A stretch of 64,000 nucleotides of DNA from Eutreptiella sp. 'Long Island Sound 2002'. Lineage: Eukaryota > Euglenozoa > Euglenophyceae > Eutreptiales > Eutreptiaceae. The notes under the pieces were generated by a model. It searched no databases, had not been told where the DNA came from, and saw only the letters and a list, made by a program, of their open reading frames with translations. Shown one piece after another: positions 1 through 64,000 of this stretch (position 1 is its first letter; each line of letters opens with the position of its first letter). The stretch is from positions 125,867,708 to 125,931,707 of the forward strand of contig OZ038381.1 of assembly GCA_964036045.1 (NCBI GenBank), given 5' to 3'. Both the position numbers and the translations under genes were made by a program.

Positions 1-1500
1 TTCTTCCCTAGTGCCATCTTGAGATGTGCAGTCTTTGTTTTTGGGTCCCATGGGTGCTGAGGTGGCATTGCTTGTGGCGCTGAGGTCACTGCCATGTCAC
101 ATGGTATATTCCTACTTAGCTAGGCTGATTGGGTATTGAACCCAGGACCTCTCAAAAAGAGGTGCCCCAGCCCCCTAGGGTGCATACCATCAGGATAGCT
201 AAGAATTCATGAGAAAACATACATAAATTCATAAGCTCTGCCTTCAGTATATCAGTGCCTCAGTCACCCAGGAAAAGATGTTTTGGTGCATATAGCTTGG
301 GGATTAAGGGGTCCAGACAACATCCTGATTTAGTGTTTGGTTCCATAGGTCAACATGTGTTATCACCCCTTTTGGTTACCCCAATACTAAGATCAAAATG
401 CAAGAGTGCTTAGAGCACCTCTAATACAACTAATGTACACCCTAAAGCATTGGAAAAGCACTTTCTTTTACTCCTGCCTTGTGCTGTGGTGGCCACCACT
501 GTCACATTTTCAGGAAAAAGGGATTTCTTCTTGGCTTTTCCCTGGTTTCCACACCTACTTTGAAATACCTAGAGCTTCCCTAACACTAGAAAAGAGCGCT
601 TTACCATGGCCAGCGTCTCTTGCTGCAATGTTCATGACAATTTCCAACAGAAAACTGAGCGCTCTCTGTTCTGCAGGGGTTCCTGTGGCTTGGTGGGGTT
701 AGCATAGGGCATGCAAAGACCATATGGATATGCATCCCTCCCTCCAAGCTGCAGCGTAACACAACCGAACGCCAGACGCTCAAAGAACGCTCAATCTAAG
801 TCTCATGGAACCTCATAGAGACACCTGTCCTGGTACATGGGCGAGGACTCAATGATGAAATTAGAATGGCCCCTTGGAGGGGTCTTGGTTCTTGTTCAGT
901 CTCCTGCTGCTGCTTTTCGGCCCGAACAGCGGCCTACTCAGCGAGACTTTGCGAGGATATCTGTACAACAGAGGAATGAAAGGATGAGGGGCGAATCCAC
1001 GCAAACGAGAAGCGACAACACCTAAATCCGTCAAATGACAGCCTAGAGTTTTTCTGAAAGCACATACCTGAACAGAATCCAATTGTGCATCAGATGCACA
1101 TTTTTATAAAAGTTGTAGTCATCTCTTGGTTATTTAAATCAAGAAATTCCCACGCAGAAAAAGGCGGCGCGCAGGAGCGGGTCTTAGCGAAGCGCCGGAG
1201 AATAAGGAATTAATAAGATTATAAACGTATGTTACGTATAATGACGACAATGACGAGACGTACATTAAAAACCAAACAGAAAGATCTCACCCACACTGAC
1301 AGAAAGAATCAGAATTGAATGAATTCGAAAATCAAAGAAAAGACTTCAATCAATCAGGTATAAACCACAGGTGTGCTCGTCTCGTATGCAGCATGCACAT
1401 TGCTCGCCTCGTGTCTCCGTGAACGTGCCTTTTTGCAGCGCTAACAAACGATAGAGGGCTAGATTAGAAAGCTTGCAGGTGATTAGAGGTGAGATTAGGG
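1..1500. other. AT-rich spacer, no gene supported
   Basis: The stretch is of balanced to AT-rich composition with only short open frames (the longest about 98 codons at 406-702), none with a recognisable motif. I see no transposon terminus, tRNA-like fold or repeat array. It contrasts sharply with the pyrimidine-rich DNA that begins near 4480. Confidence 0.5.
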
Positions 1501-1506
1501 AAAAAA

Positions 1507-1608
1507 CAGATGGCCTTCTGCCAGGGAGTGGTTGTCACGAGGGGCTAACGGTCCTGCCCTGCGGTGCAATGCGGGGCAACCGTGACAACTGCTCTTACAG
1601 CACAACCA
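1507..1608 (+). repeat. Short inverted-repeat (MITE-like) element, copy 1
   Basis: About 90 bp here is close to the reverse complement of 36660-36752. The core is bounded by GTTGTCAC (1531-1538) and GTGACAAC (1582-1589), an 8-bp perfect inverted repeat enclosing about 43 bp with GCGGGGCAAC-type sequence. The shared part extends from CCAGGGAGTG on one side to GCTCTTACA on the other. A short mobile element or a conserved structured RNA would both fit; I could not delimit target duplications. Confidence 0.55.
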
Positions 1609-2182
1609 CCCTTTTTGTTGCACTGATTAGAACATACTCACTTATGCATCTCACTCTCCAGGGGTAGGTAAGGTAGGTAAGCCCAGGTGAGGCCATCCCC
1701 TGGTGGAGTTCGTGATTGTGGGTAAGATTAGGAGGAAAGATTGATCAAGGTTGTCAGGTTGGAAAACTGGTGCATGCTCGTGCATTCACACACGCATTAA
1801 AGGGTAGGCCACACGTGGTGCGCTCTGTACAACCCTTGTTTAGGTTACCGCGGGGCTCCACCAGGGTTGGAAAAGACGGTGTATATATACGCGTACTGTA
1901 TCACGAGAATACAATACAGTACGCGTCTGCTGGGGGGGCCACCGACTGGCGCCAGACGCGCGTGCAGCCGCAGAAAATGAGGTTAAAAACTAACAAAACG
2001 CGAGATTTTCATGTTTCTGCAGGCTGTCGGCATTTTGCATGCACCAAAATGTTAACTGTTGATCCCCGACATATTGCTTTAAAGTAGTTGTGACATAAAA
2101 ACCGAGTTGCAATTTAGGACGTATTCTTCAGAACCAATAACACCGCTGTGTCCCCACTGCCATTGCGCATCCTGCGGTATGC
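1609..2182. other. Spacer with a GTAG-type simple repeat
   Basis: Near 1661-1682 the plus strand reads GGGTAGGTAAGGTAGGTAAG. On the minus strand this is a TTACC/TACC repeat, the same style of tail that ends the three LINE copies in this window. It could mark the 3' end of another minus-strand LINE fragment lying to its right, but no coding part is visible. A 123-codon open frame (1716-2087) has no recognisable features. Confidence 0.3.
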
Positions 2183-2590
2183 TTGTCGTCGTTTGAAAAC
2201 ACTTGCGCGCCGACAGAAAGCCGTCGCGAACTTTGCGTGCAGAGATGTAGAATACCACAAACAACATCTGCGTGCAGTGAAGGAAACGCTACGAGCAGCA
2301 TACAAGAGTCAGAAGGTATCCAAACAAACCACAGGAAAGCAAACTGTCCCGCTCAGAATGCCGACGCAGATGAGACGGGTTCTGATGAGTGCGATGAATG
2401 GGATGAATGTGACCACGTGTTTGCAGAGCAATGGCAGAGACACCAGTACGAGTCGTATTGTTGGAGACAAGAAAGAGAGAGCCGGCAGCCCATGTCCTAC
2501 GCCGACTGGTCGCGACTGAAGATGCTCTCGGATAGCGAGCAGGGGCTGAAGAACTGGTGGATCACAGAGCAGGAAAAACAGTGCGCCTGA
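2183..2590 (+). CDS. Orphan acidic ORF (hypothetical)
   Basis: A 135-codon open frame ending in TGA at 2590. The C-terminal half is acidic and rich in Asp, Glu, Trp, Tyr and Cys (for example DECDEWDECD), unlike random translation of this DNA. It lies only 14 bp from the 3' end of the convergent hAT transposase, so it might be cargo or an exon next to that element. I recognise no family, see no signal peptide or membrane segment, and cannot exclude that the frame is fortuitous. Confidence 0.25.
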   Translation: MSSFENTCAPTESRRELCVQRCRIPQTTSACSEGNATSSIQESEGIQTNHRKANCPAQNADADETGSDECDEWDECDHVFAEQWQRHQYESYCWRQERESRQPMSYADWSRLKMLSDSEQGLKNWWITEQEKQCA

Positions 2591-2604
2591 ACAGGTTTGA
2601 GTTC

Positions 2605-4008
2605 CTATTCCTCCTCCTCCTCATTTTCGTCAAACATATGTTCAGGCAACACACAGGGCTCTCTGAAAGCTGGGTCTTTAATCGTTCGCAGTAGCCTCAT
2701 GTTCTGATAAATATAAACAAGCTTCTCCACCTTGTGGCCATACAGACGGTTCCTACTTTTTGAGTGCACAAAGCCGAACACACTCCAGTTGCCCCCTGCA
2801 GCAGAGGCCACTGTAGGGGTTGAATGTACGCGCAGCGCAATGTCCCTCAGAACTGAGTTCTCATAGCAGAAAGCTTGGAACCAATTGAGGCCGCCAAGGG
2901 CAAGACTTTCTTTGGTCCAAAGACGTTCATCTGCGAACTCTCCACACCTCATAAGGAACTGTTGCAGTTGCAGTTTGGCTGTGTGAGCATGCTCCTTGCC
3001 ACCAAAGGATTCAAAAACCTGAGCAACATCATTCCTGATCTCCCTGTCCTTCAGTGGGTCTTCCTCACGAGTCATCAATGCAGGATTAAGCAGATAGCTG
3101 GCTGAATGCACAGGGTGGTGCAATAACTTCCACCTTTTGAGTACCAGACTCTGTGCCTGTTTGTGTTCAGGTTTGGGAAGTCCCTGATGCTCAGCAACGT
3201 GCTGTTGGAACAAAAGCATCTCGTAGTACACCAGACTATTATAAGTGGACCCTTCTGTGTCAGCTTTCCTGATCATACGCGCCACTGGCTGCAGCAATGT
3301 TCGAAAACTCGACAACAGCTTCCAGAAGGTTGTGGAGAGGATGATCTCAGCGATGACTTCGGCTTTGGTGCTGTTGCTGGTGGCGTACGACCACTTGGTG
3401 TTGGACCAGTCTGGTGAGACAGCCGAACTCTGAAGTGGCCCCTTGTTCTTCACCATGAACTTAAGACATGGGTAATTGGTTGCAAATCGTGTGTCGCCAG
3501 GCAGTGGAGGCTCCGTCATACCCTGCTGTGCATCTTTTTCCTTGTGTTTCCTCGGCTCTTCCTTCAGAATCCCAGAGGCTCTGTATCTGTTTCAGAAAAA
3601 ATTGAGAACTGTCGAGCACTTAATGATGACATCCTTAACAGTGGGGAGTGCACAGAGATCCTTGAACAGCAGATTGTAGCCATGAATGGTACATCCAATC
3701 TTTGTCAAAAAATGATCAACCTCGAATGTCTCAGACTGATCCAACGCTTTTAGGGCAGCCTGCATCACAGCTGCATTATCCGCCGGCACTGTTGAGGTGG
3801 GACAGGGCAACTGCAACTGACGAACCACGTCCAAAGCATCGTGAATGCCCTGTGCGATGTGGTCTGCTTTTTTCATTTGTTTGCCAGGGTAGTCTGCCTT
3901 CACAAGAACTGAGTCACGGCGCCCAATCAGATTCAGCCCACATTCTATAAGAGAACGGGTGGAGTTCTTTAAGCTTGCTTGCTTGTACTGAGGTTTGAGG
4001 ACAGTGTA
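2605..4008 (-). pseudogene. hAT-family transposase, 5'-truncated, one in-frame stop
   Basis: Minus-strand reading from about 4008 down to 2605 gives a cut-and-paste transposase of the hAT superfamily. The N-terminal part has PADNAAVMQAA and IGCTIHGYNLLFKDL, matching the conserved DNA-binding/RNase H-like core of hAT proteins. After DTRFATNYP the C-terminal part has NWSVFGFVHSKSRNRLYG, the hAT dimerisation signature, and an acidic end. One TGA (3592-3594) interrupts the frame after LNFF. Both sides share the frame and the context suits Arg, so a CGA to TGA change is likely. The N-terminus with its BED zinc finger is missing: a stop lies at 4009. I could not find the terminal inverted repeats or the 8-bp duplication. 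Confidence 0.85.
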
Positions 4009-4255
4009 TTATAGGGCTACCTGAGCAGCGTATAATACGTGGAGGTACTCTTGGTTCCTCAGCCGCAAACCTCAGTCATTTGCCTTTGCTTTACAGCCAG
4101 GAATGTCAGGCCGATTGGTGCAGCAGCGATTGATTTTTTTCATGCCCTGCTAAACAAGGGCGCTGATCACACAAAGAAAAAACTCCGCCTCTGCCTGTGG
4201 CAGAACAGGGAGTCCGACTCCATCAACATATGCGCTGTGCACGCCAAAGGTCACT
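4009..4255. other. Spacer between hAT remnant and LINE-A
   Basis: No gene supported. It is the left flank of the LINE-A insertion and may hold remaining hAT sequence, but no BED-type Cys/His pattern is visible on the minus strand. Confidence 0.4.
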
Positions 4256-4268
4256 CCTTCCCTCCAAG
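4256..4268. repeat. LINE-A target-site duplication, left copy
   Basis: CCTTCCCTCCAAG here recurs exactly at 39841-39853, right next to the spliced-leader end of LINE-A. The left copy directly abuts the TTAC-type tail. One extra matching T precedes both copies, so the duplication is 13-14 bp. Confidence 0.8.
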
Positions 4269-4960
4269 TAAGTAAGCAAGTAAGGGCGGCCGCGTCCGCA
4301 GCCTCATCTGACTCCTCCTTGTTTGTTTTACATGGTGGCCGCCTCTGGCGGTAAGGAGTGCTCTCCACCACCAGTTCCCCTGGCGACCCCTGTCTCACCT
4401 CACTGCCGAGAACTTCAACCAGGTTACCTTGGGGCATGACCGGTGGTAGGCTCCCTTCAGTCGCTGCCCTCACGGGTTGAGCTCCTTCCGGTCACCCTTT
4501 GAAGGATCCCCCGGCCTTCCCCCCCTGGCACAGCCTATTGGGCGCCTGCAGGCGGGTTTCCTGTGGATAGCCCTTGCCGACAGCGGAGCATTTCTCTCTG
4601 TCAACCACATTCCACCTCTCCCCATCCCTCACGGGCTGGAGTACCCACTCGGCTCCCGGATGCACTTGGTTGTCATCCATGCACGCCTGGAGGCCCGGAG
4701 TTCAGGGCATTTTCCCGAATTCCCGTGGCCAGGTTCCCCATGGTTGGCCCATGGTTCACCACTCCATGGCGACTGGTTTCCCAATCCCACGGGGCTGTTG
4801 CTTGGCGCCTTCGGCCTCCCTGCCCTTTCCATGTCCCATTCTCCTTTGCCTCATCCCCGCACCGGCCCGTTCCCAGCGTCCCATGGACTCCCTACCCTTT
4901 CGGGCTGTTGTGCGGCCCTAGCCACACGCCCTTCCCCGGCCCGTCCTCTTGTCCCATCAT
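4269..4960 (-). other. LINE-A 3' end and tail
   Basis: On the minus strand the element ends CCCTTACTTGCTTACTTAC, a short TTAC-type repeat, directly against the 13-bp duplication. LINE-B and LINE-C end in TACC repeats, so a TAC-rich microsatellite tail in place of poly(A) seems typical here. The remaining sequence is pyrimidine-rich on the plus strand and I see no coding motif. Confidence 0.6.
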
Positions 4961-5500
4961 CCCGTGTTTATACCCCACCGGGTCGCCTGCTACCCTGTCG
5001 CGCTGGCCAATTGGGGCCTCTTCCATCCAGGGACCGTTTCGTGCGCCTAGCACGGGTCGCTCCCTTCCCGCCCCCGTCCCTTTCACCTGTGCCGCGGCTC
5101 TGGCCTAATCCCCTGGGCTGTCTTGCGGCCCCATCCCATCCCTCATCCCGTGTTTATACCCCACCGGGCCGCCAGCAACCCCGTGGCGCGGGCCCAATGG
5201 ATCCTCATCCATCCCGGGACCGTTTCGTGCGCCTAGGACGGGTCGCTCCCTTCCCGCCCCCTTCCCCCGTGCCGCGGCCCCGGCCTATTCCCCCGGGTTG
5301 TCGTGCGGCCCCATCCCATCCCTCTTCCCGTGTTTATACCCGACCGGGCAGCCAGCAACCCTGTGACGCGGGCCCACTGGATCCTCATCCATCCGGGGAC
5401 CGTTTTGTGCGCCTAGCACGGGTCGCTCCCTTCCCTCCCCCGCCCCTCTCTCCTGTGCCGTCTCCCCAGCTGTCCTAGTCACCTCGGGCCGTCGCGTGGC
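4961..5500 (-). repeat. About 180-bp tandem repeat, three units
   Basis: CCCGTGTTTATACCC recurs at 4961, 5147 and 5327 (plus-strand reading), giving units of 186 and 180 bp plus a final partial unit. Other shared blocks in each unit are GGGACCGTTT and GTGCGCCTAG. The array lies in the 3' noncoding part of LINE-A. Confidence 0.85.
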
Positions 5501-7700
5501 CCTAGCCACCCGTCCTTTTCTGTCCCGCCTCCTTGTGGTGCTGCGGGGTGTTGTCCGTGTTTGTTTCCCTTTTTTTTTTCGTTGCTTTTTTCCGCTTGGC
5601 TCCCTCCTCCCTGCATGCACGCACAACAACACTGCATCGCCATCTGTGTCGGTTCTGTTCGGTGCTCACATCCAGTCCCTCCCCCATCCTGTGGCGTTTC
5701 CCCTGGCGGTCCCCGGCCATGCCGGGCATCCCAGCCATTCAGCCCGCGTTGCTGTACATGTATCCGCTCTCTCTCCTCTCTACCCTCCCCTCCCCTCTGT
5801 CTCCTGCCCGCCCTCTTAGTGTTGTCCCCCTGCTCCGTGTGCTCGCCGCTGGTCGTCTCCGCGCCATGGTTGCATCTCGCGCGCCCTCACGTGCCTCAGG
5901 GCCTCCCCCCTGTCTTCGGACCTGTTGGCAGACCTGTCCTCCTCTCCGGCCGGCCGCCCCTCCATCAGTTTTCTGATGGTCGGGCGAGGCGGCCGGTACG
6001 GCTCTTTGCGGGTCATCGGCATGGTGCTTCTCTGTGAGTGTTCTCGTGTTCCCTTGCGCCCTCGTTGGCCCCCTGTTCCCCCAACCTCCCGCGCCCTGCC
6101 ACCTCTATGTGCCCTTCCTGTGTGTCCGCCCGTCCTGCCGTTTTTTTTTTGTTTCTGTGCTCGCGCTCCTTGCTGCTCCCGCGCGCCCTGCGCGTGCCCT
6201 CTGCTCTTCTTCGTGTTACCCTTTCCCGCTGCCCTGCGCTCCCTCTCTCGCCTGTCTCCCCTCCCATTCTCCTTCTCGCTGTCGACCCCGCCTGCACGTC
6301 TGCCCTCCCTGTCCGTGCAGCGCTGTCACTCGCGTGTGCCACTCGCGTGCCCTACCCCTGCTCCTCCCCTTTGCCCCTACCCTTTCCCCTGGGTGCCCCC
6401 CCGGTCCCCGCCTCTCACCCCATCCTGGCTGCCTGGCGCCCTTTGTGGGGGGGAGGGGGGGTGGGTGTATCTGTGGTCTGGACTGTGGCCCTGTACCCCC
6501 CCTGCGCTTCATCACAGCAGGGAGTTGAGGTACGGAAGGCTGGTCATTGTGCTGCAGTTGCGCCAGTAGTTGAGGTGCCAGCGGCAGTGCGCTCCCCACT
6601 TGTTGTCCCAGTGCTAGCACCCACGCCAGGGGTGCTTGATTCTCTGCACTTGTCGTCTGGTCATCGAGCAATATTTGTCGATTACGGGACACGTTCTTTA
6701 CTTTTTTTACAATATGATACGGGAGACGCGGTCCCTCCCCCCCACTGTGGTGTGAAGATACTGAATATACCCCATGCATCCGAAGCAGCCAATAACAGTC
6801 TTAGGCTTGTGGTTATGTTACCAAATCATAGAGTTAGGTTTCCAGAATAGGCAAACATTCGGAACCACAAAATATGTACATGCACCTCGGAAGGAATTTC
6901 AACCCAATGTTTTGCGGCTAACCTGTCTGTCCAACCACCGGGTGTGTTCTGCCGCCGTTTGTTCCCAGACAGCTGTGATGCGTTCATTCCCGACCTGCCG
7001 GACCAAGTGTTCACCGACCAAATAGGGGTAGTGGTACAAGAGAGTCTGGCGTCCATTGCCTGCTTCTGTACAAAGATGTCAACCACAGTGGACTATCCGG
7101 CGGACGTCTGAAACATGGCGCACGAAAGCTCAATGTTTTCAATGCAGCACCTTCCTGCCACGCAGAGAGCTGCAAGCCCGAGCCCTGGCGCCGTGCTGCC
7201 CCCGAGGGGCACAGCGCTGCTCCACGCCTTCGCAGGCCTTTCACGCCAGTCACGACCTCGCGCTCCGCTCCGTCACTGTACCACATTCCGATACTGCTTC
7301 CCGTCTGCTGCCCTTTCTGCCCCACTCTGCTCGCCGTACCCACGATACGTCGCGCGTCCCACTGCCCGGTTGCTTCGTCCGCACTCTCCTGCGCCCCCGT
7401 ACTCCGCCGCCCCTTCTCCCCTCTCCTCCGCCGCCGGTCCTGTGCACTCCGTCTGGGGCTCTCGTCCGCGTCCTCCATCACCACATCCCCCTCCACTTTC
7501 AGCTGTGTCCCTGTCATCCTCTGCGCACCTGCACCTCTCTGCTCCCCTCCACCTCTCCTCTTGTCCGTCACATCCCCTCCTCACCCTCCTCCACCTCCGC
7601 CGACCCCCTGTGTCCGCCTCCCCGCATCCCATCTGCCCGTCCCTCCGCACGCCCCTGGCCCCCTGCCCCTAGCGCTCCCCATTCCTGCCCCTGCCCGGCC
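5501..7700 (-). other. LINE-A 3' untranslated region
   Basis: Strongly pyrimidine-rich on the plus strand to about 6480, then more balanced to about 7060, then pyrimidine-rich again. Long open frames occur on both strands but they follow the composition and have no recognisable domain. The VKWAG ORF probably ends within 7000-7700. Confidence 0.4.
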
Positions 7701-9487
7701 CTACGCGTCGCCACCGTACCGTCCCTCCCGCTGCAACAGCTCTCGCAGCATCTGAACCCTGGGCTTCTTCCCCCTCTCCTGGGGATAGTCCAGGCGCACC
7801 CCTGGGAGCGCCGCCCCCAGCATCCTCCTCCACCGCAACTCTTCCATCTCCAGCCTCCTTTCCCCTGGGCCTGCCCGCCCTGCCGACCAGGTCACTGAAG
7901 GGGCGCTGCCCCCTCTTATCCCGCCTTCCCCTCGTCTTCCCCGCCCACTTCACGTAGCGGGCCAGCTCTGCCACGTCCCCCTCTGTCCACCCAGCGACCG
8001 ACCAGGGTCTCCTCCGCACCGGCGGCGGCGCATACTGCCGCGGCGGCGGGGACTCCGAGTCTCAGTCCGTCGGCGTCGGCTCTGGACTGGGGCTGGCCGG
8101 CCGCGGTGCTCCCTCCGCCCCCCCCTGCCCCTCGCTCCTCCCCCCTGCGCCGCTTCGCCCTATCCTGCCCTGCCTCCTCGCCCTCCTCCCCGGTCCTTTT
8201 CCCTGACGGCGACCGCCCCTCCACATCCGTGGAGGGGGTGTCCCCTTCCGGATCCGGGAGGACCCAGCAGGCCCCCCGGGCCACCGCCTCCTCCTCCTCC
8301 CGCACCCTGCGCTCCCGCGCTGCCACCGCCCTGTCCCTGTCCGCCAGCCTCGCCGCCTCCCCCCTGATCCGCCTCCATACCCTCTCCTGCATCTCTCCTT
8401 CTTGCTCCGGTGGGATAGCCGGCTGTCGGAACGGCACCAGCGGGGTACCCTCCCGCCCCCTACCCTCCTCTTGTCGTCCTCCCTTCCGTGTCGCCCTCTC
8501 CTCCCCCTCCTGGCTCCTCCGAAGGTCCGCCCACGCCCTCTGCGGCTCCTCCACTGCCTGGCCTCCCCTCGCTGCGGCCTGTCGGTCCCCTCGGTCCTCT
8601 TCTCCTCCGTTCCGCCCACCTCACCCTTTTCTCTGGCCTCCCTCTCCCGCAGGCTCCTCTCCGCCTCCCCGAACCTCTCCCACGCCCTCTCGTGCTCCTC
8701 TCTCTTCCCTTCCTGCGCTCCCCACGCTGTCCCACCGGCCTGCAGGTGCTGCTGCATGTGCGTCTGTGGCTGAATGCCCGTTGGCCCGTTGGCAGGGGCA
8801 GGTACATCATCCCGAACGCCGGGTTTGGCGGCGGCGGGAATGGTGGGACGATTGGTGGGACGGCCGGCGGGACTACACCTCCCCACCATCCCCATCCCGT
8901 CCCTGGGAACACCGGCGAGCCCATGTACCCAAGGCCACCCCCCTTCCCCTGCCCCTTGCCTTGTCGCCCCATCGCCCCGCGTCCCTTGCCGCGTACTCCG
9001 TGGAGTCCCGCCCTCCCCTGTCCCTTCCCCTGTAGCCCTTGTTGCCCCGCCCCTATCCCCTGCTTGCCCCTGCCGGCCTCTACCTGTTCCGCACCACTGC
9101 CCTGCACCGCTGCGCTACTCTGCTCTGCCTTCCCCCCCTCTCATCCCCGTCCTCCCCGGCTCCATTTTTAACTGGTAGATGGTGTCCGGCCCTTGCGCTG
9201 GGGGCTGGCGGCGGCGGCGCTGGTGCTCCACGTGCGACAGCGCCTCGTACCGCGCCGCCTCCTGGCGGCGCGCCTCCCACTCATCTTCTGCCCTTACCGC
9301 CGCACTGACCCCTCGGGGCGACCTCGGCGGCGGCTGCCTGAACGAGCGTTGGGGCTGCGGCCACTGTCGCCCCCGTCCACTCCCTTTTCCCCCCTTTCCT
9401 GCCAGGTGTCCCTTCGCGTGTACAGCCCCCGTCGTCCCTGCCCGCCCATTTCCCTCCCTTGCCCGTCTGCCCTCTCCCTCCCGTCCA
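7701..9487 (-). pseudogene. LINE-A 3' ORF with coiled-coil region and VKWAG domain, broken
   Basis: Minus-strand coding potential moves between frames. There is a Glu/Arg-rich stretch with predicted coiled-coil character (for example RLADRDRAVAARER and EEEAVARGA), then a basic stretch (KRRRGEE), then ELARYVKWAGKTRG (VKWAG at 7939-7953), then MEELRWRRMLG and MLRELL. The 3' ORF of LINE-B has the same end (ELRRWVKWAGGAGR, then a Trp/Leu helix), so this is a conserved domain. Function is unknown; a nucleic-acid-binding ORF1-like protein is my guess. At least three frameshifts are needed, several in G/C-rich runs. Gypsy-1 inserted at 9487 splits it from its upstream part at 24208. Confidence 0.5.
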
Positions 9488-11057
9488 TGCCCAAGAATAT
9501 CCCATCATTGGCTCCGAAAGGCCTCCGGTTATATACATGACATGCTTCACAAGTCAGCTCATGAGTTTGAGACCTAATTTTGTGAGGCCTCTTGTGCCAA
9601 GCCAAAGTGACCACATGATCCTGCATATGCTGAGGTACAACACCGAAGCATATGGCAACATATAAGCAACATACCATAGTTCCCAGATCTCTAGGCACTT
9701 TACTGTTAGCCGACCAGTTGAGCACATAAAACACAAAAATGAGCAGAAATTGAGGTCAAAAACATGAAAATATGTCCAAATACAAAGTTGTCATGATATT
9801 ATATCTCTATGCTCACCCATGATATCCGCTCATGGTTCAATACAGAAATGATTGGAACCATTTACCAACAATTCCCCCACTTGGATCCCCAATCGGGCGC
9901 ATGGAGATACCTTCGCCACCCATATCTACATGCCCCATGAAAATGGGAGTGCACTCATGGATCTCTTTGCCAAACATACCATGAGCAATACATACGCGGT
10001 AGACTTAGTCTAGCGCTTTGAATCCCACAATTGGAACATGGGCAAAGCCCTTGTCACGTGTGGTTCCCCATCTCTTCGGGCACACGAAGATATATAACAC
10101 GGGCGTGAGCATATCGAAGCACATACCATGCATATAACACATACCCTCAAAAAAATGGCTCCCACCATGGTATGCCATGTCCCTCCGTGGACATAACTTC
10201 AAAGAAAAGTTGCTATGCAACCCCAACACTCATGCGGTACACTCGAAAGTCGCAAGAAATTATTCGGTTGCACGGACCAAGAGTTATATATCACTTTCTA
10301 CCCCTTGACCATTATCTCTTGATACACCGGGCATGTGTACACACCAAAAAGGGGTCTGATGCTTCCCAAATTCAGTTGAGACCAAGGCGCTTGCAACGCA
10401 ACCTTTCTTATTCTCTTTCCTCACACTCGCGCGTAGATATGGCTCTTCAAAGTGGTCCCACGATTCACTTTTGTTTCCCTTATATCTACAAGTCAAATGG
10501 GTGGTAAGTGCAAGGGGAACCTGATTCGGGCATAGGGAAAAGAGTCTGACCACTCGAAGAAGACCAAATCAAGTGCGGCGATGTCGAAGTCGAAAATCTG
10601 ATTTCGACATCGCGAAAAATTCAGAATAAAATTTCGAGTGCATATTTACAAAATTGCGGAGGCAACGAACCCTTTACTGATGAAATCTGACCCTTCATCC
10701 GAGTTTCCGCCAAAATATCTGGAAATAACAGTTAACCAATCGGTTACCGCAAAATCGCGAGCCAACTGACAGTCGCCGATACATTGACCATCAGAACAGA
10801 AGGCTGAAAAATTACGGAAACCTTATGATAATGAAACCCTGTTGATTCCTGATATTCCGATATATAAATCTCCGCTGGCGGTGCCTCGGTACTGAATATG
10901 GCCGCTCGTAGCCAGAATGGCCAAACCTATCACACTATCACATCGGGTTAGTTCAGGTGGATGGGAGAGTATGATATCAGCCAATGGCGGCTTGCCGGCA
11001 CATAGATACACACCCCAAGTGACCCAAAGATGGCCACGGGGGTCCGAACCGGCTTCA
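9488..11057 (-). repeat. Gypsy-1 3' LTR
   Basis: 1570 bp, a near copy of 22616-24207. It starts TGCCCAAG and ends GGCTTCA (plus-strand reading). It lacks a 22-bp stretch present in the other LTR near 23332-23353. Confidence 0.92.
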
Positions 11058-11068
11058 CTCCCCTTCTC
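11058..11068 (-). other. Gypsy-1 polypurine tract
   Basis: The minus strand reads GAGAAGGGGAG directly before the TG of the 3' LTR, the position and composition expected of the plus-strand primer. From here to the pol stop (11069-11449) is a 3' leader with no supported gene. Confidence 0.7.
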
Positions 11069-11449
11069 ACAGCGTTGTTACCGCTCGGAAGTCATTGAAG
11101 AGAGGACAGGAGGACCCCAATGGGCCCCAACCCCCCCCCCATGTCTCAAGGACACATGGAGGCCCCACACACGTCGTAGGCGTCCCCCACGCCCCAAGGG
11201 AGGGGTGAGGACACTGATAATCAGTGCCCTACGCCATATCCGGTCTCCTCTTGATCTACAACATGGACCACGGGGATCAAAGATAGAAAAACGTCGTCGG
11301 TCGACCTAAATAAGTATACCACAATGAAATATATATGTGGAGATCGAGTGAAGGGGGTAGATGGCCAATCAAGGCCGAAAAATCCCCGGATGAACGCCCT
11401 CACCCGTCTCCCCAAGCACAGATACAAACAAAATGCCAAAGGGGATTCA

Positions 11450-14410
11450 TTACGGTGCTACAGCAGCAACCAAATGGACCAACACGTCCTTGACATCCAA
11501 AGAAATATTCTTTTTCTTCAGGTAGTCCATCCAGACCGTGGTGTACCTCGGCACGAAACTGCTTGGAGGCTCCCACGAATCCCTGGATGCGGCGAATCCC
11601 TTCCAACGGACTTTATAAAGCCTACCCCCAGGCGTCCCCGGGTCCGGCTTGTCCGCCAGGATCTTCTCAGCGGTGAAGTCGTCGTCCTCACCCTTGTCAT
11701 CCGAGTCCACATCGCCGGCCGTGAACTCGAAGGTGACGGGACGTCCGCTGGGGTCCGGTGCTCGGGGACGAAGCTGGGTATGGTCGCGGTCCAGGATCTT
11801 GTTATCCCCCACACGAACCGCATACACATCCTGCCCGACCTTCCGCACGATTACCGCCGGCACATACCAAGATGCCTGCCGATGCCTGGACAGGACATCC
11901 TTGTGGTGCCGCTCCACCCACACGGTGTCTTGGAGAGCATACTTCTGGACCTTTCCCTGCTTGAAGTACTTGGCCCTCTTGTCATGCTCATCCTGAAGTG
12001 CCTTGCACACCTTGGCCGCCGTGTCGTCCGCCTCAGCCATCATGGCGTTCGCATCCCGGGCCACTGTGCCATGGTTCAACCACGGGAGAGTGCGTGACAC
12101 TCGATCCCGCAGGAACAGGATACGATGGGGCGACAGTCCAGTGGGTCCCGGAAGGTCGTGATACGCCTGGAGTAATCTCCACAGCGAGTTGTACCAGTTC
12201 CGGCCTGATTCGTCAATGTGCAGCTGGCGGAACTTCTCGAACATCTGCCGCCCGGCCACCTCAGCCCGGCCATTCGACCGGCTGTGGTACGCCACGGTCT
12301 TGGCGTGCCGAATACCCATGTGCTTGCACATCGTCTTGGACCAGGTCCCCACGAATTCACTGCCCCGATCGCTGCAGGTGACAGCTGGGACATCGAAAAT
12401 CGTCAGCCAATGCCTGATCATGGCGTTGGCGACGGTCTTGGCCTGCAGACCCACTCCATGCTTGTCCTTCTTGTCCTTCTTCTTGGACTTCTTTCCCGGG
12501 ACTGCCACGATATACCCGCTGTGCCTGTGCACCGCTAGGAAGACACAATCATATGTCTCTCCTTCCACGGTGACCTCCGGCATGGCGAACACATCCATGG
12601 CCACGGACCGCATAGGGGCCTCCGGTATAGCCGTATACACCGGGTTGCCCGCTGTGGAGTGGTTGGGGCTCTTCGTGGCCAGACACACGGCACAGTCGCT
12701 GCAGTACCTATCCAGGATGGCGTAATACCCCGGAGGGAATTTGAAACGCCACTCCAGGTCCTGCTGCATCTTGTCTCGGCCAGGGTGCATGAGCTGGGCG
12801 TTGTGCCAATGGTCAATGAGCTCCTCCACTCGGTTCTCAGGGACCAGTAGCTTGTCCTTGAGGAACGATTTGTCCCCATCCTCGGTCAAGCCCTCAGGCC
12901 ACTCGTCGTCCGACGGGGCGCTCACGGCATTCCAGTACTTGCTCCAGTGCTCGGATGCTGCGTAGTCATCCGACCAGTCCTCTGTGAGCACCGACCTGAC
13001 TAGCTCTACAGGGGCCACCATCCATTGCTCGAGGGTTTCCTCTTGAATAGCTTGGACGCGGGCACCCCGGAACTTGGCCAGGTCCGTACGGTTTGCCATC
13101 ACCACAAAGCACCTGACCCCCTCTTGCTCCATGGCCTTCTCCATCTCGATGATGCGCTTGGCCTCCTCGGTTTCCTCGGCGTCTCCATGGCTGGATATGT
13201 CCATCCAAGCCTTGCCCGCGGGGTAGGCCCAGCGACTGAGGCAATCTGCCACAGTGTTGTCCTTCCCCGGGACGTATACGACACTAAGGTCGAACTTGGC
13301 GAACGTCTCATGCCATCGGGCCCTCCTTGCCGCCTGTCCCGAGGGGGTGTCGACGTGCTCCTTGTGCCAGCTCTGCAGGGACTGATGGTCCGTACATACC
13401 ACCACCGGTTGCAGTCCGATGTGGCCAGACCACTTCCTGAGCGCACAAACAATGGCGTACGTCTCCTTCTCCCTCGCGGTCCAGGTTCGACGTTGGCCCT
13501 CGGCCAGGATCCGACTCCAGAACGCCACGGGTACGTGTGACCCGTCGTCCCGGATCTGCTCGAGGACTGCCCCTACAGCATAGTCCGAGGCGTCCGTCCG
13601 TAGCACGAATCACTTGTCCGGGTCCACCAAGAATAGCCCCAACTGCCCCAGGAGTCGCTCCTTCAGGCTGTTGAATGCATCCTCAGCCTCAGGGGTCCAT
13701 GCAAGCTTCTTCCTGCTCCCCTTCCGGCCATCGAACTTGCCCACTTGCAGCATCTTGTGCAGCGGCCCCGACAGTTCTGCATACATCCGGACATAGCCCG
13801 AATAGTAGTTGCAGAACCCCATGAAGGACCGGAGTTCGCTGATGGTCTGGGGCTTCTCCCAGTGGTGCAGGGACGCCAGTTTCCCAGGCATGTGATGGCG
13901 TTGCCCGTGACCAACCACGTGACCCGCGAACTCCACTTCGTTCACGAAGAGTGAGGCTTTGCTGGGCTTGCACACCATGTTGTGCTTGTCCAACTCGCTG
14001 AGCACTCGGCGCAGATCCTTCTCATGCGCGTCGATGAGCTCGTCCTCAGTCATGTTCTCCGTGCCGGACCCGATGATGATGTCATCCACGAGGGCGTCGG
14101 CACAGTCCCGGACAGGACCGAGTAGGTCCTCCATCATGCGCTGGAAAGCGGCGTTGCCATTCTTGGCGCCCATAGGCACCACTTTCAACTGCATGGGCCC
14201 CAGCGGCGTCGACATCGCTGTGCAGGGCCTGGAGTCCGGGTGTAGCGGCATCTGGTGATAGCCGTGTTTGAGGTCTAACACCGTGAAAATCCGCTTTTTC
14301 TGTTGATTTTGGAGGATGGAGTCGATCAGGGGAAGCGAGTACGAGTCGTGCTCGGTCTGCTCGTTCAAACCCCTGTAATCCACCACCAACCTCCACTCGC
14401 CCCTTCTCCC
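11450..14410 (-). pseudogene. pol: Gypsy-1 pol: RT, RNase H, integrase, chromodomain
   Basis: One frame holds, in order, the RT (RLVVDYRGLN, FTVLDLKHGYHQMPL, active site ALVDDIIIG), RNase H (RTDASDYAVG, EKETYAIV, CTDHQS), integrase zinc finger (HPGRDK, then DCAVC), catalytic core (AMDVFAMP, CSDRGSEF, NGRAEVAG, consistent with an intact D,D,E triad) and a C-terminal chromodomain (YKVRWKGFAASRDSWEP). The last targets integration to chromatin in chromoviruses. The RT active site reads LVDD, not the usual YxDD or FxDD. An in-frame TGA at 13610-13612 separates RT from RNase H, and a frameshift near 14400-14415 separates it from the upstream part. Otherwise it is well preserved, so the copy is fairly young. 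Confidence 0.93.
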
Positions 14411-16363
14411 TCTTGGGCACGATGAAGGCTGGGCTGGCCCACTCACTGTCGGAGGGTTCGATCCAGACCCGCTCAATGAACTCGGCCAACAGCTTCTTCA
14501 TGGCCTCGGCCCGATCGCCGTGAAGTTGGTACTCCCGATGACGATAGATCTTCGGGTTCGGCTTCAGCTTGATCTTCGCTGTACCAAACCCCCCTCGATC
14601 TGGAGGGTTCTTGTTGGCGATGCCACTGAATAGCCGCGGATAGGCATTGATCAGCCTCTCCTTCAGCTCAGCGACCTTCGGGTTCTGCTGGGCCTCTTCA
14701 GCTGCTTGCTTCGGTATAGATACAACCGACCGCACTGCGGTATAGGCCTCTTCTGGGTCCGATTCCGACTTCTCCTCGTCCGATATGCCGTCTTCATTGT
14801 CGTGGGGAGCTCTTCCCACCGATTATCTTCGGAAATTTGCGGCATCGGGCTGGTGACTGTCGCTATCGGCACCCATTCTTGGAAAATCCCATGTCGGTGG
14901 GTCCGACCCAACCGGACCATCGTATTGGTCCGCGATGTGATCCATGACCCTCGCCACGAACTCGTCCTTCTCGTACTTGCCGGTGACCAACATCTTGTCA
15001 TCCCACCAATGCGGGGATGTGACCGTGGCCCGCCTCTTCTTGGCTGCCACACGGTGGTGCATCCCGGTCCGCATGTAGTTTGCATGTAGTTGACGACGTC
15101 GTCGATCTCGGCATGGGACAGGACGTCAATGCCATCAATTGGCTGATCCGTCCCCTCCTTGGGCTCAAACATGACCTTCATGGGCACCGCCTCCACCCTA
15201 CGGATGAATGCTTCATCACCCGTGGGCTGGGCTTGCGCCCCATCCACCAGGAAAGCCTTGGTACCCCACGCTTGACCCGGGGAGGGCATTGATACACCCT
15301 TGGCGTCGATGAACAACTCCTCTTCTGGCCCGAATGACATCTCGTTCAGGGTGATGGAGTCCAGCGTCGACTTGAGACCCTCCAGCGGACATGGGGTGGA
15401 TCCTATGCCGGTTATGACCAGGATCCTCTTCGCCCTATCCGCGATGATCTTCTCCACCGTACGTCTGGTATTGTCCAGGGATCCATGCCAATACATGGGT
15501 CCCCACTCCTTCAAACCCCATTGCCTGTGCCAGGCTGAGTCTCCTCGATGCCAATGCCTCCTACACTTCCGCAAAAGTGGGGCATCCCGGGAAGCGAAGA
15601 CGTCCGTCTCGGGCGCTTCGGCTCCCAGCGTCTGGATCATCCTGGCATACACCTGCGTCGCCATTCCATACTCCGTGAGCTGAACTCCACGGTCTCCTCT
15701 TAACTTGGCCCTCACAGCTTGCACCGCTTGGACGATCCGATCCTCTTCCTCAGTATTCCATTGGGATGATCCGCATGCATAGTCCGTGGACAGCCATGTG
15801 AGGCATTCATCATCCTCCCGGACCAGTGTTGCACGATGGGGAAGGGCTCCGATGGCATTTGCCACCATGAAGTCATACCCCATGATCATATCCCAATCTG
15901 TAATGTCGGCCACATAGAAGTTCTCGGATAGAGTGCTTCTCTTCGCCAGATCAGGGCGGTTCAAGCGCTCATGTTCCCAGAACTCCATACTGATAGTGGC
16001 CTCATGGGTACCAACACCCATGATCTCTCCATTGGCCACCTTCAGGCGCACCGGTCTACGGCTGGGCTGCAGGGATTCCTCCTTGAGCAACCCTCTCCGG
16101 ACCAGGCTCACCTGGGCACCCGTATCCACCAGAACATCCACCACCAATTCCTCTTGTCCGCACCGTACACGCACCTTCAAGTGCAACTGCCGCTCGTCGC
16201 CATGCGGTGTATGGACGACTCTCACGACATGCAACTCTAGCACGTCCGGGTGCATCAGGACTTCGTCGGTATGATCACGGATGGTGTAGATCTTGGGTTG
16301 GTCCTGCCCGTCCACGGGGCTCTCCGTGGTCGCTCCTTCCTTCTTGCCACGTCCCTTACCCAT
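14411..16363 (-). pseudogene. pol: Gypsy-1 pol N-terminus: aspartic protease and linker
   Basis: ATG at 16363 follows an in-frame stop and starts MGKGRGKKEG. The retroviral-type protease is at residues 70-90 with VLVDTGAQVSLV (catalytic Asp 80) and a later MIMGYDFM. A long linker leads to the RT N-terminal region (ASPAFIVPKREKG). Breaks: a frameshift near 15075-15090, an in-frame TAA at 14823-14825, and the frameshift at about 14400. The protein would process Gag-Pol inside the particle. The gag stop at 16529 lies 166 bp upstream, and the sequence before the ATG includes GTAAGT, which could be a splice donor. Confidence 0.85.
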
Positions 16364-16528
16364 GTAAACTTACCTTGGCAGGGCGCTCCAGGGGTTAGGA
16401 GTGGCGAAACTCAGTGGTTTTGGCTCGTCTGGAGCCTTCTTTGGCACCCGATGTGCCTTCACCTTCTCTGGGATTCCACTGATTTTCGGAGGAGAGACCT
16501 CCGAGGTCCCACTCCCGTGGGGGCTCCT

Positions 16529-16714
16529 CTAGACTTGACTTCCCGCAGCCCCTTCCGGCTGCGATCCGCCAGGACTTTGTCCACCACGTTGCTGGGCTTC
16601 GAGTTCCTCCAACGTCCTCAACATGTCCTCAGCAACTTCCTCGATCGACCTCACTCGCCGGTCTTGGCCAGGTCCACAACCATAGCCTCTTCCTTCGCCT
16701 TTTCCTTGGCCTTT
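16529..16714 (-). pseudogene. gag: Gypsy-1 gag C-terminal fragment
   Basis: After the retrocopy insertion the Lys/Gly/Gln-rich gag frame resumes: GQGKGEGRGYG, then a helical stretch EEVAEDMLRTLEELEAQQ, and TAG at 16529-16531. This frame continues that of the main gag segment, which shows that gag was cut by the insertion and not lost. Confidence 0.75.
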
Positions 16715-17019
16715 TTTAAGACGTCACAAAATTTATCAGTGCGGAACAGTACAGAGAATAAGATACACACTGAAATAGTATGTACAATGTACTGAAGTAA
16801 CTGATGGGCTTTGGAGGCCCGAGTGTGGATGTGGAGAGATATGTGGCGAATAGCATAGTAGTTGGAATAGAAAATGGGGAGTGCTTGGCTTTCTTAAGGC
16901 CACTGGGCCACCAGGGTGCACCCAGGATAAGCAGCGTAGCTGCAGAAACTTGAGTTAATGACAAACGATGGTGGCGTGGTAAAATTGATTGATGGGTTGA
17001 TAGTTTTTTTCTGAACAAG

Positions 17020-17175
17020 GTGTGTACTTGGTGTGTACCTGATGTGCATCTGGTGTGTACCTGGTGTGTATGTTGTGGACGTGGTGTGTACCAGTGTACG
17101 TGGTGTGTACTTTATGTACCTGGTGTACACCTGGCGTGCAGCCGTTGCGTACCCGATGTACCACCGGCGTAGACC
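17020..17175. repeat. GTGTACCTG-type minisatellite
   Basis: Degenerate tandem units of about 10-12 bp around TGGTGTGTACC. They lie in the 3' UTR part of the retrocopy, so they were presumably present in the source mRNA or expanded after insertion. Confidence 0.8.
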
Positions 17176-17649
17176 TGGTGCGAGTTCGTCAGTTGTGAGG
17201 TATAGGATTTGAGTGTGAAAAGACATAATGTGAAGTGATCATGGAAGTACCCCTGTGGACTGCATCTCCACTCTGTTTTTGAAGACCACCTGTAGTTTCA
17301 CCCCTAGGGGAAAAGCCACACCATGGTTTGCAAATGAAATACAGAGGGCAAAGCAAACTGACAGAAGATGAGAAATTCATTATATAATCAGTCTCACTGT
17401 GATTGAGTTGCAGAAGACAAAGTCATTTCACAACATGGAGTATTAGATAGATAACCAACATACTTGTGTGAGCTGGTGTGTGTGGTAAGAAAATTCACCG
17501 CGGCAAATTGGCAACTCAAGCCACAGCATACATAATCTGACACAGAGGTAGTTGTACTTGCACCTAGAGAAGGCATGCTGCGAGGCCCTTTTGCATTAAT
17601 AGGCCGTTGCTGACTGAGCCAAAATTTACATCAGTAAATGAGAGATTAT

Positions 17650-18834
17650 TCATGATGTGGAGAGGTCTTCTGACCAGTAATAACAGTTACCGGTGTTACA
17701 TGGTTTCATATATCTGAGTTGAATCAGAAGGTCGGTCTCTTCCTTGATTGGACTCTCCTCGACTTCTGCATCCGTTAGACTTCGATGAAATAAGGTGAAG
17801 GTGTCCCCCTCCGCTTCGCTGCAGAGATGGGAGTCTCCTAAGTCGTCCTTAAACCAACTCACTGATGTGCGTTCGTCACCGAGATCGGATACTTTAGTGT
17901 CTCCTTCGTGTGGTTTTGTGGTTGGCGTCGAGTGAGAGGCCTTGGGCTGTTTCAGAGTATTGAGTGCTGGCCGCGACTTGTTGTTAGTCGGTGTGGCGAG
18001 TTGAGGCGCGCTCAAAATGGCTGCGCTAGCGTCCCAGACGTTCAAGGGAGGGCCTACTAGGCTGTGTTGATGAATTGTCGGACCAATTTCGGCGCGCGTC
18101 GTGCAAATTGGAGCTCCTTTTCTAGCACCGAACTTCCGAGCGTACTTGTTACTGCGTTGGACTCGCTGTATTCTTTGAACGCAGTGTGTACCCACTTGTG
18201 TGGTCGTAGCTTCTCCTTCTTTCGCTGCAATACGATGTTTACCACTCCGAATTGTCTTGTTTGCTGTCCGTGTGTCCCATGCCGACGATGTCAACCGTAT
18301 GGCGCTTTGAGTGTTCAGCACAGAAAACGGGTTTGCTGTTGCGAAAGTGGATTCCGTGATTCGAGTATTTTGTTGCTTTGTTGTGCTCACTGGCGCGAAA
18401 GTGTTGGACTCCTTGTCGTGATTTGCTTTGATACTGAGTGAAGGACAGGAAGTAAACCGTGGCGACGAAGTGGAAAATGATTTGCGCGTCCTTGTGCTCG
18501 GCACTGCTTGTTTAGTGTCGGGGTGCTCCTTTTGTGTTGACGGCGTTTCTGTAACAGTTGCCGCCAAGCTCTTGTCCTGGGAGCGGTCATCTGGAGACTC
18601 ATTCTTGACTGAAGAGGCTACAGCAGCGGTGTGACAGTGCGGAGCAGTTATAGTAGACACTGACAGTCGTTGGAGACGTTGAACAGGCACTCTGGGAAAA
18701 CGCGATATGTTCTTCAAAAGCGTTGCTGTGGTTTGTTCTTGCTTGAGATACAGTTGCAGTTGCTGTATTGCTTGCAGTAGCGTTTGACAGGTCACAGAAA
18801 GTTGCGCAGCTGCGGCTTCGTGTAGCAGCACCAT
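17650..18834 (-). CDS. Retrocopied ORF of unknown function, 394 codons
   Basis: ATG at 18834 starts MVLLHEAAAAQL. It is the first ATG in this frame after a stop at about 18885; an upstream ATG opens only a 13-codon frame. The N-terminal 45 residues form a likely amphipathic or coiled helix (TLLQAIQQLQLYLKQEQ). The rest is Ser/Thr/Lys-rich and looks disordered, with an acidic end (EVEESPIKEETDLL). No domain is recognised. Because it lies behind a spliced leader in a retrocopy, it most likely represents a real Euglena-type mRNA. The frame is intact, so the copy is recent or the function is kept. Its own promoter is not evident. Confidence 0.6.
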   Translation of the reverse strand: MVLLHEAAAAQLSVTCQTLLQAIQQLQLYLKQEQTTATLLKNISRFPRVPVQRLQRLSVSTITAPHCHTAAVASSVKNESPDDRSQDKSLAATVTETPSTQKEHPDTKQAVPSTRTRKSFSTSSPRFTSCPSLSIKANHDKESNTFAPVSTTKQQNTRITESTFATANPFSVLNTQSAIRLTSSAWDTRTANKTIRSGKHRIAAKEGEATTTQVGTHCVQRIQRVQRSNKYARKFGARKGAPICTTRAEIGPTIHQHSLVGPPLNVWDASAAILSAPQLATPTNNKSRPALNTLKQPKASHSTPTTKPHEGDTKVSDLGDERTSVSWFKDDLGDSHLCSEAEGDTFTLFHRSLTDAEVEESPIKEETDLLIQLRYMKPCNTGNCYYWSEDLSTS

Positions 18835-18966
18835 TTGCCGCTTGCGATATTCTGCACTGGTAAGTACTGAGGCTGGAAGTTTCGTTCAGACAGCTGGTGA
18901 ATTGGGATCAGCGGATGCAGTTTTTCTGTACTTGCCCAGGTCCCTGCATTAGAAAATTTCTGAAAT

Positions 18967-18993
18967 CGAAAAAAAATAGACACTCAGAAAGTG
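18967..18993 (-). other. Spliced-leader sequence at the 5' end of the retrocopy
   Basis: The minus strand reads C, then ACTTTCTGAGTGTCTA, then eight T and CG. This agrees with the 26-nt Euglena spliced leader as I remember it. The mRNA body (ATTTCAGAAATTTTC) follows directly. The leader is added to mRNAs by trans-splicing, so its genomic presence next to a target duplication marks reverse transcription of a mature mRNA. Confidence 0.88.
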
Positions 18994-18994
18994 A

Positions 18995-21936
18995 GCCTTT
19001 TCCTTGGCCTTTGCCTTGGCCTTTTCCCCCGTCTCCGCCCTTCGCCTTGCAATCGGAAATCCGCTGCTCCTTGGGCTTCTTCTCTGGGTGGGCGGCGAAG
19101 TAGGCCTTCTTGTCCGCCTCATACACCTTGCACTGACGGTGGTCGTGTGCATGGTCGTTTCCCTTGCCATAACAGACCCAGCACCCGTCGTGCTGCGACC
19201 TGTACTCCCGGAAAAAGAGCGGTGGGTTCCCGATCCTCCTTGGCGCGTTGCCCTTCTTGGGTCCCACCCGGCCCCATCTGGACCGATCCGGCCCATGATC
19301 CCTCGCGTTGTGCGCCACAAACGCGGAGAAATGGGCCTCCTCGTGATCCTCCCGGGTCCAGTGGTCCTGGCCACTTCCACTACCATCCTCCGCAGAGTTG
19401 GCCGTGTCCTCCTGGATCTCCCGATGATGGCGGTCTTCTCGCTGGCCTCGTTGTCCATGACCATGTCGATCCTGCACGTGGGCCTCGTTCTTCGCATTGA
19501 GCCTCAGCTCCACCGTGATGTACTTCACGATCTCGTCAAGGCTCATGCGGGCGAAGATGACCTGCATCCTCAGCGGCTCCCCGCGCCTCCACTCCACGTT
19601 GTTGAGGCGCAGCAACCTTTGCCCCATGGAGTCTCCAAATACCTCCACGTACACGGCGTTCTTCAGTCCCAACATCCGGTTGGGCTCGCCCAGGTTCCTC
19701 CTGAAGAACTCCATGATACCCGCATGGGTATCCTCCGCCGCAATGATCCTCACCGCCACCCGCTTCTTGGCCCGCTTCTTCTCCTCGTCCTCCACTCTCC
19801 TCTTCCAGTTGCCGGGGAGGACGTCCTTCAGCAAGTGGCGGATCTCACTGGCCTCGTTCCAGTCCTCCACCAGCTTGAGGCATCTGCGGTACTTCCGCAG
19901 ATACCGGTTCCACTCCCGGACCCGCAACTCACCGCGGTCCAGCGGCAGCGGGATGGACCACAAGTCCTCCAGCTTCTGGTTCGGAGCGTCCACCCGCTCC
20001 TCATCCTCCAACCACTGGAGGCAGGCCTGCTCCGTACGGATCAGTCCTTCCCGGATCTGATCCCGCAGCTCCTCCTTCAGGTCCTGCGCCAGCCGGTGTG
20101 GGAATATCCGACATACCCACTTGTCCCGCGGCGCTCCCCGCATCTCACCGACGACCTCCTCGGCGAAGTCCTCCCAATCCAGGATGAAGTCATCCAGGTT
20201 GGAGGGATTGCCATCGTAGTAGGGGATTTTGATTCCCCTGAGGTCGTCAATCCTGATGGCGTCTCCGACGTCCCCAGCCACCACTCCACCGAGGCGGATA
20301 CCACCTGTGGCCGGAGGGTGTGAGTAGACTCCCCGTACATCCCTCTCCTCCATGGAGTGAGGTCCAGTTGGGCCTGAACCCATGGGGTTTGGAATGCGGG
20401 AAGGACTTGCTCTGTCGGCCGTCCATATCCCCGTATTGGGGTCCTTCGCCCACAGGTTTCCGCCTCGATGGCCTCGACCATGTCCGTCAGCGCTTCCCAT
20501 GCTTCGCCCCTGCATGGTCTGGTTCTGGATCTGGATCTCCTCTTCCGTATAGACTACCATGTTCGTCGTGACCGGTAGATCCTGGGCGGCATGGGACATC
20601 TGTACCGTCAGGCTCCTCGGGTCCGTGGTTACGTGCCCTTCCCGCATGGACCCAGCCGGTGCCGTGTGTTCCCCGAGCATTGTGGACTCGCCGAACATGG
20701 GAACAAACGGCAGCGCGCCCGGGTCAACACGCGGGGGCGCGTAGGGTGCCTCTGCAGGGCCGCCCATGGGTTTATCCATGGCGCTCCTGAGGGTCTTAAC
20801 CCGCTCCACCAGCTCTGCTGCGGCCGGCTCTGCCGGGAGCTCCGGACCCGAGGCGAGGGCTGTAGCTCCTCTAGCCTTTCCAGGCGTCCCGACATGTCCT
20901 CCACCAGGTGGAGGAGGCTGTCCACCACTCGCTGCTGCTTCTCCAGGGCCAGCTCCAGATTCTCCCGGTACCGGTCCCGTTCCGCTCGCAGCTCCTCCAT
21001 GTCTTTCTCCGCGGCCGACTGGTCATCCAGGATCCCGGCGACGTCCTCCTCTAGACCGTCCTTCGCGTTGTCCAGGCGGTGTAGGAGGTGCACGATGGCG
21101 TCCATCCCCATCTTTGGGTACTTGCCCATGAGGAAGGACACGTGCTCGCAGTGGCACTCAGCCTGCTTTCTGCCTGATCTGGCGCATCCCGCGGTTCCCG
21201 GCACCTCAGACTCGTCGCCCATGGGCGTATCGCCTATGGCGTCCGTCTCTGGTCCCGTGTGCCGGAGCACAGGTGCCGTCTGGGCCCTGGCTGGCCTCTC
21301 CAAGCCCTCGGCGTCGTGCTTCAGGGCGGGCTCGGGGGCCGTATGCGCCCTGGCGATCAGCGCGGACAACTCCGACTCCGAAGGTGGCTCGTAGGCTGTC
21401 TGATAGCCCTCGGAGTGCCCCTCGTATTCCCACAGCCTGAGCAGGCTGGGGTCCGTGTCCATAGCCCCGGCGTCCCTTGCCGCGGACTTGGGTGACCCGC
21501 GCTTCCGGTAGCGCCGGGCCCGTCCTCCACTGCTGCCTGAATGGCAGGCCTCCTCAGAGTCCTCCGCGGCGGAGCGGAGGTTGCATGCCTTTCGGCAGCG
21601 ACGCTCACACATGGAGGCCAGATCCTCCATGTCAAGTCCTCCTCTTCCCGAATGTCGTACTTCTCTTCGGGCTTCACCTTCCGGAGTTCGCCATACTCTT
21701 GAACGTCTTGGCTCTTCTATGGCTCCAATCTCCGGCGTGGTCTCCACCGAGTCCACAATACGCACCCGGGGCGTACTTGGGCAGGGCTCATAAGGGCCCA
21801 AGTCCCCGAGTCGGCGGTAGGTAGGGGCAGCAGGTACGCCTCTGCTACCATAAAGAAGGTCCCTACCAGGACCGGCCCCCGCTGTGCCCCTTCCGCCTGT
21901 AATCCCTGCTGACTTGCTCCGGATCAATGCTTGCAT
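18995..21936 (-). pseudogene. gag: Gypsy-1 gag, main part, one frameshift
   Basis: ATG at 21936 starts MQALIRSKSAG. The first 300 residues hold a cysteine cluster (CERRCRKACN), a possible C2-type motif (ECHCEHV) and a coiled coil (EEDVAGILDDQSAAEKD to LEEL). A frameshift near 20850 leads to the capsid-like region (IKIPYYDGNPSNLDDF, then a Trp-rich helical domain) and a zinc knuckle C-X2-C-X8-H-X4-C (CWVCYGKGN..., about 19130-19182). A Lys/Gly/Gln tail is then cut by the SL retrocopy at 18995. Gag forms the particle and packages the RNA. Confidence 0.8.
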
Positions 21937-22615
21937 TCCTCAAATTCCAGGGTCCAATCCAAAAATATAGAAAATAAAATCCTCCTTCAACCCTGAACAG
22001 CAACCAGATCCCACAAATACAGCAAAAACCCGATCCACAATCCAATACACACTGCGGGCTTCCGTTCAGCACACCGGTCGTCTCACGGTGGCGGGCATGT
22101 ACAAGAATTGCACCAAGGAAGAAAGCCCTGAAATTGGCATATGAACACAAATAAAGCAAAGTTGGGGAAAGAGGTAAACATACACATTCACAGCCATAAG
22201 CCCCTCATTCCCTGGACTCAAGACCTTCCCTTGACTCACCAACATGTTGCCCTGAACTAGGTCAAATGAGATGGCTGAATGCCATGTGTCACAAGTCACT
22301 ACACATACCCCAAAAATGTGTTCACTCCCAAGCCTCTAAATCCTAGCCCAATGGGGGAGGTGGCATGTCATGGCCTAGAGTGGCACTCAGGACCATGCCC
22401 TACCCTGACATAACCTTGGTTGGACTTGGAGTCGATTGGGCTTGGAGAACTGCCCCATGATGTTGACCTCACAACACGGCAAAATCAGGCAAATCACACC
22501 ATTATGCCCAAAATTCAATTATATACTCAAAAATGCATACGGCAAATATTCAAATGCTCCATGCATATGTCAAACCGGAAAGTAGTATACAAGGGTGATA
22601 TAGACCGAAGATTCA
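21937..22615 (-). other. Gypsy-1 5' leader
   Basis: Region between the 5' LTR and gag. The first bases after the LTR on the minus strand are TGAATCTTCGG, which do not match the usual TGG-type tRNA primer site that I would expect. The primer is therefore unclear. No gene is supported. Confidence 0.5.
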
Positions 22616-24207
22616 TGCCCAAGAATATTTCATCATTGGCTCTGAAAGCCCTCCGTTTATATACATGACATGCTTCACAAGTCAGCTCATGAGTTTGAGA
22701 CCTAATTTTGTGAGGCCTCGTGTGCCGAGCCAAAGTGACCACGTGATCAGGCATATGGTGAGGTACAACACCGAAGCATATGGCAACAGATAAGCAACAT
22801 ACCATAGTTCCTGGATCTCTAGGCACATTACTGTTAGCCGACCAGTTGAGCACATAAAACACAAAAATGTGCATAAATTGAGGTCAAAAACATGAAAATA
22901 TGTCCACATACAAAGTTGTTATGATATTATATCTCTATGCTCACCCATGATATCCGCTCATGGTTCAATACACAAATGATTGGAACCACTTACAAACAAT
23001 TCCCCCACTTGGATCCCCAATCGAGCGCATGGAGATACCTTCGCCACCCATATCTACATGCCCCATGAAAATGGGAGTGCACTCATGGATCTCTTTGCCA
23101 AACATACCATGAGCAATACATACGCGGTAGACTTAGTCTAGCGCTTTGAATTCCACAATTGGAACATGGGCAAGGCCCTTGTCACGTGTGGCTCCCCATG
23201 TCTTCGGCCACACAAAGATATATAACATGGGCGTGAGCATATCGAAGCACATACCATGCATATAACACATACCCTCAAAAAGTGGCTGCCACCATGGTAT
23301 GCCATGTCCCTCCGTGGACATAACTTCACGTTACAAATACGTAGGAACCCAAAGAAAAGTTGCTATGCAACCCCTACACTCATGCGGTACACTCGAAAGT
23401 CGCAACAAAATATTCGGTTGCACGGACCAAGAGTTATATATCACTTTCTACCCCTTGGCCATTATCTCTTGATACACCGGGCATGTGTACACACCAAAAA
23501 GGGGTTTCATGCTCCCTAAATTAAGTTGAGACCAAGGCGCTTGCAACGCAACCTTCCTTCCTCTCTTTCCTCACACTCGCGCGTAGATATGGCTCTTCAA
23601 AGTGGTCCCACGATTCACTTTTGTTTCCCTTATATCTCCAAGTCCAATGGGTGGCAAGTGCAAGGGAAACCTGGTTCGGGCATAGGGAAAAGAGTCTGAC
23701 CACTCGAAGAAGACCAAATCAAGTGCGGCGATGTCGAAGTCGAAAATCCGATTTCGACATCGCGAAAAATTCAGAATAAAATTTCGAGTGCATATTTAGA
23801 AAATTGCGGAAGCAACGAACCCTTTACTGATGAAATCCGACCCTTCATCAGAGTTTCCGCCAAAATATCTGGAAATAACAGTTAACCAAACGGTTACCGC
23901 AAAATCGCGAGCCAACTGACAGTCGCCGATACATTGACCATCAGAACAGAAGGCTGAAAAATTACGGAAACCTTATGATAATAAAACCCTGTTGATTCCT
24001 GATATTCCGATATATAAATCTCCGCTGGCGGTGCCTCGGTACTGAATATGGCCGCTCGTAGCCGGAATGGCCAAACCTATCACACTATCACATCGGCTTA
24101 GCTCAGGTGGATGGGAGAGTATGATATCAGCCAATGGCGGCTTGTCGGCACATATATACACACCCCAAGTAACCCAAAGATGGCGACGGGGGTCTGAACC
24201 GGCTTCA
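22616..24207 (-). repeat. Gypsy-1 5' LTR
   Basis: 1592 bp, a near copy of 9488-11057. On the minus strand it runs TGAAGCCGG to CTTGGGCA. It should carry the promoter for the gypsy-1 transcript, although no element can be placed by eye. Confidence 0.92.
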
Positions 24208-24809
24208 GCTCACGCTGCTGTCTCCGCTCGCTGCCGCTCCCGCCTCTAGCTGCCCTCGTCCGCCCTTGCCTTCCTCCTGCCTCCGCACCTCCAGGAGGAT
24301 GGACTTCATGGCAGCCGCCGGCACATGGGGCGCCGACGGCTGTCCTGGGCCTCCCTCCACCGCCATCCAGCCCGCCCCTTCCCCCTTATCCTCCGACACC
24401 TCGAGGATGTCGGCGATTACTGACTCCTTCCTCCTCACATCCACGCCCGCCCTCAAATCCACCACATTGAACGGGTCCGCCCCTGCCCCTCCCCCTGCCC
24501 TTCTGCCCCTGCCGCCACCCTCTCTGCCCCGCCCTTCCCCGCCTCTGCCTGTCCTCCCTTTTCCTTCCCCTCTCCCTTCCCAACCACGGCTCCTTCCCCC
24601 CTTTGTCGCCCTGTAGCCCCCGGCCCTTCCTCCCTGACCGTCTCCGGGCTCTCCGGAGACGAGGGCGACGACACCCCTGCAGACGTCGCCGAGGACGCCA
24701 GCGAGGGAGGCCGCGGGGCTGCGCCCACCTGCATGCGGGCCACTGCTGCCCGCACCGTCAGCGGCTGGCTGGGCTGTGGGTCAGGCATTTGTGACATTGC
24801 GCTGCACAT
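24208..24809 (-). pseudogene. LINE-A ORF fragment upstream of the gypsy-1 insertion
   Basis: Minus-strand open frames here read PQPSQPLTVRAAVARM and, in another frame, KESVIADILEVSED and AAAMKSILLEVRRQEE. The purine-rich codon use continues that of the LINE-A ORFs. Presumably it is the N-terminal part of the 3' ORF whose VKWAG end lies beyond gypsy-1 at 7701-9487. No domain is recognised and the frames are broken. Confidence 0.35.
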
Positions 24810-24899
24810 GGGATCACGCTTGAGCCCTGCGCCCTGTCGCCGTTTCCCCCCACCTCCCCCGCCCGTTATCCCCGCTGTTCGCGCGCCCCACGTGTGGGG

Positions 24900-25280
24900 T
24901 GCTCTGTCATATTGTCCCTGTTGCCTCGGACGCTCCAGTCCGTGGCACTGGGTTCACCCCCGGACGGTTCAGTCCTGGGGCTAATGCCGTGCTTCTTTCT
25001 GCCCCGGATGCTCCAACCCAGGGCGCCTTTTTTTTCTTGTATTCTCTCAGTTGCCTCGGACGCTCCAGTCCGTGGCACCGGGCTCGGCCAGGGGCTAGCG
25101 CCGTGCTTCATTCCTCCCCGGATGCTCCCATCCGGGGCGTCATTTTGTCGCACTCTCCTTGCCGCAGTCTGCACTGTCGCCGTCCTCGTCCCCGCTTCAC
25201 TTTCCCCGCTTCTTGCTCTGCCCTACGACTCTGTGTGCCCAGTCCCGGACGCTCCAGTCCATGCTACGGGCGCTTCCGCT
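24900..25280 (-). repeat. 127-bp repeat, second cluster (2-3 units)
   Basis: CGGACGCTCCAGTCCGTGGCA and its companion CCCGGATGCTCCAA recur here as in the large array at 37370-39010. Two units are nearly complete and a third is partial near 25240. The cluster lies just after the RNase H ORF, so the same repeat family occupies two separate places in LINE-A. Confidence 0.85.
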
Positions 25281-27710
25281 GTCCCTTTCCCTCCGGTCCC
25301 CTTCCCGACGTCCCCCTCTCCGTGATTTTTGGGTTGTACCTGATCAACACCATCCCCACCCGCTTGGTGACTGGATCACGCATGTCTTCCGCCCGCGCCT
25401 CCAACTGCGTCTCTCTGCACGCCATGCGTTCCTGGAGATGTTCCACCATACGCCGCATGAGCCTGTGCGCCATGGCCTCCGGTGCCACTGTATGCTCCTG
25501 GAGCGCGCACCACAGCGGTTTCACTATCACCATGTGCCATAGTCCTTTGCGGTGCCCTTCTTTCCCCAGCTCTCTCTCCACCGCGCTTCTGCCTCTCGCA
25601 CCCTTCTTGAGTAACGGGACGTCCCATCCCGAACCAGTGGTTCCTCGATCCCCTTATACTGTGCACACCGCATGAAGTGTTCGTATGTTTCTTGCCCTCG
25701 GCCACAGTGGCATCTCATGTACTCATCCAGGAGGTCCATACCCTTATGTCTGTACCACCTCATGATCGTTTCACGCACCGGCACCTGCCCCGTGATCGCC
25801 TGCAGCCTTCTGGTTTGCAGCCTTTTCGGCAGCAAATCCGGCCTCAGCACATTGGGGTAGTGGACCCGCTGTCCCACCCTGCCCTCCAAGTACTCGTTCA
25901 GCTCTACCACCTCCGGCCCCCCTCGTACTTGGGCTAGCATGTGCACCGGCTGTGGATACACCCTTAGTTCCTGCTTGTCTCTGTCCTCCTCCACCACCGA
26001 ACTGGCCTTCTCCTCTTCCCCGACCCTTGGAGGTATATGCACCAAGTGGAGGTGCCCCTTGCTCTCTGGCGGACTTCCACTCTGGTTCCTGCTCCTTATC
26101 CACCGCTTGCGCCGCCCCATCCGCCTGATGATTCCCCACTCCCGCCCTGTGTGACTCCTGTTTCACCAGGTGTATGACCAGGGGCACTTTCTTCATCTCC
26201 AGCCCGTGCCATATTGCGTACACCTGTGACGACAGTCCCCCGCCCAGGGCCTCATGCAGTGGCCTGCTGGCCAGTCTCCCCAGGGACGCCCTGTCCGCCT
26301 CTGCGTCCACCACCATCCACACTTCCCGTACGTCCTCCCCTATCTCCCCAACCACGTCCGCCACCGCCTGCACCTCTCCATGGGACGCTGCTCCGTACAC
26401 CATCTTTTCCCCACACTCTGCGTCACCTGTCCCACCCCCTTGACCCTTACCGCCGCTGCCCCCGCCATGGGCGGCTGTCCTTCCACCCCGGACCCGTCCA
26501 GAAATAGCACCACCCTCTCCCTCGTGGGCTCCCGTATGCGCACCACCTCCCTCGGGTAGTGGCAGTACACTTTGTGCTTCTCAATGCCATACTCTCGTAC
26601 CCCATCCCTGATGCTTAGCTCTCTTACCCCTCTGTACACCGCCCACTTATTGTCCGTCCTGGCCTTCCATCCCTTCGTCACCACCACTCCGTGGCACCAT
26701 GCCCTGTCCCCTTTCGCCCTGCCCTGGTCTAGGTATGCCTGTACCAGAACCTGGTACCATACCCTGTCTGCTGGCAACCCGTGGACCGTCAGCCTGATCC
26801 TCCTCGCACTCCCTGCACACTTGTGGCTCACGGGCACTATGGGCGCCTCCTCGTCGGGCCTCCCCGTGTCCGTCATCCGGAAACTCACCGCCACCCCATC
26901 ATCCTCTTCTTGTAGTCCCCGCACTGTGTCCCATCCAAACTGGACCCCTGTTCTTCTCCTCTCCTCTTCCTCTCCCCACCAGACCTCCACGTCCCCCTGG
27001 GCCTCCTCATCCTCCCGCACCTCCTTGGGCAGCCGCAGCACCAGCCCCCACCACTGCTCCCTGGCGTCCGTAGTGCGCATGGTCACGTTCGGGAACGCCA
27101 ACGCCGTCATTCGTAGGACTGGCCACGGGATTTGCCCTGCCTCCTTGGTGCACCTCCAGCACTGGTCCCCCTGTCCTGCCTCTTCCGGGATGTTGTCTTT
27201 CCGGAACATATCTGCATGGACATCATACCACTGCCCGGCCGCACTCTGTACCTTCCCCCTCGGTCCTTTGAGTCCCAGCGGCGCACAGAACAGTATGCCC
27301 GGTCTGGCCTTGTCCCTCTCCCCCCTGTCCAGCACCAGTCTCTCTTGCTGCGCCCCCTCTCCTCTCCCGCCTCTTGGCTTCCTCTGCCGGATCCCCCACA
27401 GCGTCACCCACTCGTTCCACATCGCGCGCATCCTCCTGCTTCAGCTTGCGTGGTCCTCCCGTCCTCTTGCTCTCCTCATCATCCTCCTGTATACACCCCA
27501 TTCCACCACCATGGTGTCCCGATAGAACTCCGCATGGTGCAGCCCCGCCTTCTTGTATTCCTTCATATCCTTCCTGCGCACGTGCAGCACCTCCATGTTC
27601 ACTTCTTCCTTCCTGATCCAACGCACCGTCCCATGTGCCGCCCCCCCGAAGTCCGTGTCCAGGACCAGGATTGGTCCCCGCCTACCGCACGTCCTGTTGG
27701 TTGCCAGCAT
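25281..27710 (-). pseudogene. LINE-A RNase H and zinc-knuckle ORF, broken
   Basis: ATG at 27710 follows the endonuclease-RT stop by 3 bases (TAACACATG). After an in-frame TGA (27441-27443) comes a linker with QCWRCTKEAG, then RNase H. The catalytic residues are Asp in VVLFLDGSG (about 26498), Glu in HGEVQAVAD, Asp in VVDAEAD and Asp in GNHQADG, so the D-E-D-D set is complete although a frameshift near 26400 splits it. After another shift near 26090 come helices and the zinc knuckle CHCGRGQETYEHFMRC (C-X1-C-X8-H-X3-C, 25665-25712), then a last frame with APEAMAHRLMRRMVEH. RNase H removes template RNA during reverse transcription. LINE-B has the same parts. Confidence 0.85.
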
Positions 27711-27713
27711 GTG

Positions 27714-30674
27714 TTATTCCCCCGGCAACACTGCCTGTAGGGCGCGCCACATGCGCTCCTTCTTCCCCGCCGCCAACCGCCTGCGCCGGTGCCACACATA
27801 GCGCGGGCACATGTTCTCTTCCTTCTGAACCTCTGCGACCGCGTGATAGCACACCCGTCTCAGCACCTCTTCCTGATTGTGGCACATCCTGCTCCGCGTC
27901 CTCGCCGTGTGTGCCCTGTACGCCTCCCCCGCCGTGGGCATCCCTTCTCCATAGTAGGCCGTCGACGACCGCAACACGCACCACAGCACCTCTGTGGGTA
28001 TCCCGTCATACCCTCTGATGAGCCTCCGCACTTCTCCCTCCACCTCCTCCAGCTGATCCCTCCAGTACGGGAGGTGCATCCCCTGGTACCCTACCGCCCC
28101 ATTGAGCACCGCCCGCAGGTAGTACAGGGTCGCCTGCACTGACGGGGGGTGATGCCGCAGGACCACCAGCTTCGCCCTGAACTCCCTGACTAACTTGTCA
28201 GGTAGCCTGACCCCCCTCGCCTCCATGGCCTGCACATGTCCCAGCACCACCGCTTCCTCTGCCCTCTCCAGCCATGCCAGTCCGTCTCCTACATCAAGCG
28301 CCATGCCTTCCTCTCCACCCCTCCTCAGAACCGCCGACTTCTCCGCGCTGCAGACAAGGTGGTTATCCCTCCCGTACCTCTGCATCAGGTCCTGTACCAC
28401 CTGTTGGGCCTTTTCATCCCGCGCCATGGGTACCGCATCATCCACATATGCCTGCGCCGGCAACGTGTGTGGCGCCCGCGCCAGTTGTGGATATTCCCGC
28501 GCTATCCAACTCATCAGGGGGAGCATGGCCAGCAAGTACAGGAACGGGCCCTCCACCCCGCCTTGTGGCATCCCGCTGCCTGGGGTTACCCACTCGGTAC
28601 ACCCCTTCCCCCTGGTGACCGTGTACCTCCTTGAGCGCAGGTACTTTTCCACGAAGTCACCATATGGGAGTCCTAGCTGTCGCCACACCTCCTCTATGAG
28701 CCTACGCGGCGTGTTGGGAAACGCCCTCTTCACGTCCACAGACGCCATGAACGCCTCTAGGTCCTCATCATCGAGGTACATATTGTACAGGAAGCTTGCT
28801 TCCTGTGTGGACCTACCCAGCACTGACCCCCACATATTGTCCAGTATGACCCCCGCTGCATACAGCTGCTGCTGTATCCTCCCGAAGATCGCCATCAAGA
28901 CCAGCTTGGCCTCTGTGACGGCACGGCATATTGGTCTCCAGCTCCCCGGCCTGAGGTGATCCCCCCTCTTGTACAGGGGCCGCACTATGCCCCCCCATTC
29001 CTTTGGGGGCTCGCCTGCCCGCAACACCTCCGTGACCCTCCCCGCTAGACCATCCAGCTCCGGCGTCTCCAGGTGCTGGTACGCCTCCGCCACCAGCTGG
29101 TCCACTCCCGGGCTCTTTTTCCCCTGGAGAGCTTTCACTGCCTCTTTAATTTCCCCTAGCGTCACCCTGCTGCGGTGTATATCCTCGCTCTGCTCCGCTG
29201 TGAACACCCGCGGTAACACCCTTACCATTCTCCTTGTGATCCTGCTTAGCTCCTGCTGCCTCTGGTTGTGCTGCCTCCTGAAACTCTGCGCCACCTCCTC
29301 CAGCACTTCCTTTTTGTTTCCAGTGACCCTGCCAGACTGCTGTCTCACCGCCCTGATTTCCTTTGGTTTTCCAGCCTCAGCGAGCTCTCTGATGTACCGT
29401 AGCGACTTGTACGGCACCGCCCTTTCCATGTATCTCTCATGCTCCGCCACCACCTTCTGGTATATCCTCTCGTGTTCCTCCACCACAGCCCTCCTCGCTG
29501 TTCGCACCCTCTTCTTCGCCTGTGTCACCTCCGTTTGCCACTCCGTCCCCTCTTCTCGCGCCCGTGCCTCGACCTCCTCTTGCTGCTGTTTCCTCAGTGT
29601 GGCCAGAAGCCTTTGCAGCTTGGGCTGTGCCTGCGACTCCCCCACTTGCTTGGTAACCCCGCATATCCGCGCTGCCCTCCTCATGGCTTGATGTACTTGT
29701 TTCCCCTGCCTCATTTCGGCGTGTACCCGCTGCCCCCACTGTTGCCACCTCTCGTCCCCCTCCTCCGGCCACTTCACCATTGGCAGCAGGCTGACGCCTT
29801 CCTCGTCCGACCCCTGCTCATCCTCCTGTTCGTCCCCGGGCTCCCCCACCTTCACGTCCACAGTCACCATCATGGGGCAATGCCCCTTCCTGTCCTGCAT
29901 TTCTTCCGGCCCCACCATGTATCCCGCCGTCACCCCCTTGACCCAGCTGGGGTCCGCGTACACCGCGTCTATCCGCGATGGCGCGCTGCCTTCTGGTGCC
30001 GGGTAGCGTGAGGGGCCTGGCGCTCTACTGTACGACACGTCCTGCAGCCTCATTTCCTCCACAAACTTCCGCACCTCGCGGTCCACCTCCGTCTCTGCGC
30101 CCCTCCTCCGGGGATCGTAGTTGAAGTCTCCAACTACGATGACTGGCCCCCTCTCCAGCGCCCTGACGTACTCCATCCTCAGCTGCGCCACATACTCCTT
30201 GACCCTCTTCCCATGTGGGACATGGCAGTTGATGATGACTACCTGGCCATGCTCCGTCGCCACATCATACACCACCCTTCGTCCCCTCGCTCCCACCTTC
30301 TTGTCCTGCACAACGCTGAGCCCTCTGGGCACCAACAGCGGCACCCCCTGCGTCCACTCCCGCTGGTACTCTCTTCCCTCCTTGCCGTACATCTGCGCGC
30401 ACACTACGTTGTCCTTCCCCTTCAACCTTATCTCCTGGTACGCCACCACATCGGGGTCCGCCTCATGCAGCTTCATCTGCTGCCACGCTGCCTTGTCCGC
30501 CCGATACAGTGCCGCGGGGTCATTGTGGGTGTACAACTTCATGCGTTGCCACCTGCCCTCCCCATCCACTCGTAGATCCCCCTTGTCCGTCGTGCCTTTG
30601 TCCTCCCCTTTGTTCCTTCCCCCCTGTCTTTGTCTGGCTTCTTTCCTCTTCTTCCCGGCCGCCCCCCGCTCCAT
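27714..30674 (-). CDS. LINE-A endonuclease-reverse transcriptase, 986 aa
   Basis: An uninterrupted ORF starting ATG at 30674, 6 bases after the previous stop. Residues 45-275 are an AP-like endonuclease: Glu81 (VAYQEIRLKG), Asp183 (VVGDFNYDP), Asp236 (SRIDAVYADP) and His265 (KGHCPMMV). Residues 280-480 are charged and likely helical. Residues 505-780 are the RT: KSPGVDQLVAEAY, SWRPICRAVTEAKLV, Asp647 (SVDVKRAFPN), SGMPQGGVEGP and the active site YVDD at 743-746. The thumb and a basic C-terminus follow. It would nick target DNA and prime cDNA synthesis. Domain order and the separate downstream RNase H and knuckle recall ingi/I-type LINEs. The intact 986 codons imply recent activity. Confidence 0.93.
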   Translation of the reverse strand: MERGAAGKKRKEARQRQGGRNKGEDKGTTDKGDLRVDGEGRWQRMKLYTHNDPAALYRADKAAWQQMKLHEADPDVVAYQEIRLKGKDNVVCAQMYGKEGREYQREWTQGVPLLVPRGLSVVQDKKVGARGRRVVYDVATEHGQVVIINCHVPHGKRVKEYVAQLRMEYVRALERGPVIVVGDFNYDPRRRGAETEVDREVRKFVEEMRLQDVSYSRAPGPSRYPAPEGSAPSRIDAVYADPSWVKGVTAGYMVGPEEMQDRKGHCPMMVTVDVKVGEPGDEQEDEQGSDEEGVSLLPMVKWPEEGDERWQQWGQRVHAEMRQGKQVHQAMRRAARICGVTKQVGESQAQPKLQRLLATLRKQQQEEVEARAREEGTEWQTEVTQAKKRVRTARRAVVEEHERIYQKVVAEHERYMERAVPYKSLRYIRELAEAGKPKEIRAVRQQSGRVTGNKKEVLEEVAQSFRRQHNQRQQELSRITRRMVRVLPRVFTAEQSEDIHRSRVTLGEIKEAVKALQGKKSPGVDQLVAEAYQHLETPELDGLAGRVTEVLRAGEPPKEWGGIVRPLYKRGDHLRPGSWRPICRAVTEAKLVLMAIFGRIQQQLYAAGVILDNMWGSVLGRSTQEASFLYNMYLDDEDLEAFMASVDVKRAFPNTPRRLIEEVWRQLGLPYGDFVEKYLRSRRYTVTRGKGCTEWVTPGSGMPQGGVEGPFLYLLAMLPLMSWIAREYPQLARAPHTLPAQAYVDDAVPMARDEKAQQVVQDLMQRYGRDNHLVCSAEKSAVLRRGGEEGMALDVGDGLAWLERAEEAVVLGHVQAMEARGVRLPDKLVREFRAKLVVLRHHPPSVQATLYYLRAVLNGAVGYQGMHLPYWRDQLEEVEGEVRRLIRGYDGIPTEVLWCVLRSSTAYYGEGMPTAGEAYRAHTARTRSRMCHNQEEVLRRVCYHAVAEVQKEENMCPRYVWHRRRRLAAGKKERMWRALQAVLPGE

Positions 30675-30680
30675 TAATTG

Positions 30681-33600
30681 TCACTTCATCTTCTTGTTCT
30701 TCCCCCCCGCCGACACCTCTTCTCCTTCCAATTCTCTCGCCTCCTGCTCCGGAACCAGCTGCCCGTGTATTTCCATCTCCCTACCTTGCGGGCATACCTG
30801 CAACCTTTCCACCGCGTACGGCAGTCTCTCCTCATCCCCCTCCCCCTGCTCCTCCCACTGCACGATGGCTGCCCTCGTCACATGTCCCTTGCGATCTTGT
30901 TGTTCGATCATCTCCTCCACTGTTCCCACATACCTCCTCCACTTCCCACTCACTTTGTGCGGACCATACACTGTCATCCCTTCCCGCACCGTCCCCTGCT
31001 CTTCACAGCCCCGCTGCTCCTCCCTGTACCTGACTCCCCTCGCCCGTTTCCTTCTTGGCGTCCCTTCCCCTTCCCCCTCCTGCTGCTGCTCTGCTTGCAG
31101 ATCCTGCTCGTCCGCCTCTCTCCCCCGCTTGCCGCCCTCCCTCTCACTTCCCTCTCTTGTCCCCTCCTCCTTGCTCCCCCCCTCCACCCTGTCTCCAACA
31201 GCACTCTCCTGCCCTCCTCCTCCCACTTCTCCCTCTTCCACCCTTTCTTCTCCCTCCTCTCTGTCTTCCCGCCCGCCCGCTGCCAGTCCCGGCTTCCGGC
31301 CTTCCTCTCCCCGCGCTTGGTCCTGCCCCCTTTCGTCTCGTTCCTCCTCACCATCTCCATTCCCCACTTTGAACCGCATTTGTCCCCCTCTCCCCCTCCG
31401 CATCCCCCTCCACCTACTTGCCCCCCCCCCCCCCTGATCGTCTTCCACCTCCAGGCCCGGCTTCCTGGCCTCCTCCGTGAGCCTTCTCGCTCTCTCCAAT
31501 GCCTCTTTCCTGTGCCCATCCTCCGTTCCGGGTGCCACGATCCACCTCGGCCGCTCCCCTCCCCCGCTGCTGGCCACCCACTCCAATGCCAACCGAATCT
31601 GTTCCCTGGGTTCTTCCGCTTCTTCCGCCTCCGCACACCTATCCATTTGCGACTCCAACGCCCATAGGACGGCCATCTCTCGTACCTTCCCCTTTCTTTC
31701 AATTGTCACCTCTTCCATCTCCCCGACCCACTGCATGAGCGGGTGCTCCACCCTTTTCAACGGCGCCGCCGTATACACCACCGCTTGGCGCCTACCCCCC
31801 CTTGGTTCCACGACCCACCGCGTGTATCTGTCCTGCACCAGGTCCGTGACCCCTTGGTCTGCAGCCCCCGTGGTATTCGCCTGTGGTGACACTACTTGTA
31901 TTGTGTGCCCTTTGACACTCCTCCCCGCCACCTCGTCATAGTCAACCATGGTCATAACCTTGCGCATCCGGTGCATTTCTGTGTCTGGGTCCCACTCTCC
32001 GGCCATGCCTCTGCTGCGCCGCACTGTCTCCCCAACGTACAGCGCCATGGCCAAGACCTGCCTCGTGGGCCCCCACACCTCTACTGTTCTGCTCGTGCTG
32101 TCCCCACACGCCGCTACCTGCGCATCCCGCTGCATCTGCATCCACAGCACCGCCTGTTTTGGCTCTACCTTCTTTGCCGTCAGGATCTGCGCCTTTGCTT
32201 GCCTCTCGACCCCTTCCTCCTCGTCCCCCACTGTTCCGCTCCGACCATCAGCATATCCCACCCACATGTGCTTGACTTGGTGGAAGTACACCAGCGGCGC
32301 CCCTTCCCCTTCCCCCATCTGCAGCCACATAGGCCCCTGTCTCCTGGGCTGCCTTACTCTGATCCGATGGTATCCTCCCTTGGGCTCCTGTGGTCCGTCC
32401 AGCCTGCAAAGGCACCTGGCCTGCGTACACTCTGGCCTGCACTTGTCCTCCCCCGCCTCAGCTCTGGCCTTCAGGTGGTACCTAGCCTTGCTCACCATCT
32501 GCCGTACCTCTTCACCCCTACATCCTTTGATGCGGTCTTCCAGCCCTGGCTGCACCTCTCCATTCTCTATCAAGACATTCTGACCTGCCTTCGCCTTGCC
32601 CCTCAGCCTCTGCGCCCACTTCTGCAGCATGTCCTTCCTGTCCCTGCCGTCCCCCAGCATGTCCAACCCTTCCGTCGCCGCCTCCTTCTGGCGCTTCTCC
32701 TTTTCTTTCTCCGCTCTGTCCAGCTCAGCAGTGTCCGCCCCAGCCGCCTTTCCCCTCCCCACCTGGCCCTCGGGATGCAGCGGCTCCCTCCACGCGGGAT
32801 CCGCCATCCATTGGATTGCCGGCTGCCCCTCCCAGTGTCCCATGGTGTACACCTGTACCGCCTGTCCCTCCCGGCCGAGTCCAATCCGGACCTCCATACC
32901 CGCCGCCGCTGCTGTGGTGACCACCACGTTTGGGATCAGCACATCGTACTGGTACCTGGCCCCATGTCCGTGGCGTACCTCGACTTCCACCATCCCCCTG
33001 CTTCCCACCCTGTCATCCGGGAGGATGATGTGGACTGCCTGTCCCCTCGACTGTGCCGCCGCCCGCCCCTTCGTCGCCACAGGGAATATCGCCTTTGTGT
33101 CCTCCCGTGTCATCCATTCTCCCCTGCGGAACCTCGCACGCCGAATGACCCCCACTGCCCACTTCTCGTGCTCCACTTCTCCCGCTTCCCGCACCCATTC
33201 TTCTGCCACCCTGGCAAGGGCTGATATCTCTGCACCCTGCCTCTCACACTCCGGCAGTGGCGCTATACTCTCCATGCCGTCGTCCCCCGGGAATGCGTAT
33301 TGCCACGTGTCCCCCGTGTGTGGGTGCACATGGTACGTGCGGTTGGCCATGCACGCCGTCCCTTCATCCAGCAACATTTTGATGGCCTCGGCCGCCTTCA
33401 GCATCATCTCCTCTCCGAACGTATACACCAACCCCTGCCCTCTGTGTCCCTGTGTCGTGCGTGCCGCGGTCAATGCCGCCCTAGTGAACTGTGCGCGCAC
33501 GCTACTCGCCTCCTGTCCTCCTCTAGGCAGCTCTCCTCCCCACTCATTCCTGACTGGGACCCCCTCCCCCTGGTCCGCTCGCCACGTCATATGCTGACCC

Positions 33601-34014
33601 CACCACCGGCGTCCCTCCGCCGCCACTCTGTACCTCCCCTTCCATCCCGGCTCCAGCCACACCGCCCTGTCCGGCCGTATCTGGACCGCTCTCTCTGCCC
33701 CCCACCCGGTCCTCACATCCTCCCTGTGCTGCAGCTGCAACACCGCCTCCCCTCCCCCTGTGACCCACACGTCCACCCCCCGTGCCTGCCTCCTGTGCCA
33801 CTCGCCTTTCCCCGTACCCTCTGGCACTTGCATATACTCCATCTCCTGTACTTGCACTCCTAGCACCCCTTCCAATCCCGCCCGTAGTTTTCTGTCTCGC
33901 GCTGTACCCCCTCCCACTCCCCCCCTCTCCCTCCCGGGGCCCTCCTGTCCCTGGTACCTCCACCTTTCCCCCCCCCCCCTTCTGCTGTCCTTCTTCTGCC
34001 AACACCTCCTCCAT
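30681..34014 (-). CDS. LINE-A large ORF of unknown function (about 1100 codons)
   Basis: The likely start is ATG at 34014, where the junction TGACAATGG couples it to the upstream OTU ORF stop. The first 30 codons (MEEVLAEEGQQKGG) are joined to the 1078-codon body by a shift at a run of seven G near 33923-33929. The body has a folded-looking N-terminal two thirds (for example YTFGEEMMLKAAEAIKM and MVEVEVRHGHGARYQYD), a cysteine cluster CRPECTQARCLCRLDG that may bind metal, and a long acidic/basic low-complexity region. A short Trp-containing end follows (VYGPHKVSGKWRRYVG, SH3- or chromo-like at most). Its place before the endonuclease-RT suggests a nucleocapsid or particle protein. No family is recognised. 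Confidence 0.7.
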
Positions 34015-34016
34015 TG

Positions 34017-35796
34017 TCACTTCTGCGTGCCTTCCGATACTGTCCCTTCTTCTGTGTCCGCCCCCGCCACTGCCTCCGCGTCTTCTTCCCCCGGGGGACA
34101 CAGCAGCTCGTAGTGTCCCCCTCCTTGTCTGCTCCACAGCAGCGCTGCTGCCGTTCGCTTTCGTCCTCCCACTTCTGCCATCTTCCGATACACCCCCTGC
34201 GGTCCCCACTCCTGGTACATTGCCACTCTGCATCCCTTGCTCTGCGCCCACCTCCAAACTTCACATGCCCCTCCCCATATCTCTCCTCTGTGCACTTTGT
34301 CCAGGTACTGATCCCACGTGCGCGCTCCCGCGTCCCTCATGACTCTCCGCGCCCAGCCTGACTCTGGGGGCCGCGCCATCTCCGCCTCCGCGCACCTCTT
34401 CTGCTGCTGCCCGCCCCCCGCTCTGTCCACCGTGCTGAGTGCCCAATACAGGCACTTGCCATCCCCTGGTATGACCTGTCGCCTCGCCCCCCCCAGCATT
34501 TCTTCCGGCCATCCCTGCCCCCCTTGTGCGCTGTCCAGCACTCTTTGCACCGCCGCCGCCACGTCTGCCCCGTCACTCCTTCGTCCTCTGACACCCCACA
34601 GAACCGCATAGGTTCTTCGCTTGGTCCACAGGATTCCCGCATCCAGCGGAGTTCCTTCCCCATACTCCACCAAATTTCTGTATCCGTTTCCGCTTTTTGT
34701 CTCCCTGTAGACCGCCACCTTGTACCCCCCCTCCACTGCCCATGCCTCAACCTCCGGTGGCCGGCCCATCCTCCTCCCCTGCCTAGTCCGCTGTATGTAC
34801 CTCTGCCACGATACTTCCTCCTGTGGCAGGCACTCCTCCATTTCTCCCATATTGTGTCTACCCTCCACCCTGGTAGCCACTCCTTGCCTTATCCGCTGTA
34901 CCTCTTCCTCACTGTTCAGTCTGCCCTCCAGCGCACACAACACCTCCCACAATGTGTTGACATCCTTCCCGTACATGTGCTTTACAAGCACCCCTTCCTC
35001 TGCTCTCTCCCTCGCCCCCTCCAATGCACCCTCCCGCCTCTTCCACGCCCATGCCGCCTTGCGTTGCTGTTCCTCTTCGTTCCCCGCCGCACTCCCCACA
35101 GTCCCCGTTCTACACGTCGACGGCCGACTCTCGCCTGACGCAACACAGTGTCCTCGTTCGCCTCCCATGCCCACCCTAACCTGTGCCCCCCCGCCCGTGC
35201 CTGCTCTTCCCGCCTCTCCTGTTGTACTGCCTTCCCCTGTCTCCTCGTGCTTGCACACCACCTCATACACCCTCGTCTTCCTCCACAGGATTCCTGCCGT
35301 CATCCCCTTTCTCCCCTCCATACTCCTGTATCTTCCTGTAGCCCTCTCCATCCTTCGTCTCCCGGTACACTTTCACTCTGTATCCATTCTTCGCAGCCCA
35401 CGCCTCAACCTCCGGCGGTCCTCCCATCATTCTCCCTTGCACCAGCTTCCGTACGTACTCCTTCCATCCCGTCTCCCCCTGCGGCAGGGGCTCCTGCATC
35501 ACCCCTGTCTGTAACCTCTCCTCGACTGCAGCGACTACCCTTGCTCGTACTTCCTTCGCTTCCTCATTTGTGCCTTGGCCTCCTTCGATAACACTCATAG
35601 CTCTCCACAAGGAGTCCACTCCGTCACCCTCCATACCCTGTGTCACCACTCCCGCATGGATTCGGTCCTGTTCCCCTTCGAACGTTCTTTCACTCCCGGT
35701 CCATGTGCATGCTGCTCTTCTCTTTCGTGTCTCACCCCTCGCGCTCTCCATTGACTCCCGGCTCCTTTTGCTGGCCTCCTCTTCGGTCGCGTACAT
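34017..35796 (-). pseudogene. LINE-A ORF with three OTU-like domains, last one with catalytic residues
   Basis: ATG at 35796 (MYATEEEASKRS). OTU-like domain 1 reads GDGVDSLWRAMSVI and ends VYEVVC. A frameshift near 35290-35310 (AAAGGGGATG) leads to domain 2 (GKDVNTLWEVLCAL, ending TYAVLW) and domain 3 (PGDGKCLYWALSTV, IWGGACEVWRWA, GGHYELLC). In the second frame (numbered from 35351) the third domain has nucleophile Cys300 and His413 in the spacing of OTU cysteine proteases. In domains 1 and 2 the Cys is Ser or Thr and the His is Val or Thr, so they look like inactive copies. All three share PPEVEAWA or similar before the second half. OTU enzymes cleave ubiquitin or polyproteins; OTU domains are known in some LINEs. 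The role here may be protein processing or escape from host ubiquitin control. Confidence 0.8.
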
Positions 35797-36339
35797 TGTG
35801 TGTCTCCTGTGTACACAGTGTATGCCTCTCCTCCACAGCCCCTCTTGGCTACCTTCCTCGTCCCTTCCACCCTCCCCTCTTGCACACCTCGCTTCAGGCG
35901 TAAAGGCATCCCCGGTGTCCGGGGGTGTTTGCGTTCTTCAATGGCCCCTCCAGGGCCTCAAGCACGTTCTACCGCCCCAACCCAAGCACGACGCTTGTCG
36001 TCAAGTGTGTCCTTCGAGCGCCCTTTCTGTACTGGCCGCTGGTACTCCCCGGCTGAATCCTTTCCCCACTGCTTCGCCTCCCTTCCTTTCGCCCCCTCTT
36101 TGTTGTCCCCTGGGTCTCCCCCTCTATGTCTTGGCACCCCTGTGTGCTGCCCCTCTCCCTCCCCCCCTCCCTCCTTCAATTCCCCCTGCCGTAGCCCCTT
36201 CCCGGCCCCTGCGTTCGCCTTTTCCTCCTGCCGTCGCCGCCTCCTCCCCTTGATGCTGCTCCGCAAGCTCCATACCTTCTCTTGGCGTTCCTGCCTCATG
36301 CTTCTGTCCTGGATGTGTGTGTTTTCCCCGTTGTCCCGG
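35797..36339 (-). other. LINE-A leader between arrays and OTU ORF
   Basis: Purine-rich on the minus strand with short open frames (one of about 160 codons overlapping the array). No domain is recognised. It may hold the 5' untranslated region of the OTU ORF. Confidence 0.4.
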
Positions 36340-36930
36340 CCCTGCTCCTCCTGGGCGGTGTTCTGGGCCGCCGGTGAGCAAGCTCTGTGTGTGGTGTTGC
36401 GTGTACGGTGTCCCGGGCCTCCTGGCTCCTGTTCACCGCCGTGCACGCCCTGTGTGCGGTGTTGCGTGCACGGCTTCCTGGCTCCTGCTCACCGGCGTGC
36501 ACGCTCTGTGTGTGGTGTTGCGGGTGCGGTGTCCTGTGCCGTTTGGTTCCTGTTCACCGGCGTGTACGCTCTCCGTGTGTTGTTGCATGTGCGTTGTCCT
36601 GAGCCGCCTGGCTCCTGTTCACCGGTGTGCCTGTCTGTGTTCTGTATTCTGTGTTTGGGTGTAAGAGCAGTTGTCACAGTTGCCCCGCATTGCATCGCAG
36701 GACAGGACCGGTAGCCCCCCGTGACAACCACTCCCTGGCCGAAGGCTACTGGATTTTTACAGTCTACTGCCTAGCCTATGGTTTCCTCTGCCTCGGTGCC
36801 CTGTGTCGTGTGCACCGTGGGCCCCTTGGCTCCCGTTCACCGGTGTGCACGCGTTGTGTGTGGTGCTGTATGTGAGGCGTCCTGGGCCTCCTGGCTCCTG
36901 TTCACCGGTGCGCGTGCTCACTGTGTGCTC
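36340..36930 (-). repeat. 65-bp repeat array in LINE-A
   Basis: On the minus strand units contain CACCGGTGAACAGGAGCC and CACCGCACACGCAACAC, the same as the large array in LINE-C (53085-54740) and in the same direction relative to the LINE sense strand. About five units lie at 36340-36640 and two more at 36800-36930. The gap is occupied by the inverted-repeat element at 36660-36752. Confidence 0.85.
36660..36752 (-). repeat. Short inverted-repeat (MITE-like) element, copy 2
   Basis: Near-identical in reverse orientation to 1507-1608. The core ends are GTTGTCAC (36670-36677) and GTGACAAC (36721-36728). It interrupts the 65-bp array. Confidence 0.55.
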
Positions 36931-37369
36931 CTCGCATGCTTCCTATCCCCCTCCCTCATCCTCGCCTGTTCTTGTGCATGCTCTCCGTGACTGCCCTCCT
37001 GCTTTTTCCTGTCGCCGTCTTCTTGTCCTCGTGGTGCCCCTGGCGTTCGCATTCGAGTCTCCGTCTGTGTTAGTCTGCTCTTTCGGCCTCCCCTTCTCCT
37101 CTTTCCCCTGGCTCGTGTCCTCCTTGTCCACCCTCCCCGGCTCTCCTTGCTCTTGCCTCCCCTTTCCGGCATTGTGTCCCCTCCGCTCTGGTCCTTCCGG
37201 TCCGGGCTCCATGTGCCCATCCGCCTCCCCGTGTTCTCGTTCTCCCCTCTTGCTCTTTCTCCTCCCGCTTCGCGTCTTCTCTCCTTCTTGTCCTCCCCCT
37301 TCTGTTCCTTGCTCTTGTTCTTGTTCTCCTCTCTGTGTCGCTCTGCCGCCGTCTCCTTCTCCTTGTTTG
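36931..37369 (-). other. LINE-A leader, pyrimidine-rich on the plus strand
   Basis: No repeat unit or coding motif seen. It connects the 127-bp array to the 65-bp array. Confidence 0.4.
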
Positions 37370-39010
37370 CTACCCCGGACCTTCCATTCCCGGGCCGCTT
37401 CGTCCCCGGTCGTCCCAGTCCGGGCGCATTGCTACCCCGGGTGTTCCAGTTCGCTGCACCGGGAGCACCCCCGGACTTTTTGCCGTATTCCCTCTGCTGC
37501 CCCGGATGCTCCAGTCCATGGCACCGGGTTCACCCCCGGACGATCCAGTCCGGGGGCTCGGGCCGCGCTTCATTCCGCCCCGGATGCTCCAATCCGCGGC
37601 GTCTTTTTGTCTTATTCTTTCCGTTGCCTCGGACGCTCCTTTCCATGGCAGCGGGTTCTCCCCTGGACGATTCAGTCCGGGGGCTACTGCCTTGCTTCCT
37701 TCCGTCTCGGATGCTCCATTCCGGAGCGCAGTTTAATCGTATTCTCTCCTTTGCCTTGGACGCTCCAGTCTGTAGTACTGGGTTCTCCCCTGGACGATCC
37801 AGTCCGGGGGCCCAGGCTGTGCTCCACTCTGCCCCGGATGCTCCGCTCCTGGGCGTCTTTTTTTCCTATTCTCTCCGTTGCCTCGGACGCTCCAGTCCGT
37901 GGCGCCGGGTTCACCCCCGGACGATCGAGTCCGGGGGCTTGTGCCGTGCATCTTTCCGCCCCGGATGCTCCCTTCCGGGCCGTCTTTTTATCGTATTCTC
38001 TCTGTTGCCTCGGACGCTCCAGTCCGTGGCATCGGGTTCACCGCCGGACAGTCCAGTCCGGGGGCTATTGCCGTGCTCCATGCCGCCCCTGATGCTCCAA
38101 TCTGGGGCTTCTTTTTATCCTATTCTCTCCGTTGCCCCGGACGCTCCAGTCCGTGACACCGTGCTTCATACCGCCCTGGGTGCCCCAATTCTGGCCGTCT
38201 TCTTATCGTATTCCCTCCGTTGCCTCGGACGCTCCAGTCTGGGGCACTGGGTTCACCCCCGGATGATCCAGTCCGGGGGCTGGCGCCGTGCTTCTTTCCG
38301 CCCCGGATGCTCCAACCAGGCCGTCGTTTTATCGTATTCTCTCCGTTGCCTCGGACGCTCCAGTCCGGGTCGTCTTTTCATCGTATTCTCTCTGTTGCCC
38401 CGGACGCTCCAGTCCGTGGCACCGGGTTCACCTCGGACGATCCAGTCCGGGGGCTAGCGCCGCGCCTCATTCCGCCCCGGATGCTCCAATCATGGGCGTT
38501 GTTTTGTCATATTCCCTCCGCTGCCCCGGACGCTCCAGTCCGTGGCACCGAGTTCACCCCCCGACAATCCAGTCCTGGGGCTAGTGCCGTGCTTCTTCCT
38601 GCCCCGGCGGATCCAACCCGGGGCGTCTTTTTCTCGTATTCTCTCCGTTGCCTCGGACGCTCCAGTCCTCGGCACCGGGTTCACCCCCGGACGATCCAGT
38701 CCGGGGGCTTGCGCCTTGCTTCATTCCTCCCTGGTTGCTCCAATCCGGGGGGTCTTTTTGTCGTCCTCTCTCCGCCGCCTCGGACGCTCCAGTCAGTGGC
38801 GCCGGGTTCACCCCCGGACGATCCAGTCCGGGGGTTAATGCTGTGCTTCATTCCGCCCCAGCAGCTCCATTCCGGGGCGCCCTTTTGTCGTATTCTCTCT
38901 GTTGCCTCGGACGCTCCAGTCCGTGGCACCGGGTTCACCCCCGGAAGATCCAGTCTGGGGGCTCGGGCCGTGCTCCCACTTGCCCCGGATGCTCCAATCC
39001 GGGGCGTCAT
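37370..39010 (-). repeat. 127-bp tandem array with hairpin units, about 12 units
   Basis: The start of each unit (CGGACGCTCCAGTCCG) recurs at about 37630, 37757, 37884, 38011 and 38138, then at some shorter spacings to 38907, giving a 127-bp period. Each unit has three related hairpins: CGGACgctccaGTCCG, CCCGGACgatccaGTCCGGG and CCCGGATgctccaATCCGGG, so it is itself built from a shorter ancestral motif. Its place near the LINE 5' end recalls promoter monomers in mouse L1, but here it is transcribed downstream of the spliced leader. Confidence 0.9.
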
Positions 39011-39472
39011 GTTTCTTTCTCTCCTTGCTGACTTCGGTGTTTGCGTGCGCGGTGCTTCGGTGTTTTGTTTGCCTATTCTTTTTTTTTCGCGCGCCCATCG
39101 TCGTTGCTCCTCCCTCGCTCTCCACGCTCCGCTTTGCTTTCCCCGCCGCTTCCCCTCCCTCTCCGCCCCCGGTCCTCTCTTCCCCTGCTCCCTTTCCCTC
39201 CCTTTGTGGTGGCTTTGCTGGGGCACGCACTCAAGCTCCTAGTGTCTACGCGCGCATGTTGCTATGTTTTGGGGCGGGCACACACTTTCATTCTTCTTCT
39301 CCCTTTCCTGCCTTTGTTCTTGTGCATTGTTCCTCCGTTCGTCCCGTCCCTTGTCGCATGCACTTTGTGTTGCCTTTGCCTACCTCTTGTCCTCTCCTCT
39401 TTTGTTTGTTTGGGGCACGCACACAAGCTCCTACTCCTACGCCTGCAATTTGCCACCATTCTCATCTTCCAT
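39011..39472 (-). other. LINE-A leader with an internal duplication
   Basis: GGGGCACGCACTCAAGCTCCTA (39218 region) and GGGGCACGCACACAAGCTCCTA (39412 region) mark two related segments about 193 bp apart. No gene is supported. Confidence 0.45.
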
Positions 39473-39790
39473 TCAATCATTCGTTTTGCACTCTTGCCGC
39501 ACGCCTTTGAGACACAGAGGGAGCGAAATGTCATTTCCGGCGTTGCTACAGCGTCCATTTGGGTGACCCTGAGGGCCTAGCGGAGGACTGGAACACGCAC
39601 GAACAACATTCAGGTAGTCTCTGCTACCATGTAAGTGGTGTCCCGGCTGAATGAACGTGCCAGAGGGCTCAGGGCCACCTAGGCCAGGGGTGCAGGCTTG
39701 CAGGGATGCAACCTGGATGTTTGTTCCGGTGACCAACAGGACCCCATGGGAGGAGAGGGCAGCAAGAACACTAGACAAGTCCATGCTCAT
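39473..39790 (-). CDS. First ORF of LINE-A, 105 codons, unknown
   Basis: The first ATG after the spliced leader is at 39790, only 23 nt downstream of the leader, and starts MSMDLSSVLAALSS. The frame runs 105 codons to 39473. The N-terminal 30 residues are hydrophobic (VLLVTGTNIQVASLQA). The rest is Gly/Pro/Cys-containing without a known motif. Being leader-proximal it is the ORF best placed for normal cap-dependent translation. It could also be a captured cellular exon that supplies the trans-splice acceptor. Composition is balanced, unlike the purine-rich ORFs further down. Confidence 0.4.
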   Translation of the reverse strand: MSMDLSSVLAALSSHGVLLVTGTNIQVASLQACTPGLGGPEPSGTFIQPGHHLHGSRDYLNVVRACSSPPLGPQGHPNGRCSNAGNDISLPLCLKGVRQECKTND

Positions 39791-39813
39791 GGGACCCAGA
39801 GAAAAATCCCAGT

Positions 39814-39840
39814 CGAAAAAAATAGACACTCAGAAAGTGT
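39814..39840 (-). other. Spliced-leader sequence at the 5' end of LINE-A
   Basis: The minus strand reads ACACTTTCTGAGTGTCTA, then seven T and CG (one T fewer than at 18967-18993). The right copy of the 13-bp LINE-A target duplication starts at the next base. The LINE transcript was therefore trans-spliced before it was copied into this site, and the copy is full-length to the cap-proximal bases. Confidence 0.85.
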
Positions 39841-39853
39841 CCTTCCCTCCAAG
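39841..39853. repeat. LINE-A target-site duplication, right copy
   Basis: CCTTCCCTCCAAG, identical to 4256-4268. Confidence 0.8.
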
Positions 39854-40440
39854 CCCTAGCAAGGAAACGTGTTGTGGCGTCCCTGTTAGGCCACAGATAC
39901 TTACTAGCTCTGTGTTTTCTTGCAATCTCACAGGTGAGCAGCTAGGGCTCGTGACTTGTCCTTCAACGCCACCAAGTAGAGGGTGCGTGTAGGAGTGGTA
40001 GTCCTGAGTGGGGGCTTGAGCCTGTTGCTGAAGTGCTCGCCCACCAGGATGGTGCCACTGTAGGGTGTGTAGGACCTATAGTGCGTGTGTCACTGTCCCA
40101 CCCCTTTCCTGCAATTTTAGCGGGGTTGGTGGGCAGTCGCAGTGGTCAGGCTAGATTTTGGCCATCGTAGTGAATAGGCGTTTTCAAGCCTTCATAGCTT
40201 TCGGCCACCCCTCCCCTGTAGTAGGCAGATAGGTAGGGAAAACAATACCTGGATTAATATGCTGGGTATTCCCCCAGGGTTTTGCGCCAGCACAGAAATT
40301 GGGCGCTTAGGGGAGGAGAGACCCGGGGCGTACCCCGTGGCACCGGTAAGACATCCTCCAGGTTTAGTAAACGTGGAGACCTGGGTATAATTAGGACACC
40401 ATTTCGGCAGCTTGCTCTCAGGACCTTAGGAGGGGCACAC
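39854..40440 (-). other. Gypsy-2 3' region with a candidate polypurine tract
   Basis: The minus strand has AGGGGAGGGG (40208-40217) directly before TGGCCGAAAG, a plausible polypurine tract and start of a 3' LTR (40207 downward). The matching 5' LTR would lie beyond the right edge of the window, so this cannot be tested here. No gene is supported. Confidence 0.3.
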
Positions 40441-42535
40441 TCACACATATGCTAAGGCAGGTAAGCGTAAGGTTCCGTCCCCAGCTTTAGTCTTGGAGGC
40501 AAGCGTCTCCGCGAGCCTCAGCAACTCTCCAAGGTTGTTCTCGGACAAGTAGGCTACCGGAACTGAGCTTAGGCGTCCCTCAGGTAGAACAAACGGTGAG
40601 AAGGGCTCCCAGGTGGCCTCTCCGACTCCAAACCCCTCCCAAAGGGTGAGGAAGCGCCACCCCTGACAAGAGCGGTGGCGTAGGACCGACTTCACCAGGT
40701 AGAAGCCCTCCTTAGCCATCTCCTCACCGTTCATGTCGGGGGGTCCCCTTCTACTTTCATAGGGTTGGCAGCCCCTTGTAGGTCTAGGGCGGCGGTTTTC
40801 TCGTCGTTCAGCTCCCACTCCTCCCCACAGAGGTCTTCAGGATCGTAGTAGCGCTTCAGGTGTTGAGCAGCGCACACCAGGGTCCCCCCTAGACGGGAAG
40901 AACATCGCACTGTTATACGGTGTCCATTCACGGATAGAATCTTGTAGGGCCCGAAGTATGGGTCATCGCTGGTAGAGCGTGGCCAGGCGGGTAGTCGGTT
41001 GTGGTGCACCAGCACCCAGTCCCCTTCTTGGTAGGTGGCAGGTACTCGGTGCTTGTTCTTCTTGTTCCACTGACGCTCCCTCACTCTCTGGAGCATAGCC
41101 TTGGCCTTGTTCACCTTCGCTTGTTGCTAATTGACCCACTCACCCACAGAAGAATGGGTGTCTTCTTGATATGGAGCATGTAGGTACCACGCCGGGCGCC
41201 CTGGGAATAGCTCATGGCGCGGATAGCCAGCCGCCGAACTCTCTTGGGAGTTCTTCATCAAGGATATGACGGGGAGTAGTCTCACCCAGTCTCTGGTGCG
41301 TTCAGCTTTGCACCATGTCCTTACATTCTCCTTGAGGACACGAATCTGTCGCTCACATAGGGGGTTGCTCGTGTGAGAGTAAGGGATCCCCGTAGACACC
41401 TGGACATTGAGGGACCTCAGGACCCTCTTGTACCAGCCGGTATCTGAGCATACTTGTACATCCTCATCGGAGTTGATCTCTTTGGGGGCCCGATATACAC
41501 AAAATCACTCCTCCAGGAGTATCTTGATAGTCTTCTCTCCGGTAATGTGCTTGGTACAGGGGAACACCCTGGTAAACCTGGTCAACCCACAGGTTACCAC
41601 GAGGGCGAAGTCATAGCCTCCGAACTTCGGCATCTCTGTGTAGTCCACGTAGAGAACACTGTTAGCACAGTGAGGGATGGGCAGGGTCGAGTGGAACCCC
41701 TGTCTCTGATATCCCCTGGTAGGCAGGACCTACACGGACACTTGTTCACGATAGGCTGGAGGGTCTTCTGCAGTTGGTCATCAGTCCACGTAGTGTGGAA
41801 CCACTGCTTGAATAGCCTCAGGGTACGGTCAGCACCCACATGACCCCTGGACTCGTGGGTCCACTTAAGCAGCGCTGGGACCCTGTCAATGGGTACCACG
41901 ATGCGGTCCTCGTGCCAGAGGTAGCTCTTGTCCCTCTTCCACTTTTCTTGGTTGACCAGGAGGGGTTCAAGGCGTTTCTCCAGGCGCTTGTAGATATCCT
42001 CAAACTCCTTCAGGTACTCCGCCTGTTGGAGTCCATCTAGGGGGCGTATCATAGTCATGTTGAGGTCCAAGTGCACGTCCATTCGGCTGAAGGCCTCCTT
42101 AGCCAGCGCTTCAGACAGGGCACCAATCAGGGCGTCGAAGTTGTTGCGGCTGATGTAGTCTGCACACTCGTTCTTCAACCCCTGGATATGGTGTACTATC
42201 AGCCGTAGTTGGCTCAGGTAGGTCCACCAGCGCCGTAGCTTGGCCTTCTCAGGTGGGGTGCCCTTCTTGAAAGTGCGGACCGGCTCTTGGTCGCACAGCG
42301 AGACCACAGGTTTACTCCCCAACAGTCGTGCCTGAGAGGATAGCACCAGCATACCCGCGAGCAATTCCTGCTCATAGGTTGAGTAGTTCCCCCTGGCCTG
42401 ATTCCATTTCCAGTTCCAATGGCCCAGGGGTACTACGACCCACTTGTCGTCAGGGTAGCTGTGCTTGAGAGTTCCATCTCGGTTGAGACCTTCAGTCCCC
42501 CATTGGGAAAAAGCCCAGTCGAACTCCTCCTTCTC
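40441..42535 (-). pseudogene. pol: Gypsy-2 pol C-terminal half: RNase H, integrase, chromodomain
   Basis: RNase H continues with NYSTYEQELLAGML and VVSLCDQEPV. The integrase zinc finger follows (HESRGHVGADRT... CPCRSC), then the core with Asp in VLYVDYTEMP, Asp in INSDEDVQV and Glu in NPLCERQIRV. A C-terminal DNA-binding part (FGPYKILSVNGHRITV) and a chromodomain-like end (FLTLWEGFGVGEATWEP) come last. Damage includes frameshifts near 41690 and 40780, a TGA in place of a likely Trp codon near 41505, and a TAG at 41127-41129. It is more decayed than gypsy-1, which agrees with its role as the oldest host in this nest. Confidence 0.85.
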
Positions 42536-42537
42536 TA

Positions 42538-42564
42538 CCCTGCGTGCTCATTTGGATCAGGTAC
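42538..42564 (+). repeat. DNA transposon left TIR
   Basis: Begins CCCTGCGTGCTCATTTGG after a TA. It is followed by clustered GGTTGAACC motifs (42585-42655), probable transposase-binding subterminal repeats. A second copy at 51289-51315 belongs to the duplicated target block. Confidence 0.8.
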
Positions 42565-42759
42565 TTCACACAGTGGTTTTCCCCGGTTTAACCCGGTTGA
42601 ACTCGGAAGGGGCGTGGTTGAACCACCGAACCGCGGTTGAACCGTGGTTGAACCACCGCCAGCGCTGGCGGCGGCGGCTGCGCCAGCGGCGCAGGCTTTT
42701 CTGAACAAAATATTTGCATAACCACCTGAAACTGACGTGTGACGAACTTTTTTTAAAAA

Positions 42760-43017
42760 ATGTCCCAGCACTGGCTGCAAGTGGTGAACGACCACTACAG
42801 TGGATGGGGGGACCAACAGCTGGTGGACGACTTGTTCACCTTTTTTTGCACAAACGGCACGACAAAACGCCTATGGAGACAACTTGCAGACCAAATTGGT
42901 AACACACTGAGGGCTTCCAAACAGACAAAAAGGGCTACAAAAAAAGCTTTCACAGGATCCCACGCTGCGCGCCTCATTTTGGACCTTGGGATGCCGAGGC
43001 GAAGGTATGTGGCATAA
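42760..43017 (+). pseudogene. Transposase exon 1, duplicated copy
   Basis: MSQHWLQVVNDHYSG to the splice donor (AG then GTATGT) matches 55434-55678 with a few substitutions. It lies in the left copy of the long direct repeat and is cut off from later exons by LINE-B. Confidence 0.7.
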
Positions 43018-43223
43018 TGCACACATGCCTACAAGTGGTTCAACGTGGTTCAACGGTGCGGTGGAACCCTCATCACAAATGAACAATTGTGATTCTGCTT
43101 CATGACAACGTTTCAACGGCAAAATAATCGCTTAATGTTGTCCAAAGCATGAACATATGAGTTCGAACGTGTTGCCCGCATCACAAATGTGCCACGGGCC
43201 TCGCCATATACGCCTACCTGCCC

Positions 43224-44485
43224 ATGAACGGATGCCGCCTCCCACAACCATCACCGGTGGACTGGCTCTTCTTCACTGACGCCTCAGGCGAATCCGCCCT
43301 CACGCCCATCACCGGGGGGGCCACCCTGCAGCTAACCCAGACCGGGGGACACTACCACATGGACCACCACACGGGCCACACCACCTACGGGGCCTCCTCC
43401 AACGGGGAGCTAGGGGCCATGGCCGACGCCATCGCCGAGATCGCGGCCCACCTACCCGCACACCTCCTGCACATCGTCGGGGTCTGGTTTGTGGTAGACG
43501 CTACTGTCCACACACACCTGCTCCTCCGCATAGCAAGGCAACCACTTCACAAAGCCACCGCGACGAGCCTTGGCACCCAGGCACTGCTGCTCTGGAAAGC
43601 CCTTCGCAGCCTTCCCCCCTACGTGCAACACCACATCGTGAAACAAGAATCCAACAGGCACCAATACGGAACAACGCACCTCCAAACCCTCCAGATCCCT
43701 GACCTCGGCCGAAACCACACACACCTCCAACACATACCCCCCGTACCCGAGCCCCATCAGACCCCGGACTGGGTACCAGAGGACGCCCCCTATTCCTCCC
43801 ACGACAGAGCATACCACTACCCCAACCCCATCCAACATCTCGCCTGCGTGCTAGGCGACGCAGACAGCCGGGCGCACATCCAGGAGCTCCAGGACAGACT
43901 GCAAGTCGCCCTCTACCACTCAGCACTGCGCCCAGCAAACATCCCAGCCAACCTCCAAAAACGACACATCCAGCTCCTCAGGGAGCAACTACCATTCCTC
44001 ACCAGGGTCGCCAGATGGCTCGCCCGCAAGCACATCCATGTCCCGAAGAACAAACCCGTTGCCGGTGCGACCACACCACCCCACAGAACTGGGAACACTC
44101 CAAGAAATGCCCCCACCATTCAGGCAGGGACACGCTAGTGGGCTGGTCCCCGGCGGAAGCCCTACGACAACACGAATGATGGCCAACCCACAGCCACGCA
44201 CACCAGGCTACCGAACACATCTTCTCAGTTCCCCTGGTCAAAGAAGCCACCATGAGAGGGGCGGTGACACAGGCCCTGCACCGACACCTCACCAAACACA
44301 CGGAAAGCCCCATGGAGGCAGCAGCGCACCTCCAGCTAGAAGCAGTCTGCAGAGCAGCGGCCCAAATGGTACACCGCAAACACCTCCTGTTAACACACAC
44401 GGAGCAACTCACCGACCCCACCGCCAGGGAACACATGCAGCGTCTCATCCATTACCATGCCGTGCATGACCCAGACGTCCACTAA
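43224..44485 (+). pseudogene. LINE-B RNase H and zinc knuckle, broken
   Basis: RNase H: Asp19 (LFFTDASGE), Glu62 (NGELGAMAD) and Asp92 (FVVDATVH) are present. The fourth position, GNHQAD in LINE-A, reads GTTHLQT, so the last catalytic Asp is lost. A one-base shift near 44040 leads to the knuckle CRCDHTTPQNWEHSKKC (C-X1-C-X9-H-X3-C, 44060-44110) and a stop at about 44160. A last segment in another frame (MRGAVTQALHRHLTKH, 44252-44485) aligns with the end of the LINE-A RNase H ORF. Confidence 0.85.
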
Positions 44486-46115
44486 CCCACTCCGCTCCCC
44501 GCACGCGCCCCCCATCTCCATTTGCAGGCCTCCAAGACACCACCACAGCGCCCTGAAGCCCATCCCCCACCCAAGAAGCCACCCGGCACCACCCAGCCCG
44601 GCCGAGCCCAACCAGGGCCAACAATACGTAGACGTAGACACGCAGGACCCCGACAACCCATCCAGCCCACCCCCCCCAGACCCGGGGCACCCCCCCCCCA
44701 CAGCGGCCACCATCCGCGACCCCAACCTCCTCCGAGCAACCCTCCAAGGCAGGGCCCCGACCACCCCCCTGGGCTGGTACTGCCTACAGGAGGACTGGAC
44801 CAAGCTCACCGTCAAAGCCCTCCGGGACCTGACCACCCCAGGCAACGGCCTCCACGAGGCCATCTAAGCCTCGTACTCTGGCGAGCACGCAAACACACCC
44901 AGCGCCAGCACGTCTGAATCTAGTGGGGCCAGGCCCTGACACACGACACCGACATCGACGTCACGCGTCGAGGGACCGTAGGCCTACGACGGGCCCCAGC
45001 GGAGAAGGACCACCCAGCGGACCCGAACAGTCCGGAGCAGTGGGAACAGGCCACCGCACCAACCCGAGACACCGCCCTCCGCGCCGCCGGCCTCCGCACC
45101 CCAGACAACGACCTCCCCCCCGCACCTGCAGACAGTGACCACCCCCCGCAGGAGGTCTGGGTTACAGTCCTCGTGCGCGGGCACTACTACGTGATAGCCG
45201 CTACGGCTACGTCCCCCGGCCCGCAATGGCTCGTCAAAGGGACAGACACCATGCTCGCTCCACGGACCGCCCCACCAGCGGCAGTAGGGGACCCCACCAC
45301 GCAGCACAGGGTCCTCAGGGGCGTCATCAGGCAGGGGACAAGCCCCCAGCCCGCGCCCTGGCCCAAATCACCTCAGGGAAGGCTGGCTACCACCTGGGAC
45401 TTGCCATGCTCTGCCTGACCCACTGGTTCCAGCGCCGCTGGCCACCCACGGGGACCGTGCCCTGGATTTGGGCCATCCCCACCTCCCACACACAAATCGA
45501 GGCGGGCCCGGACACGGGGCCAAAACCCCCCCCCAGACCGCAGTAATTTTTCACCGGCGGGTACCAGGCCATCCACAGGGTCCTCAGCCGCCTGGGTCTT
45601 AGCCCAAAGCTAGCATACCCCCTTCCCACCACTCACCAAGAGGTCCACCAGATACGCAAGCTCGTCTGCAAAATCCTTGCCGCGGCAGCAGACGACAGCA
45701 AGCTTCTCCTCCAAACCGCCCGGCCTACAACTGGCCACGCAAGCGCGCCGCGGCGAGCGGACACATACACCGACACAACACACCCCACCGCACCATCCCC
45801 GCCCATGCCCCTCCCCTCTCGCTGCTCATCCGGAGACCCAAACACGCCCACAATCGCGCGCACCCCCAGGCCCTGCGACACGGGCCTCTCCCACCCGCCC
45901 GAACACCAGCACACGCCCGCCACACACCCACCCGCCGGACACCCCTCACCACCCCCCACACTCGACAACCCGCACACACCCGCCGAGAGGAGCCCCGCGC
46001 CCCGTGGCACGCCCACCCCACCCAGTGGCCCGCCCACGCCCCCCGCACACACCCCAGAAGACCCAGGCCCGCCCCCCCGGCCCCTGAATGCAGCCCACGT
46101 GAACTGTTCCCCCCC
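44486..46115 (+). pseudogene. LINE-B middle region with ORF pieces, unknown
   Basis: C-rich DNA with broken plus-strand coding potential: LGWYCLQEDWTKL (44770-44815), VLVRGHYYVIAATATS (45160-45210), YHLGLAMLCLTHWFQRRW (45390-45440) and, after a TAA, YQAIHRVLSRLGLSP with ILAAAADDSKLLLQ (45560-45715). These pieces have sensible helical patterns and are probably remains of one protein before the VKWAG ORF. No family is recognised. Confidence 0.35.
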
Positions 46116-48431
46116 GTGGACGCCAACCCACACAACCTCACAAATTGCAGGACCCCGGCCAAGCCAAGCCTGGACGGCGAAGGCCACAGCCCCGCGCCTC
46201 CCTCCCCCGCCGCTGCCAACCAGATCGGCCCGCCGGGCCGCCAGGTCACGACCGGGCCCCCCCTGCCGCCGGCCCCCAACCTACAGCCCGAGACCATGCC
46301 CTCCATCCACCCCGCCATGGCCGCAGCAGAAGCCGTCGCCCACAAGCCCGCCTGCATCACAGCCCAACCCGCCTCCACCACCTCCTCCTCGTCCTCAGCC
46401 TCATCCACCCCCTCCACCTCATCCCAGCAACGCACCGAGAAGACCCCCGACCCGGCATCGGCACCCTCACACCTCCGGACAGAGGTCTTCCTCAACCTGG
46501 AACCGGACCCCAACCCCAAACCCGACCCCAAACCCAAACCGGCGCCCAAGCGAGCACACACAACACCACAAACGCAACGACACAAACCAAACCGACACCG
46601 CCCTATCCCAAACCCTAACCCAAGCCAGGACCCCCCACCCACCACAACCCACGCCCCCCTCCCACCGGCTGCCACCACCGACGCAGAGGCGGCCACCCAA
46701 CACGACCCCGTCCAAACCCTCGTCAACATCCCCGTCACCAAGCACCCCGTCATCCATCCCCCACAAACCACCACGACCGCCGGCCAAACCGACCCAGGGA
46801 CGTGGGACCCCTCGACCACCGTCACCGTCAAGCCCGGCCCCAGACCCGCCCCCCCTGCCCACCACATAGTGCAGCCCCAGGGGCTGCGCACGATGCCCGA
46901 CCCCCCACCCCCACAAGGGGGACCGGGATACCCACAAGGGTTCCAAGGGCCATACCCGCAACACCAACCCCACCACTACCAACGCCACCACCAACAGCGG
47001 CCCCACCACCACCACCACCAACACCACCTCCACCACTACCACTGCCCACCACCCTACCCCACCAGGCCACAACCCCCCGTGCACGAACAGCACCAGCAAA
47101 TGGGATGGCAGCCACCGGGCGCTCCACCCGCATACCCGACCTACCCCCAGGGGCCACCCCCCCCGTACCAGCAACCCCCCCCGTACCAGGAACTGTATCC
47201 CCCCGGCCACCACGTCCACGCCGTAGGGGCCCCCCGGGCCCAACCCGCCAGGGACAGTCACTCGACCCATACCATCAGCCGCTGCCGCCACCACACCCCT
47301 ACGTGGCGGATCCATGGACGACGGGGGACCCCCCCCCCCCCTCAGTACCAGGCGGCACCAAGTGAGGCCCCCCAGGACCCGCCGACGCCTCCTGACCGGC
47401 CCGACTCGAGCGATGAGGCCTGGTCCCGCAAACGGCGGCGCTCCCGCCCCCCCCCCCCCCCCCCGCACAGCACACTCGTTCCCGGCGCCCACAATCCCCA
47501 CACCGCCACCGCGCCTCAACAGCCAACTCGCGCCGCTCCTGCTCCCCCAGGTGCCACCACCACCCCCCGGGACCCCGCTTCCGCCGCTCCCGCTCCCCCG
47601 GGCGCCACCACGAGCGCCACACCCGCCCCATGTCCACCTCCCCCTCCCCCCTCCGGCCGTACACGACCCCGACCCGACTCTCGCCGGCGCCGCCAGGCAC
47701 GCCACCGCCGCCAAACGTCCACCTCCCCCTCCCCCCACAGGCCCTGCCAGGCTCCCCGTTCCCCCCGCCGCCCATACCCATCCACCACCCCCAGCCCCCG
47801 CCAGCACCACTCCCGCTCCCCCACATGCCACCAAGCGCGCCACCACCGCCCCATGTCCATCTCCCCCTCCCGTTCCCCTCTCTGCCCGTACCCGTCCTCC
47901 ATCCCCAGCCCCCGCCACCGCCGCTCTCGCTCCCCCAGGCACCGCCACCCCCACCACCACCACAGGTCCATGTCCTCCTTCTGCCGCTCCAGGACCCCGG
48001 ACACGGACCCCTTCCCCCCCAAGGCCCCCGCCCACCTCGCCTCTTGGTCTCCCCCCGCTTTGCAGGAGCTCCGCCGCTGGGTGAAGTGGGCCGGGGGAGC
48101 GGGAAGGCAAGATGGGGTGCACATGGTGCATACCTTCGAGGAGATGCGCACCCGCAACCCCGCTGACACCGACAAGGCCGCCCCGGAGGCCATCATGCCG
48201 CAAGCGGCATGGGAGGCCCTCCTCCGCGATGCGGTCCAGGGCCTCCGCCCCCCCTACACCCCCCAAGCCCTCGGCCAATGGCTCCAGGCCACCCACCCCC
48301 AGGCCTGGGCCATCGGCGCCCCGTCCCCAACCCGCCACCACCACACCACGAAGGGGAAGGACAAGGGCAAGGGGAGGGCAAGGGACACCAAGGGGCACTC
48401 AGGGATGAGGGCACTAAGGGGCCCCAAGTGA
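46116..48431 (+). CDS. LINE-B 3' ORF, Pro/His-rich with VKWAG domain
   Basis: A 771-codon open frame. Residues 1-400 are Pro/Thr/Gln-rich with a His-rich block (HHHHHQHH) and Tyr-Pro-Gln repeats. Residues 400-640 are Arg/Ser/Pro-rich with SR-like dipeptides (KRRRSRP and SPRHRRSRSP). Residues 640-740 hold the conserved end LQELRRWVKWAGGAGR (VKWA at 48081-48092) and AWEALLRDAV. A Lys/Gly tail follows (KGKDKGKGRARD). The basic low-complexity part suggests RNA binding, as in ORF1 proteins, but it lies downstream of RT. An undetected frameshift in the low-complexity half is possible, and the start codon is uncertain. Confidence 0.55.
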   Translation: MDANPHNLTNCRTPAKPSLDGEGHSPAPPSPAAANQIGPPGRQVTTGPPLPPAPNLQPETMPSIHPAMAAAEAVAHKPACITAQPASTTSSSSSASSTPSTSSQQRTEKTPDPASAPSHLRTEVFLNLEPDPNPKPDPKPKPAPKRAHTTPQTQRHKPNRHRPIPNPNPSQDPPPTTTHAPLPPAATTDAEAATQHDPVQTLVNIPVTKHPVIHPPQTTTTAGQTDPGTWDPSTTVTVKPGPRPAPPAHHIVQPQGLRTMPDPPPPQGGPGYPQGFQGPYPQHQPHHYQRHHQQRPHHHHHQHHLHHYHCPPPYPTRPQPPVHEQHQQMGWQPPGAPPAYPTYPQGPPPPYQQPPPYQELYPPGHHVHAVGAPRAQPARDSHSTHTISRCRHHTPTWRIHGRRGTPPPPQYQAAPSEAPQDPPTPPDRPDSSDEAWSRKRRRSRPPPPPPHSTLVPGAHNPHTATAPQQPTRAAPAPPGATTTPRDPASAAPAPPGATTSATPAPCPPPPPPSGRTRPRPDSRRRRQARHRRQTSTSPSPHRPCQAPRSPRRPYPSTTPSPRQHHSRSPTCHQARHHRPMSISPSRSPLCPYPSSIPSPRHRRSRSPRHRHPHHHHRSMSSFCRSRTPDTDPFPPKAPAHLASWSPPALQELRRWVKWAGGAGRQDGVHMVHTFEEMRTRNPADTDKAAPEAIMPQAAWEALLRDAVQGLRPPYTPQALGQWLQATHPQAWAIGAPSPTRHHHTTKGKDKGKGRARDTKGHSGMRALRGPK

Positions 48432-50811
48432 GGGCAGGCACCAATAGGGACAGGGCGCCGGAAGAGACACCACATGGGGGCAGGAAACCACCAAAGAACC
48501 AGAAAGGGGCATGAGCGGGGACCGAGGCACAGAGGAAAAAGGCACCACGGCAAACGCCACGACCCACACCCAGGAAGGGCATACCACGACGGGGGGACCA
48601 GTGCCGCCCCACCCCCACCGAGCGCCGCACAACTCCCGGGGGCGCAGCCCCCAACACGCACCGCCGAAGCAAGCATCAGACACCGTACGGATCACACCAG
48701 CGCACACCCACCAGCCACCGGAGACCACACGGGGGATGGAGGGCACACCTACACGGGGAGAACGGGCCACACCCACAGAGGAAGCCGCAGGGAACGCCGC
48801 TGCACGGTGCACCACCACGCCCTCACCGCCAGGCGACGACCCCGGCCGCCACAAGGGCCACCTCACAGGCAGCAGAAGAGGACAAAGGTACAACCACAGC
48901 GACCAGGGCTAGGGACCGGGACCCCCAGAGGACACGGGACCAAGGCACAGGCCCCCAGGGAGGACAACCCAACGGACGCCTACGCGACCCACCAGCCCGA
49001 GCGGCACGCCCAGGCCCCCACAGCACGACCCGGCAAGACACCCACACCTAACCGCACACCCTAGCCACCAGCCAGCCACACTCCGGCCCGCACTCCGCAC
49101 CACGACACAGGCTAGGCTGACCTCCACTGACCCACCACAGCACAACGCGAGACCACGGCACACCGCACCACAGCGCGCCCCAATGCAGCGCGCCACAGCA
49201 CGACGCGACGCGACGCGGCACGGAGCGGAACAACACGGCCCGACTGACCCTAACCTGAAGGACTAACCGAAGCAAGCCACCGCACACCCCGGAAGGCGCC
49301 GTACCAGCACGCCACACACCGGCACCGCAGGCCACACACAGGGCCACCGCGCGCCCAGCAACAACGGTGGCGGACCACCAAGAAGGTTAAAACCGGCACC
49401 GCAGAGGAAAATGGACAAGAACAACCCCAGCCCCCCAACCCAGAGCCACACGCAGCCGCCTGGCGCAGCCGCCAAGCCGGCAGAGCCAGGACCTAACCCG
49501 GCAGGAAGGGGCACCGAGCCCAACGTGTACATAGCCCACCCGACCCATGGGGCCAGAACACGGCCAAACAGAACGCAACCGCCAACAGCAGCCCGCAAGA
49601 CCACACTGAATGCGGGCCACTGCGTGCGCCAGCCGAGGGAAGGCAGAGGGAGGAACAGGCAGGCCCCCCCCCCGAAAAAAAAAGGGGGGGGAGGGGGGGG
49701 GGGCGAAAACAGCCCACAGCCACCAAACCGCCCGCCAGCACCACAAGAGGCGGCCAAACCCCCCGGCCAGAAGGCAACGAAGACAGGACCCCCAAAGAGG
49801 CACAGGGGCACCACCCAGCCGAAGCCGGCAACACCAAGCCAGGAACAGCGGCCCACCGGGAAAAGGGACACCAAAACATGCAGACACACACCACGAGAAA
49901 AAAAAAAGAGCGAGCAGCCCGGCCCGAAAGAAAGGGGAGGGGGGGACAGGGGCCACAAGGCCCGGGACAGGGACACCCAGCAACCGACACCACAAGGCCA
50001 AACCAAAAGAAAAAGGCGCAACAAACACACCCCGAGAACCCAGCAAAGAAGGGCGGGGCACAGCCAAGACCCGGGCCCAGCACGCACGCCCACACCGCAC
50101 ACCGGAACCGGAAACGGCGGGGGGCAAGCGGAGTGCGCACGCAATCACACACCTCCCATAGACAGGCCGAAACCTAAGCCCAACCACGAACACCACAAAC
50201 AGCCGGCAAAAGAGGGACAACACCACAAACCGTGCCCAAACACACCCATCCAAGACCCCAACCAGGACTGGCGGGGTTAACAAAACCCACACCCAACCGC
50301 AACCCGGACCGAAACACAAACGCCGCACAACAGTGGGAAACCAAGTGCCCACAGCCCGGACACTGAGGCAGCTCGTGCCTTGCAGTTGACCTGGCCAATC
50401 AAGATCCGGAGACTGGGGGTAAGGGTGCATCCTAAGGCCTGCGCTGCTTTGGGACTCGAGGCGGAGCGTGCGACACCCAAGCGCCTCCAAACCCTAGTAC
50501 CAAGAATGTGCATGCATGCCTTGGGAACGGGATACGCCAGGAAGTCTGGTGAACCTCTAGGGTTCCGCCCAAAAGAGGGGACGTGCGCAAGGGGGCACAC
50601 CCTCCAGCCGAGACAAGCACGTCACGCCGGCGGCGATCAGCTCTCCCGGTGTTACCCGGGGCCGCATTGTTGGGGGCCAACAGTCAGGTCCAGTGGGATG
50701 TAAGCCGCCTCCCCTCTTCACGCGCGGAGCCTCTTCCTGTTCTTCACAGGGTCGACGCGGGGGGGAACCATGGGGCGCCTCTCCAAGACCGAGTGCACCT
50801 ACCTACCCACC
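48432..50811 (+). other. LINE-B 3' untranslated region and tail
   Basis: A/C-rich to about 50300, with homopolymer runs of A and G and no convincing gene, then 450 bp of balanced sequence ending in the TACC tail. A 289-codon open frame (49411-50280) follows the composition only. Confidence 0.5.
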
Positions 50812-51286
50812 TGAGGTCCAAGTGCACGTCCATACGGCTGAACGCCTCCTTAGCCAGCGCTTCAGACCGAATACCAGTCAGGGCGTCAAAGTTGTTGCGG
50901 CTGATGTAGTCTGCACACTCGTTCCTCACCCCCTGGATATGGTGTACCGTCAGCCGTAGTTGGCTCAGGTAGGTCCACCAGCGCCGAATCTTGGCCTTCT
51001 CAGGTGGGGGGCCCTTCTTGAAAGTGCGGACCGGCTCTTGGTCGCACAGCCAGACCACAAATTTACTCCCCAACAGTCGTGCCTGGGAGGATAGCACCAG
51101 CATACCCGCGAGCAATTCCTGCTCATAGGTGGAGTAGTTCCCCCTGGCCTGATTCCATTTCCAGTTCCGATGGCCCAGGGGTACTACGACCCACTTGTCG
51201 TCAGGGTAGCTGTGCTTGAGAGTTCGATCTCGGTTGAGACCTTCAGTCCCCCATTGGGAAATAGCCGAGTCGAACTCCTCCTTCTC
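50812..51286 (-). pseudogene. Gypsy-2 RNase H fragment, duplicated
   Basis: Minus-strand reading gives NYSTYEQELLAGML, CDQEPVRTFKKG and HHIQGVRNECADYIS, a second copy of the gypsy-2 sequence at 42061-42535. It exists only because the LINE-B insertion duplicated the target. Confidence 0.85.
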
Positions 51287-51463
51287 TACCCTGCGTGCTC
51301 ATTTGGATCAGGTACTTCACACAGTGGTTTTCCCCGGTTTAACCCGGTTGAACTCGGAAGGGGCGCGGTTGAACCGCTGAACGGCGGTTGAACCGCGGTT
51401 GAACCACCGCCAGCGCTGGCGGCGGCGGCTGCGCCAGCGGCGCACGCTTTTTCGAACAAAATA
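50812..51463. repeat. Long direct repeat flanking LINE-B, right copy, first part
   Basis: Matches 42061-42711 and contains gypsy-2 RNase H sequence (minus strand, GMLVLSSQARLLGSKF) followed by TA and the DNA transposon TIR at 51289. LINE-C interrupts it at 51463; it resumes at 55387. Confidence 0.8.
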
Positions 51464-53084
51464 CACGAGGCAGGAGCGCACGGAGAGCCGGGCAGCGGGA
51501 GGCCGAGAAAAACAAACAAAACACAGCGCCAAGGCTGAGGGCACCACGGGCCGCAAACCAGAAAAAGCCAGAGACAACAGGGGCGCACAAAAGAGGAGAA
51601 AGAAAAAACCAAGGGGCCGAGCGGGAACGACAAAAGCCGCGAGACACAGAAGGCGAGGGGGGGGGGGCAACAACCAGCGGGGAACAACCACCGGCCAACC
51701 AGGAGACACAAAACAGGCGAGAGCGCACGAAGAACCCAGAGGCAGGAGGCAAAAAAAAAACAAAGAGCACGGAAAGCAGGGCACGGCAGACACAAACCAG
51801 CGCCAACGCCCAGGGCAGCGGGGCCAGAAAACACAGAAAGCCGGAGACAAGCAGGGCGCGGACGAGAGGAGAAAAAGGGAAAGAAAAAAAAACAAGCGCG
51901 AGGCAACTAGGAACGGCAACAACGGCAAGAGAGGGAGAGGGGGGGAGGGGGCAACCACCAGAGAGCGGCCCACGGCAGGGCAACACAAAGAAGGGGAGAG
52001 CGCACGGAGGGCCAAGAAGCACGAGGCCAGCAAAACAAACAACGCAAAGCGCCAAGGCCCAGGGCATCTGGGGCAGGAAACCAAGAAAAGCAAGAGACAG
52101 CGTGGGATCAAGGCAAAAAAGAACGGACAAACAAAAAACAACAACAAAACAAAAGCAAAAGCGGGGAGGTGAGGGCAAACAAAGGACCAGACAGGGGCAA
52201 CCCCAGCCCGGAGGCGGCCAAGCAAAGCGGAAAGACAAAGCGGCCAAAGGAAAAGGTGAGGCGCACCAGAACGCGCCCGGTAGGCCGGCCTGCCCGACCC
52301 GGCCAGGAAGGACGAGCACACGCACACATGCACGGGACCCGGGCGTGGCGTCCTCCGACCCGCAAGGGGAGGTGTCGGAGTCAACATGAAACAGCCCCGG
52401 TGCACCGGCCGAGTGCCCCGTCGAACGACGGACGGTACAGGAAACCGGACGCGTCAGTGACCAGGTCCACACACGCCAACCACCGCAGCGCACGCAGCCC
52501 AAGACCGGCGCCGGAGGGACCCGCCAGGGACAGTCCCCATCGCGGGGCCTCGAACGGGTACGACGCGGAGCGAGCCAATCGTCCCTGCCTCGGCGGGGGC
52601 CAGCGGCAGGTACAATGAGCCCAGTTCTCTGCCGGCCTCCGCGTGCCCCGCGCAGCCGCCCAGTAAAGCCGGGGGCCCAAGCCCCCGGGGTGGGGAAAGG
52701 CACCACAGCGTCGGGAAAGCCGATTGGAGCACCGAGAGCGACCGGACCGGACGAGGCACGGCGCACCACGCGGGGCCACGAGGCACGCCACAGAGGCACA
52801 CTGCCGGCCACAACGAAGGCACACGGACAGGTGCCAAGCAACAACGGCTGCCGGGGGCCGCAAACCCGGAGAGCGCGCACAACACGCACCGAACCACGGC
52901 ACAGAAACAGGTGCCAAGCAACACCAGCCGCCGTCTGGAAAGACAAGTGCGCGCCCGGAGGGTACCCAGCCCCTACCGGCTACGAACAGCCGCCGTCCAG
53001 ATGGACGAGTGAGCGCCCCTCAGCGACGCCCCGCCCATGCAACACCACACGCGCAACCCAAAGCACAGCACACAGAGCGAGCAC
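51464..53084 (+). other. LINE-C A/C/G-rich low-complexity region
   Basis: First A-rich (runs such as AAAAACAAACAAAACAC), then G/C-rich. Long open frames occur on both strands but no domain is seen. Confidence 0.4.
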
Positions 53085-54740
53085 ACCTGTGTACAAGAGC
53101 CAAGCGGCCCAGGACACCGTACACGCAACACAACCCACCGAGCGGGCGCACGGGTGAACAAAAGCCAAGTGGCCCAGGTCACTGCACACGCAACACAACA
53201 CACCGAGCGGGCACACCGGTGAACAGGAGCCAGGTGGCCCAGGACACCGCACACGCAAAACAACACACCGAGCGGGCACACCGGTGAACAGGAGCCAAGT
53301 GGCCCGGGACACCGCACAAGCAAAGCAAAGGACAGAGCGGGCGCACCGGTGAAAAGGAGCCGATTGGCCCTGGACACCGTACACGCAACACAACACCTCG
53401 AACGGGCACACCGGTGAACAGGAGCCAGGTGGCCCAGGACACCGCACACGCAAAGCAACACACCGAGCAGGCACATGGGTGAACGGGAGCCAAGTGGTCC
53501 CAGACACCGCACGAGCAAGGCAAAGGACGGAGCGGGCGCAGCGGTGAACAGGAGCCAAGTGGCCCAGGACACCGCACACGTAACACAACACACCGAGCGG
53601 GCACACCGGTGAACAGGAGCCACGAGGCCGAGGACACCGCACACGCAAAACAACACACGGAGTGGGCACACGGGTGAACAGGAGCCAAGGAGCCCAGGAC
53701 CCCCCACACGCGAAGCAACACACCGAGCGGGCGCACAGCTGAACAGGAGCCAAGTGGCCCAGGACACCGCACACACAACACAACGCACCGAGCGGGCGCA
53801 CCGGTGAACAGGAGCCAGGTGGTCGAGGACACCGCATGCACAACACAACACACCGAGCGGGCACACCGGTGAACAGGAGCCAAGTGGCCCAGCACAACGC
53901 ACACGCAACACAACCCACGGAGCGGGCACACCGGTGAGCAGGAAGCCAAGTGGCCCAGGACACCGCACAAGCAAAGCAACACACCGAGCAGGCGCACCGG
54001 TGAACAGGAGCCAAGTGGCCCAGGACTCCGCACACACTACAACACACCGAGCGGGCACACCGGTGAAAGGGAGCCAAGTGGCCCCAGACACCGCACGAGC
54101 AAAGCAAAGGACGGGGCGGGGGCAGCGGTTAACAGGAGCCGAGTGGCCCAGGACACCGCACACGTAACACAACGCACCGAGCGGGCGCACCAGTGAACAG
54201 GAGCCAGGTGGCCCAGGACACCGCATGCACAACACAACACACCGAGCGGGCACACCGGTGAACAGAAGCCAAGTGGCCCAGGACACCGCACACGCAACAC
54301 AACCCAAGGAGTGGGCACACCGGTGAACAGGAGCCAAGTGGCCCAGGACTCCGCACACACTACAACACACCCAGCAGGCGCACCGGAGAACAGGAGCCAA
54401 GTGGCCCAGGACACCGCACACGCAACACAACACACCGAGCGGGCACACCGGTGAACAGGAGCCAAGTGGCCCAGGACACCGCACACGCAAAACAACACAC
54501 CGAGCGGGCACACCGGTGAACAGAAGCCAAGTGGCCCAGGACACCGCACACGCAAAGCAACACACCGAGCGGGCGCACCGGTGAACAGGAGCCAAGTGCC
54601 CCCGGACACCGCACGGGCAACACAACACACCGAGCGAGCACACCGGTGAAGAGGAGCCAAGTGGCCCATGACACCGCAGACGCAACACAACAAACCGCGC
54701 GGGTACACCAGTGAACAGGAGCCAAGCTGCCCAGGACACT
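53085..54740 (+). repeat. 65-bp tandem array in LINE-C, about 25 units
   Basis: ACCGGTGAACAGGAGCC recurs at 53215, 53280 and 53345 and onward with a 65-bp period. Units vary at the positions AAGTGGCCC/AGGTGGCCC and CAACACAACACACC/CAAAGCAAAGGAC. Because 65 is one short of a multiple of three and the units lack minus-strand stops, long minus-strand frames appear. I regard them as non-coding. Confidence 0.95.
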
Positions 54741-55321
54741 GCACACACGTAGGGCGGCCGGAGGACAGGAAAGAACCAACACCCCATGGGTCGGACGCAC
54801 TGGGGCGACCCAGCCGACCCACCGGGCCAGTGGCAGAAACGGTACTCCAAGGCCACTGGTCCGAGCCCGGCCAGGCTGCATCGGGGACCATGGCAAACGT
54901 CAACCGGAGCGATGGAAGCTACCGGTGACAGGCGAGCTGGTACACAGTCCAGGAGGGGGTCGCCTGCCAAGCAGACTGGCCCCGCAAATCAAGCCACAAG
55001 AGTGAGGCGGTCGTACCGTAGACTAGCAGGAGCAATACCCCTTGTGGTGAGAGATACCCCACACGGCTGGGCAGCCCACAGAGCTGCCGCGAAAAGGAGG
55101 GGGCATGTGGCCCTACCCATGGACACATGTGGGGACACCCTCCCACCCGGGACACATGGACCGGGTGGCCGCGACAATGCCTTCCCAAGCACATGCGGGA
55201 GCGGCGCAAGAGGCACGTGACATAGGGCAGTGGGAGGGACAGGACGTCCTCTTGGTAAGAACCTTCGTCCTGCAATGTCAAAGGAGGCATCCCGAGCTCC
55301 TGAAGATACCTACCTACCTAC
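54741..55321 (+). other. LINE-C 3' end
   Basis: About 580 bp of balanced sequence after the array, ending in a TACC repeat. It shows no clear similarity to the 3' ends of LINE-A or LINE-B. Confidence 0.5.
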
Positions 55322-55433
55322 TTGAACCACCGCCAGCGCTGGCGGCGGCGGCTGCGCCAGCGGCGCACGCTTTTCTGAACAAAATATTTGCATAATCACC
55401 TGAAACTGACGCGTGACAAACCTTTTTTAAAAA

Positions 55434-56995
55434 ATGTCCCAGCACTGGCTGCAAGTGGTGAACGACCACTACAGTGGATGGGGGGACCAACAGCTGATGG
55501 ACGACTTGTTCACCTTTTTTTGCACAAACGGCACGACAAAACAACCAAGGAAACAACTTGCTGACCAAATTGGTAACACACCGAGGGCTTCCAAACAGAC
55601 AAAAAGGGCTGCAAAAAAGGCTTTCACAGGATCCGACGCTGTGTGCCTCATTTTGGACCTTGAGATGCCGAAGCAAAGGTATGTGGCACAATGCACACAT
55701 GCCTACAAGTGGTTCAACGTGGTTCACCGGTGCGGTTGAACCCTTATCACAAATGAACAATTGTTATTCTGCTTCATGACAACGTTTCAACGGCAAAATT
55801 ATCGCTTAATGTTGCCCAAAGCATGAACATATCAGTTGCAACGTGTTGCCCGCGTCACAAATGTGAATACTTTGTGGTTTGTACCATTGGACGCTTTTTG
55901 GTGCCATGACGGCAACCCATTCAACTGCAGGTTCAACCGCGCACTTTATCCCAATTTCTTGGTTCAACCGTCCGTAGGTACAAGAAGCTTTTTTCGTGGG
56001 CCGATGCAAGCACCGTCCCATGGACACATTGCTTTCAGTCGTATGCAACGATGGATAAGGTTTGGTCCACGTTAAGTGAGAGACAAGTACTAAAAACGAC
56101 CATAAAGGATGGGAGAGTTGGGGTTCGTTGGGATGTCGATGATTGGATACAATATATAGGTGATCAAAGGGATGTGCTAGAAGAAATGCACTTCCTAAGA
56201 TTTAGGGATGATCACCCTTATGTACTTATAGTGCGTGGTGATTGGTTTCCATGTCGAGCAAGTTCATGGTGCCAAATTGCATGTGGTTTTGCAAACCACA
56301 TGCAAAAAGCACGAACCTTGCTCTACAATTGGACCCTTGACCTTGCTCTCGTAAGTGAGCATGAAACGGATCTTGTGCGTGTCCTCTTTGGAGAGACACT
56401 AAAAAAAATACAACAAATTATTGACCGTGGCTACATGTTGCTCTGAGGGTTTTGGGTGCGAACGGTTATCATTATTGGAGGCGATAGCCCTTCACTTTGT
56501 CATATACTTGGTCTATCAACATTTTATGAAATTGGTTCAATTTATCCTTTTCCAACAAGGTGTAGGGAGAAAGAAAGATGGGTAGGGTGTGAATGGCGAC
56601 AAAGTACAAGACTTGAAGCGAAATTCCTAAATTATAGGAAACAAGGAGTTAGTTGTGTTGGTGCAAAAGGGTTCATCGAAAGTACACTATTGAAATTGGA
56701 TGACCGTATAGGGTGTGTCATCATGTGTGTTCTTCATCTTGTGATACATTGTGGTGAATACTTAAAAACGTTTGTGCGCACACGAGCCACAATGTTGACA
56801 TTTCCACAATGATCCAAGGTTCAAAGCCTCCTAAGGGATGCCAAGACGAATATTTCTTTGAAAGGCCTGTCCTTCCCTGATGGGGAAGAGACATGGCACT
56901 TGTTTGCCAATTGGTTGCACATTGCAAAGAGTGTGCGTCTAACACCACAGCACGATGAGCACATAGTGCACGCTCAATTGGAAGTTGGCAACTAG
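55434..56995 (+). pseudogene. Probable transposase gene of the DNA transposon, 3 exons, two TGA
   Basis: Exon 1 55434-55678 (MSQHWLQVVNDHYSGWG, donor AG then GTATGT), exon 2 55931-55973, exon 3 56039-56995. This model keeps one frame for about 414 codons and each intron is GT-AG. Exon 3 has VLIVRGDWFPC, RTVIIIGGDSPSLC and LVIHCGEYLKT, whose two Asp and one Glu could be the catalytic triad. In-frame TGA at 56444-56446 and 56810-56812 both suit a former CGA. The introns contain GGTTCAACC motifs. It should cut and join the TIR ends. The superfamily is not identified and exon 2 is the least certain part. Confidence 0.55.
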
Positions 56996-57097
56996 GAGGT
57001 GTGTGTGCGGTTCAACCTTGGTTCAGGAGGTTCACCTGTGCGGTTGAACCAGCTTCCCCACGGTTTCACCCGTGCTTCTCTCAGGTGCCTTTGCGCC

Positions 57098-59739
57098 ATG
57101 GACAAGGAGTCTTTGGGGAAGGCTCTGCAGGACTGCCTGCGGGCACTGAGTACGGGACAAGGCGCCGATCCACCAGCCGTGCCAGCGCCACAAGCAGCGG
57201 CAGCGCCTCCGGCTCCCCACCTGGCTGACAAGTTCCCGCTGAAGAAAGAAGTGGTGGTCCACAACACCTGCAGCCCCGACACCACCCCTGCGCCCGAGAC
57301 CCTTGAGTGGCGGTGGCTGGCTGATGTGACGCCGAGTTGCGTGTTCCGCCGTGCCATGACGCTCTGGATGAGAAAGCACCGCCAAGAAGACAAGGATGGG
57401 GTCCTGTCCTACCCCTGGGAGACGAAGTGCCTGAGCGCCGGGGAGTTTTCGGAGTGGAAGGTGCTGCGTGTGGGCCTGTCGAGCGACCCGCAAGGACACA
57501 TGTCCCTGGATGAACCAGGTCTGGATGCCCTGTTCAGGATATGGGCCACTGCGGGTGCCGTGTTGCCAGGAGCGCGTCCTGGTTTGGCGCGGATTCCGTG
57601 GGACAGGGCAGTGGTCACAGCGCAGGACACGGTCCACGCTTCTTCTTCAAGGCCCCGGTGGAGGTCCAGCGGTACAGGGCGACTCCGAGCAGCATGCTGG
57701 CTATGGGCGCCACCATGTCATTTGGGGGAAAGCACAAGAAGGTCAAGGCAAGCGCCGTGACGGCAGCAGCGGCGCCAACGGCAATGGCACCATCGCCATT
57801 CGTGCAGCCAAGTGTGGTTCAAGCGATCCAAGGGGTGCAACAGGTGTGCAGTAGTTCAACCGTTGTTTCAGCAATTTAAACCGTGCGGCTGAACCTCCTT
57901 CACCGTCTTCAACCGTGCACAGTTGAGCGTCACCTTCCTACACACTGAATCGTGTTCCCCCACTTCTGCGGTTCACCTGCCTCCTTGCTTTCGCTGCAGT
58001 TGACCGCCAGTGATGTGCCTGAGCACATGTTCGTGGTGGATCGGCGTGGCGCTGGCATTGTCGTCTGCAGGCGATGGCCACCCATGCCCATCGTGGAGTG
58101 GTGGGACCTGTGGTATCCGCAGATCCCTGGCGCCGCTCAAGTGGTCGACCGCATGAGTCGTGGCGTGCAGCGGGGCTTGCGGGAACTGAGCAATGCCGGG
58201 CAGCAGAGAGAACGGCAGAGCTCAACGCCCCTGGAGTCCAGTCCAGCAGTCACCACCGCGCCCCAACCAAGTCCTGTGGCAGAGAGTTTTGAGGAGTTCT
58301 TCAAGAGTGTGTGGGACCGCCCACTTGGAGCAGGTGGAGCACCTGAGAGCAGTGGAAAGGCCCCCAAGCCTCCACATCTTCCAGCACCACCGCCACCACA
58401 AGAGACGAGCACCCCCGGCAGCAAAGTGGTTCCGAAGTCCCTGTTTCAGTCCGCCCGGAAGGAGCTCCTCCCACCGAAGGGGACAAGTGCAAAGGCTGAA
58501 GCACCGCCCACGAAAACCCAAGTCTCTGGCGACAAGAAGCCGAAAAAGAAAGCCAAAACTGGCAGCGGTGCTTCCTCAAAAAAGCGGAAAATCGCCTCGG
58601 ACAGCAGTGAGACGGACGAGTCAGACCCCCTCCTTGAAGAGCACGAATGGGTCCCAGCCGCAAAGCATATCCCAAAGAAGAAGAAGAACAAGAAGGTAGT
58701 TCTGGCCCCCAGCTCCGGGAGTGACTCCAGCAGGCTCCCCACCGACACGGTGCAGGATGTGAAGGCCCTGGCAACTGAGTTGGCTGCGGGATCGAAGGAT
58801 GGCGACGAGGAGAAAGCGATCAGGGCAGAATCGGCGCATGTGTCAGCTCTAAAGGTGTGCACGGTTGAACCGTTGAAGTGTAGTTCAACCGCACGCTTGA
58901 ACCGCCTGAACCGCGGTTTCACTATTTTTTCCTTTTTGCAGAGCCTGGATCAAGCCCAACAACGACGACTGGCGGTTGAGGACACGCGCAAACAGCTGCG
59001 ACAGCGGTTCGGATGGGCGGCCAACACGCCGATTCGATGGGTCATTGTGAACGGTCCTGATGGCAAACCACGTCTGGTCGTGGGTACCCCAGGGAAAGCC
59101 ACGAAGGGGACCCCCCGGCCGAAAGAGGGGGAAGAATTGGTCTTCCTTCCCCCACAGTGGGAGGAGGAGGGCAATGCAGCCAGGACAACGTGGCCAGTTA
59201 TTGCAGTCAAGGACAGCACAAGCTTCAGTAACCCCCACGCTGCCGAGGAGGCGTTGAAGGAGCGCCGCGCCCAGAAACAGGAAGAAAACAATGAGAAGGA
59301 CAAGAAGACAATGGAGGACTCCCCCTCGTTCAGTCCACTTGAGGAGAAGGAGGTCAGTCCCGCGCCGGAAGCTGAAGCGGAAAAGGACAGTGACAACGGG
59401 GCTCCTGTGCTGACGCCGCCGGTGATTCCAGAGCCAAAGGACACTGAGAAGCACATTCCTGTGCCTAGTCCGCCGGAGGTGCCAGAGCCAAGGGAGAGTG
59501 AAGAACAGGTGGTCAGAGAGGAAAAGGTGGAGTCTGCTGGTCCAGGGGTGCAGGAGCACCAGGAGAATGGGGAGGACTCGCCTGCAGCCCTGATTGGTCA
59601 AGAGGAGATTGAGGAGGTTGGTGGAGCGCCGAACGACGAGGAAATGCCTGCATGTAAGCAGGAAGATAACGAAGAGGCAGCCCCAGAGGCTGGTGCACCA
59701 GTGCCTCACGCCAAGGAAGAGCCACTCCCAAACGACTGA
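57098..59739 (+). pseudogene. Transposon accessory gene, nuclear-looking, unknown
   Basis: ATG at 57098 (MDKESLGKALQDCLRAL). Exon A to 57844 needs a shift near 57620-57640 (to FFFKAPVEVQRY and MSFGGKHKKVKAS). Intron 57845-57999; exon B 58000-58854; intron 58855-58941 (87 bp, in frame, ending TTTTTGCAG); exon C 58942-59739. Exon B starts LTASDVPEHMFVVD with PMPIVEWWDLWYP, then a Ser/Lys-rich part with several nuclear-localisation-like clusters (KKPKKKAK and PKKKKNKK). Exon C has a small folded part (RFGWAANTPIRWVIVNGPDG) and a long acidic tail. Both introns carry GGTTGAACC-type motifs. A DNA-binding or scaffold partner of the transposase is possible; nothing is recognised. Confidence 0.5.
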
Positions 59740-59760
59740 CTTTTCACGTGCCTCAAGAGA

Positions 59761-60794
59761 ATGAGGGGGTGGCAGTGGCGGGAGCGACATGGAGCACGGT
59801 ACCGTAGGCAGTTGTGGGAAGCCGTAATGGTGCAGGGGCATCACCGTGTGCAAGTTTCAGTGCAAACGAGGAGAGATCCCGACCTGGTCCGGCGCGTGAA
59901 CGCACACATTCAAAGTTTACTCCCCCAACTAACCTACACTGCGCTCGCAGTGGTCCATGGGGTGGGCGATCATCCCATGCTTGTACATACGCATCCAAAG
60001 GAAGACAGTCCCCTTACGGGGGAAAAAGCCCTGGGTGATTTAGTGGGTTTACCAGTGCCCTACTTTGTGCAAATGGGCTTTCTCGTCCTGCATGGATACG
60101 TTGGGGGCGTGATTTATTATGGGGACACATTGTGGATCATCGATATGGGGTCATGTTTAACGCTCTCAGGCCCCACGTGCCTCTGGCGTGGTCTGGACAG
60201 CGCATTGTGCTCGTAGCGTACACAGGCATTGCCTGGGGACGTCTGCCTGTGGCGATGCAGAATGAACTGGTCACGTTTGGCTTCCCAAGGTGAAGATGTG
60301 TTTTTTGTGTAGCGCTTCGTGCAACAGTGGTTGAACTGGTGAATCCAGTGCAACCGGGCGCCTGTCCAGCGGTTGAACCACCTCGAAAGCCGGTTCCATT
60401 TTGGTGCACTCCATGAGGAAACAAGCTTCTGACAATCAAGTGTAGGCTTGCATGTAATTGTTGTTCAAAAAAAAGGGTCCAAAGTCCTAAAAGGAAATCC
60501 AAACAAGGCACAGGGGTGTATGTCACCACGCCTAACGAAAAGTGGATTGTGAAGCTGTGCGGTTTCATCAATACAGCCGCCGCCACTGGTACCTACACCA
60601 CCACCGCCGTGAAATATGATCCAGGAGAAATAGGTCTCGAGTGTTTTGCACCAATGAGGTAAGAAGGCTTTCAAAAGCATTCTTTTTAGGGGCCGTGGCA
60701 TCTCTTGGAGGGCTGAAAAATAGCGGTTTTCAGGTTTCTGTTTCACAATTTGTTGCTGTACCACGATAGGGGTTCAGCCGTGGGGAAGCCGTAA
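59761..60794 (+). pseudogene. Third transposon gene, possible oxygenase-like C-terminal fold, broken
   Basis: ATG at 59761 (MRGWQWRERHGARY). Exon 1 to 60289, with a one-base shift in the G run near 60150 after YYGDTLWIIDMG, continues VMFNALRPHVPLAWSGQRIVLVAYT and ends FGFP. Intron 60290-60474; exon 2 60475-60658 (VYVTTPNEKWIVKLCGF, donor AG then GTAAGA); intron 60659-60733; exon 3 60734-60794 ending TAA. The pattern His...Pro-W-x-G-x-R-x-V-L-x-A-Y-T resembles the end of small double-stranded beta-helix (2OG-oxygenase-like) domains seen in algal and protist mobile-element proteins as I recall, but this is weak. It ends 82 bp before the right TIR. Confidence 0.4.
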
Positions 60795-60849
60795 TGAAAG
60801 TGCGCGGTGGAACTCGGTTGAACCACGGTTTCACTTGAGGTATTGAAGG

Positions 60850-60876
60850 GTACCTGATCCAAATGAGCACGTAGGG
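60850..60876 (+). repeat. DNA transposon right TIR
   Basis: Reverse complement of the left TIR with one mismatch (GTACCTGATCCAAATGAG...GGG), followed by TA at 60877-60878. GGTTGAACC lies just inside it (60819-60827). Confidence 0.8.
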
Positions 60877-60878
60877 TA

Positions 60879-62700
60879 GTGCTTGCCATCGGAACATCGT
60901 TCCACCACCGCCCACATTGCTGGCGTCGGTCACCAGGATAATCTCCCCTTGTGCTCTAGGCACGCCCAAGCACTTAGCGTTGGCCACCTCGCCTCCGACC
61001 TCGTCAAACGCTTGTTGCTCTTGTGGGCCCCAGCGCCAAGTAGTACTCTTCTTGATCAGGTACGTCAGAATGGCGCTGGTGTAAGTGAAGTTCTTGACAT
61101 GGCGGCGATAGAAGTTGCACGCCCAAATGAAACTGCGTACATCATGAAGTCCTTTCTTGGGGTCTTCATGTTGGGGTTTGGCCTTACAGGCCGCTGCAGT
61201 CCACCAGGCATAGCCAACGTCCAACCCGAGGTACTGCATGGTCTCCTGCATGACCTCACACTTCTCCAGCTTGAGTCGTGTGTGGTTCTCCTGGCAGACC
61301 CCAAAGAACTCACCCAGGAGGATTAGGTGATCCTCCTGGGTATTGGTCCAGAGGCATACATCGTCGATGTGCGCCTCCATCTTGGCCCCACCGGATATGA
61401 GTTCTTGCACCTTGGGTCTTCGTCGTAGGATGGACAAGATCTTGTTCATCAGCTCTTGGAATAGAGCGGATGCGTTGGTCACGCCCAACGGCATGACCTT
61501 CCATTTGAACACCCTCCACTGAGGGGTGATGAAGGCTAGTAGCTCCTGAGCGTTGGGCGTCAGGTCCACCTGTCAGAATCCGCCCCCCTTGTCCATCTTG
61601 GTCTTGTAGCGACAGGAGGCTATCTTCTCAAGGGTAGACTCCATATTAGGAATGGACCCTGAGTGGTTCAGCGTTTCCTTGTTCAGCTCTCCGTAGTCCA
61701 CTACCAGCCGTTTGCCTGTAGACCCAGGTTTAGCCACCAGGAAACGGGGGCTGCAGTGTTGGGGATAGTCCCCGTCCTTGTACTTCAGAACTAGGCCAGC
61801 GTCAATACATTCTTGTATACGTCGCTCAATCTCGTCCGCCTGCTCTTTAGGAGCCCGATAGGGTCTCCTCCGGATCTTGTGACCCACGAACTCGGGTTTC
61901 AGCTTAGGGTCCATCTGTACCAGCTTGTCACATGAGGCTAGGGGTGGTAGTCCCCCGAACACCTCCAGAGAGGTCCTTATAAGCTTCTGCACCCACGGGT
62001 CCAATAGCTTGATCTTGTCCTCCATGTCCTCGTCAGAGTGTAAGTTGCTTGCCCCCTGAGTAATAGATCCCGGGAGGTGATCCTGGACCGACTCTTCGAC
62101 CTTGGTAGTATCCTTCAACCTTTGGTAGGCATAAAGTAGGTCTCGTTCAACCATCTCCGGTGGACGATGGCAACATAGGCACGCTCGAGGGGGTTCACAT
62201 ACACATTCTTCCGAGAGGTCGTCCTCCTCTGGGCTCCTCACATGGGCACCCCACACGCTCTTCATGAGCTTAAGATCTACCTCGCTTTGCCAGGTGCTGA
62301 TCTTCTGTTCAAGGTCCTCTTTCAATCGGGATAGATCCCCCATACGTCCTTGCTTCAGTGGCCATGAGCTGCGGGTAGGCTGAGCGTAGCATAGCTCTTT
62401 CGCCACCAACCTCCTCTTCGAGTCCACGTACTCTCTTAGCCTGGATCGGGGATCCAGCTCCTCGTCCACGGGGTCTTCCACCCTAATGGAGAGTAGGGGT
62501 TTCAGTGGGGAGACGTACTCGGCGTTCTCCACTTCCTCCACACATGTCTGCACGAAGAAGGCGTCATGCTTAGTTTCGTCATCTGAATGGGAAGAGCTGG
62601 GGAGCTCGGATAGTCCACACTCAGAGATTCCATCGAGAACAGGTACACGGAAGGAGAGTGGGGAGCATTGGTGTTTGTCACGACGTATTCATCTCCCCCG
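60879..62700 (-). pseudogene. pol: Gypsy-2 reverse transcriptase and start of RNase H
   Basis: The N-terminal linker includes a Cys-rich insert (CVCEPPRACLCCHRPP). The RT follows with RLVVDYGELNKETL, then FKWKVMPLGVTNASALFQ and an active-site region EAHIDDVCLW (IDD in place of YxDD), the connection, and RNase H to the transposon (ILVTDASNVGGGGTMFRWQ). A TGA at 61573-61575 lies in frame before QVDLTPNAQ; the context fits a former CGA. A further frameshift lies near 62550-62600. The insertion point of the DNA transposon interrupts RNase H between its first and second motifs. Confidence 0.88.
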
Positions 62701-63674
62701 GGTATAGTCTCAATGGCCTCTTGAGGTCGTAGTCGATCTTTCAAGTCGCCCAGGGTAAGTCCATCGCTTTCTCGTTGTACAGCCTGGTCGAGTCCAGGTC
62801 CTCCCAGGGGATGGAGGTCAGACCCCCGTCCACCACGCTGAGCATACTTCCCCATCTGGGTTTCCCGATGGGCGTCTTACGCCCCAGAGGCACGTATTTA
62901 CCGAACAGAGCCGATAGTCAGCCTGTCCAGAATGCTTGGCCAGTAGATGTTGCCCCCATGGGCTCCCCAATCGGGGGAGCACAGGACCATACGGGAACGT
63001 TCCAGGGCCACCTTGGTCAAGACCTTCCCCAGTTCACTGAACCTGGGGTTCCCGTACGCCATCCCGAAAAGGGGCCAGTAAAATTTGTAGCTGCAGTCTT
63101 TCTGCTTGCTGCAGTATAGGTCCAAGACATGTTGCTTGTCGCTGGCAAACAACTCCACACTCAGATCTTCTCCGGAGTAACCCGAAGCCTTCAGACCTTG
63201 ATCTAGGACTTCCCCCAATAGTTGATAGTCCTCAGTTTTCGGGGCCGCCATCATGTTCGAGGGCTCCTCCTTCGATACCCTCAGGTAGCTCGAGGGGTAC
63301 TCCAACTGCTCCAGTGGCACAGACTCTCTGCCATTGCCGTGGTCCACATAGAGGAGATAGGGCGCTTGCAGCGTCAGGGATTGTATCTGGCAGAGCTGCA
63401 CAAAGAAGTCAGTCCCCAATACAAAGTCGAAGGCCTCAGTGTCCATCACAAAGAACCGATGGGCGATAGTTCGGGAGCCCATAGGTACCTCCACTTCACA
63501 GTCCCCGCAGCTGTGCACCACATGTCCATCCCCCATTTGTATAGCCGCGGTGGTCATGGTGTTCTTCAGGCTCCCATAAGGTAAAGTTTTCTTGGCCACT
63601 ATAGATGTGCCGGCTCCAGTATCCAATACCCCCAGGTATTCACGTCCCCCTGGTCGGATACGTACCCAGAACAC
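62701..63674 (-). pseudogene. pol: Gypsy-2 aspartic protease region
   Basis: Protease motif GVLDTGAGTSIVAKK and the later FDFVLGTDFF place a retroviral-type aspartic protease in the first 110 residues. Downstream is a conserved segment of unknown role (VELFASDKQHVLDLYC, WPSILDRLTI). A frameshift near 62900-62915 (the other frame reads LFGKYVPLGRKTP) separates it from the linker to RT. Confidence 0.85.
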
Positions 63675-64000
63675 CAGGTCCAGGGCCCCACCGGAGCGTC
63701 CCCGTCAGAACTCCGCGGGACAGGTCACCTCGAACCCATTGTTCTGCAATTTGCGGGCCATCCTCATGAAACAGTTTCTCTACTTAAGCTTGCCGTCATC
63801 ACCACCTTCATGCTCACGCTTGGCCCCTTGTTCTCGCTGGGCCTGAGTTTGCAAGCTTGTGGTACAATCAGACTGCCCTCCAGAGGGCTCGGAGTCCCCC
63901 CCTGGATTAGGGTTGGGGCTGCCTCCGCTCTTGTCCGGGTTCTTGTTGTCTTTGTCTGGCCCGCGGTTAGCGCCTCCTCCTCGTCCAACTTGGTTCTTGT
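63675..64000 (-). pseudogene. gag: Gypsy-2 gag end, partial
   Basis: Minus-strand frame MDEEEALTAGQTKTTRTRTR, Thr/Arg-rich, then a Pro/Ser-rich part with an end near the protease. It presumably is the C-terminal part of gag or the gag-pol junction; the rest is beyond the window edge. Confidence 0.4.

Follow-up and report, generated by a model that had tools for sequence, protein, structure and literature searches.

Structure of the locus

The window (the whole 64,000-nucleotide stretch of DNA that was analysed) contains at 4269-39840, on the minus strand and in sense order, a spliced leader (SL), a repeat here called X that has the anatomy of an LTR-element leader, and a LINE, here LINE-A, with a Gypsy element nested in it; 13-bp repeats flank the stretch (Table 1). 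The span measures 35,572 bases, or 20,852 once the Gypsy at 9488-24207 is removed, and the roughly 300 bases that follow the SL are X rather than LINE-A.

Table 1. Features of the SL-X-LINE-A stretch, its flanks and the elements within it.
Feature	Position	Strand	Basis
Target-site duplication, 5'-side copy, CCTTCCCTCCAAG	39841..39853	.	exact 13-base match to 4256-4268
SL, first bases of the insertion	39814..39840	-	sequence; core-versus-shuffle test; published SL (PMC6242988)
X, first part: 3' part of LTR (U5-like), end CACTTACA, starting at presumed trans-splice joint	39630..39813	-	39 database relatives
Primer-binding-site-like TGGTAGCAGAG	39619..39629	-	sequence; 18/39 relatives continue across
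X, last part: LTR-element leader	39512..39618	-	8/40 relative alignments end exactly at 39512
X/LINE-A junction, position uncertain within ~39497-39527	39509..39511	-	slight overlap between the relatives of the two sides
LINE-A, 5' part: 127-bp and 65-bp repeats in the untranslated region; ORFs; reverse transcriptase	24208..39508	-	composition, repeats, ORFs
LINE-A ORF, 444 aa, weak OTU-protease similarity	34017..35351	-	Pfam OTU E 0.1, below cut-off
LINE-A ORF, 1078 aa, without Pfam match at E 0.01	30681..33917	-	Pfam
LINE-A ORF, 986 aa: endonuclease (PF03372) and reverse transcriptase (PF00078)	27714..30674	-	Pfam
Chromodomain Ty3/Gypsy nested in LINE-A	9488..24207	-	LTRs, integrase ORF
Separate SL-tagged mRNA retrocopy in Gypsy gag region	16715..18994	-	SL and 18-bp duplication
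LINE-A, 3' part, ending in (CTTA/CTTG)n tail	4269..9487	-	composition, tail
Target-site duplication, 3'-side copy	4256..4268	.	exact match to 39841-39853

Judged from its sequence matches, LINE-A is a high-copy family: among the 7994 candidates scored, the 986-aa ORF gave 33 database matches, 30 of them at 70-91% identity, and the best matching cluster had 352 members. Eleven stretches in viral_contigs were considered as reverse-transcriptase relatives and none was confirmed. The 444-aa ORF bears a weak resemblance to OTU-type cysteine proteases; against PDB chains it matched one named Replicase (E 0.0015) and OTU1 (E 0.011). About 12 copies of the 127-bp repeat lie in the 5' region (37476-39008), and the repeat occurs again downstream of the reverse transcriptase (24905-25165).

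The two LTRs of the nested Gypsy (9488-11057 and 22616-24207) are 94.5% alike, and its integrase ORF carries the chromodomain. Its 5-base flanks, GTCCA and GCTCA, form no clean duplication; with the element removed, one frame is open across the join of 9487 to 24208.

Spliced leader and limits of the insertion

Read on the minus strand from 39840 to 39814, the sequence is ACACTTTCTGAGTGTCTATTTTTTTCG, a Euglena-type SL of 27 bases, which points to a euglenid. Compared with the E. gracilis SL given in PMC6242988, ACTTTCTGAGTGTCTATTTTTTTTCG, it has an extra AC in front and one T fewer (7 Ts against 8). Searching the window with the 21-base SL core at up to 3 mismatches returned two matches, this copy and one at 18970-18990, against a mean of 0.00 over 100 shuffles. 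A C precedes the published first base A in both copies (ACAC.. at 39837-39840, TCAC.. at 18990-18994), and the SL here may be 1-2 bases longer than the published form. The SL pattern had no match in viral_contigs or genome_contigs, both of which may omit the window's own genome; an Rfam scan of the window at gathering thresholds gave no matches, and ARAGORN found nothing in it.

The second SL belongs to the retrocopy within the Gypsy. Its SL lies at 18967-18993 with eight Ts, it has a short A tail, and its 394-aa ORF (17650-18834) has no Pfam match at E 0.01. It is bounded by a perfect 18-bp duplication, GCCTTTTCCTTGGCCTTT, at 16697-16714 and 18995-19012, for which the expectation is 5e-7. This retrocopy independently shows that SL RNAs are copied to their end in this genome.

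The first-pass annotation had reported that the SL at 39814-39840 adjoins a 13-bp direct repeat, and this was borne out: the exact partner lies beside the LINE tail, with the tail-like (CTTA/CTTG)n repeat at 4269-4284 directly adjoining it. This repeat takes the place of a poly(A), which is absent from the 3' end of the insertion. Counting the ambiguous base 39840 would lengthen the duplication to 14 bases. An order-2 Markov model predicts 0.008 such 13-mers in 4000-39840, or 0.013 across the window as a whole, and exact matches at least as long were found for 22 of 10,000 control starts, from which shared repeats had not been removed. The repeat could have arisen by chance at a level of 0.2-0.8%, which is unlikely but not overwhelmingly so. 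A near match at 25878-25890 (1 mismatch) was set aside as a partner; on a minus-strand reading it would fall in coding sequence and lack a tail.

Joining 4268 to 39854 leaves 65 codons open on the minus strand. An ORF near this joint matches the hAT dimerisation domain at E 0.00046, just below the Pfam cut-off, while Pfam on the joined hAT-like stretch gave no families; the joined flank is a weakly supported candidate for the empty site.

One target-site duplication thus encloses the whole SL-X-LINE-A stretch, with the SL at its first base. This supports two parts of the earlier claim, that the copied RNA bore a trans-spliced leader and that the cDNA reached the RNA 5' end. A third part found no confirmation, namely that the SL marks the 5' end of LINE-A itself: LINE-A stops at about 39508, with some 300 bases of another repeat in between.

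Two placements of the SL as something other than cargo of this insertion were rejected. SL-X might be a separate retrocopy inserted beside or into LINE-A, and the copy at 16715-18994 shows that such retrocopies do occur in the window. We nevertheless hold this very unlikely. SL-X has no duplication of its own, such as the first-pass annotation had named as evidence to the contrary: in 39300-39560 the longest match to the right flank is 5 bases. Nor does LINE-A resume to the right of 39840: the 15 relatives of its 5' end described below give no tblastn match above 39553 at E 1e-4, and in 39841-40300 only matches of 7-24 residues at E 0.17 or worse. The repeat at 39841, moreover, has its partner next to 4269, where the LINE tail lies. 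The other placement would make the SL flanking target. SLACS, CZAR and CRE in kinetoplastids target SL RNA genes, so LINEs of this habit do exist; here, however, the duplication encloses the SL, which runs into X the way a leader does in a mature mRNA, and the flank adjoins the ORF with the weak hAT match and shows no SL RNA gene. We give this placement almost no credence.

The repeat behind the spliced leader

The ORF running from the SL to 39473 has 39 database relatives besides itself; the window's own ORF (P0034) forms a single-member cluster. All relatives of X and of the LINE-A 5' end are translated ORFs, so that copies without a called ORF are not visible, and the protein search that found them favours close relatives. 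Counts of acceptor sides, LTR ends, the sequence Y introduced below and SL signatures rest on custom regular expressions. By base composition, both GC and AT skew flip sign between the intervals 39001-39500 and 39501-40000.

Although the window copy joins the SL to X in genomic DNA, an SL-coded peptide is present in none of the 39 other relatives of X. At the joint 29 of them carry other sequence, with the residues before it resembling the consensus MYLCSSALIFYIDWDFS, and P0059, P0071 and P0072 share sequence much further upstream. Ten relatives were scored without an acceptor side. Of these, P0036, P0050, P0051, P0054 and P0061 start only behind the joint, where an ORF is unable to show acceptor-side sequence, and P0042 starts right at it; upstream sequence is in fact present in P0058 and P0067, without an SL by eye, and P0064 and P0066 differ at the acceptor side. 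The codons before the joint are compatible with ...TAG followed by ACTGGG across the joint, behind a pyrimidine-rich tract, as for a trans-splice acceptor. Finding the SL joined to ACTGGGATTTTTC in RNA would indicate that X is trans-spliced at this predicted acceptor.

Further into X, the LTR-like CA end CACTTACA is directly followed by TGGTAGCAGAG, which we take to be the complement of the tRNA-iMet 3' end and which resembles a primer site. After CACTTACA (39630) the relatives divide: 18 of 39 continue across TGGTAGCAGAG, 16 do not, and 5 fit neither class; in 12 of the 16 that do not continue, the next residue is H or Q, the residues encoded by CA+N that a CA end requires. The 40 tblastn alignments of the 39 relatives break at corresponding places, 11 ending at 39620-39632 and 8 exactly at 39512. 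Some relatives are flanked by Gypsy genes (P0064, P0067). We read X as an LTR family because copies from 5' LTRs would lead into primer site and leader, and those from 3' or solo LTRs into flanking sequence. By its anatomy X looks like the 5' leader of an LTR retrotransposon, seen apart from full LTR ends and adjacent gag-pol. The combined X and primer-site pattern had no match in viral_contigs.

Upstream end of LINE-A

The end of LINE-A at about 39508 is set by database relatives. Fifteen relatives belong to the ORF that spans the join on the plus strand (39032-39580). Ten of them follow LINE-A to about 39508 and have a further sequence in common beyond it, Y (one frame reads, for example, RHRGERRGELATCIPAYGVR; in P0075 only six residues of it are present). 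In 4 of the 5 copies read in that frame, Y can be followed for 27 residues (81 bases) beyond the join. Five relatives are without Y: P0080 reaches 39503 and then differs from it, and the alignments of P0082, P0083, P0086 and P0087 stop at 39286-39458 or earlier. Comparison of these relatives thus places X, in the window copy, where most readable relatives have Y.

X and LINE-A lie in the same orientation and have different sets of relatives. LINE-A 5' relatives gave no convincing match to X (the best had E 0.028 and 31% identity and did not lie at the join); conversely, none of the 39 X relatives carries the LINE-A side by motif, and none matched LINE-A 38900-39511 convincingly by tblastn (best E 0.027). 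The join itself is not sharp. Three LINE-A relatives, P0076, P0077 and P0078, cross it and, beyond a 6-residue gap, still align as far as 39527 (RHRG being common with X), P0074 aligns to 39553, and from the other side two X relatives, P0037 and P0048, extend with poor matches to 39506 and 39497. Such overlap may be a short sequence common to X and LINE-A that aided a switch, or chance, or the join may lie some bases away; for this reason we state it as about 39508 and not to the base. It may also be a splice joint.

An SL signature is found in none of the 15 relatives (translated ORFs), and the SL as the regular 5' end of the LINE-A family was rejected, ten of the 15 ORFs running into Y. The first-pass annotation had supposed that the leader forms the start of LINE-A RNA itself and that a promoterless, trans-spliced transcript is what the family depends on; neither idea found support. 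Copies that start elsewhere or are without the leader, which it had named as evidence to the contrary, largely turned up among these translated ORFs, which are not full-length copies: ten pass 39508 into non-SL sequence, P0080 differs, and four stop or diverge earlier. A tempting claim, that the copies of a whole LINE family open with a host leader, finds no support here and would fall away on the reading proposed below.

Proposed origin

On balance we think it probable that this copy is a chimeric LINE insertion, a one-off hybrid of LINE-A and a trans-spliced LTR-element RNA, whose SL is best read as the tag of that second RNA and not as a LINE-A start. The transcript of an LTR retrotransposon would have been trans-spliced at an acceptor inside its own LTR. 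Target-primed reverse transcription would have set out from the tail of the LINE-A RNA; at around 39508 the enzyme would have switched to the SL-tagged RNA, or the two RNAs would have been joined beforehand. The last 300-odd bases of the SL-tagged RNA would then have been copied to its 5' end, and joining of the cDNA to the target would have given the duplication. We propose template switching, or prior joining of the RNAs, as the simplest account; among the 39 and 15 relatives (translated ORFs) no second SL-X-LINE-A chimera serves as an example. A copy that starts with the SL has left behind the LTR promoter and the splice acceptor, and so could be expressed only from outside.

The main rival is promoter borrowing, or 5' transduction, in which an LTR reads through into a LINE-A that is truncated at about 39508 and lies in or behind the LTR-element leader, and the resulting single RNA is trans-spliced at the LTR acceptor and retrotransposed. 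X stands in sense orientation with primer site and leader, as an LTR-initiated RNA would have them; a switch between RNAs is not required, and passages of PMC13174262 describe LINE-1 both as carrying out 5' transduction and as borrowing promoters. This course nonetheless requires two events, and its parent, an LTR leader already joined to LINE-A, was not found among the 39 and 15 relatives (translated ORFs, with the join blurred by some bases): no X relative enters LINE-A, and no LINE-A relative convincingly matches X. We regard it as unlikely, while giving it more weight than the readings that follow.

A standing lineage is more doubtful still. LINE-A might include a lineage whose normal transcript is SL-X, the LTR leader having been acquired as its 5' UTR, and which moves as a trans-spliced mRNA. 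The window copy fits this, and its main LINE-A ORFs are long and open; against it, the X/LINE-A join is absent from the 39 and 15 relatives, and the P0034 cluster has a single member, and we consider such a lineage improbable. Equally doubtful in our view is that an LTR with a working trans-splice acceptor lent LINE-A its promoter and SL and so founded a mobile SL-LTR-LINE lineage. If true, this would be a LINE moving as a capped, trans-spliced mRNA and needing a new acceptor at each site.

If the chimeric reading holds, the join keeps an RNA 5' end in DNA and points to trans-splicing of LTR-element transcripts in a euglenid-type genome, where the LINE machinery would copy RNAs to the 5' end and be able to fuse two of them. 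SL remnants would then offer a simple genome-wide marker for counting retrocopies and chimeras.

Comparison with known systems

LINE chimeras formed by template switching or RNA joining are described in passages of PMC2104539 and PMC13174262. The WEIRD-MGL 'MINE' elements of Magnaporthe and the mammalian U6/LINE-1 and mRNA/LINE-1 chimeras likewise have a different RNA in sense order 5' of the LINE within one duplication (PMC2104539; PMC13174262). Here, in contrast, the 5' partner is an LTR-element RNA with a trans-spliced leader in a euglenid-type genome, the LINE part is about 20.5 kb, and no hotspot or recurrence was seen among the relatives.

Dinoflagellate SL-tagged retrogenes (DinoSL relicts) also start, as genomic copies, with the host SL, a mature mRNA having been copied, according to passages of PMC12014239. 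Organism and SL differ, and the SL here sits on a transposon chimera instead of a host gene; the retrocopy at 16715-18994 is a closer match to these relicts than SL-X-LINE-A is. That an LTR-element transcript can gain an SL is known from Cer1, a Ty3/Gypsy element of C. elegans that acquires SL1. There the SL is seen in RNA and on spliced mRNA only, whereas here it is deduced from a genomic copy; the precedent is limited to spliced forms, since the unspliced 8-kb Cer1 message is given as untagged in the parts of PMC3315495 that concern it. L1Tc of Trypanosoma cruzi is, like LINE-A, a LINE in a euglenozoan with trans-splicing, but passages of PMC4748587 describe it as having an internal promoter (Pr77) and unspliced transcripts.

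A literature search combining spliced leader, retrotransposon and template switching found nothing. Among titles, the starts of abstracts and some passages, in a body of literature with subscription journals mostly outside its coverage, no description of a LINE starting with an SL was recognised.

Other repeats in the window

The 65-bp repeat of the LINE-A 5' region recurs in inverted orientation at 53064-54746. Direct repeats of about 0.5-0.65 kb, 94-95% alike, occur at 42061-43191, 50812-51463 and 55322-55865, around LINE-like sequence. Their order fits one insertion in which about 1.1 kb of target was duplicated, followed by another with a duplication of about 65 bp; each has tail-like CTAC repeats.
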